DNA of 64,000 bases. It comes from Haliscomenobacteraceae bacterium. GTDB lineage: Bacteria > Bacteroidota > Bacteroidia > Chitinophagales > Saprospiraceae. The stretch covers positions 1 to 64,000 of the forward strand of contig CANMVX010000005.1 in NCBI GenBank assembly GCA_947501115.1, written 5' to 3'. The position numbers and the translations under genes are program-made. The notes under the pieces are model-generated. The model made no database searches. It was not told where the DNA came from and was given only the letters and a program-made list of their open reading frames with translations. Below, piece after piece: positions 1-64,000 of the stretch; within the stretch, counting starts at the first letter, position 1, and each line of letters opens with the position of its first letter.

Positions 1-845
1 ATATTTTGTTTATAAAAATAGGTAGAAATTTCATTTAAATCGAGGGACTCATTTTTATCAAGGCCAATTTGAACATCATTTATATTCTTACTTTTTAGGG
101 TAAATCTTTTAGCCACATTTGGCTCTTGGAACAGATTAAGATGTTCTGGAAGAGAATTATGTTTATCCAGCACATATTTCAGCGGAGATCTGCCTGGGAA
201 AAATCTGGTATTTAAGAGAGGATTATCTATCAATGCGGTATCTGTACCAACTAAAATAGCATCTACTACACTTCTCCATTTATGAGTTAAGCGTGATGTT
301 ATGGGTGAACTTAACCAAGTATTAACTTTTTCTTGCGATGCATAAAAGCCATCTTCAGAAATTGCTAACTTAAGAATGGTATAAGGTCTTTTTTTTGTGA
401 CAAAAACACTTCTTTGTTTCACCAGTACCTTTCCTTTTTCTGTTATAACATCCTGGATAACTTCAATGCCTTCATTTTGTAGTAAAGTAACTCCGTTACC
501 ATTCACCTCGGGAGAAACATCCTGGGTTGAAATAACTACTTTTTTAATTTTATTTTCTATGATCAAAGAAGTGCAGGGTGGTGTTTTACCAAAAATATTA
601 CACGGTTCCAGAGAAACATATAAAGTTGCATTTTTAACTCTGTGCAGATTTTCTTTCGTTACAGAAGAAAAAGCATTAACCTCCGCATGAGCTTTTCCAT
701 ATTCCGAATGATAACCTTCGCCAATAATTTCATTGTTTTCAACTAACAAAGAACCAACCATTGGGTTTGGAGACACTTTTTGACCCCCATTTCTGGCTAT
801 TTCGATACACCTTAAAATAAAATGCGCGTGAGTATAATGTTTCAT
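1..845 (-). CDS. ribD: Bifunctional riboflavin biosynthesis deaminase/reductase RibD (partial)
   Basis: RibD deaminates the pyrimidine made by GTP cyclohydrolase II and then reduces its ribosyl side chain, early in riboflavin synthesis in the cytoplasm. The ATG is at 845 and the protein reads leftward off the window edge, so about 281 N-terminal residues are visible and the C-terminus is missing. Residues 1-145 form the cytidine-deaminase-like domain, with the zinc motif HAE (H53, E55) and PCNIFGKTPPC supplying C82 and C91. The reductase domain starts near residue 150 and is cut off. The key deaminase residues are present, so the visible part looks functional. No partner rib gene is visible, and the next gene is divergent. 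Confidence 0.93.
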   Translation of the reverse strand, partial: MKHYTHAHFILRCIEIARNGGQKVSPNPMVGSLLVENNEIIGEGYHSEYGKAHAEVNAFSSVTKENLHRVKNATLYVSLEPCNIFGKTPPCTSLIIENKIKKVVISTQDVSPEVNGNGVTLLQNEGIEVIQDVITEKGKVLVKQRSVFVTKKRPYTILKLAISEDGFYASQEKVNTWLSSPITSRLTHKWRSVVDAILVGTDTALIDNPLLNTRFFPGRSPLKYVLDKHNSLPEHLNLFQEPNVAKRFTLKSKNINDVQIGLDKNESLDLNEISTYFYKQN

Positions 846-912
846 TAAAAAATTGATTTATATATAGTTCTCTTAAAAATATTTTTAGTTAATTTCGAAG
901 TATAATTTAATT

Positions 913-944
913 TCCCCCAAATCAAAACAGAAAAGTAGGGGGGA
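913..944. other. C-run/G-run inverted repeat in the ribD-AP2 gene gap
   Basis: A TCCCCC at 913-918 can pair with GGGGGA at 939-944 across a 20-base loop. It stands out because the surrounding sequence is very AT-rich. It lies between two divergent genes, so it is not an obvious terminator. It could be a 5'-UTR structure or a protein-binding site. Only the sequence symmetry supports this. Confidence 0.25.
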
Positions 945-998
945 TATTAAAATAAAATTGCTTTGAGTGCTTATTTTTTAGAAGGATATTTTATAACT

Positions 999-1538
999 AT
1001 GGGAATAAATTATCACCAGGTAAAGATTAAAAACGCTGATGATTTCGTTATTTTGGATGATCAGGGTTTCCAATATATTACAAGTGACAAGGAAATGCTC
1101 TCATTGAACCTTGCAGAAAATTTAAGGGTACACTCAAGCGGTTGTATCTTTTTTCAAAAAACAATTAAAATATCTCCCTCTAATTACAAAACGACCACCA
1201 TTTACCTTCATAAAATATTAGCAGAAACTTTTAAAATCAACGATAAGACTAATATAAACAATTTAGTTGGATTTGTCAATGGTAATAAACTGGATTGCAG
1301 ATTAAATAATTTAATTTTCAGAAGTAGAGCAGTGGCAAGTAGAACCAGAAAAACAAGCAGTAGTACTGGTTTTACTGGTGTCTATAAAGAGCACAATAAA
1401 TTTCGTTCAGTTATTTCAATAAACGGGAAATCAAGACATTTAGGAATGTTCAAAACGGCTGAAGAGGCAGCCAAAGCGTTCAATGAAATGTCGAAAAAAT
1501 TATATGGAGCAGAGGGAAAACAAAATAAATTAGATTAA
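999..1538 (+). CDS. HNH-like / AP2 DNA-binding domain protein with degenerate nuclease motif
   Basis: This is a 179-residue protein if started at the ATG at 999; an in-frame TTG at 963 would add 12 unconvincing residues. The middle (about residues 70-105) resembles the HNH_3 family, with LHKILAETF followed by GNKLDCRLNNL. The general-base His normally found just before the GNK motif is Phe (F92, in VGFVNGNK), so cleavage is doubtful. Residues about 112-175 form an AP2-type DNA-binding domain (STGFTGVYKEHNKFR, then HLGMFKTAEEAAKAFNEM). HNH-AP2 proteins are usually free-standing homing-endonuclease relatives. This one has no visible intron or duplicated target around it and may be a domesticated DNA-binding protein. 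Family placement is fairly sure; function is not. Confidence 0.75.
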   Translation: MGINYHQVKIKNADDFVILDDQGFQYITSDKEMLSLNLAENLRVHSSGCIFFQKTIKISPSNYKTTTIYLHKILAETFKINDKTNINNLVGFVNGNKLDCRLNNLIFRSRAVASRTRKTSSSTGFTGVYKEHNKFRSVISINGKSRHLGMFKTAEEAAKAFNEMSKKLYGAEGKQNKLD

Positions 1539-1545
1539 TCGTTAA

Positions 1546-2229
1546 TCATCTTTTGGTCGCTCTGGTCATTTCCCTTTTGCCTGGTGGGCCTGGCAGGGAT
1601 TCTAAGGTAAAACCTATTTTTTTTAAAATTCTCTTTACCTCTCCCTTCGCACAATATGTAACCAGAACAGCTTCGTTCGTCATTGATTCATATATTTTCT
1701 CAAATAAGCTAATTGACCATAATTCAGGCTGTGATTCAGGCGAAAAGGCATCGAAATAAACAATATCAAAATAATTGTCTGGTAAGGTCTCTTCTATTAT
1801 ATCCTTATTATGTTTCGTTAAAGTAAAGTGGGAGTCAACCTCAATTAATTTATCCCATTCTGATATCAGAATATTTTTAGAGATGGTGGCAGGTATTTTC
1901 AAATGATCCTCATATACGCATGCGTTTAAAAGATCCTCTGGCAATGGGAAAACATCAAATGAATGATAGTCAACATGAACTTTTTCTTTGTCAACGATAT
2001 TTTTCCATGTCAACAATACATTTAATCCCGTACCAAAACCTAGCTCCAGTATGGAAATTTTGTCCTGCTTTTTTAAAACAGGTAGTAATCCTGAATCTAC
2101 AAAAACATGATTAGATTCCTGGATGGCTCCATATTTAGAATGATAGGTTACCCCATGATCTTTAGAATAGAGGGTGTAAGAGCCATCTTGTGTCATAACT
2201 AAGTCGGGAATGGAAAATATTGATTCCAT
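1546..2229 (-). CDS. mnmD: tRNA (5-methylaminomethyl-2-thiouridine)-methyltransferase MnmD-like
   Basis: This is a 227-residue SAM-dependent methyltransferase of the DUF752/MnmD family. It performs the last methylation of the wobble uridine mnm5s2U34 in certain tRNAs. The N-terminus carries the family pattern QDGSYTLYSKDHGVTYHSKYGA, followed by the SAM-binding loop ILELGFGTGLN near residue 60 and the FDAFSPESQPELWS block near residue 157, and ends with the usual PGPPGKREMTRA. It is the single-domain methyltransferase form, without the fused MnmC oxidase found in Enterobacteria. It begins 4 bases after a small lipoprotein gene and probably shares that gene's promoter. Confidence 0.9.
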   Translation of the reverse strand: MESIFSIPDLVMTQDGSYTLYSKDHGVTYHSKYGAIQESNHVFVDSGLLPVLKKQDKISILELGFGTGLNVLLTWKNIVDKEKVHVDYHSFDVFPLPEDLLNACVYEDHLKIPATISKNILISEWDKLIEVDSHFTLTKHNKDIIEETLPDNYFDIVYFDAFSPESQPELWSISLFEKIYESMTNEAVLVTYCAKGEVKRILKKIGFTLESLPGPPGKREMTRATKR

Positions 2230-2233
2230 GTTC

Positions 2234-2395
2234 TCAACTCAGTATCTGGGCAAGAGTAGAAATTATTTCACTTACCATCGACGAAAGTTTAAAATTTGTT
2301 GGACAACCGTAACCGCGGTTGCAGGAAAAGGTTGATATCAATACAAATAAGGAAAGAAGGGAAGGAATGTGAATATTTTTTTTGTTCTTTTGCAT
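2234..2395 (-). CDS. Small predicted lipoprotein (53 aa), unknown function
   Basis: A short frame runs from the ATG at 2395 to a TGA at 2234-2236 and encodes 53 residues. The N-terminus is a clear lipoprotein signal: a basic stretch (KNKK), a hydrophobic run (SLLSLFVLIS) and a TFSC lipobox with Cys26. The mature part is about 28 residues and begins CNRGYGCPTNFKLSS, with a second Cys. It sits 4 bases upstream of mnmD and behind a TAATTTTG promoter box, so it is probably expressed as the first gene of that operon. No function is recognised. The lipobox and operon position make it more credible than a chance frame. Confidence 0.7.
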   Translation of the reverse strand: MQKNKKNIHIPSLLSLFVLISTFSCNRGYGCPTNFKLSSMVSEIISTLAQILS

Positions 2396-2435
2396 GAGTA
2401 GGATAATTAGTTTGTTATTTTAATTAACGGAAACA

Positions 2436-2443
2436 CAAAATTA
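2436..2443 (-). promoter_or_regulatory. Putative -7 box (TAATTTTG) for the lipoprotein-mnmD operon
   Basis: On the minus strand TAATTTTG matches the Bacteroidota TAnnTTTG -7 consensus, with an upstream TTG as a possible -33 element. It lies about 40 bases ahead of the 2395 ATG. Confidence 0.45.
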
Positions 2444-2479
2444 ATATTTTATAGCGATAATCCATTCAATAGAATTTGT

Positions 2480-2487
2480 TATTTTTG
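2480..2487 (+). promoter_or_regulatory. Putative -7 box (TATTTTTG) for pdhB
   Basis: TATTTTTG matches the Bacteroidota TAnnTTTG consensus and lies 36 bases before the pdhB ATG at 2524. A strong -33 box is not obvious. Its position inside any longer reading frame argues that pdhB starts at 2524. Confidence 0.5.
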
Positions 2488-2523
2488 CATCCGTTAAAGA
2501 TAGTTTTTCAAATCAATCAGAAA

Positions 2524-3507
2524 ATGAATAGAGAACTTGCACTGCGTGATGCCCTAAGAGAGGCTATTTTAGAAGAAATGAGAAGAGATGAAAATGTTTT
2601 TCTCATGGGAGAAGAAGTGGCTGAATATGATGGAGCATATAAAGTTAGTAAAGGCTTGTTAGATGAGTTCGGTGCCAAAAGGGTTATCGATACACCTATT
2701 GCCGAATTGGGCTTTGCTGGTATCGGTGTCGGTGCTGCAATGAATGGTTTAAGACCAATTATCGAGTTTATGACTTGGAATTTTGCCGTTTTGGCATTTG
2801 ACCAAATAGTAAATAATGCTGCTAAGACTCTTTCTCAATCTGCTGGTCAGTTTAGTTGCCCTATTGTTTTTAGAGGTCCGTCTGGTGCTGCAGGACAGTT
2901 GGCACAGCAACATTCTCAAACTTTTGAAAGTTGGATGGCTAACGTTCCTGGTCTTAAAGTGATTTCTTGTGTTGATCCGGCAGATGCAAAAGGTCTGTTA
3001 AAATCGGCTATCAGAGATAACGATCCCGTTTGTTTTATGGAATCAGAATTGCTTTATGGTTTCAAAGGATTAGTTCCAGAAGGTGAATATACAGTGCCTA
3101 TTGGATTGGCTGCCGTTAGACGCGAAGGAACGGATGTCACTTTGGTGTCCTATAATAAAATGATGCTCGTGGCTCTTGAAGCTGCTGATGAGTTAGCAAA
3201 AGAAGGTATTTCAGCAGAAGTTATCGATCTAAGAACCATTCGTCCACTAGATTATCATACATTGGTTAAGTCCTTGAAAAAAACCAATAGAATGGTGGTC
3301 ATTGATGAATCGTGGCCTTTTGCCGGCGTTTCTTCTGAAGTAACTTATCAAATGCAACGTTATGCTTTTGATTATCTCGACGCACCCGTAATTCGTGTTA
3401 ATGCAGCCGATACTTCTTTGCCTTACGCCGCTCCTCTAGTTGACGCCTATATGCCAAATGCGGCTAAAGTTATAAAAGCAGTAAAAGAGGTTATGTACGT
3501 AAAATAA
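2524..3507 (+). CDS. pdhB: Pyruvate dehydrogenase E1 component, beta subunit
   Basis: The beta chain of the heterotetrameric E1 enzyme decarboxylates pyruvate (or a related 2-oxo acid) with thiamine diphosphate, feeding acetyl units to E2. The 327 residues show the typical start (RELALRDALREAILEEMRRD), the ThDP-contacting region FLMGEEVAEYDGAYKVSKGL, the TPIAELGFAGIGVGAAMNGLRP block, and the C-terminal VIDLRTIRPLD domain. A start at 2476 would add 16 residues but overlaps the putative promoter. The ATG at 2524 gives the normal length. The alpha subunit and E2 are not adjacent; a possible E3 (lpd) is 22 kb away. The gene ends before a strong hairpin. Branched-chain E1 beta is the alternative, but the match favours pyruvate. 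Confidence 0.92.
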   Translation: MNRELALRDALREAILEEMRRDENVFLMGEEVAEYDGAYKVSKGLLDEFGAKRVIDTPIAELGFAGIGVGAAMNGLRPIIEFMTWNFAVLAFDQIVNNAAKTLSQSAGQFSCPIVFRGPSGAAGQLAQQHSQTFESWMANVPGLKVISCVDPADAKGLLKSAIRDNDPVCFMESELLYGFKGLVPEGEYTVPIGLAAVRREGTDVTLVSYNKMMLVALEAADELAKEGISAEVIDLRTIRPLDYHTLVKSLKKTNRMVVIDESWPFAGVSSEVTYQMQRYAFDYLDAPVIRVNAADTSLPYAAPLVDAYMPNAAKVIKAVKEVMYVK

Positions 3508-3530
3508 AGCGTTAAATTTAGAAAATCTTG

Positions 3531-3578
3531 AAAAAAGGTGTATTTTATGCTATCATTAGCTAAAATATACCTTTTTTT
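3531..3578 (+). terminator. Rho-independent terminator after pdhB
   Basis: AAAAAAGGTGTATTTTA (3531-3547) pairs with 3561-3577 over 17 positions with one G-U. An inner GCTA/TAGC stem extends the hairpin around a TCAT loop, leaving a single bulged T. It ends in a seven-T run at 3572-3578. The ATG of the next gene follows with no gap. Confidence 0.85.
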
Positions 3579-6500
3579 ATGAGTATTCAGTTTTTTCGCT
3601 TTCTTGTTATTTTTAGTTTCTCCTTTTCCATCTATACGCTAGTTGGTCAAAATGCCATACCTCTCAATGCTTCCTTTTCGTTTAGATCTTTAGGTCCAAC
3701 CCGGGGAGGTAGGGTTACTTCGGTAACCGGTCATGCCGATGATCCTAATATCTTCTTTTTAGGTTCAACAGGTGGTGGTGTTTGGAAATCGTCTGATTAT
3801 GGTCAAAATTGGTCGCCTGTCTCCGATAAGTATTTTAAAAGTCCTTCCATAGGTGCCATTAGACTGGCTCCTTCAAATTCGAAGATAATTTATTGTGGTA
3901 CAGGGTCCGATGGTATAAGAAGCAATGTTATTGCTGGAAAAGGCATGTACAAATCGGTTGACCAAGGGGTAACTTGGTCATTTATAGGTCTTGAAAATAC
4001 AGCCCATATTGGGGCAGTAGAAATTGATCCTTTAAATGCTGATATCGTCTATGTGGCTGCCATCGGTAATGCCTTTGCACCAAATGAGGATAGAGGTATC
4101 TTTAAAACAGAGGATGGGGGAGCTCACTGGAAGAAAATATTGTATTTAAATGATACTGTTGGGTTTAGTGATCTGGAATTACATCCAACCAATCAAAATA
4201 TTATTTATGCCGGTTCATGGCGTGTTGACAGGAAACCCTGGACTATTATTTCCGGTGCAAATGTGGGGGGCGTTTTTAGATCTCTTGACGGTGGAAATAC
4301 CTGGGAAAATATGAAAATTGGCCTTCCTGATGGACTCATTGGTAAAATTGATCTGGCTACTTCTCCTGCTTCTCCCGATAGAGTTTATGCCCTGATTGAA
4401 GCAGATAAAGGACAAGGTGGTGTCTATCTTTCAGAAGATAAAGGTCTTAATTGGAGTAAAATAAGCTCTTTTGCTCCTCTTTTAGATAGACCTTTCTATT
4501 ATTGTAATATCGATGTTCATCCGGTAAATCCAGATTGGATGATAGTTAATTCTACTTCCCTCTTGTCTTCTAAAGATCTGGGCAAATCCTGGAACACACT
4601 AAATACGCCTCATGGTGATAATCACGATATTTGGATTAATCCTAAACAACCTGATATCTGGATTCAAGCAAATGATGGTGGAGCCAATGTGACGAGAAAT
4701 GCAGGTCAAACCTGGTCTACTCAAGAGAATCAATCTACTGCCGAACTGTATCAGGTAGATATAGACGATCAATTTCCCTATTGGTTATATGCTGGTCAAC
4801 AGGATAATACAACCATTGCCTTACCTGTTTTACCTCCCTACAATGCTTTAAACAGAACAGATAATTTTTGGATGGAAGTAGGAGGGTGTGAAACTGGTCC
4901 TGTGGTTCCAATGCCAGGAAATCCTGACTTGGTTTATGCGAATTGTAAAGGTAGATTCGGTGTTTTTAATAAAAAAACAGGCCAGGAAATGCAATATTAT
5001 ATAGGTGCCTCAAATATTTATGGCCATGAACCTGATAAATTGACGTACCGCTTTCAACGGGTAACTCCTATAGAGGTTTCTCCGTTTGATCCTAAAACAG
5101 TTTATTACGGCTCGCAATATTTACATAAAACCATGGACGGTGGAAAATCCTGGCTTAGGATTTCCCCCGACCTAACCGCCAGAACACCTGAAACACAAAT
5201 TATATCAGGTGGCCCAATTACAAGGGATGTTACAGGGGAAGAATATTATAGTACTCTGTATGATATTGCGGTGTCGTCCATGGAGAAGGGGGTCATTTAT
5301 ACGGGCTCGAATGATGGGCCTTTATTCTTAACCAAAGATGAAGGCAAAAATTGGAAAAACATAACGCCAAATTCTCTTCTTCCAGGGGGTAGAATTGATT
5401 GTATTGAGCCTTCCGTCCATCAAAAGGGAAAGAGCTATTTTTCTGTTCTAAGGTATCAACTGGGAGACTGGAAACCCTATATATATAAGTCAGCTGATTA
5501 TGGAGAAACCTGGCAGTTATTAACTACAGGAAAAAACGGTATTCCCTCCGATTACCCAGTGAGAGTCATTCGTGAAGACCCGCAAGTACCTGGTATTTTG
5601 TACGCCGGTACTGAATATGGTCTATTCCTATCCCTAAATGATGGGCAGTCCTGGTTCCCCTTTCAGCTTAATCTTCCCATCACCCCAATCTCCGATGTGA
5701 AAATTAAAAATAACGACCTGGTGTTGTCAACCATGGGCAGAGGATTTTATGTTTTGGATAACATTCAGGCCATTAGAGCATGGAAAAATCTGGGAAATAT
5801 ATCTGAGTTTACTTTTCTAAAACCAAATCCGCAATATAGAATGCGCTATCAGCCTAGTTCTTCAGCTGATTTGACTAAATACCCTTCTCCCTCTGTGTTT
5901 TTTGAGTATTTTATTCCAAATCAAAAAGATACCGTCCTATCGATAAAAATAACAGATGATAAAGGAAGATTAGTCAGGGAATTTTCAAGTGCGGATGAAA
6001 AAACGCCTGAAGATCCATCTTTAAGTAAAGTGGATATGGCTACTGGATTCAGAACGAAGGGATTTAAAGCAGATCTAAAAATAGAAAATGGTATTCATCG
6101 ATTTTCCTGGGATATGAGATATACCGGATTTAGCGCAAATGGTAAAAACGGGGTCTTAGCCGCTCCGGGTACTTACCTGATTGAGTTTAATTATGGACAG
6201 AAGAAATATTCTCAATATTTTCAATTATTAATAGATCCCAGGTTACAAACGAACCAGATAACGACAGATATATTAAAACAACAGGTTGAATTGTCCTTAC
6301 AAATTCGCGATTTGGAGTGGCAAGCAAAAGATTTGGCTGCTCAATTAAAAGAATCGGTACAAATTGTAGATAAATCATCAAAGGCTTATTCTTTTTGTAC
6401 TGATATGGAAAAAGAGTTAGTTACTTCTAAATCAGTTGCTTACAGTCAACCAATGTTGATAGATCAGATTTCATATTTACGGGAAATGTTGAATACAGCA

Positions 6501-6614
6501 GATCAACTTCCAGGTAAAGATGCTTATGATAGATTTAAATCATTGAAAATGGAGGTTGATAATCTCCTAATGAAATGGAAGGATAAATCAAATATCCCCG
6601 GTTTCACCCATTAA
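3579..6614 (+). CDS. VPS10/sortilin-type BNR-repeat beta-propeller protein, secreted
   Basis: This 1011-residue protein has an N-terminal signal peptide (hydrophobic FLVIFSFSFSIYTLVG, then QNA). At least eleven Asp-box/BNR-type repeats follow through about residue 710, for example SSDYGQNW, SVDQGVTW, TEDGGAHW, SLDGGNTW, TMDGGKSW and SADYGETW. These build a ten-bladed-type propeller as in sortilin/VPS10 and related sialidase-like proteins. Residues about 750-900 look like a beta-sandwich ending in the GxYLIEF pattern, and the C-terminus is helical. Such proteins are often labelled glycosyl hydrolase, but no catalytic residues can be assigned, so enzymatic function is unproven. No T9SS sorting domain is evident. 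The ATG directly abuts the upstream terminator, and the 3' end overlaps the convergent CHAT gene by 27 bases. Confidence 0.85.
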   Translation: MSIQFFRFLVIFSFSFSIYTLVGQNAIPLNASFSFRSLGPTRGGRVTSVTGHADDPNIFFLGSTGGGVWKSSDYGQNWSPVSDKYFKSPSIGAIRLAPSNSKIIYCGTGSDGIRSNVIAGKGMYKSVDQGVTWSFIGLENTAHIGAVEIDPLNADIVYVAAIGNAFAPNEDRGIFKTEDGGAHWKKILYLNDTVGFSDLELHPTNQNIIYAGSWRVDRKPWTIISGANVGGVFRSLDGGNTWENMKIGLPDGLIGKIDLATSPASPDRVYALIEADKGQGGVYLSEDKGLNWSKISSFAPLLDRPFYYCNIDVHPVNPDWMIVNSTSLLSSKDLGKSWNTLNTPHGDNHDIWINPKQPDIWIQANDGGANVTRNAGQTWSTQENQSTAELYQVDIDDQFPYWLYAGQQDNTTIALPVLPPYNALNRTDNFWMEVGGCETGPVVPMPGNPDLVYANCKGRFGVFNKKTGQEMQYYIGASNIYGHEPDKLTYRFQRVTPIEVSPFDPKTVYYGSQYLHKTMDGGKSWLRISPDLTARTPETQIISGGPITRDVTGEEYYSTLYDIAVSSMEKGVIYTGSNDGPLFLTKDEGKNWKNITPNSLLPGGRIDCIEPSVHQKGKSYFSVLRYQLGDWKPYIYKSADYGETWQLLTTGKNGIPSDYPVRVIREDPQVPGILYAGTEYGLFLSLNDGQSWFPFQLNLPITPISDVKIKNNDLVLSTMGRGFYVLDNIQAIRAWKNLGNISEFTFLKPNPQYRMRYQPSSSADLTKYPSPSVFFEYFIPNQKDTVLSIKITDDKGRLVREFSSADEKTPEDPSLSKVDMATGFRTKGFKADLKIENGIHRFSWDMRYTGFSANGKNGVLAAPGTYLIEFNYGQKKYSQYFQLLIDPRLQTNQITTDILKQQVELSLQIRDLEWQAKDLAAQLKESVQIVDKSSKAYSFCTDMEKELVTSKSVAYSQPMLIDQISYLREMLNTADQLPGKDAYDRFKSLKMEVDNLLMKWKDKSNIPGFTH

Positions 6615-9338
6615 TATAAATGGTGCCCAAAAATAAGGCATTTTATTCATCATTTTCTTTTTGGTGAATTGAAGTGCCTTATTTTTGGTGTATCCTTTGG
6701 ATAAATAATAATAAAAGATTTCCATAAACTGAGCAGTACTTCTATCATCCACCTGCCACAAACTGGTAACTACAGATTTTGCGCCCGCATTTAAAAATGC
6801 CTGAGCTATACTATTCATTCCCTGAGTAGGTGTATATTGTCCAATGGAAGATTGACAAGCAGATAAAACGACTAAATTTGCCCTGATTTTAAGAGAAATT
6901 ATCTCATTGGCATAAAGAATCGAGGGTTCATTCTTGTGTATATTTTCAGAAAATATAAGCGCTCCTCCTTCTTCAGAATTTAAATTTGGATCACTATGTG
7001 TGGCTAAATGAATCCATTCGTAGGCCGGAGCTTCTTTTATGAAATTTTTTACACTCGCGTCATCTTTTTTAAATGCCACTGTTGGATAGTATTCACTTAT
7101 TTTTTTAATTTCAGTTTCATTATACTTCAAATTGGCAAAACCTCTGGAATCCTTTTGAAAATCGGGAGAAAATGCTAAAATTTTTCTTCTTAATTCTTTC
7201 TTAGTTTTATGAATTCCTGGAGATGTAATGAAATGATAGGAAATGGAATAATTTTCTATCAATCGTTTTTTAGGGTCTTTCGGATGCACGAGGATTTCAA
7301 AGGGCAATATTGAAAGTATCTGATCAGGGAAAAACATGATACTTTCTGTTTCTAAAGGAATGTCAGGTAATAGACTTGAACTTAATTTCTCAATCATAAC
7401 TCGATAAATATCCTTGTAATTTACCTTAGATTTTTCCCCGGCCGAAGGCATTTCTCTTATGGCGTTCCTAATGGATAGGATAGATTTATCTAATGGATTA
7501 GCCATTTTCCTAATGAAAACATCCTTTTTACCATTGATTTCCGACCAAATGATTATTTTATCCTGAGCAACCTTATACCTTATAAATAGGGAATTAGGTT
7601 TGCTTTTAGGGTATTTATTTTTATTATATGGGTAATACAATGAACTGAGCAGGGCTTTTTTATCATCTGATTTTGCAATGAAATAATAATCAATGAAGGA
7701 TGATTTGAGTTCATTAATTATTCTATCCTTTTTTAAGAATGGCTTATTTGATTGCATATAGTCAATCCACTGGTAATTGTCGTTTGCCTTTTTAGAGGCT
7801 ATTGAATCCTTTTTTTCTTTCAAAAAGCATTGAATTTCTAATAGCTCACATTTCAATTGATTTCGATAATAATGAATATCGTTTTTTATTGATAATTCAT
7901 TCAATAATTTATTTACTTGATTATTTATATACCTTGCTTTTCCAATGTCATCCAGGTTTACATAAAATGTCGCTATTTGTAATTTTATTTCTATTTGTTT
8001 TATGAGATTATCAAAATTTATCTGCGATTCAACTTCCAATATTTCTTTTAATTTGATTTTTGCCTCACTATACTTTTTATGATTTATTAAAATGGAGGTG
8101 TTAAGCAAAAGAGCTTCTAATTGTAGTAATTCAGATCCAGTTTTATTTACCTTTTTTAAATAAAACAATCCTTTAAAGGTATCCCTGAATGGTGGCTGCA
8201 TATATAAATTTGCAAGCGTCAAATACCTGTTACCACTTTCGCTAGAAGGAGTATTTAATATGGAATCATGAAGAAATTGAGATTGCTCATACGATTTTAT
8301 TGCTGATTCAATGTCAAACCTCATTACATGATATTGCCCAATTATTTCTTCTATATTTGAAAGAGCCAGCTGGTTAACAGGATTACTTTTAAGGTAATAT
8401 TTTTTTGCCTGTTCGAAATGGAAGTAAGCCTTTTCCAATTCATTTAGCTTTATATATGATGAAGAAATATTTGCATGTATTTCTCCCAACTCATTATTGG
8501 TGATATTTGGAATAATTTTTCTAATTTCAAGGGCTTTTTTATAATACAAAAGTGCCTTAGTTTCTTGATTGAGGTTACTATAGGCGTTACCAAGGTTATT
8601 AGCTAGTTGTGCTTTTCTTATTAAATTTTTATCAAATAAAGGATATGCTTTATTAAAATAGTGTATAGCCTTGTTAAAGTCTTTTAAAGAAATATAACAA
8701 TTGGCTTTTGCAAGATAAATATTTCCGACATTTTCATCTTCCTTGTCAAATGATAAGCTATTTAACAGAGTAATGGAGGTAATAAAATTTTTATCCAAAT
8801 AATAGTTGTTACTTAAGTTCAGCGTGTATTTTAAGTATTCTTTTTGATATATTTGGAAATCCTTAACCAAAGAAATAGCTTTTGTAAAATATGCTTCAGC
8901 AGTATTATATTCTGAATATCTTTGAAATAACAATCCTAAATTATTAATTGATTTTGATGTTTCTGGATGGTTTTTACCAAAATATAGAAATCTGTCCTGA
9001 TATGCCATTTTGTGATAAATTAAGGCTGAATCAGGTTGATTCATATCTTCAAAATAAAATCCCATTAAAGTGTTTGGTAAACCTACCATAGTAGAATCAA
9101 TGTCTGGTGGTGGAACAGGGAAGAATTTTTTAATTTTCAACAAATAATAATAGGCTGAATCCAGCTGATTATTATCATAGTATTTTTCAGCCAAAACTAC
9201 AAAGCCTGTATAATTTTGAGGAAGTTCTTCTTTATCCAATAATTTTTTTTCACAACTGCTTGAAAAGCAAATCAAATTCAAAAGAAGGAGGAGATTTACC
9301 CAGCTTGTTTTACCATAATAAAGAAAACATCTATTCAT
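6588..9338 (-). CDS. TPR-CHAT domain lipoprotein (caspase-like cysteine protease family)
   Basis: This 916-residue protein starts with a lipoprotein signal (LLLLLNLICFSSSC, Cys29), so it is probably anchored outside the cytoplasm. Residues about 50-450 are tetratricopeptide repeats, with recurring patterns such as ALIYHKMAYQ, AEAYFTKAISL, AIHYFNKAYPLF and ALLYYKKALEIR. Residues about 600-912 form a CHAT domain of the caspase/separase clan, with His781 in WIHLATHS and Cys828 in VVLSACQSS, both required for the catalytic dyad. The end, SLWQVDDRSTAQFMEIFY followed by FWAPFILMGETG, is classic for CHAT. It is transcribed away from the ECF-sigma operon. TPRs in such proteins usually sense or bind a partner; the trigger and substrate here are unknown. 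Family assignment is firm. Confidence 0.93.
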   Translation of the reverse strand: MNRCFLYYGKTSWVNLLLLLNLICFSSSCEKKLLDKEELPQNYTGFVVLAEKYYDNNQLDSAYYYLLKIKKFFPVPPPDIDSTMVGLPNTLMGFYFEDMNQPDSALIYHKMAYQDRFLYFGKNHPETSKSINNLGLLFQRYSEYNTAEAYFTKAISLVKDFQIYQKEYLKYTLNLSNNYYLDKNFITSITLLNSLSFDKEDENVGNIYLAKANCYISLKDFNKAIHYFNKAYPLFDKNLIRKAQLANNLGNAYSNLNQETKALLYYKKALEIRKIIPNITNNELGEIHANISSSYIKLNELEKAYFHFEQAKKYYLKSNPVNQLALSNIEEIIGQYHVMRFDIESAIKSYEQSQFLHDSILNTPSSESGNRYLTLANLYMQPPFRDTFKGLFYLKKVNKTGSELLQLEALLLNTSILINHKKYSEAKIKLKEILEVESQINFDNLIKQIEIKLQIATFYVNLDDIGKARYINNQVNKLLNELSIKNDIHYYRNQLKCELLEIQCFLKEKKDSIASKKANDNYQWIDYMQSNKPFLKKDRIINELKSSFIDYYFIAKSDDKKALLSSLYYPYNKNKYPKSKPNSLFIRYKVAQDKIIIWSEINGKKDVFIRKMANPLDKSILSIRNAIREMPSAGEKSKVNYKDIYRVMIEKLSSSLLPDIPLETESIMFFPDQILSILPFEILVHPKDPKKRLIENYSISYHFITSPGIHKTKKELRRKILAFSPDFQKDSRGFANLKYNETEIKKISEYYPTVAFKKDDASVKNFIKEAPAYEWIHLATHSDPNLNSEEGGALIFSENIHKNEPSILYANEIISLKIRANLVVLSACQSSIGQYTPTQGMNSIAQAFLNAGAKSVVTSLWQVDDRSTAQFMEIFYYYLSKGYTKNKALQFTKKKMMNKMPYFWAPFILMGETGDI

Positions 9339-9374
9339 GTTTAGCGATTCAACCCTATAAATTTAAAGGGATTA

Positions 9375-9388
9375 ACTATTTAAATAGT
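9375..9388. promoter_or_regulatory. 14-bp perfect palindrome between the divergent CHAT gene and sigma operon
   Basis: ACTATTTAAATAGT is a perfect 14-base palindrome in the 137-base gap between the two divergent transcripts, 37 bases upstream of the CHAT ATG. A symmetric site here could be a dimeric regulator operator acting on both sides. AT-rich sequence produces such palindromes by chance fairly often, so support is limited. Confidence 0.3.
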
Positions 9389-9423
9389 ATAAATGTATCA
9401 AAAAAAGATTAACAGAATTATTA

Positions 9424-9431
9424 TATTTTTG
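9424..9431 (+). promoter_or_regulatory. Putative -7 box (TATTTTTG) for the ECF sigma operon
   Basis: TATTTTTG matches the housekeeping TAnnTTTG consensus 44 bases upstream of the sigma-factor ATG at 9476. No clear -33 TTTG is seen. The first gene may therefore be made at a basal level by the housekeeping sigma factor, with possible autoregulation from an unrecognised second promoter. Confidence 0.4.
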
Positions 9432-9475
9432 TAATGTGAAACGGAACATTATTTGGTCTTAAAAACATATTAACT

Positions 9476-10075
9476 ATGAATAGTAGTTTAGAAACAATGG
9501 ATTTAGCCGCAGCCATACGTTCTGGCGGTTTAAAAAGAGAGCAAGCATTGTCAAGCCTGTATAACGTTACAGGATTGTTTTTTAAGATTAAGCAAATGGT
9601 TACTAATCATGGCGGAAATGAAGAAGATGCCAGGGATGTGTTTCACGAGGGTATTATAACGTTGGATCGAAAAATTCGACAGGATGAATATGAAGACCGT
9701 GGGACCATCGAAAGTTATCTTTTTGGTGTTTGCCGTTTCATTTGGTCAAACCAGCAAAGGAAAAATAAACGGGTGGAATTAAAAGATGATTTTACCCCTT
9801 ATGACCAAACTACGGGTGAAAATCCGTTGGATACCATGCTTAATAATGAAGGACAAAATATGGTTGCGACCTTATTCAGCCAGTTAGGCGAAAATTGCAG
9901 TAAAATATTATCCTTATGGAAACTTTCCTACTCCATGAATGAAATAGCGGAGGAAATGGGACTACCATCAGGTGATAATGCCAGAAAGCATAAATTTCGT
10001 TGTTATCAAAAATTACTTGGACTTATTGATAATTCGCCAGAATTGGCAACCAACTTAAAAAATTTAGGACAATGA
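9476..10075 (+). CDS. ECF-type RNA polymerase sigma factor
   Basis: This 199-residue protein has the two-domain plan of a sigma-70 family extracytoplasmic-function factor. Region 2 lies at about residues 25-95 (EEDARDVFHEGIITLDRKIR, then GTIESYLFGVCRFIWSNQQRK), and region 4 at about 130-185 with the helix-turn-helix MNEIAEEMGLPSGDNARKHKFRCYQKL. It heads an operon of eight genes, all on this strand with gaps of 1-28 bases or short overlaps. It overlaps the next gene by 4 bases (ATGA), the usual arrangement for a sigma factor and its membrane regulator. It probably directs transcription of this operon and perhaps the divergent CHAT gene; that is inferred from position. Confidence 0.88.
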   Translation: MNSSLETMDLAAAIRSGGLKREQALSSLYNVTGLFFKIKQMVTNHGGNEEDARDVFHEGIITLDRKIRQDEYEDRGTIESYLFGVCRFIWSNQQRKNKRVELKDDFTPYDQTTGENPLDTMLNNEGQNMVATLFSQLGENCSKILSLWKLSYSMNEIAEEMGLPSGDNARKHKFRCYQKLLGLIDNSPELATNLKNLGQ

Positions 10076-10845
10076 ATACTTCTGAGTACACAGAAAAACT
10101 GATGGCATTGGCCAATAAGGAATTATTTGGCGACGAAAAAATGCAACTTGAAAAGGAAATTCAAGAAAATCCTGTATTAGCTGAGGAATTTAAAAAACAC
10201 CTCCTTGCTCAAGAACTGCTGGAGGCTTTTATTTCCCAGGATTTGAAAAAGAAATTAAGTGCTTTTCCATTGCCTCAAGAAAAACCTGAATCTTCAGATG
10301 CGGTTATTAAGAAACTAAATCCTTCCAGGTACAAATGGTCTATTGCTGCTTCCATAGCCTTAATTTTAGGGGTATCCAGCTATTTATTTATAGGTAATGA
10401 ATTCTCATATCAGCATCTGGCTGATAATTATGTTCCACAAATGCAGGAAGTTCGTGGAACGAATATGGTTGCTGATGATATATTAGAGAAAGCTACTTCC
10501 TATATCTCAAATAACAAAAGCGAAATGGCCATACCATTATTAACCTCAATTACTTCAGACGATGATCGTTTTTTTATCGGGCAACTTCTGCTTGGAAATG
10601 CATATTACCAAACAGACAATTTTTCAGCTGCTTCCAATGCTTTTATTCAAAGCTCAAAGTCAGGAGATGAGGAGATTAAATACCAGGGGCAATATGGTTT
10701 TTTGTTATGTGAATTAAAGTTGAAGTCTTGGTCGGAAGAAAACCAACGTTTGTTAATAGAACTCTCTGAAAATGAATTTTTTATTTATAAGAATGAAGCA
10801 GAGGCTCTTTTACAAAAATTGAAGATCGCAAAATATTTCAATTAA
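10072..10845 (+). CDS. Membrane anti-sigma-like protein with periplasmic TPR-like region
   Basis: This 257-residue single-pass protein has a cytoplasmic N-terminal part, about residues 1-85, that is helical and includes KELFGDEKMQLEKEIQENP and EEFKKHLLAQELLEAF, as in Bacteroidota anti-sigma factors. A transmembrane segment follows at about 87-107 (WSIAASIALILGVSSYLFIG). The C-terminal part, about 110-257, carries TPR-like helices (AIPLLTSITSDDDRFFIGQLLLG, AYYQTDNFSAASNAFIQSSK). The start overlaps the sigma gene by 4 bases. The likely role is to hold the sigma factor at the membrane and release it in response to a periplasmic signal. No canonical zinc anti-sigma HxxxCxxC motif is present, so this rests on topology and gene order. 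Confidence 0.65.
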   Translation: MNTSEYTEKLMALANKELFGDEKMQLEKEIQENPVLAEEFKKHLLAQELLEAFISQDLKKKLSAFPLPQEKPESSDAVIKKLNPSRYKWSIAASIALILGVSSYLFIGNEFSYQHLADNYVPQMQEVRGTNMVADDILEKATSYISNNKSEMAIPLLTSITSDDDRFFIGQLLLGNAYYQTDNFSAASNAFIQSSKSGDEEIKYQGQYGFLLCELKLKSWSEENQRLLIELSENEFFIYKNEAEALLQKLKIAKYFN

Positions 10846-10864
10846 CTTTTAATCAGTAAACATT

Positions 10865-11467
10865 ATGAAAAAGGGAATCTCCTATATCATACCCATTTTT
10901 ATTTTCTTATTGACGAATCCTTTTGTTGGATTTACTCAGAAAAGGGAAAAAATGGACGGAGCTTTAAGGGCCTTTATTGAAACCCCTTTTATGCAAAAAT
11001 TTAAGGATTTACGATTGGAATCTGAAAATTTGGTGCTTACTTTCAAGGAAAACAAACAAAATTATTCTGCTGCAGATATCAATAGGGTAAAAACTGCTTA
11101 TCAAAAAACGGTAGATAAATTCAACGCCCAACTACTTGATATCAAAGCTGATTTCATGAATGAAAGAAAGCTTCAATATATTCAGGATTTTCCAGAGGAT
11201 TATACCAGTGGATTAACTTCTGACATCAATGATTTGACCTCGTTCTATCAAAGTAATCTTCAACTTACTATCCAGGATGTGACGGATGCCACCGTTGATG
11301 GAAATTCTTTACTTTCTCTCGTTGCAGAACTTGCCAAATTAGTACCTGGTATGGTGACTAGTATCTCAGAATTAAGATCATCAGTCAAAAAATTTGAAGA
11401 TACTTATTTGGAGGAAAAGTTAATTGGCCCCTATAAGTTTAAAACCTGGGAAGAAATCAATTATTAA
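10865..11467 (+). CDS. Exported helical protein of unknown family, paralogue 1
   Basis: This 200-residue protein has a signal peptide (MKKGISYIIPIFIFLLTNPFVGFTQ), so it is exported. The mature part is predicted to be mainly helical with a coiled-coil-like stretch (VKTAYQKTVDKFNAQLLDIKADF), and ends in FEDTYLEEKLIGPYKFKTWEEINY. It is clearly homologous to the next gene: both share an FKDL segment, the VKTxYxKTxDxFN block, the LxYIxxFPxDY block and the final PxKFxTWxEI. The pair arose by duplication. Being inside the sigma-protease operon suggests they serve the same module, for example as a cofactor or substrate of the proteases. I do not recognise the family. Confidence 0.8.
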   Translation: MKKGISYIIPIFIFLLTNPFVGFTQKREKMDGALRAFIETPFMQKFKDLRLESENLVLTFKENKQNYSAADINRVKTAYQKTVDKFNAQLLDIKADFMNERKLQYIQDFPEDYTSGLTSDINDLTSFYQSNLQLTIQDVTDATVDGNSLLSLVAELAKLVPGMVTSISELRSSVKKFEDTYLEEKLIGPYKFKTWEEINY

Positions 11468-11488
11468 TCAAGTTATTAATATAATATC

Positions 11489-12439
11489 ATGAAAAAGATC
11501 CTCTGTTTTCTCATTATTTTAATAAGCTACGTAAATCAATCATTTACAATAGCACAAGGAACAGCCACTTCCAATAAGCAACTGGATCCCGCTCTGAGGA
11601 AATTTGTTCAATCTGAAATTATGATTAAATTCAAAGATTTGAAAAGAGAAGCAGAGAATAGTGTCTCTTCTTTTAAATCGGAAATGAATAATTATAAACC
11701 CGATCAAATTCAAAAAGTTAAAACTGGCTACGATAAAACGGCTGACAGGTTTAATCAGGAGCTTGAAAATATGAAGTTGGATTTTGTCAATAAAAAGAAA
11801 CTCAAATACATTTTAGAATTTCCAAAGGATTATTCTCGTTCCTTAGAGCTGAATTTTAGGGAATTAGCTCAATATTATGCTGAAAACTTTCAACAACCTT
11901 TACAGGATGTAAGACAATCTAAAGAAGACGGCGGTATTGTTATTGCTCTTTTTATGGAGTTATTTAAATTAGTTCCAGAGGTCATCAACCATTTTAATGA
12001 AATGAAGGAAATGGCAGCCCGGTATGATGATGCCTATCTTGAAAAATGGTTGATTACCCCTTTTAAGTTTTTAACCTGGACAGAAATTCAGGCAGAAGCT
12101 GGTTATATTAATATGAATAATTCCAATAATTTATACAATAATGGGCTGAATACCAATCCATATCCTTATCCCGCTACACCAGATCCGAATACGACATACC
12201 CTCCTGTATCGAATCAACCTGCAACCTCTGTTGCTGATTCAATTAAAACAAATGCACAAAATTGGTGGGAAACAAATACGACCATGCCTGTTCCAACTAA
12301 TGTGGATGGCTCAGCACCCGTAAAAAATACAAATACAAAAACTACACCTGCTAAAACTAAAGCACCTGACCCTTTTGCACCTGCTCCAGTTCAGAAAGAT
12401 ACCACAAAGTTAAAACCTTCTTCTGTTAAGGTAAATTGA
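11489..12439 (+). CDS. Exported helical protein of unknown family, paralogue 2 with disordered tail
   Basis: This 316-residue protein has a signal peptide (MKKILCFLIILISYVNQSFTIAQG). Residues about 30-205 align with the preceding gene product, keeping FKDLK, VKTGYDKTADRFNQEL, LKYILEFPKDYS and PFKFLTWTEI. It then continues with about 110 low-complexity residues rich in Asn, Pro, Thr and Lys that the first copy lacks, probably a flexible extracytoplasmic tail. It lies 21 bases after paralogue 1 and 1 base before the papain-like protease gene, so co-translation is likely. The tail may bind another component; nothing in it identifies a partner. Function is unknown. Confidence 0.8.
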   Translation: MKKILCFLIILISYVNQSFTIAQGTATSNKQLDPALRKFVQSEIMIKFKDLKREAENSVSSFKSEMNNYKPDQIQKVKTGYDKTADRFNQELENMKLDFVNKKKLKYILEFPKDYSRSLELNFRELAQYYAENFQQPLQDVRQSKEDGGIVIALFMELFKLVPEVINHFNEMKEMAARYDDAYLEKWLITPFKFLTWTEIQAEAGYINMNNSNNLYNNGLNTNPYPYPATPDPNTTYPPVSNQPATSVADSIKTNAQNWWETNTTMPVPTNVDGSAPVKNTNTKTTPAKTKAPDPFAPAPVQKDTTKLKPSSVKVN

Positions 12440-12440
12440 T

Positions 12441-13979
12441 ATGATTATGCTAAGGTTTTATTTTTTCTCCACCCTTTGTTTATGCTTTTCTGCATTCCTA
12501 AAGGCTCAGGATTATCCTACAGGACTTGAATTTGAGGATGATCGCTATCAAAAGCAACCTTTGGTTTCTATGCAAAATGGGGGAAAATCAATCCCATCTT
12601 CCGTAGATTTGTCGGTTTATGCTCCTTTTCCCAGACATCAGGGAACTATTTTTAGTTGTGTCGGTTGGTCAGTGGGATACGGTGCCTTAACTATGGAAAG
12701 AGCTATTCAAAATGGATGGACAGATCGTGTAAAGATCACAAATGAATCCTCATCAGCTCTATTTTTATACAACCAAATTAAAATTGGAAATTGTTCCAGA
12801 GGTGCCAGGATTTCTGATGCATTGGTATTTTTGCAAGAAAAAGGAGATTGCCTCGCTAAATATTATGATAAAAATCTGGATGATTGTGAACAACCAACCA
12901 CACCAGAATTATTAAAAAATGCCAGTAATTTTAGAATTTCAGATTATGCTGCTCTTTTTGATGGTGAACTGGATAAAAATGACAAAATAAATAGAATTAA
13001 AAGAGCACTTGCTCAAAATAAACCCGTCGTTATCGGTCTTCGCATTAAGAATAATTTTTACAAATTAGAGGATGCAGCTTTCTGGCACCCTGATTTAGGT
13101 GATACCACTTATGCAGGTGGACATGCTATGGTCGTTGTAGGTTATGATGATAATTTGGCTTCTTTCCGCATTTTTAATAGCTGGGGACCAAAATGGGGAA
13201 AAAATGGTATGATATGGGTTAAATATGCTGAATTTGCAAAATATTGTAAATACGCCTATATCATTTATGTTGGACAAAATAAACCGATTCAAACCTCCGC
13301 AAGTCAGACCATAAAATCTTCGCCTGTAGTTGCTTCATCGAATGAAGCATTACCTGAAAGAAATTTAAATGAGTTACCCCTGAGAGATATATCTGGAAAA
13401 TTTAATTTTTTACGATTTACAGGTCAATTTAATGCCTATAGTGAACCTGTTTTTGAAGAGGCGAAGGTCCTGGGTGAAAAGAACATTTATACATTGTCCA
13501 ACAGATTATGGAAAGTTGGGGACAAATTTCAATTACAGGTAATTCCTTCCTTTTCAAATGGTTATATCTATGTGTTAAGTGTGGATCCAACTAATAAAAA
13601 AGAAGTTCATTGGCCAAAAAATGAAATGTTTAATGAAAAATTCAGGAATGAATATCAATCGGGGCTTTCCCCTTTTTCAGAGGGTGTAATTAAAATTCCA
13701 GATGCTCAAAGTGTTTTAAAATTGACACATCCTGGTTCAGAACATTTGATTATTTTATTTTCAGAAAAGAAGATTAATCCTCCTTTTATGAAATATTTGC
13801 TAGATAATCTTCAATATAGTGCATCTGAAAATTTATACCAATCCTTAACAGAAATATTAGGAGAACATCAAATTCCTACCTCCGATGTGCATTTTGATAA
13901 AGAATTGATGCAATTTAAGGCTATCACGAGAAATCCTGGGGCAATTATCCCGATGGTATTGAAAATTTCCGTAAATTAG
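12441..13979 (+). CDS. Exported papain-family (C1) cysteine protease with C-terminal DUF4384-like region
   Basis: This 512-residue protein has a signal peptide (FYFFSTLCLCFSAFLKAQD). The peptidase C1 domain spans about residues 45-280. The catalytic set is intact: Gln67 of the oxyanion hole and Cys73 in RHQGTIFSCVGWS, His228 in YAGGHAMVVVGYDD, and Asn246 in IFNSWGPKWGKNGMIWV. Residues about 310-470 resemble DUF4384, a domain often attached to proteases and kinases, with KVGDKFQLQVIPSFSNGYIYVLSVDP followed by HWPKNEMFN. The start follows the previous stop by one base; an ATG two codons later is an equally good start. It is followed after 28 bases by a caspase-like gene. The protease class is confident; the substrate is unknown. 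Confidence 0.9.
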   Translation: MIMLRFYFFSTLCLCFSAFLKAQDYPTGLEFEDDRYQKQPLVSMQNGGKSIPSSVDLSVYAPFPRHQGTIFSCVGWSVGYGALTMERAIQNGWTDRVKITNESSSALFLYNQIKIGNCSRGARISDALVFLQEKGDCLAKYYDKNLDDCEQPTTPELLKNASNFRISDYAALFDGELDKNDKINRIKRALAQNKPVVIGLRIKNNFYKLEDAAFWHPDLGDTTYAGGHAMVVVGYDDNLASFRIFNSWGPKWGKNGMIWVKYAEFAKYCKYAYIIYVGQNKPIQTSASQTIKSSPVVASSNEALPERNLNELPLRDISGKFNFLRFTGQFNAYSEPVFEEAKVLGEKNIYTLSNRLWKVGDKFQLQVIPSFSNGYIYVLSVDPTNKKEVHWPKNEMFNEKFRNEYQSGLSPFSEGVIKIPDAQSVLKLTHPGSEHLIILFSEKKINPPFMKYLLDNLQYSASENLYQSLTEILGEHQIPTSDVHFDKELMQFKAITRNPGAIIPMVLKISVN

Positions 13980-14007
13980 AAAATGGATACGCAAAATTAT
14001 ATTTGTC

Positions 14008-17001
14008 ATGAAGAATAGTTGTCTTTTCACTTTCTTACTTATTTTAAATACTTTATGTGCACAACCAGCTCTTATAAGCTGGGAAGTAAAAGATGGAAAT
14101 AAAGGGGAGGATTTTTTTACCAAATCCATTCAACTTTCAAATGGTAATATCGCAGTTATTGGGAACGTTTCATCTCCTGATGGATCAAAAAAATATGGCT
14201 CATTATCTCTTATTGATTTTAGTACGGGTAAAACTATTAAAAAAGTTACTTTCGGAAATCAAAATGATATTCAAATTCTTGATCTGATAGAATTACCTGA
14301 TGGTAATATTTTTATGGTGGGTTATTCCAATTTTAATAAAGTTATTTATCCCTGGCTGATAAAGTTAGATGCGTCAGGTAATAAAATACTGGAGAAGGTT
14401 TTAACATTGCCAGAGGGGGCTATTTTAACATCCATACATTCAGATTTTGAAGCTGGATTTTATTTGACTGCCAAAATTAATAATGATGATATTTTAATTA
14501 TTCATATCAATAAAGACGTCGATATTACTTGGAAAAAAGAGTTCTTTTTAGGATCCTATGGTGATTTGAAAAAAGTAACTATTGGCCTGAATGGTCATAT
14601 TTATCTTGGTGGAAATTCAAAAAAAGGGGATGGACAAAATTTAGGTGATGTTTGGATCACCTCGCTTGATAAAAATGGGAATGAATTATGGCACAAATTT
14701 TTTGGAGGCAAATTATGGGAAGAATTAAATGATCTTATCACTCTTCAAGATGGGTCTATTCTTTTTTGTGGTGAAACCAATTCCTTAGGAAATGGGAAAC
14801 AAGATTTTTGGCTTGTAAAGTTAAGTCATACTGGTTTTTTACAATGGGAAAGAACCTATGGTGGGAGAGAAGCTGATGTTGCCAGAACCATTTTACCCCT
14901 TTTTAATGGCAATATTTGGTTGGCAGGGTCCAGCTTGTCCTTATTGAATAAAAAAGGGGCTACAAAATTTGCAGCAAGAATCATTGAAATTGATGGCAGT
15001 GGAAACCTACAATGGGAAGCAGATTATGGTGGTGACAACAATGATGACATTAATTATTTAAGTCAAATTCATGACGGAAGTGTTCTGTTTTCAGGTTGGA
15101 CTGAGTCAAATACCCAAAGTCTCAAAGATGCCTGGATGGTTCGTTTTCCGGCTCCTGAAATGAACAGATTATTGGCAAAAGGTAATTTAAGGATTAATGA
15201 ATCCAAAATTTGGTTAAATACGCCCGATGGACTTTTAAAGCCTAATAATCAATCTTATATATCTTTGCAACTCAATAATCAGGAAGCGAATCAAATTGAA
15301 AATATTAGGGTGGATATCAATATGATAGATGGACAAAAGGGCATTAAGGTTAATCAATCTGTATTTGTTCAACCTTTACTGCCAAATACCAATAAGCAAA
15401 TTAACATCCCAATTACCTCAGATGTTAATATTGAAACAAAGGATAATTTACTTGAAATAAAGGTCTATTCTGGTTCAGACTTAATAAAGACGGTTACGGG
15501 GGCAGTAAAATCTTTGAATCCAAAGGCTGCAACACTTCGTTTTGTAAATACGAATACCGAAAAAGAAGGAGTGGATGAATTCAGCCCGCAAACGCTCTTT
15601 GTTGACATTCAAAATGATGGGGACCTGCCAGCTACTGAGGTACAAATTAATTTTGTTCTTCCAAAAGGAATCTTAGCTTTAACTTCTACTGATGTTAAAC
15701 TGGGCACAATTAATTCCAAGTCTTTAAAAAAAGCATCTTTTAGATTTCAAAAAACAGTTCAATTTGAAGGGAATGAAGTAGCCATTCAAATGAATGCACT
15801 TGATAATCAACTTACCAGAATTTCTAAAACAGTAACTTCCCGATTTGATGTCATTACAGCTAGTCAATCCTCAAATATTATAGTTTTTAATAATCCTAAA
15901 GCCTCTCAAAAAAGGACAGATTGGAGTAATCCAACGTTTAAACTTGAAGCTATGTTTGGAACCAGTAGTAATAACCTTAAACTAGGTGATGCCGTAGTTA
16001 AAATTAATGGAGTCATTCCTGAACGTTCTAAAATGGATGAGGAAAAGCTAACTCCTCCTGCTTCAAACAGTCAAGGAAATGCCATGAATTTTTATGATTA
16101 TGAAAATGTAATCTCTCTGATGGAAGGGGAAAATAGAGTGCTGATTGAATTAGTTACGCCCAATGGCGTCATTCAATCAAATGAAATGATTATTAACTAT
16201 AAACCTAAACAGCCTAATCTTCATGTTTTAAGTATTGGTATTCCTCACAGAGATTTAAAATTTACTACCTTAGATGCTGAAAATTTTGCTAATGCCTTTC
16301 AAAATCAAACGGGTATGGATAAGGTATTTAATAAAATTTATGTTGAAAAAAAGAATACAAAGGAAAATACGCGTAATCTGGATATTCGTGCTGCCATGGA
16401 AGATCTTAAAAGGAGGTATAATACTGATTTGATTGGTGGAAAAATTAATAGAGAGGATGTTTTGATTCTTTTTATTTCGTCACATGGAAAGACAGATGAT
16501 AATAACGATTTTAAAATATTAGCATCAGATTATGATACTTATGGTGATGTTTCAAATATTGATTATAAAAGGGATATTCTGGATATTTTAAATCAGATAG
16601 ATTGTAAAAAATTTGTTTTTATTGATGCTTGTCATAGTGGTTCCGCTCAGGGGGCACGATTGGTTAACCAGGCCAGATTTGCACTGGAAGAAATAAACGC
16701 GGCATATCCTGGACTTAATGTGTTGACCAGCAGTCAGGTGGACGAATTGTCTTACGAGGACGATTCCTGGGGAAATGGCGCTTTTACAAAAGCCATTCTG
16801 GAAGCATTTTCCGGAAAAACTTTAGCGAGTGGACTAAATCCTGATCCAGATGGGGATAAAATCATTCGTTTTGGTGAGTTATATGATTTTCTTCAGAAAA
16901 GAGTTCCTGCCATGGTTATGGAAAAAAAGAAAAGTAAGCAAATGCCTGCAAAAATGTCAAAAGGATTGGGAGATAATATTCCGTTATACCTACTTTATTA
17001 A
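14008..17001 (+). CDS. Exported propeller-caspase (peptidase C14) protein
   Basis: This 997-residue protein has a signal peptide (SCLFTFLLILNTLCAQ). Residues about 25-380 contain repeated propeller-like blades with the pattern LWxKxFGGxxxExxxDxxxLxDGxxxxxG, for example GNELWHKFFGGKLWEELNDL and GFLQWERTYGGREADVA. Residues about 390-730 are beta-rich linker domains. Residues about 740-990 are a caspase-like domain with LHVLSIGIPHRDLKFTTLDAE, His826 in LFISSHGKTDD and Cys875 in VFIDACHSGSA, so the dyad is present. It is preceded by the C1 protease and followed 10 bases later by the giant T9SS repeat protein. Export of a caspase domain is unusual compared with cytoplasmic eukaryotic caspases but known in this phylum. 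Cleavage specificity cannot be read from the sequence. Confidence 0.9.
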   Translation: MKNSCLFTFLLILNTLCAQPALISWEVKDGNKGEDFFTKSIQLSNGNIAVIGNVSSPDGSKKYGSLSLIDFSTGKTIKKVTFGNQNDIQILDLIELPDGNIFMVGYSNFNKVIYPWLIKLDASGNKILEKVLTLPEGAILTSIHSDFEAGFYLTAKINNDDILIIHINKDVDITWKKEFFLGSYGDLKKVTIGLNGHIYLGGNSKKGDGQNLGDVWITSLDKNGNELWHKFFGGKLWEELNDLITLQDGSILFCGETNSLGNGKQDFWLVKLSHTGFLQWERTYGGREADVARTILPLFNGNIWLAGSSLSLLNKKGATKFAARIIEIDGSGNLQWEADYGGDNNDDINYLSQIHDGSVLFSGWTESNTQSLKDAWMVRFPAPEMNRLLAKGNLRINESKIWLNTPDGLLKPNNQSYISLQLNNQEANQIENIRVDINMIDGQKGIKVNQSVFVQPLLPNTNKQINIPITSDVNIETKDNLLEIKVYSGSDLIKTVTGAVKSLNPKAATLRFVNTNTEKEGVDEFSPQTLFVDIQNDGDLPATEVQINFVLPKGILALTSTDVKLGTINSKSLKKASFRFQKTVQFEGNEVAIQMNALDNQLTRISKTVTSRFDVITASQSSNIIVFNNPKASQKRTDWSNPTFKLEAMFGTSSNNLKLGDAVVKINGVIPERSKMDEEKLTPPASNSQGNAMNFYDYENVISLMEGENRVLIELVTPNGVIQSNEMIINYKPKQPNLHVLSIGIPHRDLKFTTLDAENFANAFQNQTGMDKVFNKIYVEKKNTKENTRNLDIRAAMEDLKRRYNTDLIGGKINREDVLILFISSHGKTDDNNDFKILASDYDTYGDVSNIDYKRDILDILNQIDCKKFVFIDACHSGSAQGARLVNQARFALEEINAAYPGLNVLTSSQVDELSYEDDSWGNGAFTKAILEAFSGKTLASGLNPDPDGDKIIRFGELYDFLQKRVPAMVMEKKKSKQMPAKMSKGLGDNIPLYLLY

Positions 17002-17010
17002 TTTTGGAAA

Positions 17011-20000
17011 ATGAGAGCCTTTCTACTTCTAATTTCTCTTATCATCTCAGGATGGAGTTTTGAAATAAAAGCTCAGACAACCTCATGTTTTTCTGCCACA
17101 TACGTTGCTAATCCAACTTGCCCAGGGTTAAAAACGGGTAATATTTCTTTAAATATTACTGGAGGCTCTGGTTCTTATAATATTTTTTTTAATGGAAGTA
17201 CCATAGCAACTACACAAACCACCTTTTCAAATTTGTCAGTGGGAGCTTATTCCATTAGAATTATAGATACGAAGAACATAAACTGCACCCAAACAATTTC
17301 TGCAATCATAAACAATTATCTCGTTCCAACAGTCACAATAAATGGAAATAGTTCCTTTTGTTCAGGTCAAAATATTTCATTAACAGCTAATTTGGATAAA
17401 TTTTATTCAACCTCTTATTCTTATACCTGGAGCAATGGTAATAAAGGTTCTACCATAAATATTGTTCCCACTTCAGCTGGTTCCTATTCAGTGTCGGTAA
17501 CTGATGCCGCAGGTTGTATTGTTACTTCTTCAAAATCAATTACTCAGGTTTCTGGTCCAAGCGTTAGTTTTTCTGGTAGCTATACAAATTGTTCAGGTAA
17601 ACAGGTGACGCTTGTCCCAATAATTAATGGAGGAACAGGCCCTTATACTTATTCATGGGATGGCGTTATTTCATCTACCGCAACTAAGACTGTTAATCCA
17701 ACATCACCTCAAACTTATTGTCTTACTGTAAGAGATGCCAATAATTGCTCGGCACAAGCCTGTGTAGTCGTAAATCAGAGGTTTTTAAACGTTAACCTAC
17801 CCACAGGCATATCAAAATGTCAGGGAGAAAGTTATACGATAGTACCAACGGTTTCCAATTTTTCCGGGGCCTTAAGTTATCAGTGGAGCAATGGTGCTAC
17901 AAGTTCAACCAATCCTGTGACCATTAATGCTACACAGTCTTATGTTGTGACTGTCTCAGATGCAACGGGTTGTATTGGTACAGCATCTACCTCTATAGGA
18001 ATGAATGCTAATCCTTCGGTTAATTTGCCAGCTACTTTAGATGTGTGTCAATTTAATGCAGTGACGCTTGATACAAAATTAAGTACCACATCAAATACCT
18101 TCGCATGGAGTTCGGGAAGCACCGCTTCAGCAATTACCTTAATACCAACTACCTCAACGAATATTTCAGTAATTATTACTAATGCCAATAACTGTAAAGC
18201 AGCAGCTGCCGTTAGTATCAATGTAAGATCTAATCCATCAGTTTCCTTGCCTACCTCCCAAATTACTTGTGCAAATACACCATTTACTTTAACGCCTGCT
18301 GTTAGTGGTGGAACGCCTGGATATACGTATTTGTGGAGTAATGGTTCAACAAATGCTACGTTAACCACCTCTTTATCCGTATCTGGTGCCATTTCCCTCA
18401 GAGTGACAGATCAAAATGGGTGTGCTGCAAATTTGACGACAGCCATAACTGTTCGAAATAGTCCGGCAGTGAGTATTTCCGGAACAACCCTAATTTGTCC
18501 CGGACAAACTATTTCTTTAAATACCAATACAACAGGGGGAACCAGTCCTTATACTTACCAATGGAATACAAATTCCAATAATCAAAATATATCAGTTTCT
18601 CCAACATCCGTAACTACTTACACTGTTACGGTAACTGACAATCTGGGTTGCAGCAATTCTTCAAGTATATCTATTTCTCCAACCAAATCCTTAAACGTTA
18701 ACCTACCTACAGGCATATCAAAATGTCAGGGAGAAAGTTATACGATAGTACCATCGGTTTCCAATTTTTCCGGGGCCTTAAGTTATCAGTGGAGCAATGG
18801 TTCTACAAGTTCAACCAATCCTGTGACCATTAATGCTACACAGTCTTATGCTGTGACTGTCTCAGATGCAACGGGTTGTATTGGTACAGCATCTACCTCT
18901 ATAGGAATGAATGCAAATCCTTCGGTTAATTTGCCAGCTACTTTAGATGTGTGTCAATTTAATGCGGTGACGCTTGAAACAAAATTAAGTACCACATCAA
19001 ATACCTTCGCATGGAGTACGGGAAGCACAGCTACAGCTATTACCTTAACACCAACTACCTCAATGAACATTTCAGTAATTGTTACTAATGCCAATAACTG
19101 TAAAGCAGCGGCTGCCGTTAATATCAATGTGAGATCTAATCCATCAGTTTCCTTGCCTACCTCCCAAATTACTTGTGCAAATACACCATTTACTTTAACG
19201 CCTGCTGTTAGTGGTGGAACGCCTGGATATACGTATTTGTGGAGTAATGGTTCAACAAATGCTACTTTAACCACCTCTTTATCCGTATCTGGTGCCATTT
19301 CCCTCAGAGTGACAGATCAAAATGGGTGTGCTGCAACAGCTATATCGGGTATAACACTGATTCCTAATCCAACCATTTCTATATCAGGTATTTTTGAAAT
19401 TTGTCCAGGGCAATCAACCACCTTAACAGCACTGCCTTCAGGCGGAACCTTACCCTATTCATATAAATGGAATACGGGTGACACCAGCAAATTAATTACA
19501 ACAATGCCTTTAATACCAACTACTTATAAAATAACATTGACAGATAAAAATAATTGCATTGGCGAAGGATCAATTCTGGTATCAACAACAAAAAATATAT
19601 CAGTCACAATACCTTCCGATTCAAATATTTGTCTGGGTGATTCCATTACTTTAAAACCCATCATTGGAACGAATGGAGGAGATTTAAACTATTTATGGAA
19701 CAATGGAACCAGTGCAGAATCATTATTAGTGAAGCCATTAAGTAAATCTAAATATTCCTTACTCGTAAAAGATAAACTTGGATGTTCAGGATATGCTGAA
19801 ACAACGGTGAATGTAAATACGCCACCCAAAGCAACCTTACCTGCACTCATTAATGGTTGTTTGGCAGATAGCCTAAATATAAATTTAAGGGATATTTCAG
19901 GGTCAGGTCCATTTAATTTCAAATGGTCAAATGGAAAAACAACTGCGGAATCGACCTATTTTGTTGATTCAGATAAAATTATTTTTACTACAATTACAGA

Positions 20001-22839
20001 TGTAAATCAATGTAAAAACATCATTTCTTCTAAAATTATAGGGAATGAAAAACCAGTTTTGGAACTAAATGCTAAGCATACTTTTTGTCTCAATGAATCT
20101 GTCAGAATAAATCCAAAAGTTACAGGTGGATTGGCTCCTTATTCATATATTTGGAGTAATGGCAATACATCCGTGGAATTTAATGCTCCTTTAATTGAAA
20201 ATACAAATTTAACGTTGGTTGTTTCAGATAAAATGGGTTGTACGGATAAAAAATCTACTTTTATTGAATTGAAAAAAGAGATTCCCCAAATATTTCTTCC
20301 AGATACAATTCGACGTTGTATGGGTGACGAAGTGTTAATTAATCCAATTATTCAGGATAAAGTGGGAGTCAGCAGCTATCAATGGTCAGATGGACAGACT
20401 AAATCACAAATTATTAAAAAGGTACTCAATTCATTCACGATGAAATTGCAAGTAATGAATCTGATAGGTTGCATGGCAATTGATAGTTTATTAATCTTGC
20501 CCTTTAATAAGCCAAATATTGTTTTGCCTTCTATATTTGAAGCATGTAAATCAGATAAAGTAATCATTGAGATTCCTTCTGACCCTGATAATAGAACAAC
20601 TTATCAATGGGGTACAGGTGAAAGATCTAATAAAATTGAAGTTTTTGCGAATGAATCAAAATTATTAAAAGTATGGGCTACTAATTATGAAGGATGTAAA
20701 GATTCAGCAACCTCTCAATTAAAAATTTTTGAAAATCCAATAGTTAATCTTATTGGGAAGAAAGAAAATTGTAGTAATACTCCTTCTTCATTTTCAGTAG
20801 ATATTTTATCAGGAAATTCACCGTACCAAATAAAATGGGCGAGTGGTGAAACCACAAGCAGGGTAGATTATCCTACGGTTGATTCTATTCAGAAAGTGGG
20901 TGTTGAAATTACTGATGATAAGGGGTGTCGAGCTTTTTCCTCTTTACCCCTTACATTGTTAAAAAGCCCTGATATTCAAATTCTCAGTGAGTTTTTTGTA
21001 TGTGAAAATGATGAAAAAACTTTAAACCCAATGGTGACTTTGGGAAAAAAACCATATATCTATAAATGGAATACCAATCAAAGTAGTCCGGGTATTATTG
21101 TTAAAAATGGCTTATATACTTTTTCTGTTACAGATGCTAATGGTTGTTCGAATAGGAAAGATATTAAAGTTATACCTATTAAACCTCCGGAATTATATGT
21201 TTCTTCATTAAACCAACCTTCTTGTAATTTGCCAAATGGAAAAATTGTTCTTCAGATTAAAAGTACTTCTCCAACAGAGGTAACCTGGTCTAATGGGAAA
21301 AAGGGTTTAATGCTTGATAATGCTTATGCGGGCAAATATATCGCTGCAGCCATTGATAGTAATAATTGTTTTGGTGAATTATCGCAAAATCTTGTTTGTA
21401 ATTGTGAAGGTAAAGTAGGGGTAATGGATGGGAATATGGTCTCTATTTGTAAAAATGAGGTCAGACAATCTAAATACGATGCAAGTAATCAGAAGTTAGG
21501 TCTTAATAATGGTCGTTGGTTTATTTTGCATAATAGTCCGGGTATAAATTTAGGAAATCAGATTTTAAATATGGATACCACTGGAATTATAAAGTATTAT
21601 CAGGGAATGATAGTGGGAGAAACTTATTATTTATCAGCTGTTATAGGTAGAAAATTATCTGATGGTTCACTAGATTTAAATGATCCATGTCTTTCTATTT
21701 CTCCAGGTACTCCCGTTAAAATTCTGGCAACACCTGAAACGCCTATTAAGATTGAAGTATCTGACACTTTGGTTTGTCCCGGTAGCAGCATAATATTACA
21801 AACAAATAAACAGGATAATGGCTTCATTTATATTTGGCAAACGCCTAAAGGCTTTATTAATACATTAACTCCTTCGCTCACTATTCCGAAATTTGAAAAA
21901 CAGGATATTGGCAATTATTATCTACGTATAAATAGTGAAAAATGTACGTCAAACGCATTTGGACCTATACCAATTAATTTTTCTAAAGAAATAAGTGAAA
22001 TTTTTACCGAACCGGATAAGTCCGTTTGTGGGAAAGATTCTGTTTTCATTAGTGCCAATATGCCTTTAAATGCCAATGGAAAATGGTTGACAGGTAGCTC
22101 AGCAATTATTGGCGATCCACAAAATGAAAATACTTGGGTTAAAGGATTAATACCAGGTAAAAATGAGTTCTTATGGACCGTTGTGACAAGGAATTGTATC
22201 ATTACTGATACATTAAAAATCTATTATGTTCCACGGCCAAAGTTAAAAAATGATACAGTATATCTGGATGATAATAAAAACACGGCATTGTTTGATTTTC
22301 TTGAAAATGATGAATTAAGTAATATTCCACCTTCATTTTTAAGAATAAATTTGATATCTAAGCCCCTTTCTGGAAACCTTTTCATTAATAAAGAGGGTTA
22401 TTTTACCTATTCGCGGGACCCTAATATTTCAGAAGACCAGTCTTTGGCTTTTGTATATGAAGTATGTAATACTGATACTACTGGAAATTGTACTAATAAC
22501 TGTAATCTGGCTGAAGTTATTCTAAATGTGACTTTTAACCCAAGAACCTTGATATACCCAACCATTGGTTTAAGGCCAAATTTTAATAATCCTGTATGGA
22601 AATTTGAAGCGGCAAGGCCTATGTACAGTGCTAAATTAAACATATTGGACAGATGGGGAAAAGTAGTTTTTAAGGAAGAATTTTTACAATTACAAAAGGG
22701 AGAAATTGTTGGAAATTGGAATGGTTTATCTCAAAATCAACTTAAATTACCAGCAGGTGCTTATTATTTTTCCTTAATAGGAGAAATTGAAAATAATGAG
22801 AAGGTAGTACAAAATGGAATCATTTATTTGATGGAATAA
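17011..22839 (+). CDS. Giant secreted SprB/PKD-like repeat protein with T9SS type-B sorting domain
   Basis: This 1942-residue protein has a signal peptide (AFLLLISLIISGWSFEIKAQ). After an SprB-like module (about residues 28-95) it carries roughly seventeen Ig/PKD-like repeats of 80-100 residues. Each begins with a Cys-containing strand (such as ISKCQGESYTIVP or LICPGQTISLN), has a YxWSNG core and closes with VTVTDxxGC. The last 90 residues, with LNILDRWGKVVFKEEF and GNWNG, match the gliding-motility-associated type-B signal for the type IX secretion system. It is followed 5 bases later by a PorP/SprF-like gene, the usual partner of such proteins. It is presumably an adhesin or surface filament; glycan or protein ligands are unknown. 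A near-identical internal duplication is described separately. Confidence 0.92.
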   Translation: MRAFLLLISLIISGWSFEIKAQTTSCFSATYVANPTCPGLKTGNISLNITGGSGSYNIFFNGSTIATTQTTFSNLSVGAYSIRIIDTKNINCTQTISAIINNYLVPTVTINGNSSFCSGQNISLTANLDKFYSTSYSYTWSNGNKGSTINIVPTSAGSYSVSVTDAAGCIVTSSKSITQVSGPSVSFSGSYTNCSGKQVTLVPIINGGTGPYTYSWDGVISSTATKTVNPTSPQTYCLTVRDANNCSAQACVVVNQRFLNVNLPTGISKCQGESYTIVPTVSNFSGALSYQWSNGATSSTNPVTINATQSYVVTVSDATGCIGTASTSIGMNANPSVNLPATLDVCQFNAVTLDTKLSTTSNTFAWSSGSTASAITLIPTTSTNISVIITNANNCKAAAAVSINVRSNPSVSLPTSQITCANTPFTLTPAVSGGTPGYTYLWSNGSTNATLTTSLSVSGAISLRVTDQNGCAANLTTAITVRNSPAVSISGTTLICPGQTISLNTNTTGGTSPYTYQWNTNSNNQNISVSPTSVTTYTVTVTDNLGCSNSSSISISPTKSLNVNLPTGISKCQGESYTIVPSVSNFSGALSYQWSNGSTSSTNPVTINATQSYAVTVSDATGCIGTASTSIGMNANPSVNLPATLDVCQFNAVTLETKLSTTSNTFAWSTGSTATAITLTPTTSMNISVIVTNANNCKAAAAVNINVRSNPSVSLPTSQITCANTPFTLTPAVSGGTPGYTYLWSNGSTNATLTTSLSVSGAISLRVTDQNGCAATAISGITLIPNPTISISGIFEICPGQSTTLTALPSGGTLPYSYKWNTGDTSKLITTMPLIPTTYKITLTDKNNCIGEGSILVSTTKNISVTIPSDSNICLGDSITLKPIIGTNGGDLNYLWNNGTSAESLLVKPLSKSKYSLLVKDKLGCSGYAETTVNVNTPPKATLPALINGCLADSLNINLRDISGSGPFNFKWSNGKTTAESTYFVDSDKIIFTTITDVNQCKNIISSKIIGNEKPVLELNAKHTFCLNESVRINPKVTGGLAPYSYIWSNGNTSVEFNAPLIENTNLTLVVSDKMGCTDKKSTFIELKKEIPQIFLPDTIRRCMGDEVLINPIIQDKVGVSSYQWSDGQTKSQIIKKVLNSFTMKLQVMNLIGCMAIDSLLILPFNKPNIVLPSIFEACKSDKVIIEIPSDPDNRTTYQWGTGERSNKIEVFANESKLLKVWATNYEGCKDSATSQLKIFENPIVNLIGKKENCSNTPSSFSVDILSGNSPYQIKWASGETTSRVDYPTVDSIQKVGVEITDDKGCRAFSSLPLTLLKSPDIQILSEFFVCENDEKTLNPMVTLGKKPYIYKWNTNQSSPGIIVKNGLYTFSVTDANGCSNRKDIKVIPIKPPELYVSSLNQPSCNLPNGKIVLQIKSTSPTEVTWSNGKKGLMLDNAYAGKYIAAAIDSNNCFGELSQNLVCNCEGKVGVMDGNMVSICKNEVRQSKYDASNQKLGLNNGRWFILHNSPGINLGNQILNMDTTGIIKYYQGMIVGETYYLSAVIGRKLSDGSLDLNDPCLSISPGTPVKILATPETPIKIEVSDTLVCPGSSIILQTNKQDNGFIYIWQTPKGFINTLTPSLTIPKFEKQDIGNYYLRINSEKCTSNAFGPIPINFSKEISEIFTEPDKSVCGKDSVFISANMPLNANGKWLTGSSAIIGDPQNENTWVKGLIPGKNEFLWTVVTRNCIITDTLKIYYVPRPKLKNDTVYLDDNKNTALFDFLENDELSNIPPSFLRINLISKPLSGNLFINKEGYFTYSRDPNISEDQSLAFVYEVCNTDTTGNCTNNCNLAEVILNVTFNPRTLIYPTIGLRPNFNNPVWKFEAARPMYSAKLNILDRWGKVVFKEEFLQLQKGEIVGNWNGLSQNQLKLPAGAYYFSLIGEIENNEKVVQNGIIYLME
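17785..18430 (+). repeat. Internal coding repeat, copy 1 (646 bp, period 906 bp)
   Basis: This stretch of the giant repeat protein recurs at 18691-19336 with about 19 base differences, in frame. It encodes the NVNLPTGISKCQGES, LPATLDVCQFNAVTL and LPTSQITCANTPFTL modules. Differences cluster in the centre; the last 200 bases are nearly identical. Confidence 0.95.
18691..19336 (+). repeat. Internal coding repeat, copy 2 (646 bp, period 906 bp)
   Basis: This is the second copy of the block at 17785-18430, 906 bases (302 codons) downstream. The 260 bases between the copies encode one further repeat module, so a three-to-four-module unit was duplicated and the spacer module has diverged or been replaced after the second copy. 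Confidence 0.95.
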
Positions 22840-22844
22840 TTATT

Positions 22845-23825
22845 ATGATAAAGGAATTATCAAATAAGTATGTTCGCATACTTTTCATCTTTTTTTTATT
22901 CTTGGCATCCGAAGCTGATGGTCAACAACTTACGCCATTCACTTTATATAGAGATCATTGGAACCTTATAAATCCTGCCGCAGTGTCAAATAACAATATC
23001 CTGGCTGAATATCCTTTTACAGTTTCAGCAAGTTCCCGTTTTCAATATCTGGGCCTTGGATTAAATGTAAAAGATGCTCCAAATACGAATGTTCTAAACG
23101 CTGAATGGGTAAATAATAATTTAAACAGCACTTTTGGATTACAGCTAGTTTCTGATAAAATAGGTTTATTAGGAAATAATGGGGCTTATCTACAATATGC
23201 CTATAAACTTAGGTTAAGTCGAAGAGAAGAGAAATTTTTAAGTTTTGGCATTTCTGCCGGAGCGATTAATTATTATTCAAAAATAAATGGCGCTGATTTT
23301 CCTGTAGCAGAACCTGATATTATTCCAACATCTACTTATTTACCTGATCTGAATATTGGCATTTTTTACAGAAATGAGGATAAATATTATTTAGGTCTTT
23401 CTTTTCCCCAATTTTTGAATCTTACCGCTAAATATAAATCACTGGACTCAAGTAAGGAATTATTTACCATTAAGAGATTCAGACATATATATGCTGTTGG
23501 GGGAATATATATACCTTTTGATTTTTTTGGCTTAGGTGATGAAACAGCCATATTGGATTTATCCACATGGGTTCGTTATTTGCCAGGTCAACTACCTGTA
23601 ATAGACGGAAATGTAAGGTATCAGCACAATCAGACTTTTTGGTTTGGTGCCGGTGTTTCCTCTAACGCAACTTCTCATTTTGAGGTTGGATTTCTTGCTG
23701 GAAAAACGATTGGATTGTTCGATAATCAGATTAAAATTTCCATCGCTTATGATGTACCCTTTGGTAAGTCAATATATCAATTAGGAAGTTCTATAGAGGC
23801 TTCTATAGCCTATAGCTGGTATTAA
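22845..23825 (+). CDS. PorP/SprF family type IX secretion system membrane protein
   Basis: This 326-residue predicted outer-membrane beta-barrel has a signal peptide (ILFIFFLFLASEADGQQ) followed by the PorP/SprF hallmark QLTPFTLYRDHWNLINPAAVSNN. Many amphipathic strands follow, for example FSVSASSRFQYLGL-type segments and FRHIYAVGGIYIPF. Family members sit in the outer membrane and help a cognate large T9SS substrate with a type-B C-terminus reach or stay on the cell surface. The gene directly follows such a substrate, 5 bases after its stop, so it is probably its dedicated partner. It is the last gene of the ECF-sigma operon and its stop codon lies in a hairpin. Confidence 0.9.
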   Translation: MIKELSNKYVRILFIFFLFLASEADGQQLTPFTLYRDHWNLINPAAVSNNNILAEYPFTVSASSRFQYLGLGLNVKDAPNTNVLNAEWVNNNLNSTFGLQLVSDKIGLLGNNGAYLQYAYKLRLSRREEKFLSFGISAGAINYYSKINGADFPVAEPDIIPTSTYLPDLNIGIFYRNEDKYYLGLSFPQFLNLTAKYKSLDSSKELFTIKRFRHIYAVGGIYIPFDFFGLGDETAILDLSTWVRYLPGQLPVIDGNVRYQHNQTFWFGAGVSSNATSHFEVGFLAGKTIGLFDNQIKISIAYDVPFGKSIYQLGSSIEASIAYSWY

Positions 23826-23865
23826 TAATATGGAGATAATAGATGATATCATCTCCATATTATTA
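23823..23865. terminator. Hairpin between the PorP/SprF operon and the convergent symporter gene
   Basis: TAATAATATGGAGAT (23823-23837) is a perfect 15-base inverted repeat with 23851-23865, around a 13-base loop. It lies between two convergent genes and overlaps the stop codon of the plus-strand gene. No good T-run follows on either strand, so termination by this hairpin alone is uncertain. Confidence 0.6.
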
Positions 23866-23872
23866 GAAAAAA

Positions 23873-25561
23873 TTACCAGAAAATAGTGTAAATAAATGCC
23901 AGGACTAATAAAATAATGGCTGAACTTATATTAAAAGATTCAGAGGTCTTAAATATGCCTGGTTTTAAAATTATCTGCTTTTCATCAGGTTGTCCTTTTC
24001 CTTCTATTTCACTTGCAATAACAATGACAGCTATAGAAGCCAAACACGTTATCATCATTTGATGCATGAAAGGTAAAATCACAAAAATGGGGGAATCAGA
24101 CCAACCGTTTGGACCAACCTTAAAAAACATGGCGATGGGAATAGAGGCAATCACACCAAGAATGGCCGATTTATTCTTTGTTTTCTTCCAAAACAATCCA
24201 GTTACAAACACAGCAAGAATTCCCGGACTTACAATACCTGTATATTCTTGAATGAATTGAAAGGCTTGACCTAAGTTCCCAAGCATGGGTGCAATTAAGA
24301 TGGCAATAACTAAAGCTATAGCAGCGGAAAGACGCCCAACATTAACCATTTGCTTTTCAGTAGCCAACTTATTAATAATAGGTTTATAAATGTCCATCGT
24401 AAAAATGGTGGCAGTAGAATTTAGCATAGAGGCTAATGATGATACAATAGCAGCCGCTAAAGCAGCTAAAACCAATCCTTTCATTCCAGCAGGTACAAAT
24501 TTTTGAATTAGCCATGGCGCTGCATTATCATTAATAATGGATCCATCAGGTCTTTTAAAAGAAGGATCCAACATTTCTGGAATGAGAACACCTTCAGGAC
24601 TGGCATTCAATACAAAAGCGATGATTCCAGGTAAAACAACAATAAAAGGTAGAATCATTTTTAAGAAAGCGGCAAATGCAATGCCTTTTTGAGCTTCTTT
24701 CAAAGATTTAGCTGCGAAGGTTCTTTGTATAATATATTGATTAAATCCCCAGTAATATAAGTTTGCAACCCACATTCCGCCCACTAAAACAGCGATGCCG
24801 GGTAAATCCCACCACGCATCTTTTCCATCGGGTGTTATTATTTCACCCTTAGAAATGATCATTGAAAATTTTTCAGGGGCAACGGTAACTAAATGGTTTA
24901 AGCCATCTATAATTCCTCCATCAGGGGTAAGTTGTTGTAAACCTATAATGGAAGTTACCATACCTCCTATGATTAGCAAAACTACCTGAACAACATCAGT
25001 CCATGCTACGGCCGATAATCCACCCCAAAGGGAGTAAGAAGCTGCAAATAATCCAAGACCAATAATACTAATCATAAATAATGAACCATCGCCATTACCC
25101 ATAATAGTATCTAATGCTTTTGCGCCTAAAAACAATACGGCTGTGAGATTGACAAACACGAATAAAGCAAGCCAAAAAAGGGCTAGAATAGTTTTTAGCT
25201 GGGTGCTGAAGCGTTTTTCTATAAATTCAGGAATGGTATAAAGACCTTTTTCGATAAAAATAGGAAGAAAGTATTTTCCAACTATTAATAATGTCAGCGC
25301 AGCCATCCATTCATAAGAAGCAATAGCTAAACCTATGGCAAAGCCTGAACCTGACATACCAATAAACTGTTCAGCGGAAATATTTGCTGCAATTAAACTT
25401 GCACCAATGGCCCACCATGGAAGTGATTTACCAGCCAAAAAATAATCTTCGGAATTCTTTTCATGTCCTTTTTTATCCCTGGATACCCATAATCCAATGG
25501 ACATTATTAATACACCGTAGGACACGAAAATTACCCAATCCAATAAGGTTAATTCATTCAT
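23873..25561 (-). CDS. Sodium:solute symporter (SSS family, sugar-transporter-like)
   Basis: This 562-residue inner-membrane protein has about 14 hydrophobic segments. It begins with LLDWVIFVSYGVLIMSIGLWVSR and has the family-typical DYFLAGKSLPWWAIGASLIAANISAEQFIGMSGSG, in which the first sodium-binding helix lies, and WGGLSAVAWTDVVQ further on. The YYWGFNQYIIQRTFAAKSLKEAQKG segment is typical of the SGLT/vSGLT branch that imports sugars or inositol with sodium. Substrate cannot be fixed from sequence alone; hexoses, inositol and sialic acid are possible. It follows lpd on the same strand but is separated from it by a terminator, so it probably has its own promoter. Confidence 0.9.
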   Translation of the reverse strand: MNELTLLDWVIFVSYGVLIMSIGLWVSRDKKGHEKNSEDYFLAGKSLPWWAIGASLIAANISAEQFIGMSGSGFAIGLAIASYEWMAALTLLIVGKYFLPIFIEKGLYTIPEFIEKRFSTQLKTILALFWLALFVFVNLTAVLFLGAKALDTIMGNGDGSLFMISIIGLGLFAASYSLWGGLSAVAWTDVVQVVLLIIGGMVTSIIGLQQLTPDGGIIDGLNHLVTVAPEKFSMIISKGEIITPDGKDAWWDLPGIAVLVGGMWVANLYYWGFNQYIIQRTFAAKSLKEAQKGIAFAAFLKMILPFIVVLPGIIAFVLNASPEGVLIPEMLDPSFKRPDGSIINDNAAPWLIQKFVPAGMKGLVLAALAAAIVSSLASMLNSTATIFTMDIYKPIINKLATEKQMVNVGRLSAAIALVIAILIAPMLGNLGQAFQFIQEYTGIVSPGILAVFVTGLFWKKTKNKSAILGVIASIPIAMFFKVGPNGWSDSPIFVILPFMHQMMITCLASIAVIVIASEIEGKGQPDEKQIILKPGIFKTSESFNISSAIILLVLAFIYTIFW

Positions 25562-25620
25562 ACATTGAAATGGTTAATATTTAACAAACAATTACAATCA
25601 ATAGTAAGGAATTTTCCTTA

Positions 25621-25658
25621 AAAAAAGAAACGCTTTGACAGTTATCAAAGCGTTTCTC
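25621..25658 (-). terminator. Rho-independent terminator after lpd
   Basis: On the minus strand a perfect 13-base stem (AGAAACGCTTTGA / TCAAAGCGTTTCT) with a 6-base loop is followed by a run of seven T. It lies between the lpd stop at 25682 and the symporter start at 25561. Confidence 0.9.
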
Positions 25659-25681
25659 TAAATAAATAACAAATTAATAGA

Positions 25682-27079
25682 TTATAGGTGAATCACCTCA
25701 CCATAAGCGGCCGCAGCGGCTTCCATAATTGCCTCACTCATGGTAGGGTGAGGATGAATGGTTTTAATAATCTCATGCCCTGTTGTCTCTAATTTTCTTA
25801 TGGAAACAAGTTCTGCTACCATTTCCGTAACATTTTGTCCTATTAAGTGGGCACCTAAAAGTTCTCCATATTTTTCGTCAAAAATAAGTTTAACAAATCC
25901 ACTTTTATCACCTGCAGCAGAGGCTTTACCTGAGGCAGAGAAAGGAAATTTACCAATCTTTAGCTTGTAACCTGCTTCTTTGGCCGCTTCTTCGGTCATA
26001 CCCACGGAAGCCACTTCAGGTACACAATAGGTACAAGATGGAATATTTTGGTAATCAATAGGTTCCGGATGATGTCCTGCCATTTTCTCCACACAGGTGA
26101 TGCCTTCAGCACTTGCCACGTGGGCTAAAGCGGGTCCTCCTGTAATATCACCAATGGCATACACGCCAGGTATATTAGTTCGGTAGAATTCATCTACTTT
26201 TACTAAGCCTTTTTCAAGGATAACTCCTACCTTTTCTAAACCTATATTTTCAATATTAGGTGTTACACCCGCCGCTGAAAGTACTATATCACAGGCTATT
26301 TCAGAAAAATTTCCTGTTTTTCTATCTTTAACTTTTACTAAAACTTCTTTTCCCTTCGTATCTACTGACTCAACAGAGGTGTTTCCAAGAACTTTAATTC
26401 CCTTTTTAGTGTAAATTTTAGAAATTTCCTTTGAGATTTCAGCATCCTCACGTGGTAACATTCCTTGTTCAAGAAATTCAACTAATGTAACTTCGGTACC
26501 TATGGTATGATAAAAATATGCGAATTCAACGCCAATTGCCCCCCCTCCAATAACCACCAATCTTTTGGGTTGAGTTGGTAATGTCATGGCTTTTCTATAT
26601 TCTATTACTTTTTCTCCGTCAATGGGTACATTAGGTAATGCTTTAGCTCTTCCTCCAGTGGCTAAAATTATATTTTTTGCCTCATAATTGGTAGCTTTTC
26701 CGCTAGCATCAGTTACACTTACTGTATTGGCAGAAACTAAACTTCCGTCACCTGTTAAAACGGTGATTTTATTTTTCTTTAGTAAAAATTGTATTCCCTT
26801 ACTCATGCCATCGGCAACCCCTCTGGACCTTTTGATCATTGCGGGAAAATCAGCTTTAGCTTCATTTAGTTGGATACCATAATCCGAGGCATGTTGGACA
26901 TATTCAAATACCTGGGCACTCTTTAATAAGGCTTTTGTAGGAATACATCCCCAGTTTAAACAAATACCACCAAGGTTTTCTCGTTCAACTACAGCTACAT
27001 TCATGCCAAGTTGTGAAGCTCTAATAGCAGCAACATAGCCGCCTGGACCTGTACCAATGATAATTAAATCGTATTTCAT
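25682..27079 (-). CDS. lpdA: Dihydrolipoyl dehydrogenase (E3)
   Basis: This FAD-dependent enzyme reoxidises the dihydrolipoyl groups of 2-oxoacid dehydrogenase complexes and the glycine cleavage system, passing electrons to NAD. The 465 residues are the normal length. The N-terminal FAD loop is IIGTGPGGYVAAIRA, the redox disulfide is C40/C45 in GGICLNWGCIPTKA, the NAD-binding loop is VVIGGGAIGVEFA near residue 180, and the second FAD motif is GVYAIGDITGGPALAH near residue 305. The catalytic C-terminal HPHPTMSEA is intact. It stands alone, divergent from folE, with a TATATTTG promoter box and its own terminator. The pdhB gene at 2.5 kb is a plausible partner of the same complex. Confidence 0.95.
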   Translation of the reverse strand: MKYDLIIIGTGPGGYVAAIRASQLGMNVAVVERENLGGICLNWGCIPTKALLKSAQVFEYVQHASDYGIQLNEAKADFPAMIKRSRGVADGMSKGIQFLLKKNKITVLTGDGSLVSANTVSVTDASGKATNYEAKNIILATGGRAKALPNVPIDGEKVIEYRKAMTLPTQPKRLVVIGGGAIGVEFAYFYHTIGTEVTLVEFLEQGMLPREDAEISKEISKIYTKKGIKVLGNTSVESVDTKGKEVLVKVKDRKTGNFSEIACDIVLSAAGVTPNIENIGLEKVGVILEKGLVKVDEFYRTNIPGVYAIGDITGGPALAHVASAEGITCVEKMAGHHPEPIDYQNIPSCTYCVPEVASVGMTEEAAKEAGYKLKIGKFPFSASGKASAAGDKSGFVKLIFDEKYGELLGAHLIGQNVTEMVAELVSIRKLETTGHEIIKTIHPHPTMSEAIMEAAAAAYGEVIHL

Positions 27080-27119
27080 TAATCTGTTTTTGAAATTTTC
27101 TGTTCAGTAAAAGATTCTG

Positions 27120-27127
27120 CAAATATA
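27120..27127 (-). promoter_or_regulatory. Putative -7 box (TATATTTG) for lpdA
   Basis: TATATTTG on the minus strand fits TAnnTTTG and is followed by C, as in several other boxes in the window. It is about 40 bases upstream of the lpdA ATG. Confidence 0.5.
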
Positions 27128-27226
27128 AAGACTCTACACTAATAATTTAAGTTTCCTTTCATAACATTATGAACCTTTATAAGAAGTGAATGTTTTCTGT
27201 TTTTATCATTTCTTAAAAGTCCAAAA

Positions 27227-27958
27227 ATGATCGATCAGGATTTAAAAAATCTGAATGAACCACTAAAGAAAAATGGATCAAACCATCCTTACCTCGTTGA
27301 CGAGAGTATTTGGTTAGATGAATTGGGAGATTCCCACCAAACTACTTCGATAGAAACACCTGTAAATACTGAATATTTAAATAAATCAGATGCTGAAAAA
27401 ATGGTGAAAATTCAACACCATTTTAAGGAAATTATGGAAACTTTAGGCATGGATCTTTCAGATGATTCTCTTAAAGGTACGCCAGGTAGAGTAGCAAAGA
27501 TGTTCGTTAAGGAGATATTTAGTGGATTAATCCCTAAAAATATGCCAGATATGTCTCTTTTTGAGAATAAATTTGGCTACAAAGAGGTTTTGCTCGAAAA
27601 AAACATAACAGTTCAGTCTTTTTGTGAGCATCACTTTTTACCTATTATCGGGAAAGCCCATATTGCTTACAAACCAGGGGATAAAGTTATCGGTTTATCT
27701 AAGTTAAACAGGATTGTCGATTTTTATAGCAGAAGACCTCAGGTTCAGGAAAGATTAACCAGACAAATTGCTGAAACATTAAGGCAGGTTCTTGAGACCG
27801 ACAGTGTAGCAGTTTATATTGAAGCGGTTCATTTTTGTGTTCAGTCAAGGGGTATAGAGCATCAGGGATGTACGACCGTGACATCTGATTTTGGGGGTGA
27901 TTTCAAGAAAGAAAATGTAAGACATGCTTTCTACCAGTCTATTCAAACAAAAATATAA
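27227..27958 (+). CDS. folE: GTP cyclohydrolase I
   Basis: This enzyme converts GTP to 7,8-dihydroneopterin triphosphate, the first step of folate/pterin synthesis. The 243 residues comprise a roughly 60-residue variable N-terminal extension and a conserved domain from about residue 60. The zinc-site residues lie in SFCEHHFLP and HFCVQSRGI, and the typical [23 protein letters not shown] and [16 protein letters not shown] blocks are present. The stop codon is immediately followed by the ATG of an SDR gene, with no gap, so the two are probably translationally coupled. That suggests the SDR may act on a pterin or simply be co-expressed; the sequence does not decide. Confidence 0.95.
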
Positions 27959-28678
27959 ATGGAAACTTTATTAAATAAAATTGTTCTTGTTGTTGGTGGA
28001 ACAGGTGGTATAGGTGCAGAAACATGTAAACTTTTACATCAATCAGGAGCTAAAGTTTATGTTACCGGTAGAAATTCCGAAAATCTTAACACTATTTGTG
28101 ACTCAATAGGTATTCCTGTTAAAAATAGATTTGTTATTGATCTTAAAAATACGGACAGTATCCATCTTATGGTTGAGGAGATCCAATCTATGACAGGTGC
28201 TCCTATTGATATCCTCATAAATGCAGCGGGTATAGGCATTATTAAATCTTTTGAATCATTAAGTATTCAAGATTTTAAAGATTCACTTGATGTAAATCTT
28301 GTAGGTGCTTTTAGTTTGATACAAGCGGTTCTGCCAAAAATGAAAGAGCAAAAGAAGGGACTTATCATTAATATCCCCGGTGTCTTAGGTAAAACACCTA
28401 TGGCAGGTGCAGCAGCTTATGCAGCGTCAAAATATGGTCTAAATGGTATGTTAAAGTCACTCAGAGAGGAACTAAAAAGAACTGAAATAAGAATTACTAA
28501 TATCTATATGGGGGGCGTTGATTCTCCATTTTGGGATAATATAGACTTGAAGGTTCAACGTGATAAGATGATTGCGGTAAAGGAAGCAGCAAAATCCATT
28601 TGGTTTCTTTGCCAACAACCTTCGTCGGCTGTAGTTTCTGAAATGGTTATTCAACCGTTTAATCATCAAGCCATTTAA
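27959..28678 (+). CDS. Short-chain dehydrogenase/reductase (SDR) with the catalytic Ser replaced
   Basis: This 239-residue Rossmann-fold protein has the cofactor loop GGTGGIGAETCK near the N-terminus, the NAAGIG motif near residue 88, Asn in VNLVGAF, and the YxxxK pair Tyr154/Lys158 in YAASKYG. The Ser expected 13 residues before the Tyr is Gly141 in LIINIPGVLGK. The usual Ser-Tyr-Lys catalysis is therefore altered, and the protein may be a poor reductase, use another residue, or have a non-catalytic role. ThrGly near the N-terminus (VTGRN) suggests NADP preference, which is only a guess. It is flush with folE upstream and is followed by an outer-membrane-like gene 12 bases downstream. Confidence 0.85.
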   Translation: METLLNKIVLVVGGTGGIGAETCKLLHQSGAKVYVTGRNSENLNTICDSIGIPVKNRFVIDLKNTDSIHLMVEEIQSMTGAPIDILINAAGIGIIKSFESLSIQDFKDSLDVNLVGAFSLIQAVLPKMKEQKKGLIINIPGVLGKTPMAGAAAYAASKYGLNGMLKSLREELKRTEIRITNIYMGGVDSPFWDNIDLKVQRDKMIAVKEAAKSIWFLCQQPSSAVVSEMVIQPFNHQAI

Positions 28679-28690
28679 TTGATAGTAAGT

Positions 28691-29890
28691 ATGTTAAGAT
28701 TAAGGTTATTTGGTTTCTTTTTTGCCATTAACCTTAATCTTAATTTTTTGTACGCAAATACTTCTTTGTCAAGTACACTTGCATCTATTGATTCCTTTCC
28801 AAAGGTATTTTTAGATTCTGTACATATAAGGGTTAACAATCATTTTGATATCAGTTTGTCACCAATGTCAAACGTTTTCCTTTTCAATCCTATAGATGGT
28901 TTTTTGTTGCAAACTGGATTCAAATCTACGTTTAATACCAAAAGACCTATGGCATTTTCTTTACATCCAAGATATGCTATCCAACGTAAAACTTTATATG
29001 CAGAAGCTGAATTTTCAGCAGTTATATTTAAAGATGAAATTAATTCATCCCAGCTTTTTTTCTCAGCTGGAAATTTTTTAACTCAGGTTAATCAACCATT
29101 TATAAAAAACGAACAAATTATTTCTGTCATAAATGTTTTGGACGGATTAAATCCGTTGTTGTTTATTGAAAAGAAATTTTTAAAGGTTCAATTGAAACAA
29201 ACTTTTCATTCTAAGTTTATTTTGCAGGCATCATCGGAATTTACTTACAGAAATTATCTTGAAAATTATAATTTTCACCGTTGGAATTTCAAGAGGAATG
29301 AGCCCTTAGAATCATTTAAGTTGAGAGACAAGGCGCTAATAAATACTTTTTCATTGTCTTACTTTCCATTTTTAACTATTAATTATAAAAAAGGAATGCC
29401 CGGCTTTTTAGAAAGTGAGTCAAATTTTGATTATATAGAATTGGCTTTTTCTAAATCATTTTATGGAAAAAAGTTTGGGCGAACTGATGTTAGTTTAATT
29501 TCCGGCAAATTTATGCAACAAGAATTTCTTCATTTTAATGATTTTTATCATTTTCCAACAGGAAGAACACTGAAAACCAGTCATCCTGTTATTTCTACCT
29601 TCAGACTTTTACCTTATTATGAATTTAGTACGAATAATTATTTTCATCGAATACATATTCAGACCCAAACTTCTGATTTTTTATTAAGTAAATGGTCATT
29701 TTTAAAAAAATCAAAGGTATTAGAGAATCTATTTATTAATCTTGCTATCACTGATAAATTACAACCATTCTTAGAAATGGGTTATGCTTTAGATAATATT
29801 TTAAAAAATTTCCGCTTAGAAATTGTGTCAGGAAGATATGATGGAAAATGGCTGGGACCTAGAATAATTTTAGGACCTACGTCTTTGTAA
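28691..29890 (+). CDS. Stand-alone DUF5686-like outer-membrane barrel protein
   Basis: Using the ATG at 28691, this is about a 399-residue protein; an in-frame TTG at 28679 would add four residues before the signal peptide. The N-terminus is a signal peptide (LRLFGFFFAINLNLNFLYAN). The rest matches the C-terminal barrel part of DUF5686 proteins: FNPIDGFLLQTGF, the block HFPTGRTLKTSHPVISTF, LLPYYEFSTNNYF, HIQTQTSDFLLSK and the closing FRLEIVSG. Typical DUF5686 proteins are about 800 residues, with an N-terminal carboxypeptidase-regulatory-like domain and plug. This one lacks both and may be a naturally short form. Its end overlaps the convergent aroK gene by 21 bases. Function is unknown, though an outer-membrane location is likely. 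Confidence 0.6.
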   Translation: MLRLRLFGFFFAINLNLNFLYANTSLSSTLASIDSFPKVFLDSVHIRVNNHFDISLSPMSNVFLFNPIDGFLLQTGFKSTFNTKRPMAFSLHPRYAIQRKTLYAEAEFSAVIFKDEINSSQLFFSAGNFLTQVNQPFIKNEQIISVINVLDGLNPLLFIEKKFLKVQLKQTFHSKFILQASSEFTYRNYLENYNFHRWNFKRNEPLESFKLRDKALINTFSLSYFPFLTINYKKGMPGFLESESNFDYIELAFSKSFYGKKFGRTDVSLISGKFMQQEFLHFNDFYHFPTGRTLKTSHPVISTFRLLPYYEFSTNNYFHRIHIQTQTSDFLLSKWSFLKKSKVLENLFINLAITDKLQPFLEMGYALDNILKNFRLEIVSGRYDGKWLGPRIILGPTSL

Positions 29891-30400
29891 TTTATCTGCA
29901 ATAAATTTTTCAAGTTCAATAGGCGAATTTTCATCTTGCCATTGTAAGTATGTATAATCAGCCTGTTCATAGAATTTTTCCCTTTCTGTAATTTTCATTG
30001 AAATGAAATGTTTAAGTTCGTCATCTGACATACTACTTATTAATGGCCTTCCTTCTTTTTGATTATTTAGTCGTTTAAATAATAATTCTTCTGATGTTTT
30101 TAGATAAATGGAAATTCCATGGTCTTTGATCCATTTCATATTATCATGGAAACATGGGGTACCTCCTCCACAGGATATGATATTTTGGTTAAAATCGACC
30201 GTCTTTCTCAATAAATTTGCTTCGGTTTTCCTAAATCCTTCTTCGCCAATACTATTAAAAATTTGTGGAATACTCAAATTCATCGTAGCTTCAATGAATT
30301 CATCCAGATCTAAATAATTCAAATTGAACTTTTGGGATAAACATTTTCCAAAGAATGATTTTCCACACCCCATGAATCCTAGCAGGTAAATATTTTTCAT
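29870..30400 (-). CDS. aroK: Shikimate kinase
   Basis: This enzyme phosphorylates shikimate with ATP in the pathway to chorismate and aromatic amino acids. The 176 residues are the normal length. The P-loop is GFMGCGKS at residues 8-15, the shikimate-binding Asp/Arg lie in LDLDEFIE and GEEGFRKTEANLLR, and the CGGGTP motif marks the substrate loop. The lid region is GRPLISS. It overlaps the upstream GH15 gene by 4 bases on the same strand (ATGA), so the two are probably co-translated, an unusual pairing of a biosynthetic enzyme with a glycosidase. The 3' end overlaps the DUF5686-like gene by 21 bases on the opposite strand. Confidence 0.95.
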   Translation of the reverse strand: MKNIYLLGFMGCGKSFFGKCLSQKFNLNYLDLDEFIEATMNLSIPQIFNSIGEEGFRKTEANLLRKTVDFNQNIISCGGGTPCFHDNMKWIKDHGISIYLKTSEELLFKRLNNQKEGRPLISSMSDDELKHFISMKITEREKFYEQADYTYLQWQDENSPIELEKFIADKLQRRRS

Positions 30401-32172
30401 AGATAAAGAGGAATATTATTTGGATTATTTATTGCATTCACCGCTTGAATTAGACCAGCATGTGAATAAGTTTGGGGGAAATTTCCCCATTGACTACCCG
30501 TTTTTGCATGAACGTCTTCGCTAAATAAACTCAAATGATTGCTGTATTCTAATATTTTATTCAAATTAGCTATGGCTTTGTCCTTATAATTCATAATAGC
30601 CAGTGCTTCTACATGCCAAAAGGCGCAAATTAAAAAGGTAGCATCTGGCTTACCAAAATCATCTTCGTGTAAATATCTATAAAAAAGACCGTTTTCCGCG
30701 GATAATTTATCCTCTAAAGTTAAAAGTAAGTTAGTAGCTCTGGGGTCATCGGGTTTCAAGTAATGCATGGTAATCAGTTGAAGAAGACTGGCATCGAGAT
30801 TTTTATTTCCTATGGCTTGATAGTAAAGACCTGATTCCTCGTCGAAACAACACTCAATTTTATCGATAGCTTTTGATAAATTGGTTGTAGCCAGATTAAA
30901 CATTATTTTATCATCAAAAATTTCAGCTATTTTTAAGGCAGATTTACAACCTGCCCAATGAAACAGGTAGGTATAACAATGAAATTGTTTTATGCCTCTA
31001 AATTCCCATAAACCGTTGTCAGGTTCATTCATTGTTTTTTGAATCATATTTAACATGTTCCGAATGAGAGGTAGGAATTGCATTCTGGTCTTCAATGGAA
31101 TTTCATTATTGGCAAAATAGGGTAGAAGGGTAGTAATTACCTGTCCATAAATATCATTTTGAATATGTTCAAATGCTTGATTTCCAATTCTTACCGGCTT
31201 TTCATTTAAATATCCGGGTAAATTCAATTCTATTTCTTTGGGATCTCTGTCCAGGGAAATAGTGTGCAATGGTGGCCATCTTTCATCATATTTTTCATTT
31301 ATGAGAGATAAATAATGGGCATAATTTTGTATAATTTCTTTATTATTAAGAAGGTCAAACGCCAGGAGAGTGTAGTAGCTATCTCTCATCCAGCAAAATC
31401 GGTAGTCCCAATTTCTTGTTGAACCTAAAAATTCAGGGAGTGAAGTAGTTGCTGCAGCTATAGTAGCTCCGGAGTTAAAAACATGCAAATGTAAAGTTAA
31501 GGCAGAACGAGTTACCTCGTGTTTATATAAATTTGGAATGGCTAAGTTATCGATCCATGTTTTCCAATAGTTTTGCGTTTTTATGAATAAATCTTCTGCT
31601 TCAATTGCTAAATTCTGCCAATGATTTTTTTCATTGGTCATCACTAAATAAATGGGTTTATCCAAAGCAAAAAATGAGTTTTCGTCATTAAATAGATGAA
31701 TATCAGAGCAATAAAGATATATAGAGTTGTCATTTAAATGGTAATGAATGCCATTTTCATTAACTATAGGATTGTATTGTTGTTCTCCATATTGGTAAGT
31801 AGGGGTGCATTGTATTTTTATGAAATTAACTCCCTTTGTGGGCGTTATTTTCCTTATAAAGATATGAGGTCTAATTAAATCCGATGAGTTATAAAATATT
31901 GGAGCGAAATCACTTATCTCGAAAGTACCATCGTTGGTTTCTATAGTTGTTACTAGAATATTTGTATCGTCTTGGTATTGTTGAGAGGTATTAATAATAT
32001 CAGATTGAGGTATTATTTCGTAATCTCCACCATTTTTAGGATCGAGAAGATTGCCAAAAAGAAAACTGCTGTCAAAATGAGGCCAACAAAGCCAGGTAAC
32101 GTTTCCAAAATTATTTATGAGAGCAAGCCAGGAACCATTTCCAATAATTCCCATGGCATATTTGTGAGGCAT
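30397..32172 (-). CDS. Glycoside hydrolase family 15 protein (glucoamylase/trehalase-like)
   Basis: This 591-residue protein has an N-terminal beta-sandwich of about 220 residues (GIIGNGSWLALINNFGNVTWLCWPHFDSSFLFG) followed by an (alpha/alpha)6 barrel. The barrel has the GH15 landmarks STRNWDYRFCWMRDSYYTLLAF, KPVRIGNQAFEHIQNDIYGQV, GLWEFRG (with the probable general-acid Glu) and GNFPQTYSHAGLIQA near the C-terminus. Enzymes of this branch hydrolyse alpha-glucosides such as trehalose or malto-oligosaccharides. No signal peptide is seen, so it is probably cytoplasmic and may act on storage sugars. It overlaps the downstream aroK by 4 bases. Exact substrate is uncertain. Confidence 0.9.
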   Translation of the reverse strand: MPHKYAMGIIGNGSWLALINNFGNVTWLCWPHFDSSFLFGNLLDPKNGGDYEIIPQSDIINTSQQYQDDTNILVTTIETNDGTFEISDFAPIFYNSSDLIRPHIFIRKITPTKGVNFIKIQCTPTYQYGEQQYNPIVNENGIHYHLNDNSIYLYCSDIHLFNDENSFFALDKPIYLVMTNEKNHWQNLAIEAEDLFIKTQNYWKTWIDNLAIPNLYKHEVTRSALTLHLHVFNSGATIAAATTSLPEFLGSTRNWDYRFCWMRDSYYTLLAFDLLNNKEIIQNYAHYLSLINEKYDERWPPLHTISLDRDPKEIELNLPGYLNEKPVRIGNQAFEHIQNDIYGQVITTLLPYFANNEIPLKTRMQFLPLIRNMLNMIQKTMNEPDNGLWEFRGIKQFHCYTYLFHWAGCKSALKIAEIFDDKIMFNLATTNLSKAIDKIECCFDEESGLYYQAIGNKNLDASLLQLITMHYLKPDDPRATNLLLTLEDKLSAENGLFYRYLHEDDFGKPDATFLICAFWHVEALAIMNYKDKAIANLNKILEYSNHLSLFSEDVHAKTGSQWGNFPQTYSHAGLIQAVNAINNPNNIPLYL

Positions 32173-32249
32173 AGTACGTATTTAGACCTAAAGATTATAA
32201 AAAAATGTAGTATTTAACAAGGAACTTAATTTCATTGTTACAAAAACCT

Positions 32250-32257
32250 TATTTTTG
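32250..32257 (+). promoter_or_regulatory. Putative -7 box (TATTTTTG) for the DUF1573-yajC operon
   Basis: TATTTTTG lies 19 bases before the DUF1573 ATG at 32276 and matches TAnnTTTG, implying a short leader of about 14 bases. Confidence 0.5.
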
Positions 32258-32275
32258 AGCTTTTAAATCAATAAA

Positions 32276-32764
32276 ATGAGTAAAATTCTGGTATATATTT
32301 CACTGTTAGTATTTTTTTCAATGTTGAGTTGTCAAAATAACGCGACAAATGATAAAAAGGTGGAAGAAATACGGTTAGGTAGGGAACTATCTCCCTCTGA
32401 AATTATAAGAAATCCACTTGGTGAGCAAGGACTAGATACTTCACAAGTGGCTGAAATAAAATTTTCAGAGACTGAAATTTCTTTTGGAAGAATAAAAGAG
32501 GGAGAAATCGTTGAAAAATCATTTCAATTTTCAAATTCGGGAGATGTTCCGTTATATATATTGGATGTTTATGGTACTTGTGGTTGTACGGTTCCAGAAT
32601 GGCCGAGGGGTATGATTGAACCAGGTAGGGGAGGTTTTATTAAGGTAAAATTCAATAGCGAGGGTAAAACAAATGAACAAAGAAAATTAATTACGGTAGT
32701 TGCTAACACATTTCCTGTAGAAACATTACTATATTTAGACGGAATTGTCACATCAAAAAACTAA
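32276..32764 (+). CDS. DUF1573 lipoprotein
   Basis: This 162-residue lipoprotein has a signal ending in FFSMLSC (Cys19). Residues about 60-160 are a DUF1573 beta-sandwich, an Ig/ASH-like fold: ISFGRIKEGEIVEKSFQFSN, then PLYILDVYGTCGCTVPEWP and GRGGFIKVKFNSEGK. The TCGCT motif is a hallmark of the family. Its molecular role is not established. It is located at the outer or inner membrane facing the periplasm. It precedes yajC by 18 bases, an arrangement common in Bacteroidota, where the pair is usually part of a conserved neighbourhood; its other members are not seen here. Confidence 0.9.
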   Translation: MSKILVYISLLVFFSMLSCQNNATNDKKVEEIRLGRELSPSEIIRNPLGEQGLDTSQVAEIKFSETEISFGRIKEGEIVEKSFQFSNSGDVPLYILDVYGTCGCTVPEWPRGMIEPGRGGFIKVKFNSEGKTNEQRKLITVVANTFPVETLLYLDGIVTSKN

Positions 32765-32782
32765 ATTATAAATCATAAAGCT

Positions 32783-33100
32783 ATGTTTTTTTTACTACAA
32801 GCCAGCGCAACAGGTTCATCATCATGGATTAACCTAATTTTCATTGTTTCAATGTTTTTAGTATTTTGGTTGTTAATGATACGACCACAAGCAAAACGTC
32901 AGAAGGAACAAAAATTATTTCAGGAAAGCTTAGACAAGAACAAAGATGTGGTAACAAGTAGTGGAATACTTGGTAGAATATCTAAGATTGAGGACACTAT
33001 TGTAACATTAGAAGTTTCACCTAAGGTTTACATACGCGTCACTAAGAATGCCATTTCGAAGGAACTTACAGAAAATATTAATGCAACTATAGAAAGTTAA
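32783..33100 (+). CDS. yajC: Preprotein translocase accessory subunit YajC
   Basis: YajC is a small inner-membrane protein that associates with SecDF and the Sec translocon. The 105 residues show a single transmembrane segment (about 16-36, INLIFIVSMFLVFWLLMI), the conserved RPQAKRQKEQ after it, and the C-terminal DVVTSSGILGRISKIEDTIVTLEV that is typical of the family. It follows the DUF1573 lipoprotein by 18 bases in the same transcript and is followed by a terminator hairpin. No secD or secF gene is nearby. Confidence 0.95.
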   Translation: MFFLLQASATGSSSWINLIFIVSMFLVFWLLMIRPQAKRQKEQKLFQESLDKNKDVVTSSGILGRISKIEDTIVTLEVSPKVYIRVTKNAISKELTENINATIES

Positions 33101-33114
33101 TATTTTTAAAAATC

Positions 33115-33157
33115 AAAAAATCCTCCCGGGCGCTTGATACGTCTTGGAGGATTTTTT
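33115..33157. terminator. Bidirectional terminator between yajC and the HlyD gene
   Basis: AAAAAATCCTCC (33115-33126) pairs perfectly with GGAGGATTTTTT (33146-33157). The A6 and T6 flanks give a T-run on both strands, suiting the convergent yajC and hlyD-type transcripts. Confidence 0.85.
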
Positions 33158-33252
33158 AGGATTCTTATAATTCAGATAATTTACATTATGTTAAGTAATA
33201 TTTCCTAAAATAGGAATTTTTGTTTCATTTGAAAAAACTAAAATTTGATGTG

Positions 33253-34527
33253 TTAAAATAACCGCTGAATGAATCTCTTATTTTGAGTAATGATTCTGGC
33301 CATACCTGAAAGTTCTTTCTTTGTTGAAACCTTGTAACCCGTAGTCGTAACTAATCCGTTCTCAAAATAAACAGTTACCGGCGAAACTAATTTTTCGTCT
33401 TCCTCTAACGCTATACTTGAACTTGAAGCTACTTTTCCATGTATGATACCATATTTAGATGATGGATAGCTATTTAATCTAACTAATACTAACTGATTTC
33501 TTTTGATGTTACCACTTTCATTAAACGGAACGTTCATTATTCCTTTCATCTTATTTGATTGTGGCGGAATAATAATTAATAATGGTTCATCTTTATTGAC
33601 ATATTGACCAGATTTGAGAAATTTATTCGTAACCTGTACCATACCATCTGTAGGTGAAATGATCAAATGTGCAGAAATCCACTGAGATACATTAGATTTA
33701 AATTGCACAAATGCTGCATTCATTTCTGAAAGTGCGACTTCCCTACCCTTTTCACTACTAACACTTAAATTAACTAAATCAGACTTTAAATTACTGATTT
33801 TAAACTGTTTATCTTTAATTTCAGCCTCGGTAGCATTTAAGTTCGACGAAAGAACAGTTAATTTATCTCTTGTTTTATTTAATTCAGATTGTGATAATTT
33901 ATCCATTTTAACCATAGCTTCCTCATTCTTCAACTGAATTTGTGTATTTTCAATCTGTACGGCTAAATTATCCCTCAGATTTGTAGAATACTCTATACCA
34001 TTCTCTAAAGAGCTGATTTGTTTCTGTTTGTCACTTTTATTCGTTACTTCAGATATCCCTATTACCCTTAAACTATATTGATTTTGTTTATCCAGAAATT
34101 GAAATAAATATTTCTGTAATTCCCCAATACTGTAATTTTCACTAAAGGACAATGATAAAATAGATGATTGATTTATTTGTTTAACTTGTAGTAATTTTTC
34201 ATAAAGAGATAGAACATCTTGATAATTAGCCTCTGAATTATATGAAATCAATAATTGACCTTTCTTTACCTTCTGATTATGAACGGCATGTAACTTATTC
34301 AGGTATCCAGACTTAGGAGATATGAGCTTTGATGGTGGATCATTAAATGAAACAATTATTTCACTTACAACAACGTCAGGATATTGTATCCAATAGGATA
34401 ACCATATTAAAACAACGATAACAATAAAAAAAATTAAAGTACCAAATCTAAGTATCCACCTAGGGGGTGTGCCAAGAATTTCTTGAATTTCTTCGTTGAG
34501 AACCTCTATATTATTTTCATTCTTCAT
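33253..34527 (-). CDS. HlyD-family membrane fusion protein of a peptide exporter
   Basis: This 424-residue protein has a cytoplasmic N-terminus, one transmembrane segment at about 26-46 (FGTLIFFIVIVVLIWLSYW), a beta-barrel/lipoyl part (LISPKSGYLNKLHAVHNQKVKKGQLLI), a long coiled coil at about 95-270, and a second lipoyl half (IISPTDGMVQVTNKFLKSGQYVNKDEPLLII). It is the periplasmic adaptor that links an inner-membrane ABC exporter to an outer-membrane channel. It abuts the C39-peptidase ABC gene with no intergenic base and surely works with it. An outer-membrane TolC-like gene is absent from this locus. The 3' end faces a bidirectional terminator. Confidence 0.92.
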   Translation of the reverse strand: MKNENNIEVLNEEIQEILGTPPRWILRFGTLIFFIVIVVLIWLSYWIQYPDVVVSEIIVSFNDPPSKLISPKSGYLNKLHAVHNQKVKKGQLLISYNSEANYQDVLSLYEKLLQVKQINQSSILSLSFSENYSIGELQKYLFQFLDKQNQYSLRVIGISEVTNKSDKQKQISSLENGIEYSTNLRDNLAVQIENTQIQLKNEEAMVKMDKLSQSELNKTRDKLTVLSSNLNATEAEIKDKQFKISNLKSDLVNLSVSSEKGREVALSEMNAAFVQFKSNVSQWISAHLIISPTDGMVQVTNKFLKSGQYVNKDEPLLIIIPPQSNKMKGIMNVPFNESGNIKRNQLVLVRLNSYPSSKYGIIHGKVASSSSIALEEDEKLVSPVTVYFENGLVTTTGYKVSTKKELSGMARIITQNKRFIQRLF

Positions 34528-36717
34528 CTAGTATCCTAATTCCAATGTATTTTTAACTAATTGATAGTATGCACCTCTTACAAAAGACAATTCCTCATGG
34601 GACCCAACCTCAATCATTTCACCATCTTCCATAACAACGATTTGATCTGCTTTCAACACCGTACTCAAACGATGTGAAACAATAATGATGGTTTTGTTTT
34701 TAAAAGCAGCCTTTATATTTTCCAAAATCAACATTTCATTAAAGGTATCCAACGCTGAGGTAGCCTCATCAAAAAAAAGAAAGTCAGGTTCCTTATAAAC
34801 CGCTCTGGCTATAAGAATTCGTTGCTTTTGACCTTGACTTAAGCCCAGACCTTCAGGACCAATCATTGTATTGTAACCCAGCGGCAAATACTCAATGTAA
34901 GATTGTAAATTAGCTATATTTATGGATTGTTGAAGTTTACGCTTATCTATAATTTCTTCGCCTAAAGTAATATTTTTTGCAATGCTATCACTAAATAGGT
35001 GACCATCTTGCATAACTACACCAATTTTACTTCGCCATAATCTGGGATTTACAGATAATAGATTCAATTCTCCTAATTTTATATTTCCTTCGGTTGGCTT
35101 ATATAGATTTAATAAAATTTTCAATAAAGTAGTTTTGCCACTACCACTTGGACCTAGAATAGCCGTTATTTTACCATTTGGAATACCTAAATTAATATTT
35201 TTAATATTGGGGGTGGCATTTAAACCTGCATAACTAAAGTTTACATTCTCCAAAACGATATCTCCTTCAGAAGGAAAAACATTGTTATTTTCCTCTATAA
35301 CTGTTTCATTTTCTTTAAGATGGATTTCACCGATTCTTTCTAAACTAATTTTAGCATCTTGCATGGATTTTAAAAATTCAGTTAATTGATTGATCTGCAT
35401 ATTCAGCTGGCCTATAATATATTGAATGGCTACTAACATACCCAACGTGAGTGTTGTATTTAGAACACCCTGAGCAACCAGATATATAATTAACAGATTT
35501 TTAGTTTCATTGAAAAACAAAGCACCAGCTCTTTGAACTTGTTCCAGTTTTAAATTTTCTGTTTCAGTATTAAATAATTTTGCCTGAACCTTCTCCCATG
35601 ACCATCTTTTTAACTTTTCAGCATTAAATAACTTAATATCTTGCATGCCGGTAATCATCTCATTGATGCTATTTTGGTTGTCACTATTATATTCAAATCT
35701 TTTTATATCAAGCGATTTCCTCCACTTCATGAAACCTAAAACCCAAACTATATTTAACAATGAGCCAATGATAAAAATGGTAAAAATGGCTTTATTCCAA
35801 AATAGCAGGACAACACCAAAAGCAAGAAGATTCAATATTGAAAAAATAGAAATAAGCGAAGTAGAACTTAAGAATTTTTGTACCCGTTCGTGATCATTAA
35901 ACCGCTGAATTAAATCTCCTGGCAATTTAGTATCAAAAAATCTAAAGGGTAGTTTGGTTAGCTTTATAAGAAAGTCAGATAATAAACTAATATTTACCCT
36001 ACTTCCTACATGCAGTATATTCCAATTTCTAATAAATTCAACTGATATCTGGCTTATAAATAAAATAAATTGCGCAATCAGGACTAACGCTATGAAAGAT
36101 AAGTCATTGTTATTAATACCAATATCAACGATACTTTTTATAAAAAAGGGAAAAAGTAGCTGAAGAGTACTTCCCAAAAATAAACCAATAATAATCTGAA
36201 AAATAAGTGCCTTATACTGTTTAAAATAATTAGAAACATATTGCCAACTACCCTTTTGAGGTTCTTTGCCATTGAAAGTATAAAAATCAGGCGTACTTTG
36301 ACATATTAAAACGATACCTGAACTATCGATATCCGCTTCTTCACCTATCCATTTTTGGATAAATTCATCATTATTTAGTTTATATTTTCCCTGTGCAGGA
36401 TCGGCAATCCAGACCTTAGATGAATCTTGGTGATAAACGACAACAAAATGATTATTACCCCAATTTATTATACATGGTTTAGGGATAACATCTTGTAATT
36501 GAACAATATCTGCCTCTACCGCTAAAGTTTTCAAACCAATAATTTCTGCCGCCTCACTAAGATCTAAGAGAGAAACGCCATCTTTTCCAGTATTACTAAT
36601 CTCCCTTAAATACTCTAATGAATAGAAACGACCATAAAATTTGGCAACCATGCGTAAGCAAGTTGATCCGCAATCCATTGCCTCAAGTTGTGGATAGAAA
36701 GGAAACCGTTTCGGCAT
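34528..36717 (-). CDS. Peptidase-C39-containing ABC transporter (PCAT)
   Basis: This 729-residue inner-membrane exporter cleaves the leader of a peptide substrate and exports it with ATP. The N-terminal C39 protease has Gln10 and Cys16 in QLEAMDCGSTCLRM, His90 in WGNNHFVVVY and Asp106 in IADPAQG, all intact. A six-helix transmembrane domain follows at about 165-445. The nucleotide-binding domain from about residue 490 has GPSGSGKTTLLK (Walker A), LSQGQKQRILIARA (signature) and FLFFDEATSALD (Walker B). Such enzymes normally mature double-glycine bacteriocin-like peptides, but no candidate precursor gene was found nearby. It sits between an alpha/beta hydrolase gene, 4 bases upstream, and an HlyD-like gene, directly downstream. 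Confidence 0.95.
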   Translation of the reverse strand: MPKRFPFYPQLEAMDCGSTCLRMVAKFYGRFYSLEYLREISNTGKDGVSLLDLSEAAEIIGLKTLAVEADIVQLQDVIPKPCIINWGNNHFVVVYHQDSSKVWIADPAQGKYKLNNDEFIQKWIGEEADIDSSGIVLICQSTPDFYTFNGKEPQKGSWQYVSNYFKQYKALIFQIIIGLFLGSTLQLLFPFFIKSIVDIGINNNDLSFIALVLIAQFILFISQISVEFIRNWNILHVGSRVNISLLSDFLIKLTKLPFRFFDTKLPGDLIQRFNDHERVQKFLSSTSLISIFSILNLLAFGVVLLFWNKAIFTIFIIGSLLNIVWVLGFMKWRKSLDIKRFEYNSDNQNSINEMITGMQDIKLFNAEKLKRWSWEKVQAKLFNTETENLKLEQVQRAGALFFNETKNLLIIYLVAQGVLNTTLTLGMLVAIQYIIGQLNMQINQLTEFLKSMQDAKISLERIGEIHLKENETVIEENNNVFPSEGDIVLENVNFSYAGLNATPNIKNINLGIPNGKITAILGPSGSGKTTLLKILLNLYKPTEGNIKLGELNLLSVNPRLWRSKIGVVMQDGHLFSDSIAKNITLGEEIIDKRKLQQSINIANLQSYIEYLPLGYNTMIGPEGLGLSQGQKQRILIARAVYKEPDFLFFDEATSALDTFNEMLILENIKAAFKNKTIIIVSHRLSTVLKADQIVVMEDGEMIEVGSHEELSFVRGAYYQLVKNTLELGY

Positions 36718-36721
36718 GATA

Positions 36722-37540
36722 CTATAACCCGTTTTTATTTAACCAATTACAAATATAATTAAATATTTCTATTTGTTCAGGTTCATTATGTAACTCGTGG
36801 TAAAGTCCCTTTACGCCATGATAATCAATACCTGTTCTGGCAGCAAAAGCCTCGCTTGCAACGGCGTCTGTTATTTTATCATCCAAACCATGGATAATTA
36901 ATACCTTATCACTTATTTGCTTACTATAATTATCTAATATTTCTGCCCGTTGGAAAAGAATATTAGCGGCCGACAGCGTAATTTTATTATGAACTAAAGG
37001 GTCTTTTATATACCGTTCAACGACCAATTTATCTCTTGACAACCAATTAGGATCTAATTCATTACTTTGACTTAATGCTGGTAAAATACCACTAAGCCAT
37101 TTCATTAGAGATATTTTCCATGTTGGAGGAACGAGCTTAAGTCTAATCCAGGGAGCTGATACAATGACGTAATCTACTGATTTTTCTTGTTCAAGAATCC
37201 AGGTAAGGACTATATTTCCACCTAAACTATGCCCGTATAATAAAAGCGGAATTCCATCGGCTTGGTCATCAATCATTTTTTTTAACGCCGTAATTTCGTT
37301 AAAATAAAGGTCATAATTAGTTAAATGTCCTCTGGCACCAGGGCTATTACCATGTCCATAATGATCAACGCCGTAAACATTAATTAGCTGATTATTAAAT
37401 AATTTAGCCCAGTGATCGTACCTCCCAACATGTTCTCCAGCACCATGAACAAGGATTAAATTAGCTTTTGGGTTATCTATTTCCCATTTTATGCCAGATA
37501 AAGTAATTTCGCTTGACAGCGGTAAAGTGAATTTTTCCAT
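36722..37540 (-). CDS. Alpha/beta hydrolase (monoacylglycerol lipase/lysophospholipase-like)
   Basis: This 272-residue serine hydrolase has the alpha/beta hydrolase landmarks HGAGEHVGRYDHWA (oxyanion loop), DHYGHGNSPGARGH, the nucleophile Ser105 in GHSLGGN, Asp in LIIHGLDDKITD and His in YHELHNEP near residue 250. This pattern fits the monoglyceride lipase/lysophospholipase group acting on monoacyl lipids. No signal peptide is visible, so it is cytoplasmic. It precedes the C39-peptidase ABC transporter by 4 bases and is probably the first gene of that three-gene operon. Whether it contributes to peptide export or is simply co-expressed cannot be decided from sequence. Confidence 0.88.
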   Translation of the reverse strand: MEKFTLPLSSEITLSGIKWEIDNPKANLILVHGAGEHVGRYDHWAKLFNNQLINVYGVDHYGHGNSPGARGHLTNYDLYFNEITALKKMIDDQADGIPLLLYGHSLGGNIVLTWILEQEKSVDYVIVSAPWIRLKLVPPTWKISLMKWLSGILPALSQSNELDPNWLSRDKLVVERYIKDPLVHNKITLSAANILFQRAEILDNYSKQISDKVLIIHGLDDKITDAVASEAFAARTGIDYHGVKGLYHELHNEPEQIEIFNYICNWLNKNGL

Positions 37541-37616
37541 TTTTATCGTAATATAAGAAAGAGTATAGAACTAAAATTTATTAGCTTCGTTAAATTATTA
37601 AATTTAGCCAAAAAAA

Positions 37617-38537
37617 ATGCGCATTATATTTATGGGTACACCGGCATTTGCGGTCCCTACCCTATTAAAACTTCATGATTCAGGTTTTACCATCCCGGCG
37701 GTAATAACAGCACCTGATAAACTTGGGGGAAGAGGGAAAAAGGAATGGTTAACTTCAGCTGTTAAAGAAGCTGCTTTAGCATTAAATATACCTATTCTCC
37801 AGCCTACTAATCTGAAAAATGAATCGTTCTTACAAACGGTAAACGATTTAAAACCCGATCTATTCATTGTTGTAGCTTTTAGAATGCTTCCTGAGATCCT
37901 ATGGAATTTACCTCCCTTGGGAACTATAAATTTACATGCCTCTGTATTACCTGATTACCGAGGTGCCGCACCTATTAACTGGGCCATTATAAATGGGGAA
38001 AAAACTACAGGAGTAACCACATTTTTTATAAGAAAAGATATAGATACCGGACCTATAATACTTACTAAATCTATTGAGATTCTACCAGAGGATAATGTAG
38101 GTTTTTTACATGATCGCTTAATGTTAGTAGGTGCAAATCTTGTGATTGATTCTTTAAAAAATATCCTTGATCCAACTTTTGTGTCTATTCCTCAGGAAAA
38201 AGGTTCTACTAAAATAGCCCCCAAATTACAGCATGAAACAGGAAAAATAGATTTATCAAAAACAACGAAAGAGGTTATCAATTTAATTCGCGGATTAAGT
38301 CCATTTCCTGGTGCCTGGTTAACAACAACGTTAGGAGAAATAAAAATTTTATCCGCTAAAGTAGTTGAAAACAGGGTAGATTTTATGCACAAACATTATC
38401 TTAGTGATAACAAAACATTTATATATTTAAAGACTGGAGACCATTACATTTCTCTGGATAAATTTCAAATTCCAGGTAAAAAACCAATAGATGTAAAGTC
38501 ATATCTTAATGGTAATAAAGCAGATACCTGGTTCTAA
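37617..38537 (+). CDS. fmt: Methionyl-tRNA formyltransferase
   Basis: This enzyme formylates the amino group of Met-tRNA(fMet) using 10-formyl-tetrahydrofolate, enabling translation initiation. The 306 residues are of normal length. The catalytic loop is NLHASVLPDYRGAAPINWAI near residue 107, with Asn, His and the following Asp conserved. The start MRIIFMGTPAFAVPTL and the TGVTTFFIRKDIDTGPII block are typical, and a C-terminal OB-like tRNA-binding domain follows from about 205. It is divergent from the hydrolase operon and begins a short plus-strand run with an MBL hydrolase 10 bases later. No def gene is adjacent, unlike in many bacteria. Confidence 0.95.
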   Translation: MRIIFMGTPAFAVPTLLKLHDSGFTIPAVITAPDKLGGRGKKEWLTSAVKEAALALNIPILQPTNLKNESFLQTVNDLKPDLFIVVAFRMLPEILWNLPPLGTINLHASVLPDYRGAAPINWAIINGEKTTGVTTFFIRKDIDTGPIILTKSIEILPEDNVGFLHDRLMLVGANLVIDSLKNILDPTFVSIPQEKGSTKIAPKLQHETGKIDLSKTTKEVINLIRGLSPFPGAWLTTTLGEIKILSAKVVENRVDFMHKHYLSDNKTFIYLKTGDHYISLDKFQIPGKKPIDVKSYLNGNKADTWF

Positions 38538-38547
38538 ATAACTTTCT

Positions 38548-39447
38548 ATGGTTCATATTATTGATTTAAAATTTCAAAGAGCTACTGAGTCTATTGCTGC
38601 CTTTTTAATGGATTCTGAAGTAGGTCCCATTTTATTTGAAACTGGACCGTTCTCTACATTTGAGACACTTACCTTAGAAATAGAAAAAATTGGCTATGCT
38701 ATAACCGATATAAAGCATGTCTTTATTTCTCATATTCACTTTGATCATGCAGGTGCAGCATGGAAATTTGCAGAACATGGAGCTAAAATATACGTGCATC
38801 CCGCTGGTTTACCTCATTTAAATAATCCTGAAAAATTATGGGGATCTGCCGTTAGGATTTACGGTGCGTCTATGGAAAAATTATGGGGAGTAATGAAACC
38901 CATTTCGCAAGACAGACTTGTTCCACTAATGCATTTAGAAAGCATACATTTAGGAGAATTTGAAATAAAATCACTGCATACGCCAGGACACGCTATTCAT
39001 CATATTGCTTTTTCTGTAAATAACATCGTTTTTGGTGGTGATGTAGCAGGCGTTTGCATTGGCACTGGTCCCGTAGTCCCACCTTGTCCACCCCCAGATA
39101 TTCATATTGAAGACTGGTGTAAGTCTATTCAGTTACTTAGAAATATTCATCCGAAATATCTATATATAACTCATTTCGGCTTAGTACAATTGCCTGTGCA
39201 TGAACATCTTAACTCATTGGAAAACACCTTATTAGAATATGCTGACTGGGTGCTGCAGAAAATGAAAACCGAATCGGATATAAGCAAAATTATAGATTCC
39301 TTTCAAGATATGGTTGAAGAACTTTGGCTGAAAAACAAAATGGACGAACAGGTGATTATGAGATATAGTTTAGCAAACCCAAGTTTTATGACAGTAAGTG
39401 GACTCGTCAGGTATTGGACAAAAGTAAAGGGTGTAGAATGGAACTAA
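38548..39447 (+). CDS. MBL-fold metallo-hydrolase
   Basis: This 299-residue metallo-beta-lactamase-fold protein has the metal motif SHIHFDHAGA with His62, His64, Asp66 and His67, followed by His in LHTPGHAIHHIAF near residue 148 and Asp in GGDVAGV near 170. These suffice for a two-metal hydrolase site. The C-terminal 100 residues are helical with a TIHxGL-like ITHFGLVQLP block. Substrate is not evident; relatives include glyoxalase II-like and RNase-like enzymes, and this one most resembles the former group. It follows fmt by 10 bases, suggesting co-transcription, and its stop overlaps a small minus-strand gene by 4 bases. Confidence 0.88.
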   Translation: MVHIIDLKFQRATESIAAFLMDSEVGPILFETGPFSTFETLTLEIEKIGYAITDIKHVFISHIHFDHAGAAWKFAEHGAKIYVHPAGLPHLNNPEKLWGSAVRIYGASMEKLWGVMKPISQDRLVPLMHLESIHLGEFEIKSLHTPGHAIHHIAFSVNNIVFGGDVAGVCIGTGPVVPPCPPPDIHIEDWCKSIQLLRNIHPKYLYITHFGLVQLPVHEHLNSLENTLLEYADWVLQKMKTESDISKIIDSFQDMVEELWLKNKMDEQVIMRYSLANPSFMTVSGLVRYWTKVKGVEWN

Positions 39448-39689
39448 TTAACAGGTAACCATTCTTTTATAATTTCGATTGATTTTTTTATGATTTTTTG
39501 ATCAATAAAATCAACAGATTTAGATAAATTATTTTTCTCTTCCTCTACGCTAATAGACAGCTCTAATGAAGTATTTAGATGGGCCTTATTGGGCTGTGAC
39601 TTGTTTTCATATAAGTACCAATAACTGCACATACTTAAAAGTATTAGTACAATTAGCATCCATGTTTCCCCATTAAATTCTTTTTTCAC
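39444..39689 (-). CDS. Small single-pass membrane protein, unknown function
   Basis: This 81-residue protein has one hydrophobic segment at about 10-26 (WMLIVLILLSMCSYWYLY), then a polar region ending in IIKKSIEIIKEWLPVN. The membrane segment near the N-terminus with a positive start (MKKEFNGE) is consistent with a real inner-membrane protein. It lies between convergent fmt-MBL genes and the ABC ATPase and overlaps the MBL stop by 4 bases. No family is recognised. Nothing identifies its function; the coding call rests on length, composition and absence of a competing frame. Confidence 0.5.
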   Translation of the reverse strand: MKKEFNGETWMLIVLILLSMCSYWYLYENKSQPNKAHLNTSLELSISVEEEKNNLSKSVDFIDQKIIKKSIEIIKEWLPVN

Positions 39690-39762
39690 TTTACAATGCT
39701 TTAATTAACACAAATATACAATCAAAGACTAAGTAATTTCAAAAAAGGTTGCAAGAATATAG

Positions 39763-41250
39763 CTAAAAATGAGCTAGAAGACTTTTTGTAACTTCAGATT
39801 TTGGGTTATCCCTAATCTCAATAGTTTTTCCTGATTCTACAACGATCCCTGAAGACAAAACATAGATATAGTCACACACTGCCATAACCATATTAATATC
39901 GTGGGATATAAACAACATTGAAATATTGATTTTTTGCTTTAATTCATTCAGTAAATTCACAATAGAAACCTGTCTTTCAACATCTAAACTTGCCAGTGAT
40001 TCATCTAATATTAATAAACTTGGATTCACACAAATGGCTCTGGCGATGGCTATCCTTTGCTGTTCACCGCCGGAACATTCCTGAGGGAATTTGGATAAAA
40101 ATGATTCATCCAAACCAACTAAATTCAGAATTTCAATAAGATTTTGCCTTCCTACCAAATGTTTATTCTTTAAAGTCTTCAGAGAAGAAATTAATGTTTC
40201 GTCCACACGAAATTTAGGATTTAGAGAAAGAAAAGGATTCTGAAAAATCATTTGCCCTTTATCCTTTGGATTAGTGAAAATGATAGTACCATCATAGTGT
40301 GGAATCAGGCCGCAGATTAATTTTGCCAATGTACTTTTTCCTGAGCCAGAAACCCCAATAACACCAACACATTCTCCCTTTTTGATGGTTAGGTTAATAT
40401 TTGACAACGCGTTAAAATAAGTTGGACGAAACCATCCTTTTTTAAATTTTACTGATACATTTTTAAGGCTTAATAATATTTCCTGGCTAAAATCCACTTT
40501 AACTTGCTCTGTGGGTTTTAACTGATATGGAGGGATATAATCAACTTTTTTACCCTTATCTAAATAAATCAAAGTATTCGTCCATTTTGAAATAAGTTGA
40601 ACATCGTGACTTATAATTAGAACACCTGCCTGAATACTATCTGCCAGGGTAAAGAGTAATGTAAGAACTTGATGCTGAAGGATTGGATCAAGTGCCGTTG
40701 TGGGTTCATCTGCTAAAATAAGGGACGGCTTTTGAATTAGGGCCATAGCCATCGTTATTCGCTGTAATTGTCCGCCAGATAATTCATGTGGATATGAATT
40801 AAAAATTCTGACAGCATCAGATAGACCTACCTTTTCAAGCCAATTTATACATTGATCATATCTCTCTCTTTTAGTGGACAATGTACTAACCAGATTTATC
40901 GATTCAAGTAATTGATTTCCACAAGTAATCAGGGGATTAAGATTTAATTGTGCGTTTTGAGGAATAAATGAAACTACTTTAGCATCATCCTTTTTATGAA
41001 AAATAATTGGATTATTTTGTGATATAAACAAGTTTTCTGGAAGTATATCCAGAATAGCTTTCATGGTAATACTCTTTCCAGATCCAGAATGTCCAACTAG
41101 TCCAACTCTTTCATTTTGAGAAATGGTAAAAGATAAAGGGTGTAAAAGAAGCAGATTTTCTTTGTCCTTCTTACGAAAAATAGATAAATTATCGACGGTT
41201 AAAATGGGGGAAACTACTTCGTTTTTCACAATGAGCCCATACTTATTCAA
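39763..41250 (-). CDS. Double-ATPase ABC transporter subunit (oligopeptide/Dpp-type)
   Basis: This 495-residue protein contains two complete ABC ATPase domains. The first has GHSGSGKSITMK and LSGGQLQRITMAMAL with ILADEPTTALDP; the second has GVSGSGKSTLAKL and CSGGEQQRIAIARA with LLILDESLASLD. The fused DppD-DppF-like layout resembles YejF-type peptide importers. There is no permease or binding protein beside it. No ATG occurs near the N-terminus: TTG at 41250, overlapping the RNase D stop, or GTG at 41229 are the likely starts, so the first seven residues are uncertain. It overlaps the upstream RNase D gene by 8 bases and is probably co-expressed with it. Confidence 0.88.
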   Translation of the reverse strand: MNKYGLIVKNEVVSPILTVDNLSIFRKKDKENLLLLHPLSFTISQNERVGLVGHSGSGKSITMKAILDILPENLFISQNNPIIFHKKDDAKVVSFIPQNAQLNLNPLITCGNQLLESINLVSTLSTKRERYDQCINWLEKVGLSDAVRIFNSYPHELSGGQLQRITMAMALIQKPSLILADEPTTALDPILQHQVLTLLFTLADSIQAGVLIISHDVQLISKWTNTLIYLDKGKKVDYIPPYQLKPTEQVKVDFSQEILLSLKNVSVKFKKGWFRPTYFNALSNINLTIKKGECVGVIGVSGSGKSTLAKLICGLIPHYDGTIIFTNPKDKGQMIFQNPFLSLNPKFRVDETLISSLKTLKNKHLVGRQNLIEILNLVGLDESFLSKFPQECSGGEQQRIAIARAICVNPSLLILDESLASLDVERQVSIVNLLNELKQKINISMLFISHDINMVMAVCDYIYVLSSGIVVESGKTIEIRDNPKSEVTKSLLAHF

Positions 41251-42409
41251 TAATTATTTTACCGTTCTTAAAAATTACATTAACTGATTTCTTTTGAGTT
41301 AGCATTTCATTAAATTCCATACCAAAGAATGATGATCTCCAGCCGTTAGCAAAACCAGCATGCAAATTGTCATTTTGTCTCATGTTCTTTAACATATTTT
41401 TAGGGAATGCAATGGAGGCTGAAATACCATTTTCCATACAATAATATTTAATAACACCGTATATTAAATCTATTATTGCCTCTTCCCTCAGGTCTTCCTC
41501 AGGTTCCTTTCCTATGTTAGAAAGTAATAATAATTCATTTTCCCTAGGCTTTTCCCTATAAAAATCATCAAACAGTTTCCAATAATCATTTGAAATATTG
41601 ATTGGAAACCTTCTATTATCTTTGAAGTAATTTTTTCCAGATTTAATACCTTTTACCAGGGTATGAATATATTTTGCCGGAATGACCATATCCTTATTTA
41701 CATTCCTTTCTTTTGCCACATTTTCCCTCCAGACCATCAACCTAAGATAAAATATTCTTTCATTTAAAGAAAGTGAATAAATTATAGGATTGCTGACTAC
41801 TTCACTTTCGACCAATTTAGCATAAGTACTTACTAATTCAAGTTGTTTAAACTCTTCCTGTGCCCAGGATAATCTGTCATTTTGTATTAGTCTTTCCGTC
41901 AACCGTTCATATAACTCGATAAGAGGCAATACATCATCTAATGCATATTGCAATTGATCATCCGTCAAAGGCCTATGATCCCATTGAGTAACTGTATGTG
42001 ATTTGTCCAAATGATAATTAAATTCGGTCTCAACTAATTTTTTAAAGGAAATGGGATATTTGACATCTAAAAAAGCGGAGGCAATTTGGGTATCAAAAAT
42101 ATTCTTTGGTAGAATGCCAAAATTTTGATAAAAACCCCGATAATCATTGTCGCCGGCATGCGTAATTTTTAGAATATTTGGATTCTCAATCAATTGAAGA
42201 AAGGGAGACAAATCTGAAATAACCAAAGGATCAATAATATAATTCCCTATTTCAGAGGCTGTTTGAATAAGGCAAATCAACGGTTTGTACCTTTTTTCAC
42301 CAACAAATTCAGTATCTATACCAATCTGTTTAACCTGCTGATGAGCGTCAGCAAATAACTTTAAATCTCTGTCATTCTCTATAAGAATGAAATTATTATT
42401 TTCTTTCAC
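41243..42409 (-). CDS. rnd: Ribonuclease D-like 3'-5' exonuclease
   Basis: This 388-residue enzyme has the DEDD exonuclease domain: IGIDTEFVGE (Asp32, Glu34), THAGDNDYRGF with Asp near residue 88, and the YALDDVLPLIELY block near residue 155. The middle and C-terminal portion is helical, consistent with an HRDC-like domain. RNase D trims the 3' ends of tRNA and other structured RNAs. It is followed with an 8-base overlap by the double-ATPase ABC gene, an odd functional pairing that suggests only operon convenience. It is divergent from the AsmA-like gene. Confidence 0.9.
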   Translation of the reverse strand: MKENNNFILIENDRDLKLFADAHQQVKQIGIDTEFVGEKRYKPLICLIQTASEIGNYIIDPLVISDLSPFLQLIENPNILKITHAGDNDYRGFYQNFGILPKNIFDTQIASAFLDVKYPISFKKLVETEFNYHLDKSHTVTQWDHRPLTDDQLQYALDDVLPLIELYERLTERLIQNDRLSWAQEEFKQLELVSTYAKLVESEVVSNPIIYSLSLNERIFYLRLMVWRENVAKERNVNKDMVIPAKYIHTLVKGIKSGKNYFKDNRRFPINISNDYWKLFDDFYREKPRENELLLLSNIGKEPEEDLREEAIIDLIYGVIKYYCMENGISASIAFPKNMLKNMRQNDNLHAGFANGWRSSFFGMEFNEMLTQKKSVNVIFKNGKIIIE

Positions 42410-42505
42410 GATTGACTTTAGCGGAAATTATAAAATTCTAGTAAAGATACACATGAAAGTGTGTTTAATAAACTAACTCTTAAAAATTATCGTTAGATAT
42501 GTGTT

Positions 42506-45500
42506 ATGAAGTCAATTTTAACCAATTTTAAGGTCAAATTAGTCAATCTTACAGATATTTTCAAAGAGTGGATAAGGCTAAAATGGGGTAACCCCTATTA
42601 TAGATATTCAACTTTGGCCTTTTTGTTTTTCGTCCTGTTAGGTTCTTCGCTTCCTGTCTTATTTAGAAAACCCTTAGCGCTTCGAGTAATTAATTCTATA
42701 GATATTGACATTATCGAGCAAGTTAATTTCTCCAGTGTCGATTTTTCATTGTTTAGATCTTTTCCATTCCTTAACGTTAGATTTTCCAATTTCACCACCC
42801 TTGGAAGTAAAGCCTTAGGAAATTCAGAACTATTAAGCGTAAAATACATCGATATTGCGGTTGATATATGGTCGGTTATTGATAATTCAAGGCCCATTTA
42901 TATTCGATCTATAAGATTTTATGAACCTAAATTAACATTATTAATTTCCTCCTCAGGCCAGAAAAACTATGAAGTCCCTCTGGCTGAAGAATTTAATGAT
43001 TCAAGAGATAGTTTTTCAACGGCAAAAGTAAATTTTAATCTGGCGTTGCAATCTATAGAAATCATCAATGGATTCTTATTACTGGAAGACGAAAATGCTA
43101 AAGTTAATATTAAGGCAGATGGTATTTCTCATAAAGGCTCAGGCGATTTAAGTACAAGTTTTTACAATTTAAAGACTAAAACGAGAGCAAATGAGGTAAG
43201 TATGTCCATTGGTTCATCACAAATAATGGAAAAAGCAAAATTATCATTTGATGTAGATTTCAATATAGACAATATAAATAAAATATATGTTATCAAAGAA
43301 AATGATATACAGATTAATCAACTATCCTTGCAGATAAAAGGGTTAATAAAGAAAAATCCAACAAACTATTATTACGATTTAAATCTCTATGCGCCTGATA
43401 ACAAATTCAGTGAGTTGGTTCAATTACTTCCTTCGCTGGAAAAAACATCCTTCAGACAGTTAAAACAAATTAAAGGAGATTTTAACTTAGGTCTAAGTAT
43501 TAAAGGGCCATTTCAAGTTTCGCCCAGAGCTTATCCGGGTTTTAATGGTTTTCTTCAGATTAATAACGGAAGTATTTTAGATTACTTTAATTCAGAAGGT
43601 ATTTCAGATATTCAGTCCTACCTATCCATTTGTAATGACTCTAATGATTTGAAAAATCTTGAGATATATATTCCCAAAATGGAGGCTTGTATGGAAGGGA
43701 AAGATTTTAATTTGGCTCTTTATTTAAGAAACCCATTTTATGACCCTTATGTAAATGGATTTATTAGGGGGGAGCTACATCTTAGTTCTCTTCAAAAGTA
43801 TCTTCCTGTATTTTCAGGTAGTGATTTAAAAGGATTAGTTACAGCAAATCTTTTTATGCAAGGTAAAATGTCGGATGTTGATGATAAAAATTTCGATAAT
43901 GTAAAAATGGACGGGGAATTAACATTAAAGGATTTTAAATGGACTGAATCAGATAAGTGGGCATCTATCAAAACGCTGAGTGCCGTTTTATCCAGAGAAG
44001 GTCTGACATTACCTTTGGTTAAAGGGAACTATAATGGTAATCCTTTGACTATTTCAGGAAAAATCACAAATATCCTGGCATTTTTTAGTCCATTAAAAAC
44101 ATTAAAAGGTTCATTTATCGTATCCGCTGAAAAAACAAACATAGATTATTGGATAGCTTCAAACAACTTGCGACGGGAAAAATTAACATTAAAACAAAAT
44201 AATTATAATAAAGAAGTTCAAGATGACCCTGAAATCAGTTCTCCCGAATTAGTTCCTTATGATGTAAACATCCAATTCAAAACATCAAAACTCTTATATA
44301 AAGGTACTTCTTTCGATAATTTCAACCTTATAGGAAATTATAAACTGAACAGCCTGTTGATTAATAATCTACGTTTTAAATACCAGAATTTAAACATAAG
44401 AACTAAAGGAAGTCTGTTGAATCTGGATAATTATTTATTTGATAACGGAGTGCTGAAAGGTACCTTAAATATTTGGGCTTCTCAGTTTCCTTTTATATTA
44501 CCCTCCTCAGATTTATTAGCACAAAGTGCTTCAAAAGTTGTAGTTGAAGATGCTAAACCGAGTTTAATTAATAAAATCATACCAATTATAGGTAAAAAAG
44601 TAACACGCCCATTTCAATCGCTAATACCTGATAGAATCGAAATGTCTGGCAAAGTTTATATGGATAGCATAAAAAGTTCCGATCAGGTTTTTAATAATAT
44701 TGCCTTTCAAATACGCTTAAAAAAGGAATCTGTTACGTTGAATAAAGGGATTGCCTATCACAAAAATATGCCTATATACTGGCAAGGAAATGTAAACAAA
44801 CAGAATAATTTTGTGGTGAAATTTGATTTTAGTAAATTTCAAATGAACCTCTTTTCTTTGCCATACCAATCTCCGCTACAAATCTTTAATTATACAACGG
44901 TAGATAAAAAGAATAAACCGGCTGGGCTTAAATTAACGGGAAATATTGGAAATGCTCCTGATTACCCTTTTTCCTCCTTAAAATATTTATTTTATTTCAA
45001 TATGAACGGCATTATTTCTGGAACTCAGATTAAACCTTTTAATGGTTTACATGCTAAAGATATTGAAAATAGCAAGAATGATTTAAATTGGTGGATAAGT
45101 TATGAGGATAAAAAATTTATATTCTGGCCTATCTTCCTTACTTTAAAAGATATACCCTTTTATTTTACAGGGTTACAAAGTGGTGATAAAGATTGTTATT
45201 TTAAGGTGAAAGGATTAATTCCGTTATCTTACATTAAAATGGAAGAGTTTACTACTACGAATATTTTAAATAGCTTTCCCGACGGAATTGAAGTAACTAT
45301 TGATATTGAAGATTGTATTTCTAAGAATTTTATTGTGACCCTGCAAGTTCAAAATAGCTTAAATGAAACATTGAAACTAAAATTGGAAAAATATTTAAAA
45401 TATGAATTAAATAAAGAATTGAGAAGGATTTATGCAGAGGACAAACTTAGAAATACACCAAAAAAACCTATAAAAGATAGATACAATTATCTACCTGCTG

Positions 45501-45598
45501 TTTACCAACAGAATAACCAAAATGCATGGGTTGAATTTTACAAATTAAATGATAGTTTACATTCTTCTTTTAAGTCTATGAAACCATTTTTCAAATAA
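42506..45598 (+). CDS. AsmA-like inner-membrane protein
   Basis: This 1030-residue protein has an N-terminal membrane anchor at about 32-52 (YSTLAFLFFVLLGSSLPVLF) followed by a long periplasmic beta-rich region. The AsmA family pattern is visible early (INSIDIDIIEQVNFSSVDFSLFRSFPFLNVRFSNF) and the AsmA C-terminal-like region follows in the last 600 residues (LKGLVTANLFMQGK, FSGKITNILAFFSPLKTLKGSFIVS). Such proteins form long hydrophobic grooves thought to move phospholipids between the inner and outer membranes. It stands alone on this strand, ending 4 bases before the convergent smc gene. A specific role is not evident. Confidence 0.85.
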   Translation: MKSILTNFKVKLVNLTDIFKEWIRLKWGNPYYRYSTLAFLFFVLLGSSLPVLFRKPLALRVINSIDIDIIEQVNFSSVDFSLFRSFPFLNVRFSNFTTLGSKALGNSELLSVKYIDIAVDIWSVIDNSRPIYIRSIRFYEPKLTLLISSSGQKNYEVPLAEEFNDSRDSFSTAKVNFNLALQSIEIINGFLLLEDENAKVNIKADGISHKGSGDLSTSFYNLKTKTRANEVSMSIGSSQIMEKAKLSFDVDFNIDNINKIYVIKENDIQINQLSLQIKGLIKKNPTNYYYDLNLYAPDNKFSELVQLLPSLEKTSFRQLKQIKGDFNLGLSIKGPFQVSPRAYPGFNGFLQINNGSILDYFNSEGISDIQSYLSICNDSNDLKNLEIYIPKMEACMEGKDFNLALYLRNPFYDPYVNGFIRGELHLSSLQKYLPVFSGSDLKGLVTANLFMQGKMSDVDDKNFDNVKMDGELTLKDFKWTESDKWASIKTLSAVLSREGLTLPLVKGNYNGNPLTISGKITNILAFFSPLKTLKGSFIVSAEKTNIDYWIASNNLRREKLTLKQNNYNKEVQDDPEISSPELVPYDVNIQFKTSKLLYKGTSFDNFNLIGNYKLNSLLINNLRFKYQNLNIRTKGSLLNLDNYLFDNGVLKGTLNIWASQFPFILPSSDLLAQSASKVVVEDAKPSLINKIIPIIGKKVTRPFQSLIPDRIEMSGKVYMDSIKSSDQVFNNIAFQIRLKKESVTLNKGIAYHKNMPIYWQGNVNKQNNFVVKFDFSKFQMNLFSLPYQSPLQIFNYTTVDKKNKPAGLKLTGNIGNAPDYPFSSLKYLFYFNMNGIISGTQIKPFNGLHAKDIENSKNDLNWWISYEDKKFIFWPIFLTLKDIPFYFTGLQSGDKDCYFKVKGLIPLSYIKMEEFTTTNILNSFPDGIEVTIDIEDCISKNFIVTLQVQNSLNETLKLKLEKYLKYELNKELRRIYAEDKLRNTPKKPIKDRYNYLPAVYQQNNQNAWVEFYKLNDSLHSSFKSMKPFFK

Positions 45599-45602
45599 AA
45601 GC

Positions 45603-48600
45603 TTAGAGGGTAGTTTCTTGAATTTGATATTCTCTTAAATCGACGGCTGCTATACCCGATACTCCTTGTTCTTCCATAAAAACGCCATAAATGGTTTGTA
45701 CCGAAGCCATAGTGAGTTTATTGTGTGTTACGATAATAAATTGTGATTCCCCTGAGAACTTTTTTATAATCTTATTAAACTTTGAAATATTGGTGTCATC
45801 CAAAGGAGCATCGACTTCATCAAAAATACAAAATGGCGCAGGTTTCAGCAGATATAAAGAAAATAATAAGGCAATAGCAGTAAGGGTTTTTTCCCCGCCC
45901 GATAACTGACTAATAGATTGTGGTTTTTTACCCTTAGGTTTTGCAATAATTTCAATTTTTGAATCCAATGGATTATTAGGATCAACCAAGACTAAATCAC
46001 AATTATCATCGTCAGTAAATAAACTTCTAAAAACCTCAATAAAATGGGTTCTTACCTGAGTAAAGGCTTCTAAAAATCTTACCGTAGCAGTTTGCTCAAT
46101 CTCATTTAAGGTCTTTTCTAAAGATAATTTTGCATCTAATATATCATTCTTTTGAGTTAGAATATCGGTATATCTCTGTTGCATTTCATCAAAAGCTTCA
46201 ATAGCTAATGGATTAACTTCGCCATAATTATCCAATTTGGCTTTCATTTTTTCTACCTGAGGTATAAGTTCTTCTATCGATCCTAACCCTTTAGGTTCAA
46301 TATTAAGTATATCATTTACATTCACCTCAAACTCAATTCTAAGTCTTTGAGATAGCGAACTAATTTCAAATTTAGTATCACTAAATGATTCTTTTAAAAT
46401 ATTTACTGCAATCTGTTTATCTTGTCTTGCCTTATTTTGTTGTCGAACAAAATTTTCGAGGGTAACAATTTGATTTCTTTCCTCAAAAAACTGAGTTTCA
46501 GCTTCGGTAATATTCAATTGTCTTGACGATTTAACCGTTAGTATTTCTTGTATTTGATCTGTAAATTTTACCAGATTTGCCGTTAAATAGTCATTTTCCT
46601 GCTTAGATTTTTGCAGAATAATTTTATTTTGGGAGATAGTGTTCTGTCTTTCAATAATTTGCTTTTCTTTATTATTTAACTCCCGTTGAAATCCTTCTAC
46701 CTTATTTTCCTGACGTAAAAACTGTATATTTTTTTCATTAAAAAGAGTAGAAACGCTACTTAATCTTTCTGCTAAACCCCTAAAATTGCCATCGGTTAAC
46801 GCTATTTTCTCTTTAGCTTTATCGAGAAGAGACCGTTCAATATCTAAAGAACCCATTATTTTTTCCAGTTGACTGGATGCTGTTTCAATTTGTTGTTGGG
46901 TATTTTCCATTTTAATTCTCAGGTCTTCAACAAACTGTGTAATACCATCTTTTCTAGACTGAGTACTCATTCTTTGCTGAATAATTTTCTGCAGTTTTTG
47001 TTTTTCGTCAGAAAGCTCCTTTTGAATATTTAAGGATTGAGTTGCGCTGATTTCGTTTTTTATCTGAAAAATAATCCCTACTAACCTCTCCTCTTCTTTT
47101 TCTTTTTTATTAATAGATTCTTCCAGAAATACCAGGTTTTTCTTTCTTCCTATCTTCTTACCTTCAAATAAGCCTATTGACCCCCCGGAAAGACTATGTT
47201 TTCTATGAGTAAATTGACCATTTGTGTGAAGAAAAATTAAATTACTTTCAGGAAGCTGAGCTATAGATTGATTAGGTTCAACCATGTAAACGCCTTCAAG
47301 AAGATAATTACACAATTTGATATAGGGCTCATCCACTTGAATTAAATCAATAGCTCTTTGATGAGATAACTGGGGGAGTAAAGGTGGGATATAGTTTTCA
47401 AAGGACGAAAGAAGGAAAAAATTTGCTTTTCCCTTTTGAGATTTTATTAGGGTATCCACTGCCTGAAGAGCTGTAGGATAATCAGCAACGACAAAATAAT
47501 TCAAAAAAGGTTCCAGAAAATTTTCAATGGCTACCCTATATTTTTCGTCAACATAAATAATATCCGTTAGTAGAGGTATTTTATTATTCCATTCCTTTTG
47601 CTTTGTAAGGAAATGAATAGATTCTGGAAAACCTTCAAGGTTGTCCACCATACTTTTGGTTAACTTCAATTCATTTTTACTGGCATCTAACTCTCTCCTG
47701 ATTTTGATTAAATCCTGATTATGGCTATCTTTTTGAATCTCAAGCTGGGCTAACTTCTCTAACCTAATTTGTTCTTTATGGTCCAACCCATTAATAAATG
47801 CCTGTTGGTTTAACTCATCCGCTATTAGTTTATCAACCTCAGAAGATAAAGAATCCATTGAAGTCAATATTTGATTAAGCTCGATTTGATTAGTTTCGTT
47901 TGCCTTTGATAAGTTATCAATTTGCGATTGGTTGACCGCTTTTAATTTTTCAAGATCAACAACTGATTTCTCGTATTTATTTTGCTCTAAAAGGATATTA
48001 TCCATCAAGCTTTTAGCATCGGAATGATTATTTTTAATTTCGTCCAGTTCCTTTTGTGCGGCATCTAATTCTTGTTCTAACCTAAAGGAAACTCTTTTTT
48101 CAAGATTTAATTCAATATTTAACTCAACAATTTCTTCTTTAAGGGTGGACAGTAAATCTTCTGCCCGGGTAATTTCAATCTCTATTTTCTTTTCATTTTC
48201 ACTAATAAACTGTTGCCTTTGGATAGTTAGTTTCTTTTCATTTTCAAGATTTCTTAGATTTGAAATAACTTCATTTAAGTCCTTTTGATGTTCAGAGAGC
48301 CAAATTTCCTTGTCTAAGTGTGTTTTTTTCAATTGTTCTAAAGCAGCTTCTTCCTTCTGAATAGAAAAATCAAGCGCTCTGTATTCATCTTCGAGTAAGT
48401 CAATATCTTTTTTAAACTGAATATATTGTTTTTTCAAGATACTAACTTTGAGCAGAGACAGTTCGATACTTAACTCTTTATACTCATGTTTGAGGTCAAA
48501 ATACTTTTTAGTTCTTTTGGCCTGTTTCTCCAAACTCTTTAAATTTCCATCAATTTCAAATAAAAGATCCTCTACCCTATCTAAATCTTCAGAAGCAGAT

Positions 48601-49145
48601 TTTAATTTCGACAGAGCTTCTCTTTTCCTTATTTTATATTTAGAAACACCAGCAGCCTGTTCGAACATTTTTCTTCTCGAATCCTCTTTGTCATCAAGGA
48701 TATCGTCAACCATTCCAAGGGCAATTATCGCATAAGAATTGGATCCAATACCTGTGTCCAGAAAAAGATTAGTAATATCTTTTAACCTGCAATTTACTCC
48801 ATTCAGCTGATATTCACTTTCCCCACTCCGATACAACAATCGAGAAATTGCAACGGTATTATAGGCCGTAGGGAGTAAGTTTTTTGTATTTTCAAAGGTC
48901 AAAGTGACCTGAGCTATACCTGCTTGTTTTCTCTTGTTTGTGCCATTAAAGATAACATCCTGCATTTGCTCTAAACGCAACTCTCTACTTTTCTGCTCCC
49001 CTAAAACCCACCGAATAGCATCAACAATATTAGACTTACCAGACCCATTAGGACCTACTATACCTATAACTTCTTCATTAAAGTTAATAATAGTTTGATT
49101 GGCAAAGCTCTTGAAGCCTTTAATTTCTAAAGTTTTCAGTTTCAT
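45603..49145 (-). CDS. smc: Chromosome segregation protein SMC
   Basis: SMC dimerises and condenses and organises the chromosome with ScpA and ScpB. Using the ATG at 49145 (a TTG three codons earlier falls inside the promoter-like TATTTTTG), it has about 1180 residues, which is normal. The order is Walker A (GPNGSGKSNIVDAIRWVLG near residue 33), a long coiled coil, a hinge around 515-640 (FLEPFLNYFVVADYPTA), a second coiled coil, then LSGGEKTLTAIALLFSL and FCIFDEVDAPLDD near the C-terminus. It is the last gene of a minus-strand run. No scpA or scpB is nearby. It ends 4 bases from the convergent AsmA-like gene. Confidence 0.97.
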   Translation of the reverse strand: MKLKTLEIKGFKSFANQTIINFNEEVIGIVGPNGSGKSNIVDAIRWVLGEQKSRELRLEQMQDVIFNGTNKRKQAGIAQVTLTFENTKNLLPTAYNTVAISRLLYRSGESEYQLNGVNCRLKDITNLFLDTGIGSNSYAIIALGMVDDILDDKEDSRRKMFEQAAGVSKYKIRKREALSKLKSASEDLDRVEDLLFEIDGNLKSLEKQAKRTKKYFDLKHEYKELSIELSLLKVSILKKQYIQFKKDIDLLEDEYRALDFSIQKEEAALEQLKKTHLDKEIWLSEHQKDLNEVISNLRNLENEKKLTIQRQQFISENEKKIEIEITRAEDLLSTLKEEIVELNIELNLEKRVSFRLEQELDAAQKELDEIKNNHSDAKSLMDNILLEQNKYEKSVVDLEKLKAVNQSQIDNLSKANETNQIELNQILTSMDSLSSEVDKLIADELNQQAFINGLDHKEQIRLEKLAQLEIQKDSHNQDLIKIRRELDASKNELKLTKSMVDNLEGFPESIHFLTKQKEWNNKIPLLTDIIYVDEKYRVAIENFLEPFLNYFVVADYPTALQAVDTLIKSQKGKANFFLLSSFENYIPPLLPQLSHQRAIDLIQVDEPYIKLCNYLLEGVYMVEPNQSIAQLPESNLIFLHTNGQFTHRKHSLSGGSIGLFEGKKIGRKKNLVFLEESINKKEKEEERLVGIIFQIKNEISATQSLNIQKELSDEKQKLQKIIQQRMSTQSRKDGITQFVEDLRIKMENTQQQIETASSQLEKIMGSLDIERSLLDKAKEKIALTDGNFRGLAERLSSVSTLFNEKNIQFLRQENKVEGFQRELNNKEKQIIERQNTISQNKIILQKSKQENDYLTANLVKFTDQIQEILTVKSSRQLNITEAETQFFEERNQIVTLENFVRQQNKARQDKQIAVNILKESFSDTKFEISSLSQRLRIEFEVNVNDILNIEPKGLGSIEELIPQVEKMKAKLDNYGEVNPLAIEAFDEMQQRYTDILTQKNDILDAKLSLEKTLNEIEQTATVRFLEAFTQVRTHFIEVFRSLFTDDDNCDLVLVDPNNPLDSKIEIIAKPKGKKPQSISQLSGGEKTLTAIALLFSLYLLKPAPFCIFDEVDAPLDDTNISKFNKIIKKFSGESQFIIVTHNKLTMASVQTIYGVFMEEQGVSGIAAVDLREYQIQETTL

Positions 49146-49151
49146 AGCCTG

Positions 49152-49159
49152 CAAAAATA
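49152..49159 (-). promoter_or_regulatory. Putative -7 box (TATTTTTG) very close to the smc start
   Basis: On the minus strand TATTTTTG is followed by CAGGCT and then the smc ATG, with only 6 bases between. If this is the promoter, transcription would start at or next to the start codon, giving an almost leaderless mRNA. Confidence 0.45.
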
Positions 49160-49198
49160 TAAAATCAATGTCAAAGAAAGATGTATTTCAACATAAAT

Positions 49199-50350
49199 CT
49201 ATTGGATCTGTTTAAAGCAAAATACTAGGGCTTCCATGTCAGCGGGTGAATTATATAAATGAGGCGATATTCTAAAAGCATTCCCTCTTCTGGAGATAAA
49301 AACATTATTTTGTTGTAGTAGAGATTGAATAGGTTTATTCAACATATAATCAGGTAGGTGTAAACCAAAAAGATGAGATGCACGCCAATTTTCATTTTCA
49401 ATAAAAATGCCCATAGATTGTAATTCATCTAAATATGGCGCAATCAAACGAATACAATAATTTTGAATCTCAGCAGGATTCCAGGCAATTAATTGTTCCA
49501 GCGCTTTCGTCAACATGGGTACTAGTTGAAAATTACTATGTTCACCCACAGAATACCTGGACGCCCCCGTTTGGTAATTTTCCTGATAATTTACTAGGGT
49601 ACTAAAATCTTCGCTTCCATATCTATTTATCCAATTTTCCTCCAGGGGAATTCCATGATCTAAAACAGGTGAAAAGTAGGCCATTCCAAGAGAGTATGGA
49701 CCCAATAACCACTTGTAACCGCCACAGACTAAGGCTTCCGGTTTAAGTTCTTCCACATTTATAGGGAGAGCTCCTACCGACTGAGTGCCATCAATGACCA
49801 ACCAGGCACCATATTGGTTTGTTTTTTTCCTGATTTCAAGTAAATCAAATTTTGTACCGTCAGCCCAATGGATATTACCTAATGCAACGGCAGCCGTATT
49901 TTCATTTATAGACTCTAATATTCTAGCATTCCAATTTTCCCCTCTATTATCACTTATGGGTGCAGAGACAATTTTTAAGAGAGCGCCCTTTGCGTCAGCC
50001 TCTCTTTTCCATGGATAGACATTACTGGGAAATTGCCCCTCTACCACAATAATTTCTTGTCCTGCTTTTAGCGGTAAATTTCTCGCCACGGTACTTAATC
50101 CGTAAGATGCAGAGGGAATAATAGCGATTCTATTAGCATCTTTTGCCTGAACTAAGGTAGCAAAAAGAGCCTTTAACTTTTCTACCGGCTCAAAGAAATC
50201 CATAATTTGCATTTCCCAGGGAGCGTTTTTCCTTTTTAAAGATGAATGACCTACATCCTCGACCGCTTTAAGTTGTGGAGACATATAGGCACAATTTAAA
50301 TAATGTATTGAATCAGGTATGGAAAATAAGTTTCTTTGACAGTCAAGCAT
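49199..50350 (-). CDS. Class V aminotransferase (cysteine desulfurase-like fold)
   Basis: This PLP-dependent enzyme has about 383 residues from the ATG at 50350; a farther in-frame ATG at 50404 overlaps glpD and adds 18 poor residues. Landmarks are FSIPDSIHYLNCAYMSPQLKAVED at the start, the PLP-phosphate region PSASYGLSTVARNL, DGTQSVGALPINVEEL (the Asp that pairs with the PLP nitrogen), and the Lys in CGGYKWLLGPYSLG that binds PLP. The class V family includes cysteine desulfurases, kynureninases and isopenicillin epimerases; no active-site Cys loop of a desulfurase is evident. It lies between glpD and smc on the same strand. Substrate is unknown. Confidence 0.85.
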   Translation of the reverse strand: MLDCQRNLFSIPDSIHYLNCAYMSPQLKAVEDVGHSSLKRKNAPWEMQIMDFFEPVEKLKALFATLVQAKDANRIAIIPSASYGLSTVARNLPLKAGQEIIVVEGQFPSNVYPWKREADAKGALLKIVSAPISDNRGENWNARILESINENTAAVALGNIHWADGTKFDLLEIRKKTNQYGAWLVIDGTQSVGALPINVEELKPEALVCGGYKWLLGPYSLGMAYFSPVLDHGIPLEENWINRYGSEDFSTLVNYQENYQTGASRYSVGEHSNFQLVPMLTKALEQLIAWNPAEIQNYCIRLIAPYLDELQSMGIFIENENWRASHLFGLHLPDYMLNKPIQSLLQQNNVFISRRGNAFRISPHLYNSPADMEALVFCFKQIQ

Positions 50351-50375
50351 ATCTTTCTTATAAATATACGGTAAT

Positions 50376-52034
50376 TTAATCCTTAAAATCAAGCGAAGAA
50401 TCAAGTAATTGATCCAATTTTAATCTTTCTTGAGATAGTTTGTTGTTGTCCCAACCAAATTCAAGAGCAAAAACAGAAAGAATGAACTCTTTTTTAAGCA
50501 CACATGTAGGTCTGTCAAACCATAACATACCCGATTGCCTTTGAATAAAATCAGTAGGGAAATAAATCATTTCGTGTGAAATTCCATACTTAATTTCTGC
50601 TTCAAGGAGCCATTCAATTTTATCTACCACGTTAAGGTTGTCCCTAAGTAAACCAATCATTACATCCATTTTATCACCGTACCTTTTCAAGAAAATGGAG
50701 GATAATTCAGGTTCAAAACCAAGATCAATAAATTGTTTCTTTAAGTTGACCAAATAATGGTTAAGTTCCGACTCTGATTTGAATGAGTTACCATCAAGCA
50801 AGGTATTTTTTGTTCCACCGCTTCGTTTTAGGCCAGCTTTATCTTTAAAATGAGATTTAACCAACAGATTAACCACTTTTTCTGCCATTTTCCTAAAACC
50901 TGTTAACTTACCACCGGCAATAGAAATTAAGCCTGACATAGAAACAAAAATTTCGTCCTTTCTTGATACCTCAGTAGATTCTTTTCCAGGCTCTTTTATG
51001 AGAGGCCTTACCCCCACCCAAGTAGATATAATATCAGACGCATTGACAGAAAGTTGAGGAAAGAGTGACTGTAACGTTTTTATTAAATAATCAATTTCAG
51101 TATTGGAAGAGTATATTTTATTTTTGTCATTTGTATATTCTACATCAGTTGTACCTATATAAGTGGTATTACCTTTAGGAATGGCAAAAATCATTCTTTT
51201 TTTCTCAATATCATCAAAATATAGAGCTTGTTTAAGAGGAAATTTATTGTGTGACAACACAATATGAGTGCCTTTACTTAAAAGTAGTTCCTTTTGAGGT
51301 GGAAAGGCATCCAATGAAATAACATCTACCACCCAAGGACCGGCGGCATTTACAACGAGTGATGTTTTTATTTCAAAAATCTCACCTGATATGGTGTCTT
51401 CGAAACAAACGGCCCTAATAGAGCGATTTTCATCTGTCTTTATTTGATTAACTTTTGCATAATTAAGACACATTGCATCTTTATTCAACGCTGATTGAAT
51501 AAGCGTCCAGGTTAATCTATGATCATCGGTTTGGTATTCTGCATATAAAAAGGAGCCTAATAACTGATTTAAAGGCAATAATGGCTCCAAACTTTTAGTT
51601 TTTTCTTTAGAATGGTAAGAGAATGAATCTACTTTACCCACCCCAGCCAGGGTATCATAAACAGTGAGAGCTAACGCAGCCATAATCCTGCTTAACGAGC
51701 CATTTTCATAGATTGGAAGAAGCATTTTTTCAGGCCTTACAAGAAATCTGGCTATATTATGAACAATGGCTCTTTCTCTGCCTACCTCATATACCTGTTT
51801 AAATTTTAATTGTTTTAAATACCTTAATCCACCATGAATTAATTTAGTGCTTTTGCTACTTGTTCCAGAGGCGAAATCATTTTGTTCCAACAATAACACC
51901 TTTAAACCTCTTAATGTGGCGTCCCACGCAATGCCAGCACCTGTTATTCCTCCGCCTATAACTACTAAATCAAATGGAGTATTTAGAATTTGATTTATGT
52001 AATCATTTCTTTTGGGGATCGAATTAAAAGGCAT
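50376..52034 (-). CDS. glpD: Aerobic glycerol-3-phosphate dehydrogenase (FAD)
   Basis: GlpD oxidises glycerol-3-phosphate to dihydroxyacetone phosphate at the membrane, passing electrons to quinone. The 552 residues start at the ATG at 52034, 2 bases after the glpF stop; a frame extending to 52118 runs into glpF and is rejected. The FAD-binding loop is VVIGGGITGAGIAWDA near residue 24, followed by LLLEQNDFASGTSSKSTKLIHGGLRYL, both typical. A central GTTDVEY block and C-terminal helical domain complete it. The immediate upstream gene is the glycerol facilitator glpF, so the pair forms a glycerol-use unit. A glpK kinase is not visible in this window. Confidence 0.95.
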   Translation of the reverse strand: MPFNSIPKRNDYINQILNTPFDLVVIGGGITGAGIAWDATLRGLKVLLLEQNDFASGTSSKSTKLIHGGLRYLKQLKFKQVYEVGRERAIVHNIARFLVRPEKMLLPIYENGSLSRIMAALALTVYDTLAGVGKVDSFSYHSKEKTKSLEPLLPLNQLLGSFLYAEYQTDDHRLTWTLIQSALNKDAMCLNYAKVNQIKTDENRSIRAVCFEDTISGEIFEIKTSLVVNAAGPWVVDVISLDAFPPQKELLLSKGTHIVLSHNKFPLKQALYFDDIEKKRMIFAIPKGNTTYIGTTDVEYTNDKNKIYSSNTEIDYLIKTLQSLFPQLSVNASDIISTWVGVRPLIKEPGKESTEVSRKDEIFVSMSGLISIAGGKLTGFRKMAEKVVNLLVKSHFKDKAGLKRSGGTKNTLLDGNSFKSESELNHYLVNLKKQFIDLGFEPELSSIFLKRYGDKMDVMIGLLRDNLNVVDKIEWLLEAEIKYGISHEMIYFPTDFIQRQSGMLWFDRPTCVLKKEFILSVFALEFGWDNNKLSQERLKLDQLLDSSLDFKD

Positions 52035-52036
52035 AA

Positions 52037-52741
52037 TTAAAAAATAAAACTGTAAAATGATACGGCAATGATCGCACCTATTACCGGACCAACCACAGGA
52101 ATCCATGCATAAGACCAATCTGAATGACCTTTCCCTGGTATGGGTAATAAAAAGTGAGCTAATCTTGGACCAAAATCCCTGGCTGGATTAATGGCAAAGC
52201 CTGTTGTACCTCCAAATGAGAGTCCAATAGCAACGATCAATCCTCCAACAGCAAAGGGTTTTAGCCCTTGCGTAAACTCATTAGCTCCGATATATAACAA
52301 ACCCAAAATCAGGAAAAAAGTACCTATAATCTCACTTATAAGATTTGGAATGGTTGCCTTGATGGCAGGCCCAGTACAAAAAACACCTTTTATGCTATCA
52401 GGAGATTCTGTAACTTTCCAATGTGGCCAATAGTGAACAACAACCATACAAGCTCCGGTAAAACATCCTAAAACCTGGGCTAAAATATAGCCGGGTACAT
52501 CGGACCAGGGAAAACTTCCCTGAATGGCTAAGGCAATAGTTACCGTAGGATTAAGATGAGCACCGCTGATATCACCTACCGCATAAATTCCTAAAGTCAC
52601 TCCCAATCCCCAGGCCATACAAATAATCAACCAATTGGAACCATTAGAAATGGTAGATTTTAAACTCGAACCGGCACATACTCCAGCACCAAAACTAATT
52701 ACAATAGCAGATCCGATAAATTCGGCTAAAAAAGGTGTCAT
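52037..52741 (-). CDS. glpF: Glycerol facilitator (aquaglyceroporin)
   Basis: This 234-residue inner-membrane channel of the MIP family passes glycerol. It has six hydrophobic segments and two half-helix signature motifs. The first is NPT (Asn64-Thr66 in SGAHLNPTVTIALA) rather than the usual NPA, and the second is NPA (Asn185) in AINPARDFGPRLAH, where Asp189 is the residue that marks glycerol-selective members. It is followed 2 bases later by glpD and preceded by pgi, about 56 bases upstream. The NPT change is known in some MIP proteins but may affect selectivity here. Confidence 0.93.
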   Translation of the reverse strand: MTPFLAEFIGSAIVISFGAGVCAGSSLKSTISNGSNWLIICMAWGLGVTLGIYAVGDISGAHLNPTVTIALAIQGSFPWSDVPGYILAQVLGCFTGACMVVVHYWPHWKVTESPDSIKGVFCTGPAIKATIPNLISEIIGTFFLILGLLYIGANEFTQGLKPFAVGGLIVAIGLSFGGTTGFAINPARDFGPRLAHFLLPIPGKGHSDWSYAWIPVVGPVIGAIIAVSFYSFIF

Positions 52742-52797
52742 AAAATTAATTTTTAAGAATAATATTCTAAAAATAATAAATTTAACCTACATAAAGA

Positions 52798-54450
52798 CTA
52801 AAATTTATGCTTTTTATAAAATGAAATTAAACCTAACGTTGAGCCATCATGTTTTGATACCGTTTCGGAAGAGGTTAATTCAGGAAGTATATTGTTGGCC
52901 AATTGTTTTCCGAGTTCAACGCCCCACTGATCAAAGCTATAAACATTCCAAATAACGCCTTGAACAAAGATTTTATGTTCATAAAGAGCTATAAGTCTTC
53001 CAAGGTTGAATGGGGTTAATTCGTCTATCAGGATAGTGTTTGACGGTTTATTTCCTTCAAATACTTTATAGGGTAATAACTTTTTAATAGCATCCTGGGA
53101 TAATCCAGCTTTTTGCAATTCCATTTCGGCAATTTCAGGAGATTTTCCATTCAACAAAGCTTCTGTTTGAGCGAAAAAATTACTCATTAATTTTTCATGA
53201 TGGTCACTTAGTTGATGTTTCGGCTTAGCGGCGGCAATAAAATCGCAAGGAATAAAACCTGTACCTTGATGTAAAAGCTGGTAAAAAGCGTGCTGTCCAT
53301 TGGTACCTGGTTCACCCCATATCACTGGTCCGGTAGCGTAATTTACTCTTTCGCCATTTCTATCTATAGATTTGCCATTACTTTCCATATTTCCTTGTTG
53401 GAAATAGGCAGCAAATCTGTGTAGGTATTGATCATAAGGTAAAATAGCTTCCGATTGGGCGCCCATAAAATTAACATACCAAATGCCAATCAAAGCTAAT
53501 ATAACAGGCATATTTTTTTCGGGTTTCTCCGTTCTAAAATGTTCATCCATCCAATGGAAACCCTCGAGTAAGGACTCAAAAACCTCAAATCCAAGGTATA
53601 AACAAATAGATAGCCCTATGGCACTAGTTAATGAATATCTACCACCGACCCAGTCCCAAAAAATAAACATATTTTCAGCGTCAATACCAAAATCAGTAAC
53701 CGCCTTTTCGTTCGTAGATAACGCAACAAAATGTTTTGCAACGTACTTGCTATCTTTTGCCGCTGTAAGAAACCAATCTCTGGCCGAGAAAGCGTTAGTC
53801 ATGGTTTCTTGTGTGGTAAAAGTTTTTGATGCCACAAGAAATAATGTTTCCTCTGGATTGAGTTTTTTTAGTGTTTCAACCAAATGGCTGGCATCGATAT
53901 TTGAAACAAAATAAACGTCAATAGCCGGATCTGCATAAGACTTTAGCGCTTCACAAACCATTAAAGGCCCTAAGTCGGAGCCACCGATACCTATATTAAC
54001 AATATTTTTAATTTTTTTACCTGTAAAACCCTTCCAATTTCCGTTTCTAACCTCCGTTGAGAATTTTTTCATTTTCAATTTCACCTGATCAATATCTGAC
54101 ATGATATTATGACCTTCCAGGTTAACTTCGCTATTTGACGGGTTTCTTAGTGCTGTATGAAGAACAGCTCTATTTTCAGTTACATTAATTTTCGAGCCAT
54201 TATACATGGAATTAATTGCTTGTTGGAGACCACATTCTACGGCTAATTTTTGTAGATTATTAAAAATTTCAGTGTTAAGGATATTTTTAGAGTAATCTAA
54301 AAGAAAACCTTCTTTTTCGATAGAAAACTGCTCGAATCGATTTGGATTTTCTTGAAATAAACCAGACATTTTTAATGATTTGGCTTGCTCAGCTAATTGT
54401 TCTAACTTAGACCAGGAACTGGTAAGCGTAGGATTTTGATTGGGTAACAT
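52798..54450 (-). CDS. pgi: Glucose-6-phosphate isomerase
   Basis: PGI interconverts glucose-6-phosphate and fructose-6-phosphate in glycolysis and gluconeogenesis. The 550 residues are the normal length. Characteristic blocks are [18 protein letters not shown] near residue 150, [14 protein letters not shown] (phosphate binding), [15 protein letters not shown], and [19 protein letters not shown] near residue 370 containing the catalytic Glu/His region. It starts 2 bases after the DUF3298 lipoprotein stop and is followed by glpF. With glpF and glpD this run links glycerol entry to hexose-phosphate metabolism. Confidence 0.96.
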
Positions 54451-54452
54451 AA

Positions 54453-55223
54453 TTAGTCTTTTAAAAGCGGTTTAATCGCATCAATGGGTATCAAAAGTTC
54501 CGTTGTGCCCAGGACATAAGGACCTATTTCGTAAGCATTATATACAATATAAAGACCTTGTGCTAATAAGGCGAAATTTTTTGGTAGAGGCCATTCATTT
54601 GAATAAAATCCTTTGTCAGTTAAATTAACTGCATCTGAAAGATTTCTTTTTCTTCTAAACTCTTGTACTATTAAGCTTTTAAGGGATTTCTTGTCTTTTA
54701 AAATATCCGAAAAAATCACCTTTTTCCCAGTGTCGGGATTAAAAGTTAAGATACTTATATCATTTAATGGATGAGCACCTCCGGTATATATATTAGAATT
54801 TAATAATATGGATAGACTGTTGTCATTATTTTCAAGAATGTCAAAATTGATTTTAAAACTCCATAATTGAGGAAAATCGACTTCTTTACTGAAACTTCTA
54901 TGTTGTGAAATAAAGGAATCTATTTTAGTTGGAATATCCTGAAGGGAATTTAAATCAGGAGGAAGATTCTCCATGATCATGGATAACTCTTTTAAAATAC
55001 TTTGATTCATTAAATCCGCTGATGGATGATCTAAAATAAATGGAACTTTGATTTCAACTTCAGCACATGAAATTAAAGAATCAGGACAAGGTGTTGATTT
55101 TGAACTAAATTTCTTTGTAGTAACAGGTATGACAGGACTTTCATTTCTTTCATCACTAGGTTTATTCTGGCAGGCAAAAAGGAAAAAACAAAAAGGTAAG
55201 ATTAATAAATAAGAAGATGACAT
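54453..55223 (-). CDS. DUF3298/RsiV-like lipoprotein
   Basis: This 256-residue protein has a lipoprotein signal ([15 protein letters not shown], lipobox FAC with Cys18). The mature part contains the DUF3298 domain, best seen as [25 protein letters not shown], then FSDILKD and the terminal [27 protein letters not shown]. Family members include RsiV-like anti-sigma factors and periplasmic proteins; this one lacks a transmembrane segment and is not paired with a sigma gene, so a simple envelope role is more likely. It is 2 bases upstream of pgi, divergent from acs. Function is unknown. Confidence 0.85.
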
Positions 55224-55381
55224 AAGGGTAAAAATTTTCAGCGGCGAAAAATAGGGAGAATCTTTATCAATGCCTACTTAATTTAAAGATATATAAAAAC
55301 GGAAGTAATATTAGGAATTTATAAACGACTATGTTTATATTTAGCATTCAATTTTCAGAAAATTAAAAGACATTCTACATT

Positions 55382-57280
55382 ATGGAATTAATTAAAGATA
55401 CCGCTCAGTTTGAAGAAATATACCATAAGAGTTGTCATCTACCTGAGTTGTTTTGGGAGGAAATAGCCTCTGGTTTTACCTGGAAGAAACGTTGGGACAA
55501 GGTTTTATCCTGGAATTTCACTGAGCCAAACGTCCAGTGGTTTGTAAATGGTAAAATGAATATTACTGAAAATTGCCTAGACAGACATTTGCCTGAGAAA
55601 GCCGAGCAAATTGCTTTTTATTGGGAACCCAATTCTCCTGATAAATCACCAAGATCATTTACCTACCTTTCTTTATATCAAGAGGTTAATAAGGTGGCCA
55701 ATAGTTTAAAACAATATGGCATAAAAAAAGGGGATAGAATTTGTTTTTATATGCCCATGGTGCCGGAATTAGCTATTGCTATTTTAGCGTGTGCAAGAAT
55801 TGGTGCCATACATTCTGTGGTTTTTGCTGGCTTTTCAGCACAATCTCTGGCAGACAGAATAGAAGATTCTCAATGTAAAATGGTTATTTGTTCCGATTTT
55901 AATGATCGGGGTGCAAAACATATTGCCGTAAAACAAGTCGTTGATGATGCTTTGTTATTACCAGGTTGTCAATGTGTAGAAAACGTACTCGTTTATAAAA
56001 ATACAGGAGATGAGGTGAAATGGTATCCGGAACGCGACCTTTGGTGGCACGATGTAGTGCCTTCTCAATCAGATGTGTGTGAGGCTGAAGCCATGGATTC
56101 TGAAGATATGCTTTTTATTTTATATACGTCTGGCTCAACAGGTAAACCCAAAGGGGTCGTTCATACTTGTGGTGGTTTTATGGTTTATACTGCTTATTCC
56201 TTCAAGCAAGTGTTTCAAATAAATGATAACGATTTGTATTGGTGTACCGCAGATATTGGTTGGATAACAGGACATTCTTATATTGTTTATGGGCCCCTCC
56301 TTGTAGGTGCTACCTCCCTCATGTTTGAGGGTGTACCAACTTATCCAGATGCCGGAAGATTCTGGGAGATTTGTGACAAATATAATGTTACTCATTTTTA
56401 TACGGCACCTACAGCTATCAGAGCGTTAATGGCTTACGGAAATTCTTTTGTGGAGAAATATGAGTTAAAGAGTCTGAAAGTTTTGGGAAGTGTAGGTGAA
56501 CCAATCAACGAAGAAGCATGGCATTGGTACAACGAAAAAGTTGGAAAAAATAGATGCCCTATCGTTGATACCTGGTGGCAAACGGAAACGGGGGGTATTA
56601 TGATTTCAACTTTAGCAGGAATTACTCCGTCTATTCCAAGTTATGCTACGAAACCATTACCAGGTATTCAACCCGTTCTATTGTCCGCAGACGGAGTTGA
56701 ATTAGAGGGAAATGAGGTAGAAGGGTTATTGTGTATCAAGTTTCCATGGCCTTCCATTCTTAGAACAACCTACGGCGATCATGAAAGGTGCAGACAAACC
56801 TATTTTTCCCTGTATCCAGGGTACTATTTTACCGGCGATGGTGCAAAACGGGATAAAGACGGAAATTACCGAATTATTGGAAGAGTTGATGATGTTATAA
56901 ATGTTTCTGGACATAGATTAGGTACGGCTGAAGTGGAAAATGCTATAAATCGTCATCCTCATGTAGTGGAATCAGCCGTGGTTGGCTTTCCTCATGATAT
57001 TAAAGGACAGGGAATTTATGCTTATGTAATACCTGTAGATTTTAATATTGATGAAGCTATTTTAAAAAAGGAAATCGCAGAGGTTGTGGCAAAACAAATT
57101 GGTGCCATTGCAAAGCCTGATAAAATTCAATTGGTTTCCGGACTTCCCAAAACCAGATCAGGTAAAATAATGAGAAGAATTTTACGAAAAGTTGCCGGTG
57201 GCGAAACTGAAGGCTTTGGTGATGTAAGTACGCTACTAAATCCAGAAATTGTTGAAGAAATTAAAGACGGAGCCGTGTAA
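55382..57280 (+). CDS. acs: Acetyl-CoA synthetase
   Basis: Acs activates acetate to acetyl-CoA through acetyl-AMP. The 632 residues are the normal length. It has FTYLSLYQEVNKVANSL, the P-loop-like LYTSGSTGKPKGVVH near residue 250, DTWWQTETGGIMI near 400, TGDGAKRDKDGNYRIIGRVDDVINVSGHRLGTAEVE near 505 and the final acetylation-site motif TRSGKIMRRILRKVA with the catalytic Lys. It heads a plus-strand run with a kinase-fold protein 20 bases later, which is followed by an E1-like gene. This operon is unusual. A weak TATATTTA box upstream could be the promoter. Confidence 0.96.
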   Translation: MELIKDTAQFEEIYHKSCHLPELFWEEIASGFTWKKRWDKVLSWNFTEPNVQWFVNGKMNITENCLDRHLPEKAEQIAFYWEPNSPDKSPRSFTYLSLYQEVNKVANSLKQYGIKKGDRICFYMPMVPELAIAILACARIGAIHSVVFAGFSAQSLADRIEDSQCKMVICSDFNDRGAKHIAVKQVVDDALLLPGCQCVENVLVYKNTGDEVKWYPERDLWWHDVVPSQSDVCEAEAMDSEDMLFILYTSGSTGKPKGVVHTCGGFMVYTAYSFKQVFQINDNDLYWCTADIGWITGHSYIVYGPLLVGATSLMFEGVPTYPDAGRFWEICDKYNVTHFYTAPTAIRALMAYGNSFVEKYELKSLKVLGSVGEPINEEAWHWYNEKVGKNRCPIVDTWWQTETGGIMISTLAGITPSIPSYATKPLPGIQPVLLSADGVELEGNEVEGLLCIKFPWPSILRTTYGDHERCRQTYFSLYPGYYFTGDGAKRDKDGNYRIIGRVDDVINVSGHRLGTAEVENAINRHPHVVESAVVGFPHDIKGQGIYAYVIPVDFNIDEAILKKEIAEVVAKQIGAIAKPDKIQLVSGLPKTRSGKIMRRILRKVAGGETEGFGDVSTLLNPEIVEEIKDGAV

Positions 57281-57300
57281 TTTTATTGAAATGACTTATT

Positions 57301-58347
57301 ATGCTTGGAAATATTCCGTCGAGAAAAAAAATCAGATATCCTATTGGTGAAAGGTTATTAGCCTATCTGTCTTACTATAATAGAGTAAGCAAACTTCCTC
57401 TTCAATATAGCGATTTACTACGATACGAAGCCACGATTCCAGTGATGGGGCAAAACGATAAAGACACTGGCTGGGAATCTGTTTTTTATCATGAATCAGC
57501 TCAAACTGAAATTTATAATGGCCTTAAACTTATTTATGCCCTGTTAAAAACAGGTGGCGATATAAGTGTGATGGATCATTTAACCATTGCCAGAATTGAT
57601 TTTTGTACTTTTGGAAATTCCAAGCCTTTTCGCATTAGAATTATTAATAGGCTGAATGATAATTATGACCATTTTTACGTCAAAATATCAGATGCATCAA
57701 GAGTTTATGGCTTAGAATTAGAATCTCTTCTTTCTCCTAATTTTTTCTACTATTTAATTGATGGAGAAACACTTATAGAAGAACATATTGCAGGGATTCC
57801 CGGGGACGATTTTATCAATAGACGCTTAAATACTGATCTTTTTAATCAGATAAGAATTATTAAAGAATTTGTGAAATTTAACGAAAGGTGCTTTGCAAGG
57901 TTACTCGGTGACATGAGATCATACAATTACGTTGTAGATATTACGCCTGATATTGAAGGTAACCAATATAGAATGAGAGCCATAGACTTTGATCAACAAA
58001 CATTTGAAGGTTCAAAAAGATTCTATCAACCTCAATATTTCAAAGAAAACAACCCTATAATTACCCTTGGTATCAATAATATTGGCCCTGAGTCGGTTAA
58101 ACAATATCAAATGGAAGAAAGAAGTCTTATTTCTGAAAGAATTAGAACTGAGCAGGACAGAGTAAATAGTCTGTTTAGGATTTTTAGAATGGATGAAATT
58201 TCAACGAAAGATAAAACCAGGCAATTAGGGAATGAATTGTTTCAATTACATGGTGATATAGCATTTAAACAAGCAGTAACTATGGGTGAAATAACCCAGT
58301 TGCATTTAGAGAAAATACTAAATAAACCTGTAATTAACTGGCAATGA
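57301..58347 (+). CDS. Kinase-fold protein of unknown family
   Basis: This 348-residue protein is not recognised as a named family, but it has the layout of a protein/aminoglycoside kinase-like fold. Residues 110-135 have paired strands ending in HFYVKIS with Lys128, followed by a helix with Glu139/Glu141 in GLELESLL. The region TLIEEHIAGIPGDDFI at about 158-173 looks like a hinge. The catalytic-loop pattern LLGDMRSYNYVV has Asp204 and Asn209 five residues apart, as in kinases, and RAIDFDQQ has Asp229 as the metal ligand. No Gly-rich loop is obvious. It is between acs and an E1-like gene, overlapping the latter by 4 bases. A phosphotransferase role is inference. Confidence 0.55.
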   Translation: MLGNIPSRKKIRYPIGERLLAYLSYYNRVSKLPLQYSDLLRYEATIPVMGQNDKDTGWESVFYHESAQTEIYNGLKLIYALLKTGGDISVMDHLTIARIDFCTFGNSKPFRIRIINRLNDNYDHFYVKISDASRVYGLELESLLSPNFFYYLIDGETLIEEHIAGIPGDDFINRRLNTDLFNQIRIIKEFVKFNERCFARLLGDMRSYNYVVDITPDIEGNQYRMRAIDFDQQTFEGSKRFYQPQYFKENNPIITLGINNIGPESVKQYQMEERSLISERIRTEQDRVNSLFRIFRMDEISTKDKTRQLGNELFQLHGDIAFKQAVTMGEITQLHLEKILNKPVINWQ

Positions 58348-59447
58348 CGTCTCATGAATATTTTTCACCAACGGAATGGTTAAGATATAAACGTCATCTA
58401 CAATTACCTGGATTTGACGTACATGCTCAGTTGGCGTTAAAAAAATCTACTGTTTTAGTCGTGGGTGCTGGAGGTCTTGGTTGTCCTATTCTTTTATATC
58501 TTGCAGCAGCAGGGATTGGTAAAATAGGGATAGTGGATTTTGATATTATTGAGATTGAAAATTTACACAGACAGATATTGTTCGATGAATCTGATGCTGG
58601 CAGACATAAAGCTATTGTAGCAGGTGAAAAAATTAAAAAACTTCATCCTTATGTCAATATTGAAGTATTTAATAAGGCCATTGATTATGAAAATGTCACA
58701 TCGATTATTTCTGATTATGATGTTATTGTGGATGGTTCTGATAATTTTGCTACGAGATATTTATTAAATGATGCTTGCGTAATCATGGATAAACCGTATA
58801 TCTATGGTGCTGTTTTCCAGTATGAAGGTCAGGTTTCAAGCTTTAATGTACTTTTGGACAACAAAAGGAGCTGTAATTACAGGAATATATATCCGGAACC
58901 GCCGGAATCAGGCGTTATACCCTCATGTGCAGAAGGCGGCGTTCTCGGGGTATTGCCTGGAATCATTGGCAGTGTTCAAGCATTGGAAGTAATTAAGCTA
59001 ATCACAGGTTTGGGCGAACTTATTGTAAATTCAACCTGGATTTTTGATGCATTGTCTATGGATAGTCATAAAATCTATTTAAATAACCCTATTCCGTTCG
59101 TAATTAATGAAATTATTCCCATCCAAAACTATTGCATTCCTTCTGTGATTAACGAAATTGAATATTCTAAACACTGGGAAGAGAACTTCAGAAATTATCA
59201 ATTAATTGATGTACGAACAGAGGAAGAGAGGCGTCAAAAGAACATTGGAGGTATTCATATCCCGTTATCTGAAATGAAAGAAGAGTACCACAAAATAATC
59301 TACGAGGAAAAGGATGTAATTTTTTACTGTCAGACAGGTCGGAGAAGCAAACAAGCTGCACAAATTTTTCAACAACTTACAGACGGCAAGAAAAAAGTTT
59401 ACTCCCTTAAAGGCGGTTTAGAAGCATTTAAAAAATTAAAACTTTAA
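58344..59447 (+). CDS. E1-like adenylyltransferase (ThiF/MoeB/HesA family) with rhodanese domain
   Basis: This 367-residue protein has an adenylating domain at about 1-245 with GAGGLGCPILLYLAAAGIGKIGIVDFD, the Arg of NLHRQILF and VDGSDNFATRYLLND, the ATP-binding Asp block. A rhodanese domain follows from about 265 with active Cys329 in FYCQTGRRSKQAA. Such E1-rhodanese fusions transfer sulfur to ubiquitin-like carriers for molybdopterin, thiamine or thiolated tRNA. MoeB zinc cysteine pairs (CxxC) are absent: the equivalent region reads RSCNYRNIYPEPPE, and no later CxxC is seen. No MoaD/ThiS gene is adjacent. It overlaps the kinase-fold gene and, at its 3' end, the convergent accD by 4 bases. 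Confidence 0.9.
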   Translation: MTSHEYFSPTEWLRYKRHLQLPGFDVHAQLALKKSTVLVVGAGGLGCPILLYLAAAGIGKIGIVDFDIIEIENLHRQILFDESDAGRHKAIVAGEKIKKLHPYVNIEVFNKAIDYENVTSIISDYDVIVDGSDNFATRYLLNDACVIMDKPYIYGAVFQYEGQVSSFNVLLDNKRSCNYRNIYPEPPESGVIPSCAEGGVLGVLPGIIGSVQALEVIKLITGLGELIVNSTWIFDALSMDSHKIYLNNPIPFVINEIIPIQNYCIPSVINEIEYSKHWEENFRNYQLIDVRTEEERRQKNIGGIHIPLSEMKEEYHKIIYEEKDVIFYCQTGRRSKQAAQIFQQLTDGKKKVYSLKGGLEAFKKLKL

Positions 59448-60289
59448 TTTTTAGCAAAAAGGACTAATAAATGCCTCATTGTATCTTTAAGGTTCTTTCT
59501 ATCCACAATAAAATCCAGGAATCCCTTTTCAAGCAAAAACTCTGCTGTTTGAAATCCTTCCGGAAGTTCCCGTTTAATAGTTTCTTTGATAACCCTTGGA
59601 CCGGCAAAACCAATCAAGCATTCCGGTTCTGCCATATTAATATCACCGAGCATAGCGAATGAAGCGGTAACTCCGCCTGTGGTTGGGTCAGTCATCAAAC
59701 TAAAAAATGGATAACCAGCACGGGCAAGCAGGGTAAGTTTTGCTGAAGTTTTAGCCATCTGCATAAGAGAATAAGCTGATTCCATCATACGGGCACCACC
59801 AGATTTACTAATAATCAACAATGGACACCTGGAATCAATAGCTGAATCAATGGCACGAGAAATACGTTCGCCAACGACTGAACCCATAGAACCACCAATG
59901 AAACTAAAATCCATACAAGCAATGACTAATTTATTGCCGTCAATATCACCTAGTGCCACTGTAATAGCATCAGAAACACTATTTTTCTTATAAGCTTCTT
60001 CTAATCTTTGAGGATAAGATTTTACATCTTCGAAAGAAAGAGCATCTTTCGATTTTAATTCTTCGTGTAAAAGTTGATATTCTGCATCGAAAATAATGTC
60101 AAAATAATCATCGGAACCAATTCTGGTATGGTAATTACATTTAGGACATTTATGGAAATTCTCTCTAAGCTCCTTTGCAGTAGAGGTTTCTTTACAACGG
60201 TCGCACTTATACCAAAGTCCCTCCGGTGCTTCCTTCTTATTTCTAGTGGCAGTTTGTATGCCTTCCTTCAATCTTTTGAACCAACTCAT
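59444..60289 (-). CDS. accD: Acetyl-CoA carboxylase carboxyltransferase, beta subunit
   Basis: AccD is half of the carboxyltransferase that forms malonyl-CoA for fatty-acid synthesis. The 281 residues begin with a zinc ribbon: Cys29, Cys32, Cys48 and Cys51 in WYKCDRCKETS and HKCPKCNYHTR. The carboxyltransferase core follows, with ISRAIDSAIDSRCPLLIISKSGGARMMESAYSLMQM and TDPTTGGVTASFAMLGD, and FAGPRVIKETIKRELPEGFQ near the C-terminus. accA is not nearby. It follows hemE on the same strand, 59 bases downstream, with a TAAATTTG box between. Confidence 0.96.
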   Translation of the reverse strand: MSWFKRLKEGIQTATRNKKEAPEGLWYKCDRCKETSTAKELRENFHKCPKCNYHTRIGSDDYFDIIFDAEYQLLHEELKSKDALSFEDVKSYPQRLEEAYKKNSVSDAITVALGDIDGNKLVIACMDFSFIGGSMGSVVGERISRAIDSAIDSRCPLLIISKSGGARMMESAYSLMQMAKTSAKLTLLARAGYPFFSLMTDPTTGGVTASFAMLGDINMAEPECLIGFAGPRVIKETIKRELPEGFQTAEFLLEKGFLDFIVDRKNLKDTMRHLLVLFAKN

Positions 60290-60327
60290 AAATCATTAAT
60301 TAAACCCGGAAGAAAATTAAAACCATG

Positions 60328-60335
60328 CAAATTTA
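60328..60335 (-). promoter_or_regulatory. Putative -7 box (TAAATTTG) for accD
   Basis: TAAATTTG on the minus strand fits the TAnnTTTG consensus, with TTG about 18 bases upstream as a possible -33 element. It lies between hemE and accD, about 38 bases before the accD ATG. Confidence 0.5.
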
Positions 60336-60348
60336 TACAAAATTCCCA

Positions 60349-61380
60349 TTATTCAACATAACTAGTACTTTTCACCGCGGCAATAAAAGCCTTAACACCT
60401 TCTAAAGGAGTATCTGGATAAACGCCATGCCCTAAATTAGCAATATGGTTTCTGCCAAATTCCCTACACATTTTGACCGTTTCATCAAAAACATGCTGAG
60501 GTGTGGCATAAAGTAGACAAGGATCCATATTTCCTTGTAAGACGGTATCTGCGCCCAACCATTCACGTACTTTTAGTGGAGAAATATTCCAATCAATGCC
60601 AATTACCGCTGGCTTGATTGCAGCAATATCTTGTAGTTGAAGCATTGCACCCTTAGCAAAAATAGTAATGGGAACTTCAGGAATGGCCTCTTTTATCCGT
60701 TGCATATACGGCAAAGAAAAGGTATTAAATTGCTCCATACTCAAAAGGCCGGCCCAGGAATCGAACAATTGAAGAGTTTGAACTCCCGCCTTAACTTGAT
60801 TCCTTAAATAATGAATAGTACTATCCGTAATTTTATCCAATAAATAATGAGACCATTCAGGTTCTGCATATAGAAATTTTTTGGCTACAGAAAAGGTCTT
60901 ACTCCCCTTACCCTCTATCATATAGGCCAATATAGTCCATGGCGCTCCTGCAAAACCTATTAAAGGAATGTTTTCAGGAATATATATATTAATTTCTGAG
61001 ATAGTATTATATACGTAATCGAGTCTTTCGGCAGCTGACTCACCGCTTAAAAGCTGATCAATATCCTTCTTTGATTGAATTGTTTTTGGAAAAAACGGGC
61101 CTCTTGCTTCGATCATTTCATAATCTAGGCCCATTGCCTCCGGAATGACCAAAATATCACTAAATAAGATCGCGGCATCTACTTTGAGTAATTCAACAGG
61201 CTGCAAAGTTACCTCAGCAGCCAACTTAGGCGATTTTACCAACTCTTTGAAACCAGTTAGTTTCTCTCTGATTGCTTTATATTCAGGTAAAATCCTTCCG
61301 GCTTGCCGCATTAACCAAACAGGCGGCCTTTCAACAAGGTCTCTATTAATCGTTCTTAAGAATAGCGTGTTCTTTTTCAT
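60349..61380 (-). CDS. hemE: Uroporphyrinogen decarboxylase
   Basis: HemE decarboxylates the four acetate side chains of uroporphyrinogen III to give coproporphyrinogen III in heme synthesis. The 343 residues are the normal length. The N-terminal RPPVWLMRQAGRILPEYKAIRE contains the substrate-binding Arg residues. LFSDILVIPEAMGLDYEM has the conserved Asp, and GFAGAPWTILAYMIEGKGS is another hallmark. The C-terminal GHGVYPDTPLEGVKAF completes the barrel. It is on the same strand as accD and has a TAAATTTG box four bases before its ATG. Confidence 0.96.
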   Translation of the reverse strand: MKKNTLFLRTINRDLVERPPVWLMRQAGRILPEYKAIREKLTGFKELVKSPKLAAEVTLQPVELLKVDAAILFSDILVIPEAMGLDYEMIEARGPFFPKTIQSKKDIDQLLSGESAAERLDYVYNTISEINIYIPENIPLIGFAGAPWTILAYMIEGKGSKTFSVAKKFLYAEPEWSHYLLDKITDSTIHYLRNQVKAGVQTLQLFDSWAGLLSMEQFNTFSLPYMQRIKEAIPEVPITIFAKGAMLQLQDIAAIKPAVIGIDWNISPLKVREWLGADTVLQGNMDPCLLYATPQHVFDETVKMCREFGRNHIANLGHGVYPDTPLEGVKAFIAAVKSTSYVE

Positions 61381-61384
61381 CGTG

Positions 61385-61392
61385 CAAATTTA
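61385..61392 (-). promoter_or_regulatory. Putative -7 box (TAAATTTG) four bases from the hemE start
   Basis: TAAATTTG on the minus strand fits TAnnTTTG; only CACG separates it from the hemE ATG at 61380. If used, the mRNA would begin at or beside the start codon. Confidence 0.45.
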
Positions 61393-61457
61393 TCAAAACA
61401 GACTAAATTTTTACCATTTCTGAACATTCTAAATACAAATTATAAAAATTACCTTCC

Positions 61458-61465
61458 TATTTTTG
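61458..61465 (+). promoter_or_regulatory. Putative -7 box (TATTTTTG) for the Tudor-like gene
   Basis: TATTTTTG is 18 bases before the ATG at 61484 and supports that start over an in-frame TTG at 61463, which falls inside the box. Confidence 0.5.
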
Positions 61466-61483
61466 CTTTATAAAAAATGTAAA

Positions 61484-62017
61484 ATGGAAAAAAATTATCT
61501 TGGTGTTGGCTCCAGGGTTAATCACCCTGCTTTTGGTGATGGTGTTATAGTAAAATTATACGCTATTTCCTACGATGTTTGCTTTATGCTGTATGGCGTT
61601 AAACAAGTTGGAAAAGATTACGACAAATGGGAAGTGATAGAGCATATTCCCGCTGAGGAGGTCATTACCTATAGTGAAGCAGAAAAAAGTTTACTCAGGA
61701 TTTTGAAGAACTATAATCTTATACAGGATAATCCTGATTTAGGTGATAGATGGAAAAATGGCCTGCTTATTTTGCAGCCATTCGACAAATCCCTCAAGAA
61801 TAAAGAAATTCCCATCGAAACTTTTTTCCAAAAAATTATAATGACCAGAGAAAGGTTGAGAGTTATGGAACAAAAAATTAATAACCATGCAGTATTAAGT
61901 GAAGAGGATAAAATTATTCTTCAGCAGTATATAACAAAAATTTATGGTAGTTTGACAACCTTCAATATTCTGTTTGATAAAAAGGAACATTACTTCGTTG
62001 GCGAAAAAGGTGCTTAA
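61484..62017 (+). CDS. Conserved protein with N-terminal Tudor-like (UvrD/PcrA C-terminal) motif
   Basis: This 177-residue protein starts with LGVGSRVNHPAFGDGVIVKL, the G-x-x-V-x-H-x-x-F-G-x-G-x-V pattern seen in the RNA-polymerase-binding Tudor-like tail of UvrD/PcrA helicases. The remaining residues are helical (TYSEAEKSLLRILKNYNL, then IPIETFFQKIIMTRERLRVMEQKI). It lacks any helicase domain. A role in binding nucleic acid or RNA polymerase is possible but only inferred from the N-terminal pattern. It stands alone behind a TATTTTTG box, followed by about 210 bases before the next gene. Confidence 0.7.
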   Translation: MEKNYLGVGSRVNHPAFGDGVIVKLYAISYDVCFMLYGVKQVGKDYDKWEVIEHIPAEEVITYSEAEKSLLRILKNYNLIQDNPDLGDRWKNGLLILQPFDKSLKNKEIPIETFFQKIIMTRERLRVMEQKINNHAVLSEEDKIILQQYITKIYGSLTTFNILFDKKEHYFVGEKGA

Positions 62018-62184
62018 TACACGGGATAATATTTTTTAATGTTAAAGATTCAGCATTAATTTAGATGATTTAAAATTTATATTCCTAAAAAGTAAGTTTT
62101 TTTAATATTTATTTTCTTGCTGAGGGTTTTTAAGATATCTATTTTATTTACCGACTATTATAATATATTTAGAAAAAAAGAGTA

Positions 62185-62192
62185 TATTTTTG
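62185..62192 (+). promoter_or_regulatory. Putative -7 box (TATTTTTG) for the thioredoxin-fold lipoprotein gene
   Basis: TATTTTTG lies 36 bases before the ATG at 62229, in an otherwise featureless AT-rich 211-base gap from 62018. Confidence 0.5.
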
Positions 62193-62228
62193 CAAGATTA
62201 GTGAACATCAAATAATTGAGATACTTAC

Positions 62229-63566
62229 ATGAGATTAATCACATTGAATTTATTTTCTTCCCTCACCATTTTATTGCTTTGTACGTCTTGTTTAGTGACA
62301 GATGATCATTTTTCAAGATTACCCAATGGTTCTTGGAGGGGCGTTTTGAAACTTGATTCAAGGCCTGTTAGTTCAAATCCTAAAGGAGAACCCCTTCCTG
62401 AAAAGTTAAATCTTAAATTTGATGAAGTTACAGATGGTGAATTACCATTTACCTTTGAGATTACCTATATTACTGAAGACAGTTTTGTTATGGATCTCAT
62501 AAATGGAACTGAAAAAATCAGAGCTTCGGAGATATATTTTGGTAGGGATAAATATTTAGCAAAAGACACCTTTAGAATTAATTTCCCTACTTATGATACC
62601 TATTTACATGGTTTATATGAGGAAAATGTCATGGAGGGAGAATGGGTTATTAATTATAGAACTGAATTTAATAAAATTCCATTTGTAGCAAAATTTGGAC
62701 AAAACCATAGATTTACCCAGCTAAAAAAAGAACCGATGATGAATTTAACTGGTTCATGGGAAACTGAATTTGGTCTTGTTGAGGGTGAAGATCCTTATCC
62801 GGGAGTAGCTGAATTCAAACAAACCGGGAATTATCTAACGGGAACTTTTTTAACTGAAACAGGAGATTATAGATATTTAGAAGGTACTGTTCAGCTAAAT
62901 AAATTATATTTATCCGTATTTGATGGGTCTCATGCTTTCTTATTCGAAGGAAAAATTAATCCTGATTCTACTATAAATGGTATTTTCAGGTCAGGTAAAC
63001 ATTATCAAACCATCTGGAAAGCAAAGCCGCAAAAAAATAGTACATTACGAGATCCTAACTCAATTACACAATTAGTTAGTGACCAGCCTCTTTCTTTTGA
63101 ATTTCCTGATGTTAATGGAAATCTTGTTTCATTAAATGACATCAAAGGGAAAGTAAAAATTATTCAATTGTTTGGAACGTGGTGTCCAAATTGTTTGGAC
63201 GAAACTAATTTTATATTAGATTATCTTTCAAAAAATAAAGAGAAAAGTATATCTGTCATTGGATTAGCTTTTGAACGTTATTCAGAAAAAGAAAAAGTGC
63301 TACCCATTTTAACTTCTTATAAGACAAGATTAATGATTCCTTATCCTATATTGTGGGCTGGATCATATAATAAAAAGGAAGCATCAAAAGTTTTACCCAT
63401 GTTGAATGGGATAACAGCTTTTCCAACCTTGTTGATTTTGGATGAAAATAATAGGGTTGTAAAAATTCATACTGGTTTTAATGGTCCAGCCACAAGTCAG
63501 TATGAATTTTTTAAAAGAGATTTTGAAGAATCCATTGAAAAAATAATTAATATTTCCAATAAATAA
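62229..63566 (+). CDS. Thioredoxin-fold (TlpA/redoxin-like) lipoprotein
   Basis: This 445-residue protein has a lipoprotein signal (LFSSLTILLLCTSC, Cys21). A beta-rich N-terminal half of about 260 residues carries repeated LTGSWETEFGL / YLTGTFLTETGDYRY-like strands. The C-terminal domain from about residue 285 is a thioredoxin-like fold: FEFPDVNGNLVSLNDIKGKVKIIQLFGTWCPNC, with Cys319 and Cys322 in WCPNC, then FPTLLILDENNRVVKIHTGF. It is probably a membrane-anchored periplasmic thiol-disulfide oxidoreductase related to TlpA/ResA. It is 12 bases upstream of the partial TIR-like gene. Its partner is unknown. Confidence 0.9.
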   Translation: MRLITLNLFSSLTILLLCTSCLVTDDHFSRLPNGSWRGVLKLDSRPVSSNPKGEPLPEKLNLKFDEVTDGELPFTFEITYITEDSFVMDLINGTEKIRASEIYFGRDKYLAKDTFRINFPTYDTYLHGLYEENVMEGEWVINYRTEFNKIPFVAKFGQNHRFTQLKKEPMMNLTGSWETEFGLVEGEDPYPGVAEFKQTGNYLTGTFLTETGDYRYLEGTVQLNKLYLSVFDGSHAFLFEGKINPDSTINGIFRSGKHYQTIWKAKPQKNSTLRDPNSITQLVSDQPLSFEFPDVNGNLVSLNDIKGKVKIIQLFGTWCPNCLDETNFILDYLSKNKEKSISVIGLAFERYSEKEKVLPILTSYKTRLMIPYPILWAGSYNKKEASKVLPMLNGITAFPTLLILDENNRVVKIHTGFNGPATSQYEFFKRDFEESIEKIINISNK

Positions 63567-63578
63567 ATCATAATTATC

Positions 63579-64000
63579 ATGAATCAAGTGGTAGCCTTAG
63601 CATATTGTCAGGAAAATCAAGCATCCGTTAATAAGATCCTGCAGGATTTTAAAAATACCAATATCCAGTTTAAACTAGTTAGCTCAAACAGCCATTCAGA
63701 ACCATCGATTTATAATCAGTTGGAAAATTTTGATGGCCCCATTGTCCTGTTGATTAGTGTTAATTTTTTACGATCTCTTTCGTGCATGCAGAACACCTTA
63801 TCTTTGGTTACCAGAAAGGCTAATAATTTGGTGCCAATATTGGTAAATGGCACCGAATCTGACCCTATGACAGGTGAACTTAAGGAAGTACCAACAACCA
63901 TTGATAAAATTGGAGATATCATACCCTATATAAATTATTGGCAAAGTCAATATTTAGAAGCCAGGAGTCGGAAAACCGAGATAAGAGCTGATGAGTCTGA
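63579..64000 (+). CDS. TIR-like protein (partial, right window edge)
   Basis: Reading from the ATG at 63579 gives 140 residues and runs off the window. The strands VVALAY, VLLISVNFLRSLS and LVPILVNG, separated by helices, match the order of a TIR-like fold: the strand near residue 60 followed by the S-x-x-[FY]-L-x-S block, then the PI strand. The usual WCxxE with its catalytic Glu is instead SCMQNTLS, so NADase activity is doubtful. It follows the thioredoxin-fold lipoprotein by 12 bases. The C-terminal effector or repeat region, if any, is outside the window. Flavodoxin-like or other alpha/beta folds remain possible. Confidence 0.5.
   Translation, partial: MNQVVALAYCQENQASVNKILQDFKNTNIQFKLVSSNSHSEPSIYNQLENFDGPIVLLISVNFLRSLSCMQNTLSLVTRKANNLVPILVNGTESDPMTGELKEVPTTIDKIGDIIPYINYWQSQYLEARSRKTEIRADES

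Follow-up and report, generated by a model that had tools for sequence, protein, structure and literature searches.

Locus organization

The window analyzed here is a 64,000-nucleotide stretch of a Haliscomenobacteraceae genome, the assembly of which is 96.7% complete. Eight genes transcribed in the same direction (9476 to 23825, intergenic gaps of −4 to 28 bp) form an operon of about 14.4 kb on its forward strand. The first encodes an ECF sigma factor (9476 to 10075, 199 aa) and overlaps by 4 bp the gene for a putative anti-sigma factor, a single-pass membrane protein with a TPR-like C-terminal domain (10072 to 10845). These are followed by genes for two helical paralogs predicted to be exported (10865 to 11467, 200 aa; 11489 to 12439, 316 aa), a papain-like C1 peptidase (12441 to 13979, 512 aa) and a caspase-like C14 peptidase (14008 to 17001, 997 aa), both also predicted to be exported, a giant SprB-repeat adhesin with a C-terminal CHU_C domain as a probable type IX signal (17011 to 22839), and a PorP/SprF-like outer-membrane partner (22845 to 23825). 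On the reverse strand lies a gene for a TPR-CHAT protein (6588 to 9338, 916 aa), and the 137-bp divergent region between the CHAT and sigma genes contains a sigma-promoter-like motif, CGGAACATT-N9-TAAAAACAT (9442 to 9468, forward strand). The three protease genes are found where a sequence-only reading of this DNA had placed them; it had described three cysteine-protease families in one locus, which Pfam profile matches above their cut-offs confirm, and C1 and C14 as consecutive genes under one sigma factor, in agreement with the sigma-led eight-gene run.

The CHAT protein, which also contains TPRs, matches PF12770 with an E-value of 4.8e-49 (167.8 bits against a cut-off of 24), the C1 peptidase matches PF00112 (E 1.9e-9; 38.4 bits, cut-off 20.7), and residues 749-985 of the C14 peptidase match PF00656 (E 1.1e-10; 42.0 bits, cut-off 21.4). 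Since CHAT and C14 both belong to clan CD and have a caspase-like fold, the three families represent two folds. The active-site residues named in the earlier reading are all correct, i.e., His781/Cys828 in CHAT, Gln67/Cys73/His228/Asn246 in C1, and His826/Cys875 in C14, and they are invariant in 21/21 CHAT, 39/39 C1, and 35/35 C14 proteins of the module-seeded loci, with the window and its near copies kept and identical sequences counted once. The CHAT dyad is also present in 43 of 44 proteins from other CHAT loci, the single exception being a cut sequence. By sequence, the closest solved relative of C1 is the cysteine protease 3ois, xylellain (E 5.4e-14, residues 51-264); unlike it, C1 has a further C-terminal region, which weakly resembles DUF4384. 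The N-terminal repeat region of C14 matches CylK repeats (profile E about 3e-29).

Export was assessed with a home-made signal-peptide rule that also tried later Met starts. The rule was positive for 36/37 C1, 41/43 helical, 25/29 C14, and 13/19 CHAT proteins, against 0/31 sigma and 2/34 anti-sigma proteins; it is lax, 69 of 168 unlabeled neighboring ORFs also passing, so that it carries weight by comparison with sigma and anti-sigma, and only part of the window-genus near copies and duplicate contigs had been removed from these counts (L096, L099, and L100 were kept). A signal peptide or lipobox had been claimed for each of the three proteases. The signal peptides of C1 and C14 stand, whereas the CHAT lipobox, SSSC, is a poor match, and the window CHAT fails the signal-peptide rule, its hydrophobic stretch at about residues 14-27 being preceded by a long n-region. 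Its N terminus nevertheless looks export-like, and a lipid anchor is possible because the lipobox Cys is kept in all four window-genus CHATs compared. The N termini of 12 distant CHAT relatives are ordinary signal-peptide-like segments. A conserved acidic segment directly after the C1 signal peptide (37/37, by a lenient pattern made after looking) could be a pro-segment.

The two helical proteins are about 40% identical. In the AlphaFold2 model of paralog 2, 131 of 316 residues have a pLDDT of at least 90, forming a helical bundle, and the disordered tail falls below 50; no clear PDB relative was found, and Foldseek gave no match at E-values up to 0.001. ClyA, AhlC, and a Bacillus hemolysin component appear in the structural list with Z scores of 5.6-7.3, which is below the helical-bundle background, and a role as alpha-pore-forming toxins was rejected. 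A defense-system reading was likewise rejected: in PADLOC, neither CHAT, sigma, and the helical proteins nor C1 and C14 had a match at E 0.01, and two weak SIR2 matches of the anti-sigma (E 0.006-0.007) were set aside.

Sigma factor and putative anti-sigma factor

The sigma factor scores 48.4 bits against TIGR02937 (cut-off 42.9); Pfam Sigma70_r2 by itself stays under its cut-off (18.1 vs. 24). A profile built from nine relatives matches the structures of sigma-H, sigma-E, and SigW. The adjoining membrane protein has a hydrophobic segment at about residues 90-108, at a similar position in most relatives, and an AlphaFold2 model with a confident TPR-like C terminus; among the best 50 Foldseek matches listed, most are TPR-type chains (best E 0.034). 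No anti-sigma domain was recognized in it, PRK13920 (putative anti-sigmaE) appearing only at E 0.068, and its assignment as the anti-sigma factor is one that we infer from a TPR membrane protein standing next to a sigma gene. Homologous genes have a same-strand sigma gene within 150 bp in 69 of 75 new loci.

The linker of the anti-sigma proteins is conserved. A motif of Arg followed by Gly, Ser, Asn, Arg, or Gln looked convincing beside CHAT on the first loci, with some exceptions already there: the CHAT-linked L088 lacks the Arg, and in several other CHAT-linked anti-sigmas, among them L140, L148, L149, L157, L158, L163, and L164, the linker is of a different type. With the prediction set beforehand, the motif was not enriched beside CHAT among 60 evaluable new loci, from which CHAT-less loci with less than 5 kb on one side had been left out: it was present in 27 and absent from 12 loci with CHAT, and of the loci lacking CHAT, 13 had it and 8 did not (p 0.38, or 0.15 for the strict form of the motif). 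An Arg-Gly/Ser-type site tied to an adjacent CHAT was therefore rejected, and because this cleavage-site motif failed, cutting of the anti-sigma by CHAT is a step that we infer.

CHAT genes accompany sigma and anti-sigma genes

From the neighborhood counts of the module loci given next, and from those of the C14 loci further below, duplicate contigs and close copies of the window genus's loci were excluded. In the module sigma clade (22 tree rows, support 93/86, 17 loci with the window genus counted once, and L056/L123 and L073/L115 near copies), CHAT is the divergent neighbor of sigma in 10 loci, with a small ORF between them in L061 and L123, and is divergent to C14 on the same stretch in 4; it was not seen in 3, two of which lie on contigs of 4.5 and 8.3 kb. 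L061 is the sigma/anti-sigma/CHAT set of genome G055, which corresponds to Flavilitoribacter nigricans DSM 23189: its stretch L063 and L104 of that strain are identical over 17001 bases. Loci were also sought from the anti-sigma side by taking 80 new stretches with the top anti-sigma scores starting at base 5000 or later; four congeners and any stretch examined earlier were skipped, and L190-L194, five loci known from previous rounds, do not count among the new ones. Fifty-three loci with 5 kb present on both sides, all those with less on one side being omitted, were chosen in order of anti-sigma score, disregarding CHAT. CHAT lies within 5 kb in 31 of the 53, in all four relative orientations, against an expected 1.9, although the seeding profile was made from 12 module members, mostly CHAT-linked, and its best matches may lean to CHAT. 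The expectation is based on the CHAT density of 20 genomes (355 first-look candidates in 135.2 Mb), those of the anti-sigma-seeded set that also belong to a 120-genome family survey. This density estimate was added because a set of 20 control stretches of 13 kb, with sigma in 1, anti-sigma in 0, and CHAT in 0, had been hand-picked mostly from the same contigs away from the seeded CHAT, which biases its zero for CHAT. Seeding with CHAT instead, 40 other CHAT loci had sigma within 3 kb in 16, anti-sigma in 15, and both in 13.

CHAT-domain distances correlate with those of sigma (r 0.795) and anti-sigma (r 0.814) over 13 loci (permutation p 2e-4), a correlation that can arise from shared descent alone. 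A single clade of 17 module CHATs was not rejected (p-AU 0.25). In the best tree, made without two short CHAT rows, 21 module CHATs are scattered with 9 label changes against a shuffled mean of 17.9, and the window CHAT is on a long branch. Of the 120 family genomes, 112 have a CHAT match, 92 have at least 2, and 31 have at least 10 (up to 18 were scored per genome). The window genome and its congener G048 have one CHAT match each, and a knock-out in this genus would consequently be less likely to be masked by paralogs. Since the window CHAT is the only match in the assembly, and CHAT, C1, and C14 also occur together within one fetched stretch in other lineages, the grouping of the three proteases exceeds chance. 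The CHAT gene, correctly read as lying on the opposite strand, is thus a conserved associate and not a chance neighbor.

The components separate in several ways. Sigma, anti-sigma, and CHAT occur without C1 or C14 in 37 of 39 new CHAT-positive loci, within the fetched stretches; sigma, anti-sigma, C1, and C14 occur without CHAT in the stretch in L083-L086; and helical, C1, and C14 genes occur without CHAT or sigma in the fetched stretches of L109, L112, L118, L120, and L128. That CHAT tracks the sigma/anti-sigma pair suggests that its role is in controlling the operon rather than as a step in a cascade of the operon's products. A switch of this kind can work without an adjacent CHAT, given L083-L086 and the 22 of 53 anti-sigma-seeded loci with no CHAT within 5 kb.

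The promoter-like motif

The two-box motif of 9442-9468 is also found upstream of the sigma genes of relatives and in front of some of the helical and C14 genes that lie scattered. Its core (9443-9467) is the sole exact match in the assembly. The motif is presumably this sigma's own promoter; its type fits sigma autoregulation, and the operon is apparently controlled by its own sigma. Two of the 15 sigma upstream regions used for training (L073 and L113) have no convincing motif. Once duplicate contigs and close copies of the window genus's loci had been removed, a score of at least 14, a threshold picked afterwards, was reached by 4/26 helical and 3/15 C14 first genes against 7/411 unlabeled ones (Fisher 6.5e-5) and by 0/24 C1 first genes. 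It was reached by none of 49 CHAT first genes, module and other loci pooled, although a motif trained on module sigmas says little about CHAT first genes of other loci. Scanning the window genome with up to three mismatches gave 105 forward and 99 reverse sites, where the reversed control pattern gave 82 and 93. Beyond the operon's exact match the count is like chance, and a wider regulon in this genome was rejected. Among the matches listed, the single one-mismatch site (contig C39) lies in the last part of one ORF just before another, with no visible link.

A possible envelope-facing sigma switch

From the observed genes, active sites, operon layout, conserved motif, and the conserved tie between CHAT and the sigma/anti-sigma pair, we tentatively propose that the locus encodes an ECF-sigma switch that amplifies itself and turns on an exported surface programme, in which CHAT would cut the anti-sigma and free the sigma. 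The TPR membrane protein would hold the sigma factor at the inner membrane. The exported TPR-CHAT, encoded divergently from sigma, is most likely read as a regulatory protease; its TPR array may sense something in the envelope, upon which it would cut the periplasmic part of the anti-sigma and release the sigma. The freed sigma would transcribe its own operon from the promoter-like motif, yielding two secreted helical proteins, the papain-like and caspase-like proteases, and the type IX adhesin with its PorP/SprF partner.

CHAT could instead be an output. It is possible, and we give it appreciable though lesser credence, that CHAT is a further exported hydrolase of the surface programme, part of a nutrient-scavenging or predatory arsenal, that the sigma is controlled otherwise, and that proximity reflects co-function. 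Relatives do add hydrolases of other kinds, the gene run of L056 including a subtilase as well as a trypsin-like protein that carries a type IX sorting tail, and L128 and L108 encoding polyglycine-hydrolase-like proteins with a beta-lactamase domain beside a helical gene; the abundance of CHAT across the family also implies that many need not serve a sigma. However, CHAT follows sigma and anti-sigma where C1 and C14 are not nearby, and the high-scoring motif, trained as it is on module sigmas, is missing from CHAT first genes.

We consider it rather unlikely, and compatible with the sigma switch since both can be true, that the type IX adhesin of the same operon is a substrate of C1 and C14, which would mature it or shed it from its PorP/SprF anchor. 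The window adhesin and anchor resemble the SprB/SprF gliding pair in their SprB repeats, CHU_C domain, and adjoining PorP/SprF gene, unlike which they come after a sigma gene and a pair of genes for proteases. SprB and CHU_C are above their Pfam cut-offs (CHU_C 33.9 vs. 27), whereas TIGR04131, like CHU_C a C-terminal domain of type IX type B cargo, is below its own (21.5 vs. 35); the PorP/SprF protein matches PF11751 (E 6.1e-31) and TIGR03519 above cut-off. A PorP gene or adhesin lies within two genes 3′ of C14 on the same strand in 16 of 29 loci; profiles identified 10 of these, and the other 6 are large genes matching the window adhesin. PorP-like proteins are thought to hold type B cargo at the surface (PMC9143113). 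Neither C1 nor C14 has a type IX sorting domain in Pfam or NCBIfam scans, so that they may stay periplasmic with the adhesin outside. Proteolytic activation among the three proteases, as proposed earlier, or of the helical proteins by them, would suit the intact active sites, the candidate C1 pro-segment, and the closeness of the C1 and C14 genes, which share a strand and lie no more than two genes apart in 18 of 29 C14 loci. However, the three are found apart in many fetched stretches, with no cleavage site or precursor identified and no observation here in favor of cross-activation, and we regard such a cascade as improbable.

The sigma switch that we favor, which would be a periplasmic equivalent of Craspase/CASP-sigma, has partial counterparts. 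In type III-E CRISPR Craspase, the TPR-CHAT protease Csx29 cuts Csx30, a protein that inhibits an ECF-like sigma, and this cleavage is proposed to relieve inhibition of CASP-sigma (PMC10028731); there too a TPR-CHAT protease is tied genetically to an ECF-type sigma and a candidate inhibitor. Unlike Csx29, the window CHAT looks exported, the candidate inhibitor is a single-pass membrane TPR protein, and its cleavage is presumed; the window genes scanned with profiles fell into families other than Cas7-11 and Csx30 or had no match, and no RNA-guided effector was noticed beside CHAT. As in RseA-DegS and RsiW, a membrane regulator adjoins an ECF sigma and an envelope protease is the proposed trigger (PMC10028731), whereas the protease proposed here is a caspase-fold CHAT and the periplasmic part of the regulator is TPR-like. 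As with PorXY-SigP (PMC7712824), an ECF sigma of the Bacteroidota would govern genes related to type IX secretion; the targets of SigP are the secretion machinery, whereas the window sigma heads one adhesin/PorP pair with proteases. Literature searches found nothing linking CHAT domain, sigma factor, and caspase in Bacteroidetes, nothing on the CHAT domain in Saprospiraceae, and nothing on HetF, PatU3, and CHAT together; ECF sigma, anti-sigma, and CHAT domain returned the Craspase paper only. The papers retrieved for TPR-CHAT proteases deal with Craspase or review genome-editing or CRISPR systems and programmed cell death.

A broader and more doubtful extension is that some exported TPR-CHATs make up a class, widespread in Saprospiraceae, of proteases dedicated to anti-sigma factors, with the CRISPR-linked CASP-sigma system as a cytoplasmic cousin. 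Such a class would represent caspase-fold, envelope-facing activation of sigma factors, many genomes having several copies, and the switch at this locus would be an example that drives the export of proteases and an adhesin. Should CHAT act on the anti-sigma encoded beside it, a single mechanism would account for many sigma switches, and the CRISPR-linked Craspase would gain a wider evolutionary setting.

Operon anatomy

Eight forward-strand genes, each -4 to 28 bp from the next, make up an operon at 9476-23825, in the order ECF sigma factor (9476-10075), single-pass membrane protein (10072-10845), helical proteins 1 (10865-11467) and 2 (11489-12439), papain-like C1 peptidase (12441-13979), caspase-like C14 peptidase (14008-17001), an adhesin with SprB repeats and CHU_C, and PorP/SprF. 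The gene of a TPR-CHAT protein (6588-9338, reverse strand) is divergent from the sigma gene at a separation of 137 bp. The first gene is an ECF sigma factor, matching TIGR02937 over the cut-off and, by profile, the sigma-H, sigma-E and SigW structures. Its neighbor carries a TPR-like C-terminal domain; gene order, membrane topology, and conservation point to an anti-sigma factor, and profile and structure comparison recognized no anti-sigma domain in it. For the longer helical protein, a bundle of helices with a confidently modelled core is predicted, and no clear relative was found among solved structures. The window shares the tandem helical pair with its close relatives (L082 and L095-L100); other annotated loci have one helical copy per site, except L059, which has two separate copies.

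Active sites and export of the three proteases

The sequence-only reading had taken the CHAT, C1, and C14 proteins to be apparently exported cysteine proteases with intact active sites. All three lie where it placed them with active sites intact, and the active-site residues are unvarying among proteins of the module-seeded loci (CHAT, 21/21; C1, 39/39; C14, 35/35; counts that take in the window proteins and near copies). Export is well supported for C1 and C14, as for both helical proteins, and moderately for CHAT. The window CHAT has a hydrophobic N-terminus and a poor lipobox (SSSC), the Cys of which is retained in all four window-genus CHATs compared. A further cysteine-peptidase family is represented in the window by a peptidase C39 ABC exporter at 34528-36717.

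CHAT is associated with the sigma and putative anti-sigma genes

In the module sigma clade, comprising 17 loci when the window genus is taken once (two near-copy pairs are among the remainder), CHAT is the divergent neighbor in 10 and lies elsewhere in the stretch in 4. Within 3 kb of 40 other CHAT loci, drawn from the best-scoring CHAT matches in family genomes, we found sigma in 16, anti-sigma in 15, and both in 13; 20 hand-picked control stretches yielded one sigma and no anti-sigma. Among 53 anti-sigma loci chosen in order of anti-sigma score with CHAT ignored, 31 have CHAT within 5 kb against 1.9 expected from CHAT density, a count that possibly leans toward CHAT because the 12 module members from which the anti-sigma profile was built are mostly CHAT-linked. 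CHAT and sigma distances are correlated (r about 0.8, 13 loci), a pattern that shared ancestry may explain as well as function does. The CHAT tree, in which the window protein has a long branch, shows the 21 module proteins clustered yet not in a single clade; a single clade for the 17 module-sigma-clade CHATs was not rejected (p-AU 0.25).

Proteolytic activation among the three proteases, suggested earlier, gained no support: we found nothing in favor of cleavage of one by another, and the proteases are separable in relatives. Neither C1 nor C14 is in the fetched stretch for 37 of the 39 CHAT-positive loci among those gathered later by anti-sigma score; CHAT tracks the sigma pair, not C1 or C14. 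Some room for proteolytic activation is left by a Gly-Leu...acidic...Tyr segment straight after the C1 signal peptide (residues about 24-40), which could be a pro-segment and is found in 37/37 relatives with a lenient pattern devised after inspecting the sequences.

Distribution and gene order

Of 120 family genomes, 15 have the helical protein, 58 have C1 relatives, and 112 have CHAT; the C14 query matches 101, a figure that is no measure of caspase because many matches span the N-terminal repeat region only. Scanning public genomes with the helical protein as query yielded 34 loci, titled Saprospiraceae, Saprospirales, Chitinophagales, Lewinella, Haliscomenobacter, Flavilitoribacter, or merely Bacteroidota. 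The order from CHAT to C14, continuing into the adhesin, is kept in near relatives (L096 and L099). Distant relatives have the parts rearranged, with CHAT divergent from either sigma or C14, and in some the sigma set, C1-C14 pair, and helical gene are split across contigs. Of 29 loci, 18 have C1 and C14 on one strand and no more than two genes apart, and in 16 an adhesin or PorP gene comes at most two genes after C14. One related locus, L056, has genes for a subtilase and for a trypsin-like protein bearing a type IX sorting tail (6977-8365 and 9642-12323) between the helical gene and C1; these may be under the same sigma.

A promoter-like motif

A two-box motif originally spotted by eye, about GGGnACATT-N8/9-TAAAnACAC, is convincing in 13 of 15 upstream regions of module sigma genes, mostly 27-34 bp ahead of the annotated start; we infer that it is a promoter. 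The window copy (9442-9468) stops 7 bp short of the sigma start codon; if this copy is the promoter, the sigma transcript may be nearly leaderless. With a matrix trained on module sigma upstream regions and a score threshold of 14, set after scores were known, the motif precedes 4/26 helical and 3/15 C14 first genes versus 7/411 unlabelled first genes (Fisher, 6.5e-5), and 0/24 C1-only and 0/49 CHAT first genes. Of the seven unlabelled matches, three are genes that immediately follow a helical gene (L108, L110, and L128); the two scanned (L128 8947-10842 and L108 4583-6478) both encode polyglycine-hydrolase-like proteins with a beta-lactamase domain. A weak copy lies upstream of a type VI Hcp-domain protein encoded between C1 and C14 in another locus (L117 13091-14029).

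A candidate regulatory protease

In Craspase, a TPR-CHAT protease cuts Csx30, an inhibitor of an ECF-like sigma (PMC10028731); the likeness here lies in a TPR-CHAT protein, an ECF-type sigma, and a candidate sigma inhibitor. In many anti-sigma members, the linker between membrane and TPR domain has a conserved basic residue and, directly after it, Gly or Ser, often within a fuller pattern kept in the family (Tyr/Phe...Pro...basic-Gly/Ser). A prediction fixed in advance, that Arg in this linker accompanies adjacent CHAT, failed in 60 evaluable new loci (Arg present/absent, 27/12 with CHAT and 13/8 without; p 0.38), which leaves CHAT cleavage as a step that we infer. It is possible that a trans-acting or unrelated protease makes the cut.

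Among the open-access journal papers searched, no description of an exported CHAT-sigma-anti-sigma association was found. The component families are already known; the novelty would lie in this association together with its protease and type IX adhesin output. The best reading of the locus is an autoregulated ECF switch in which the sigma would transcribe its own operon, a surface programme would be the output, and CHAT, on the model of Craspase, would be the candidate protease regulating the switch.
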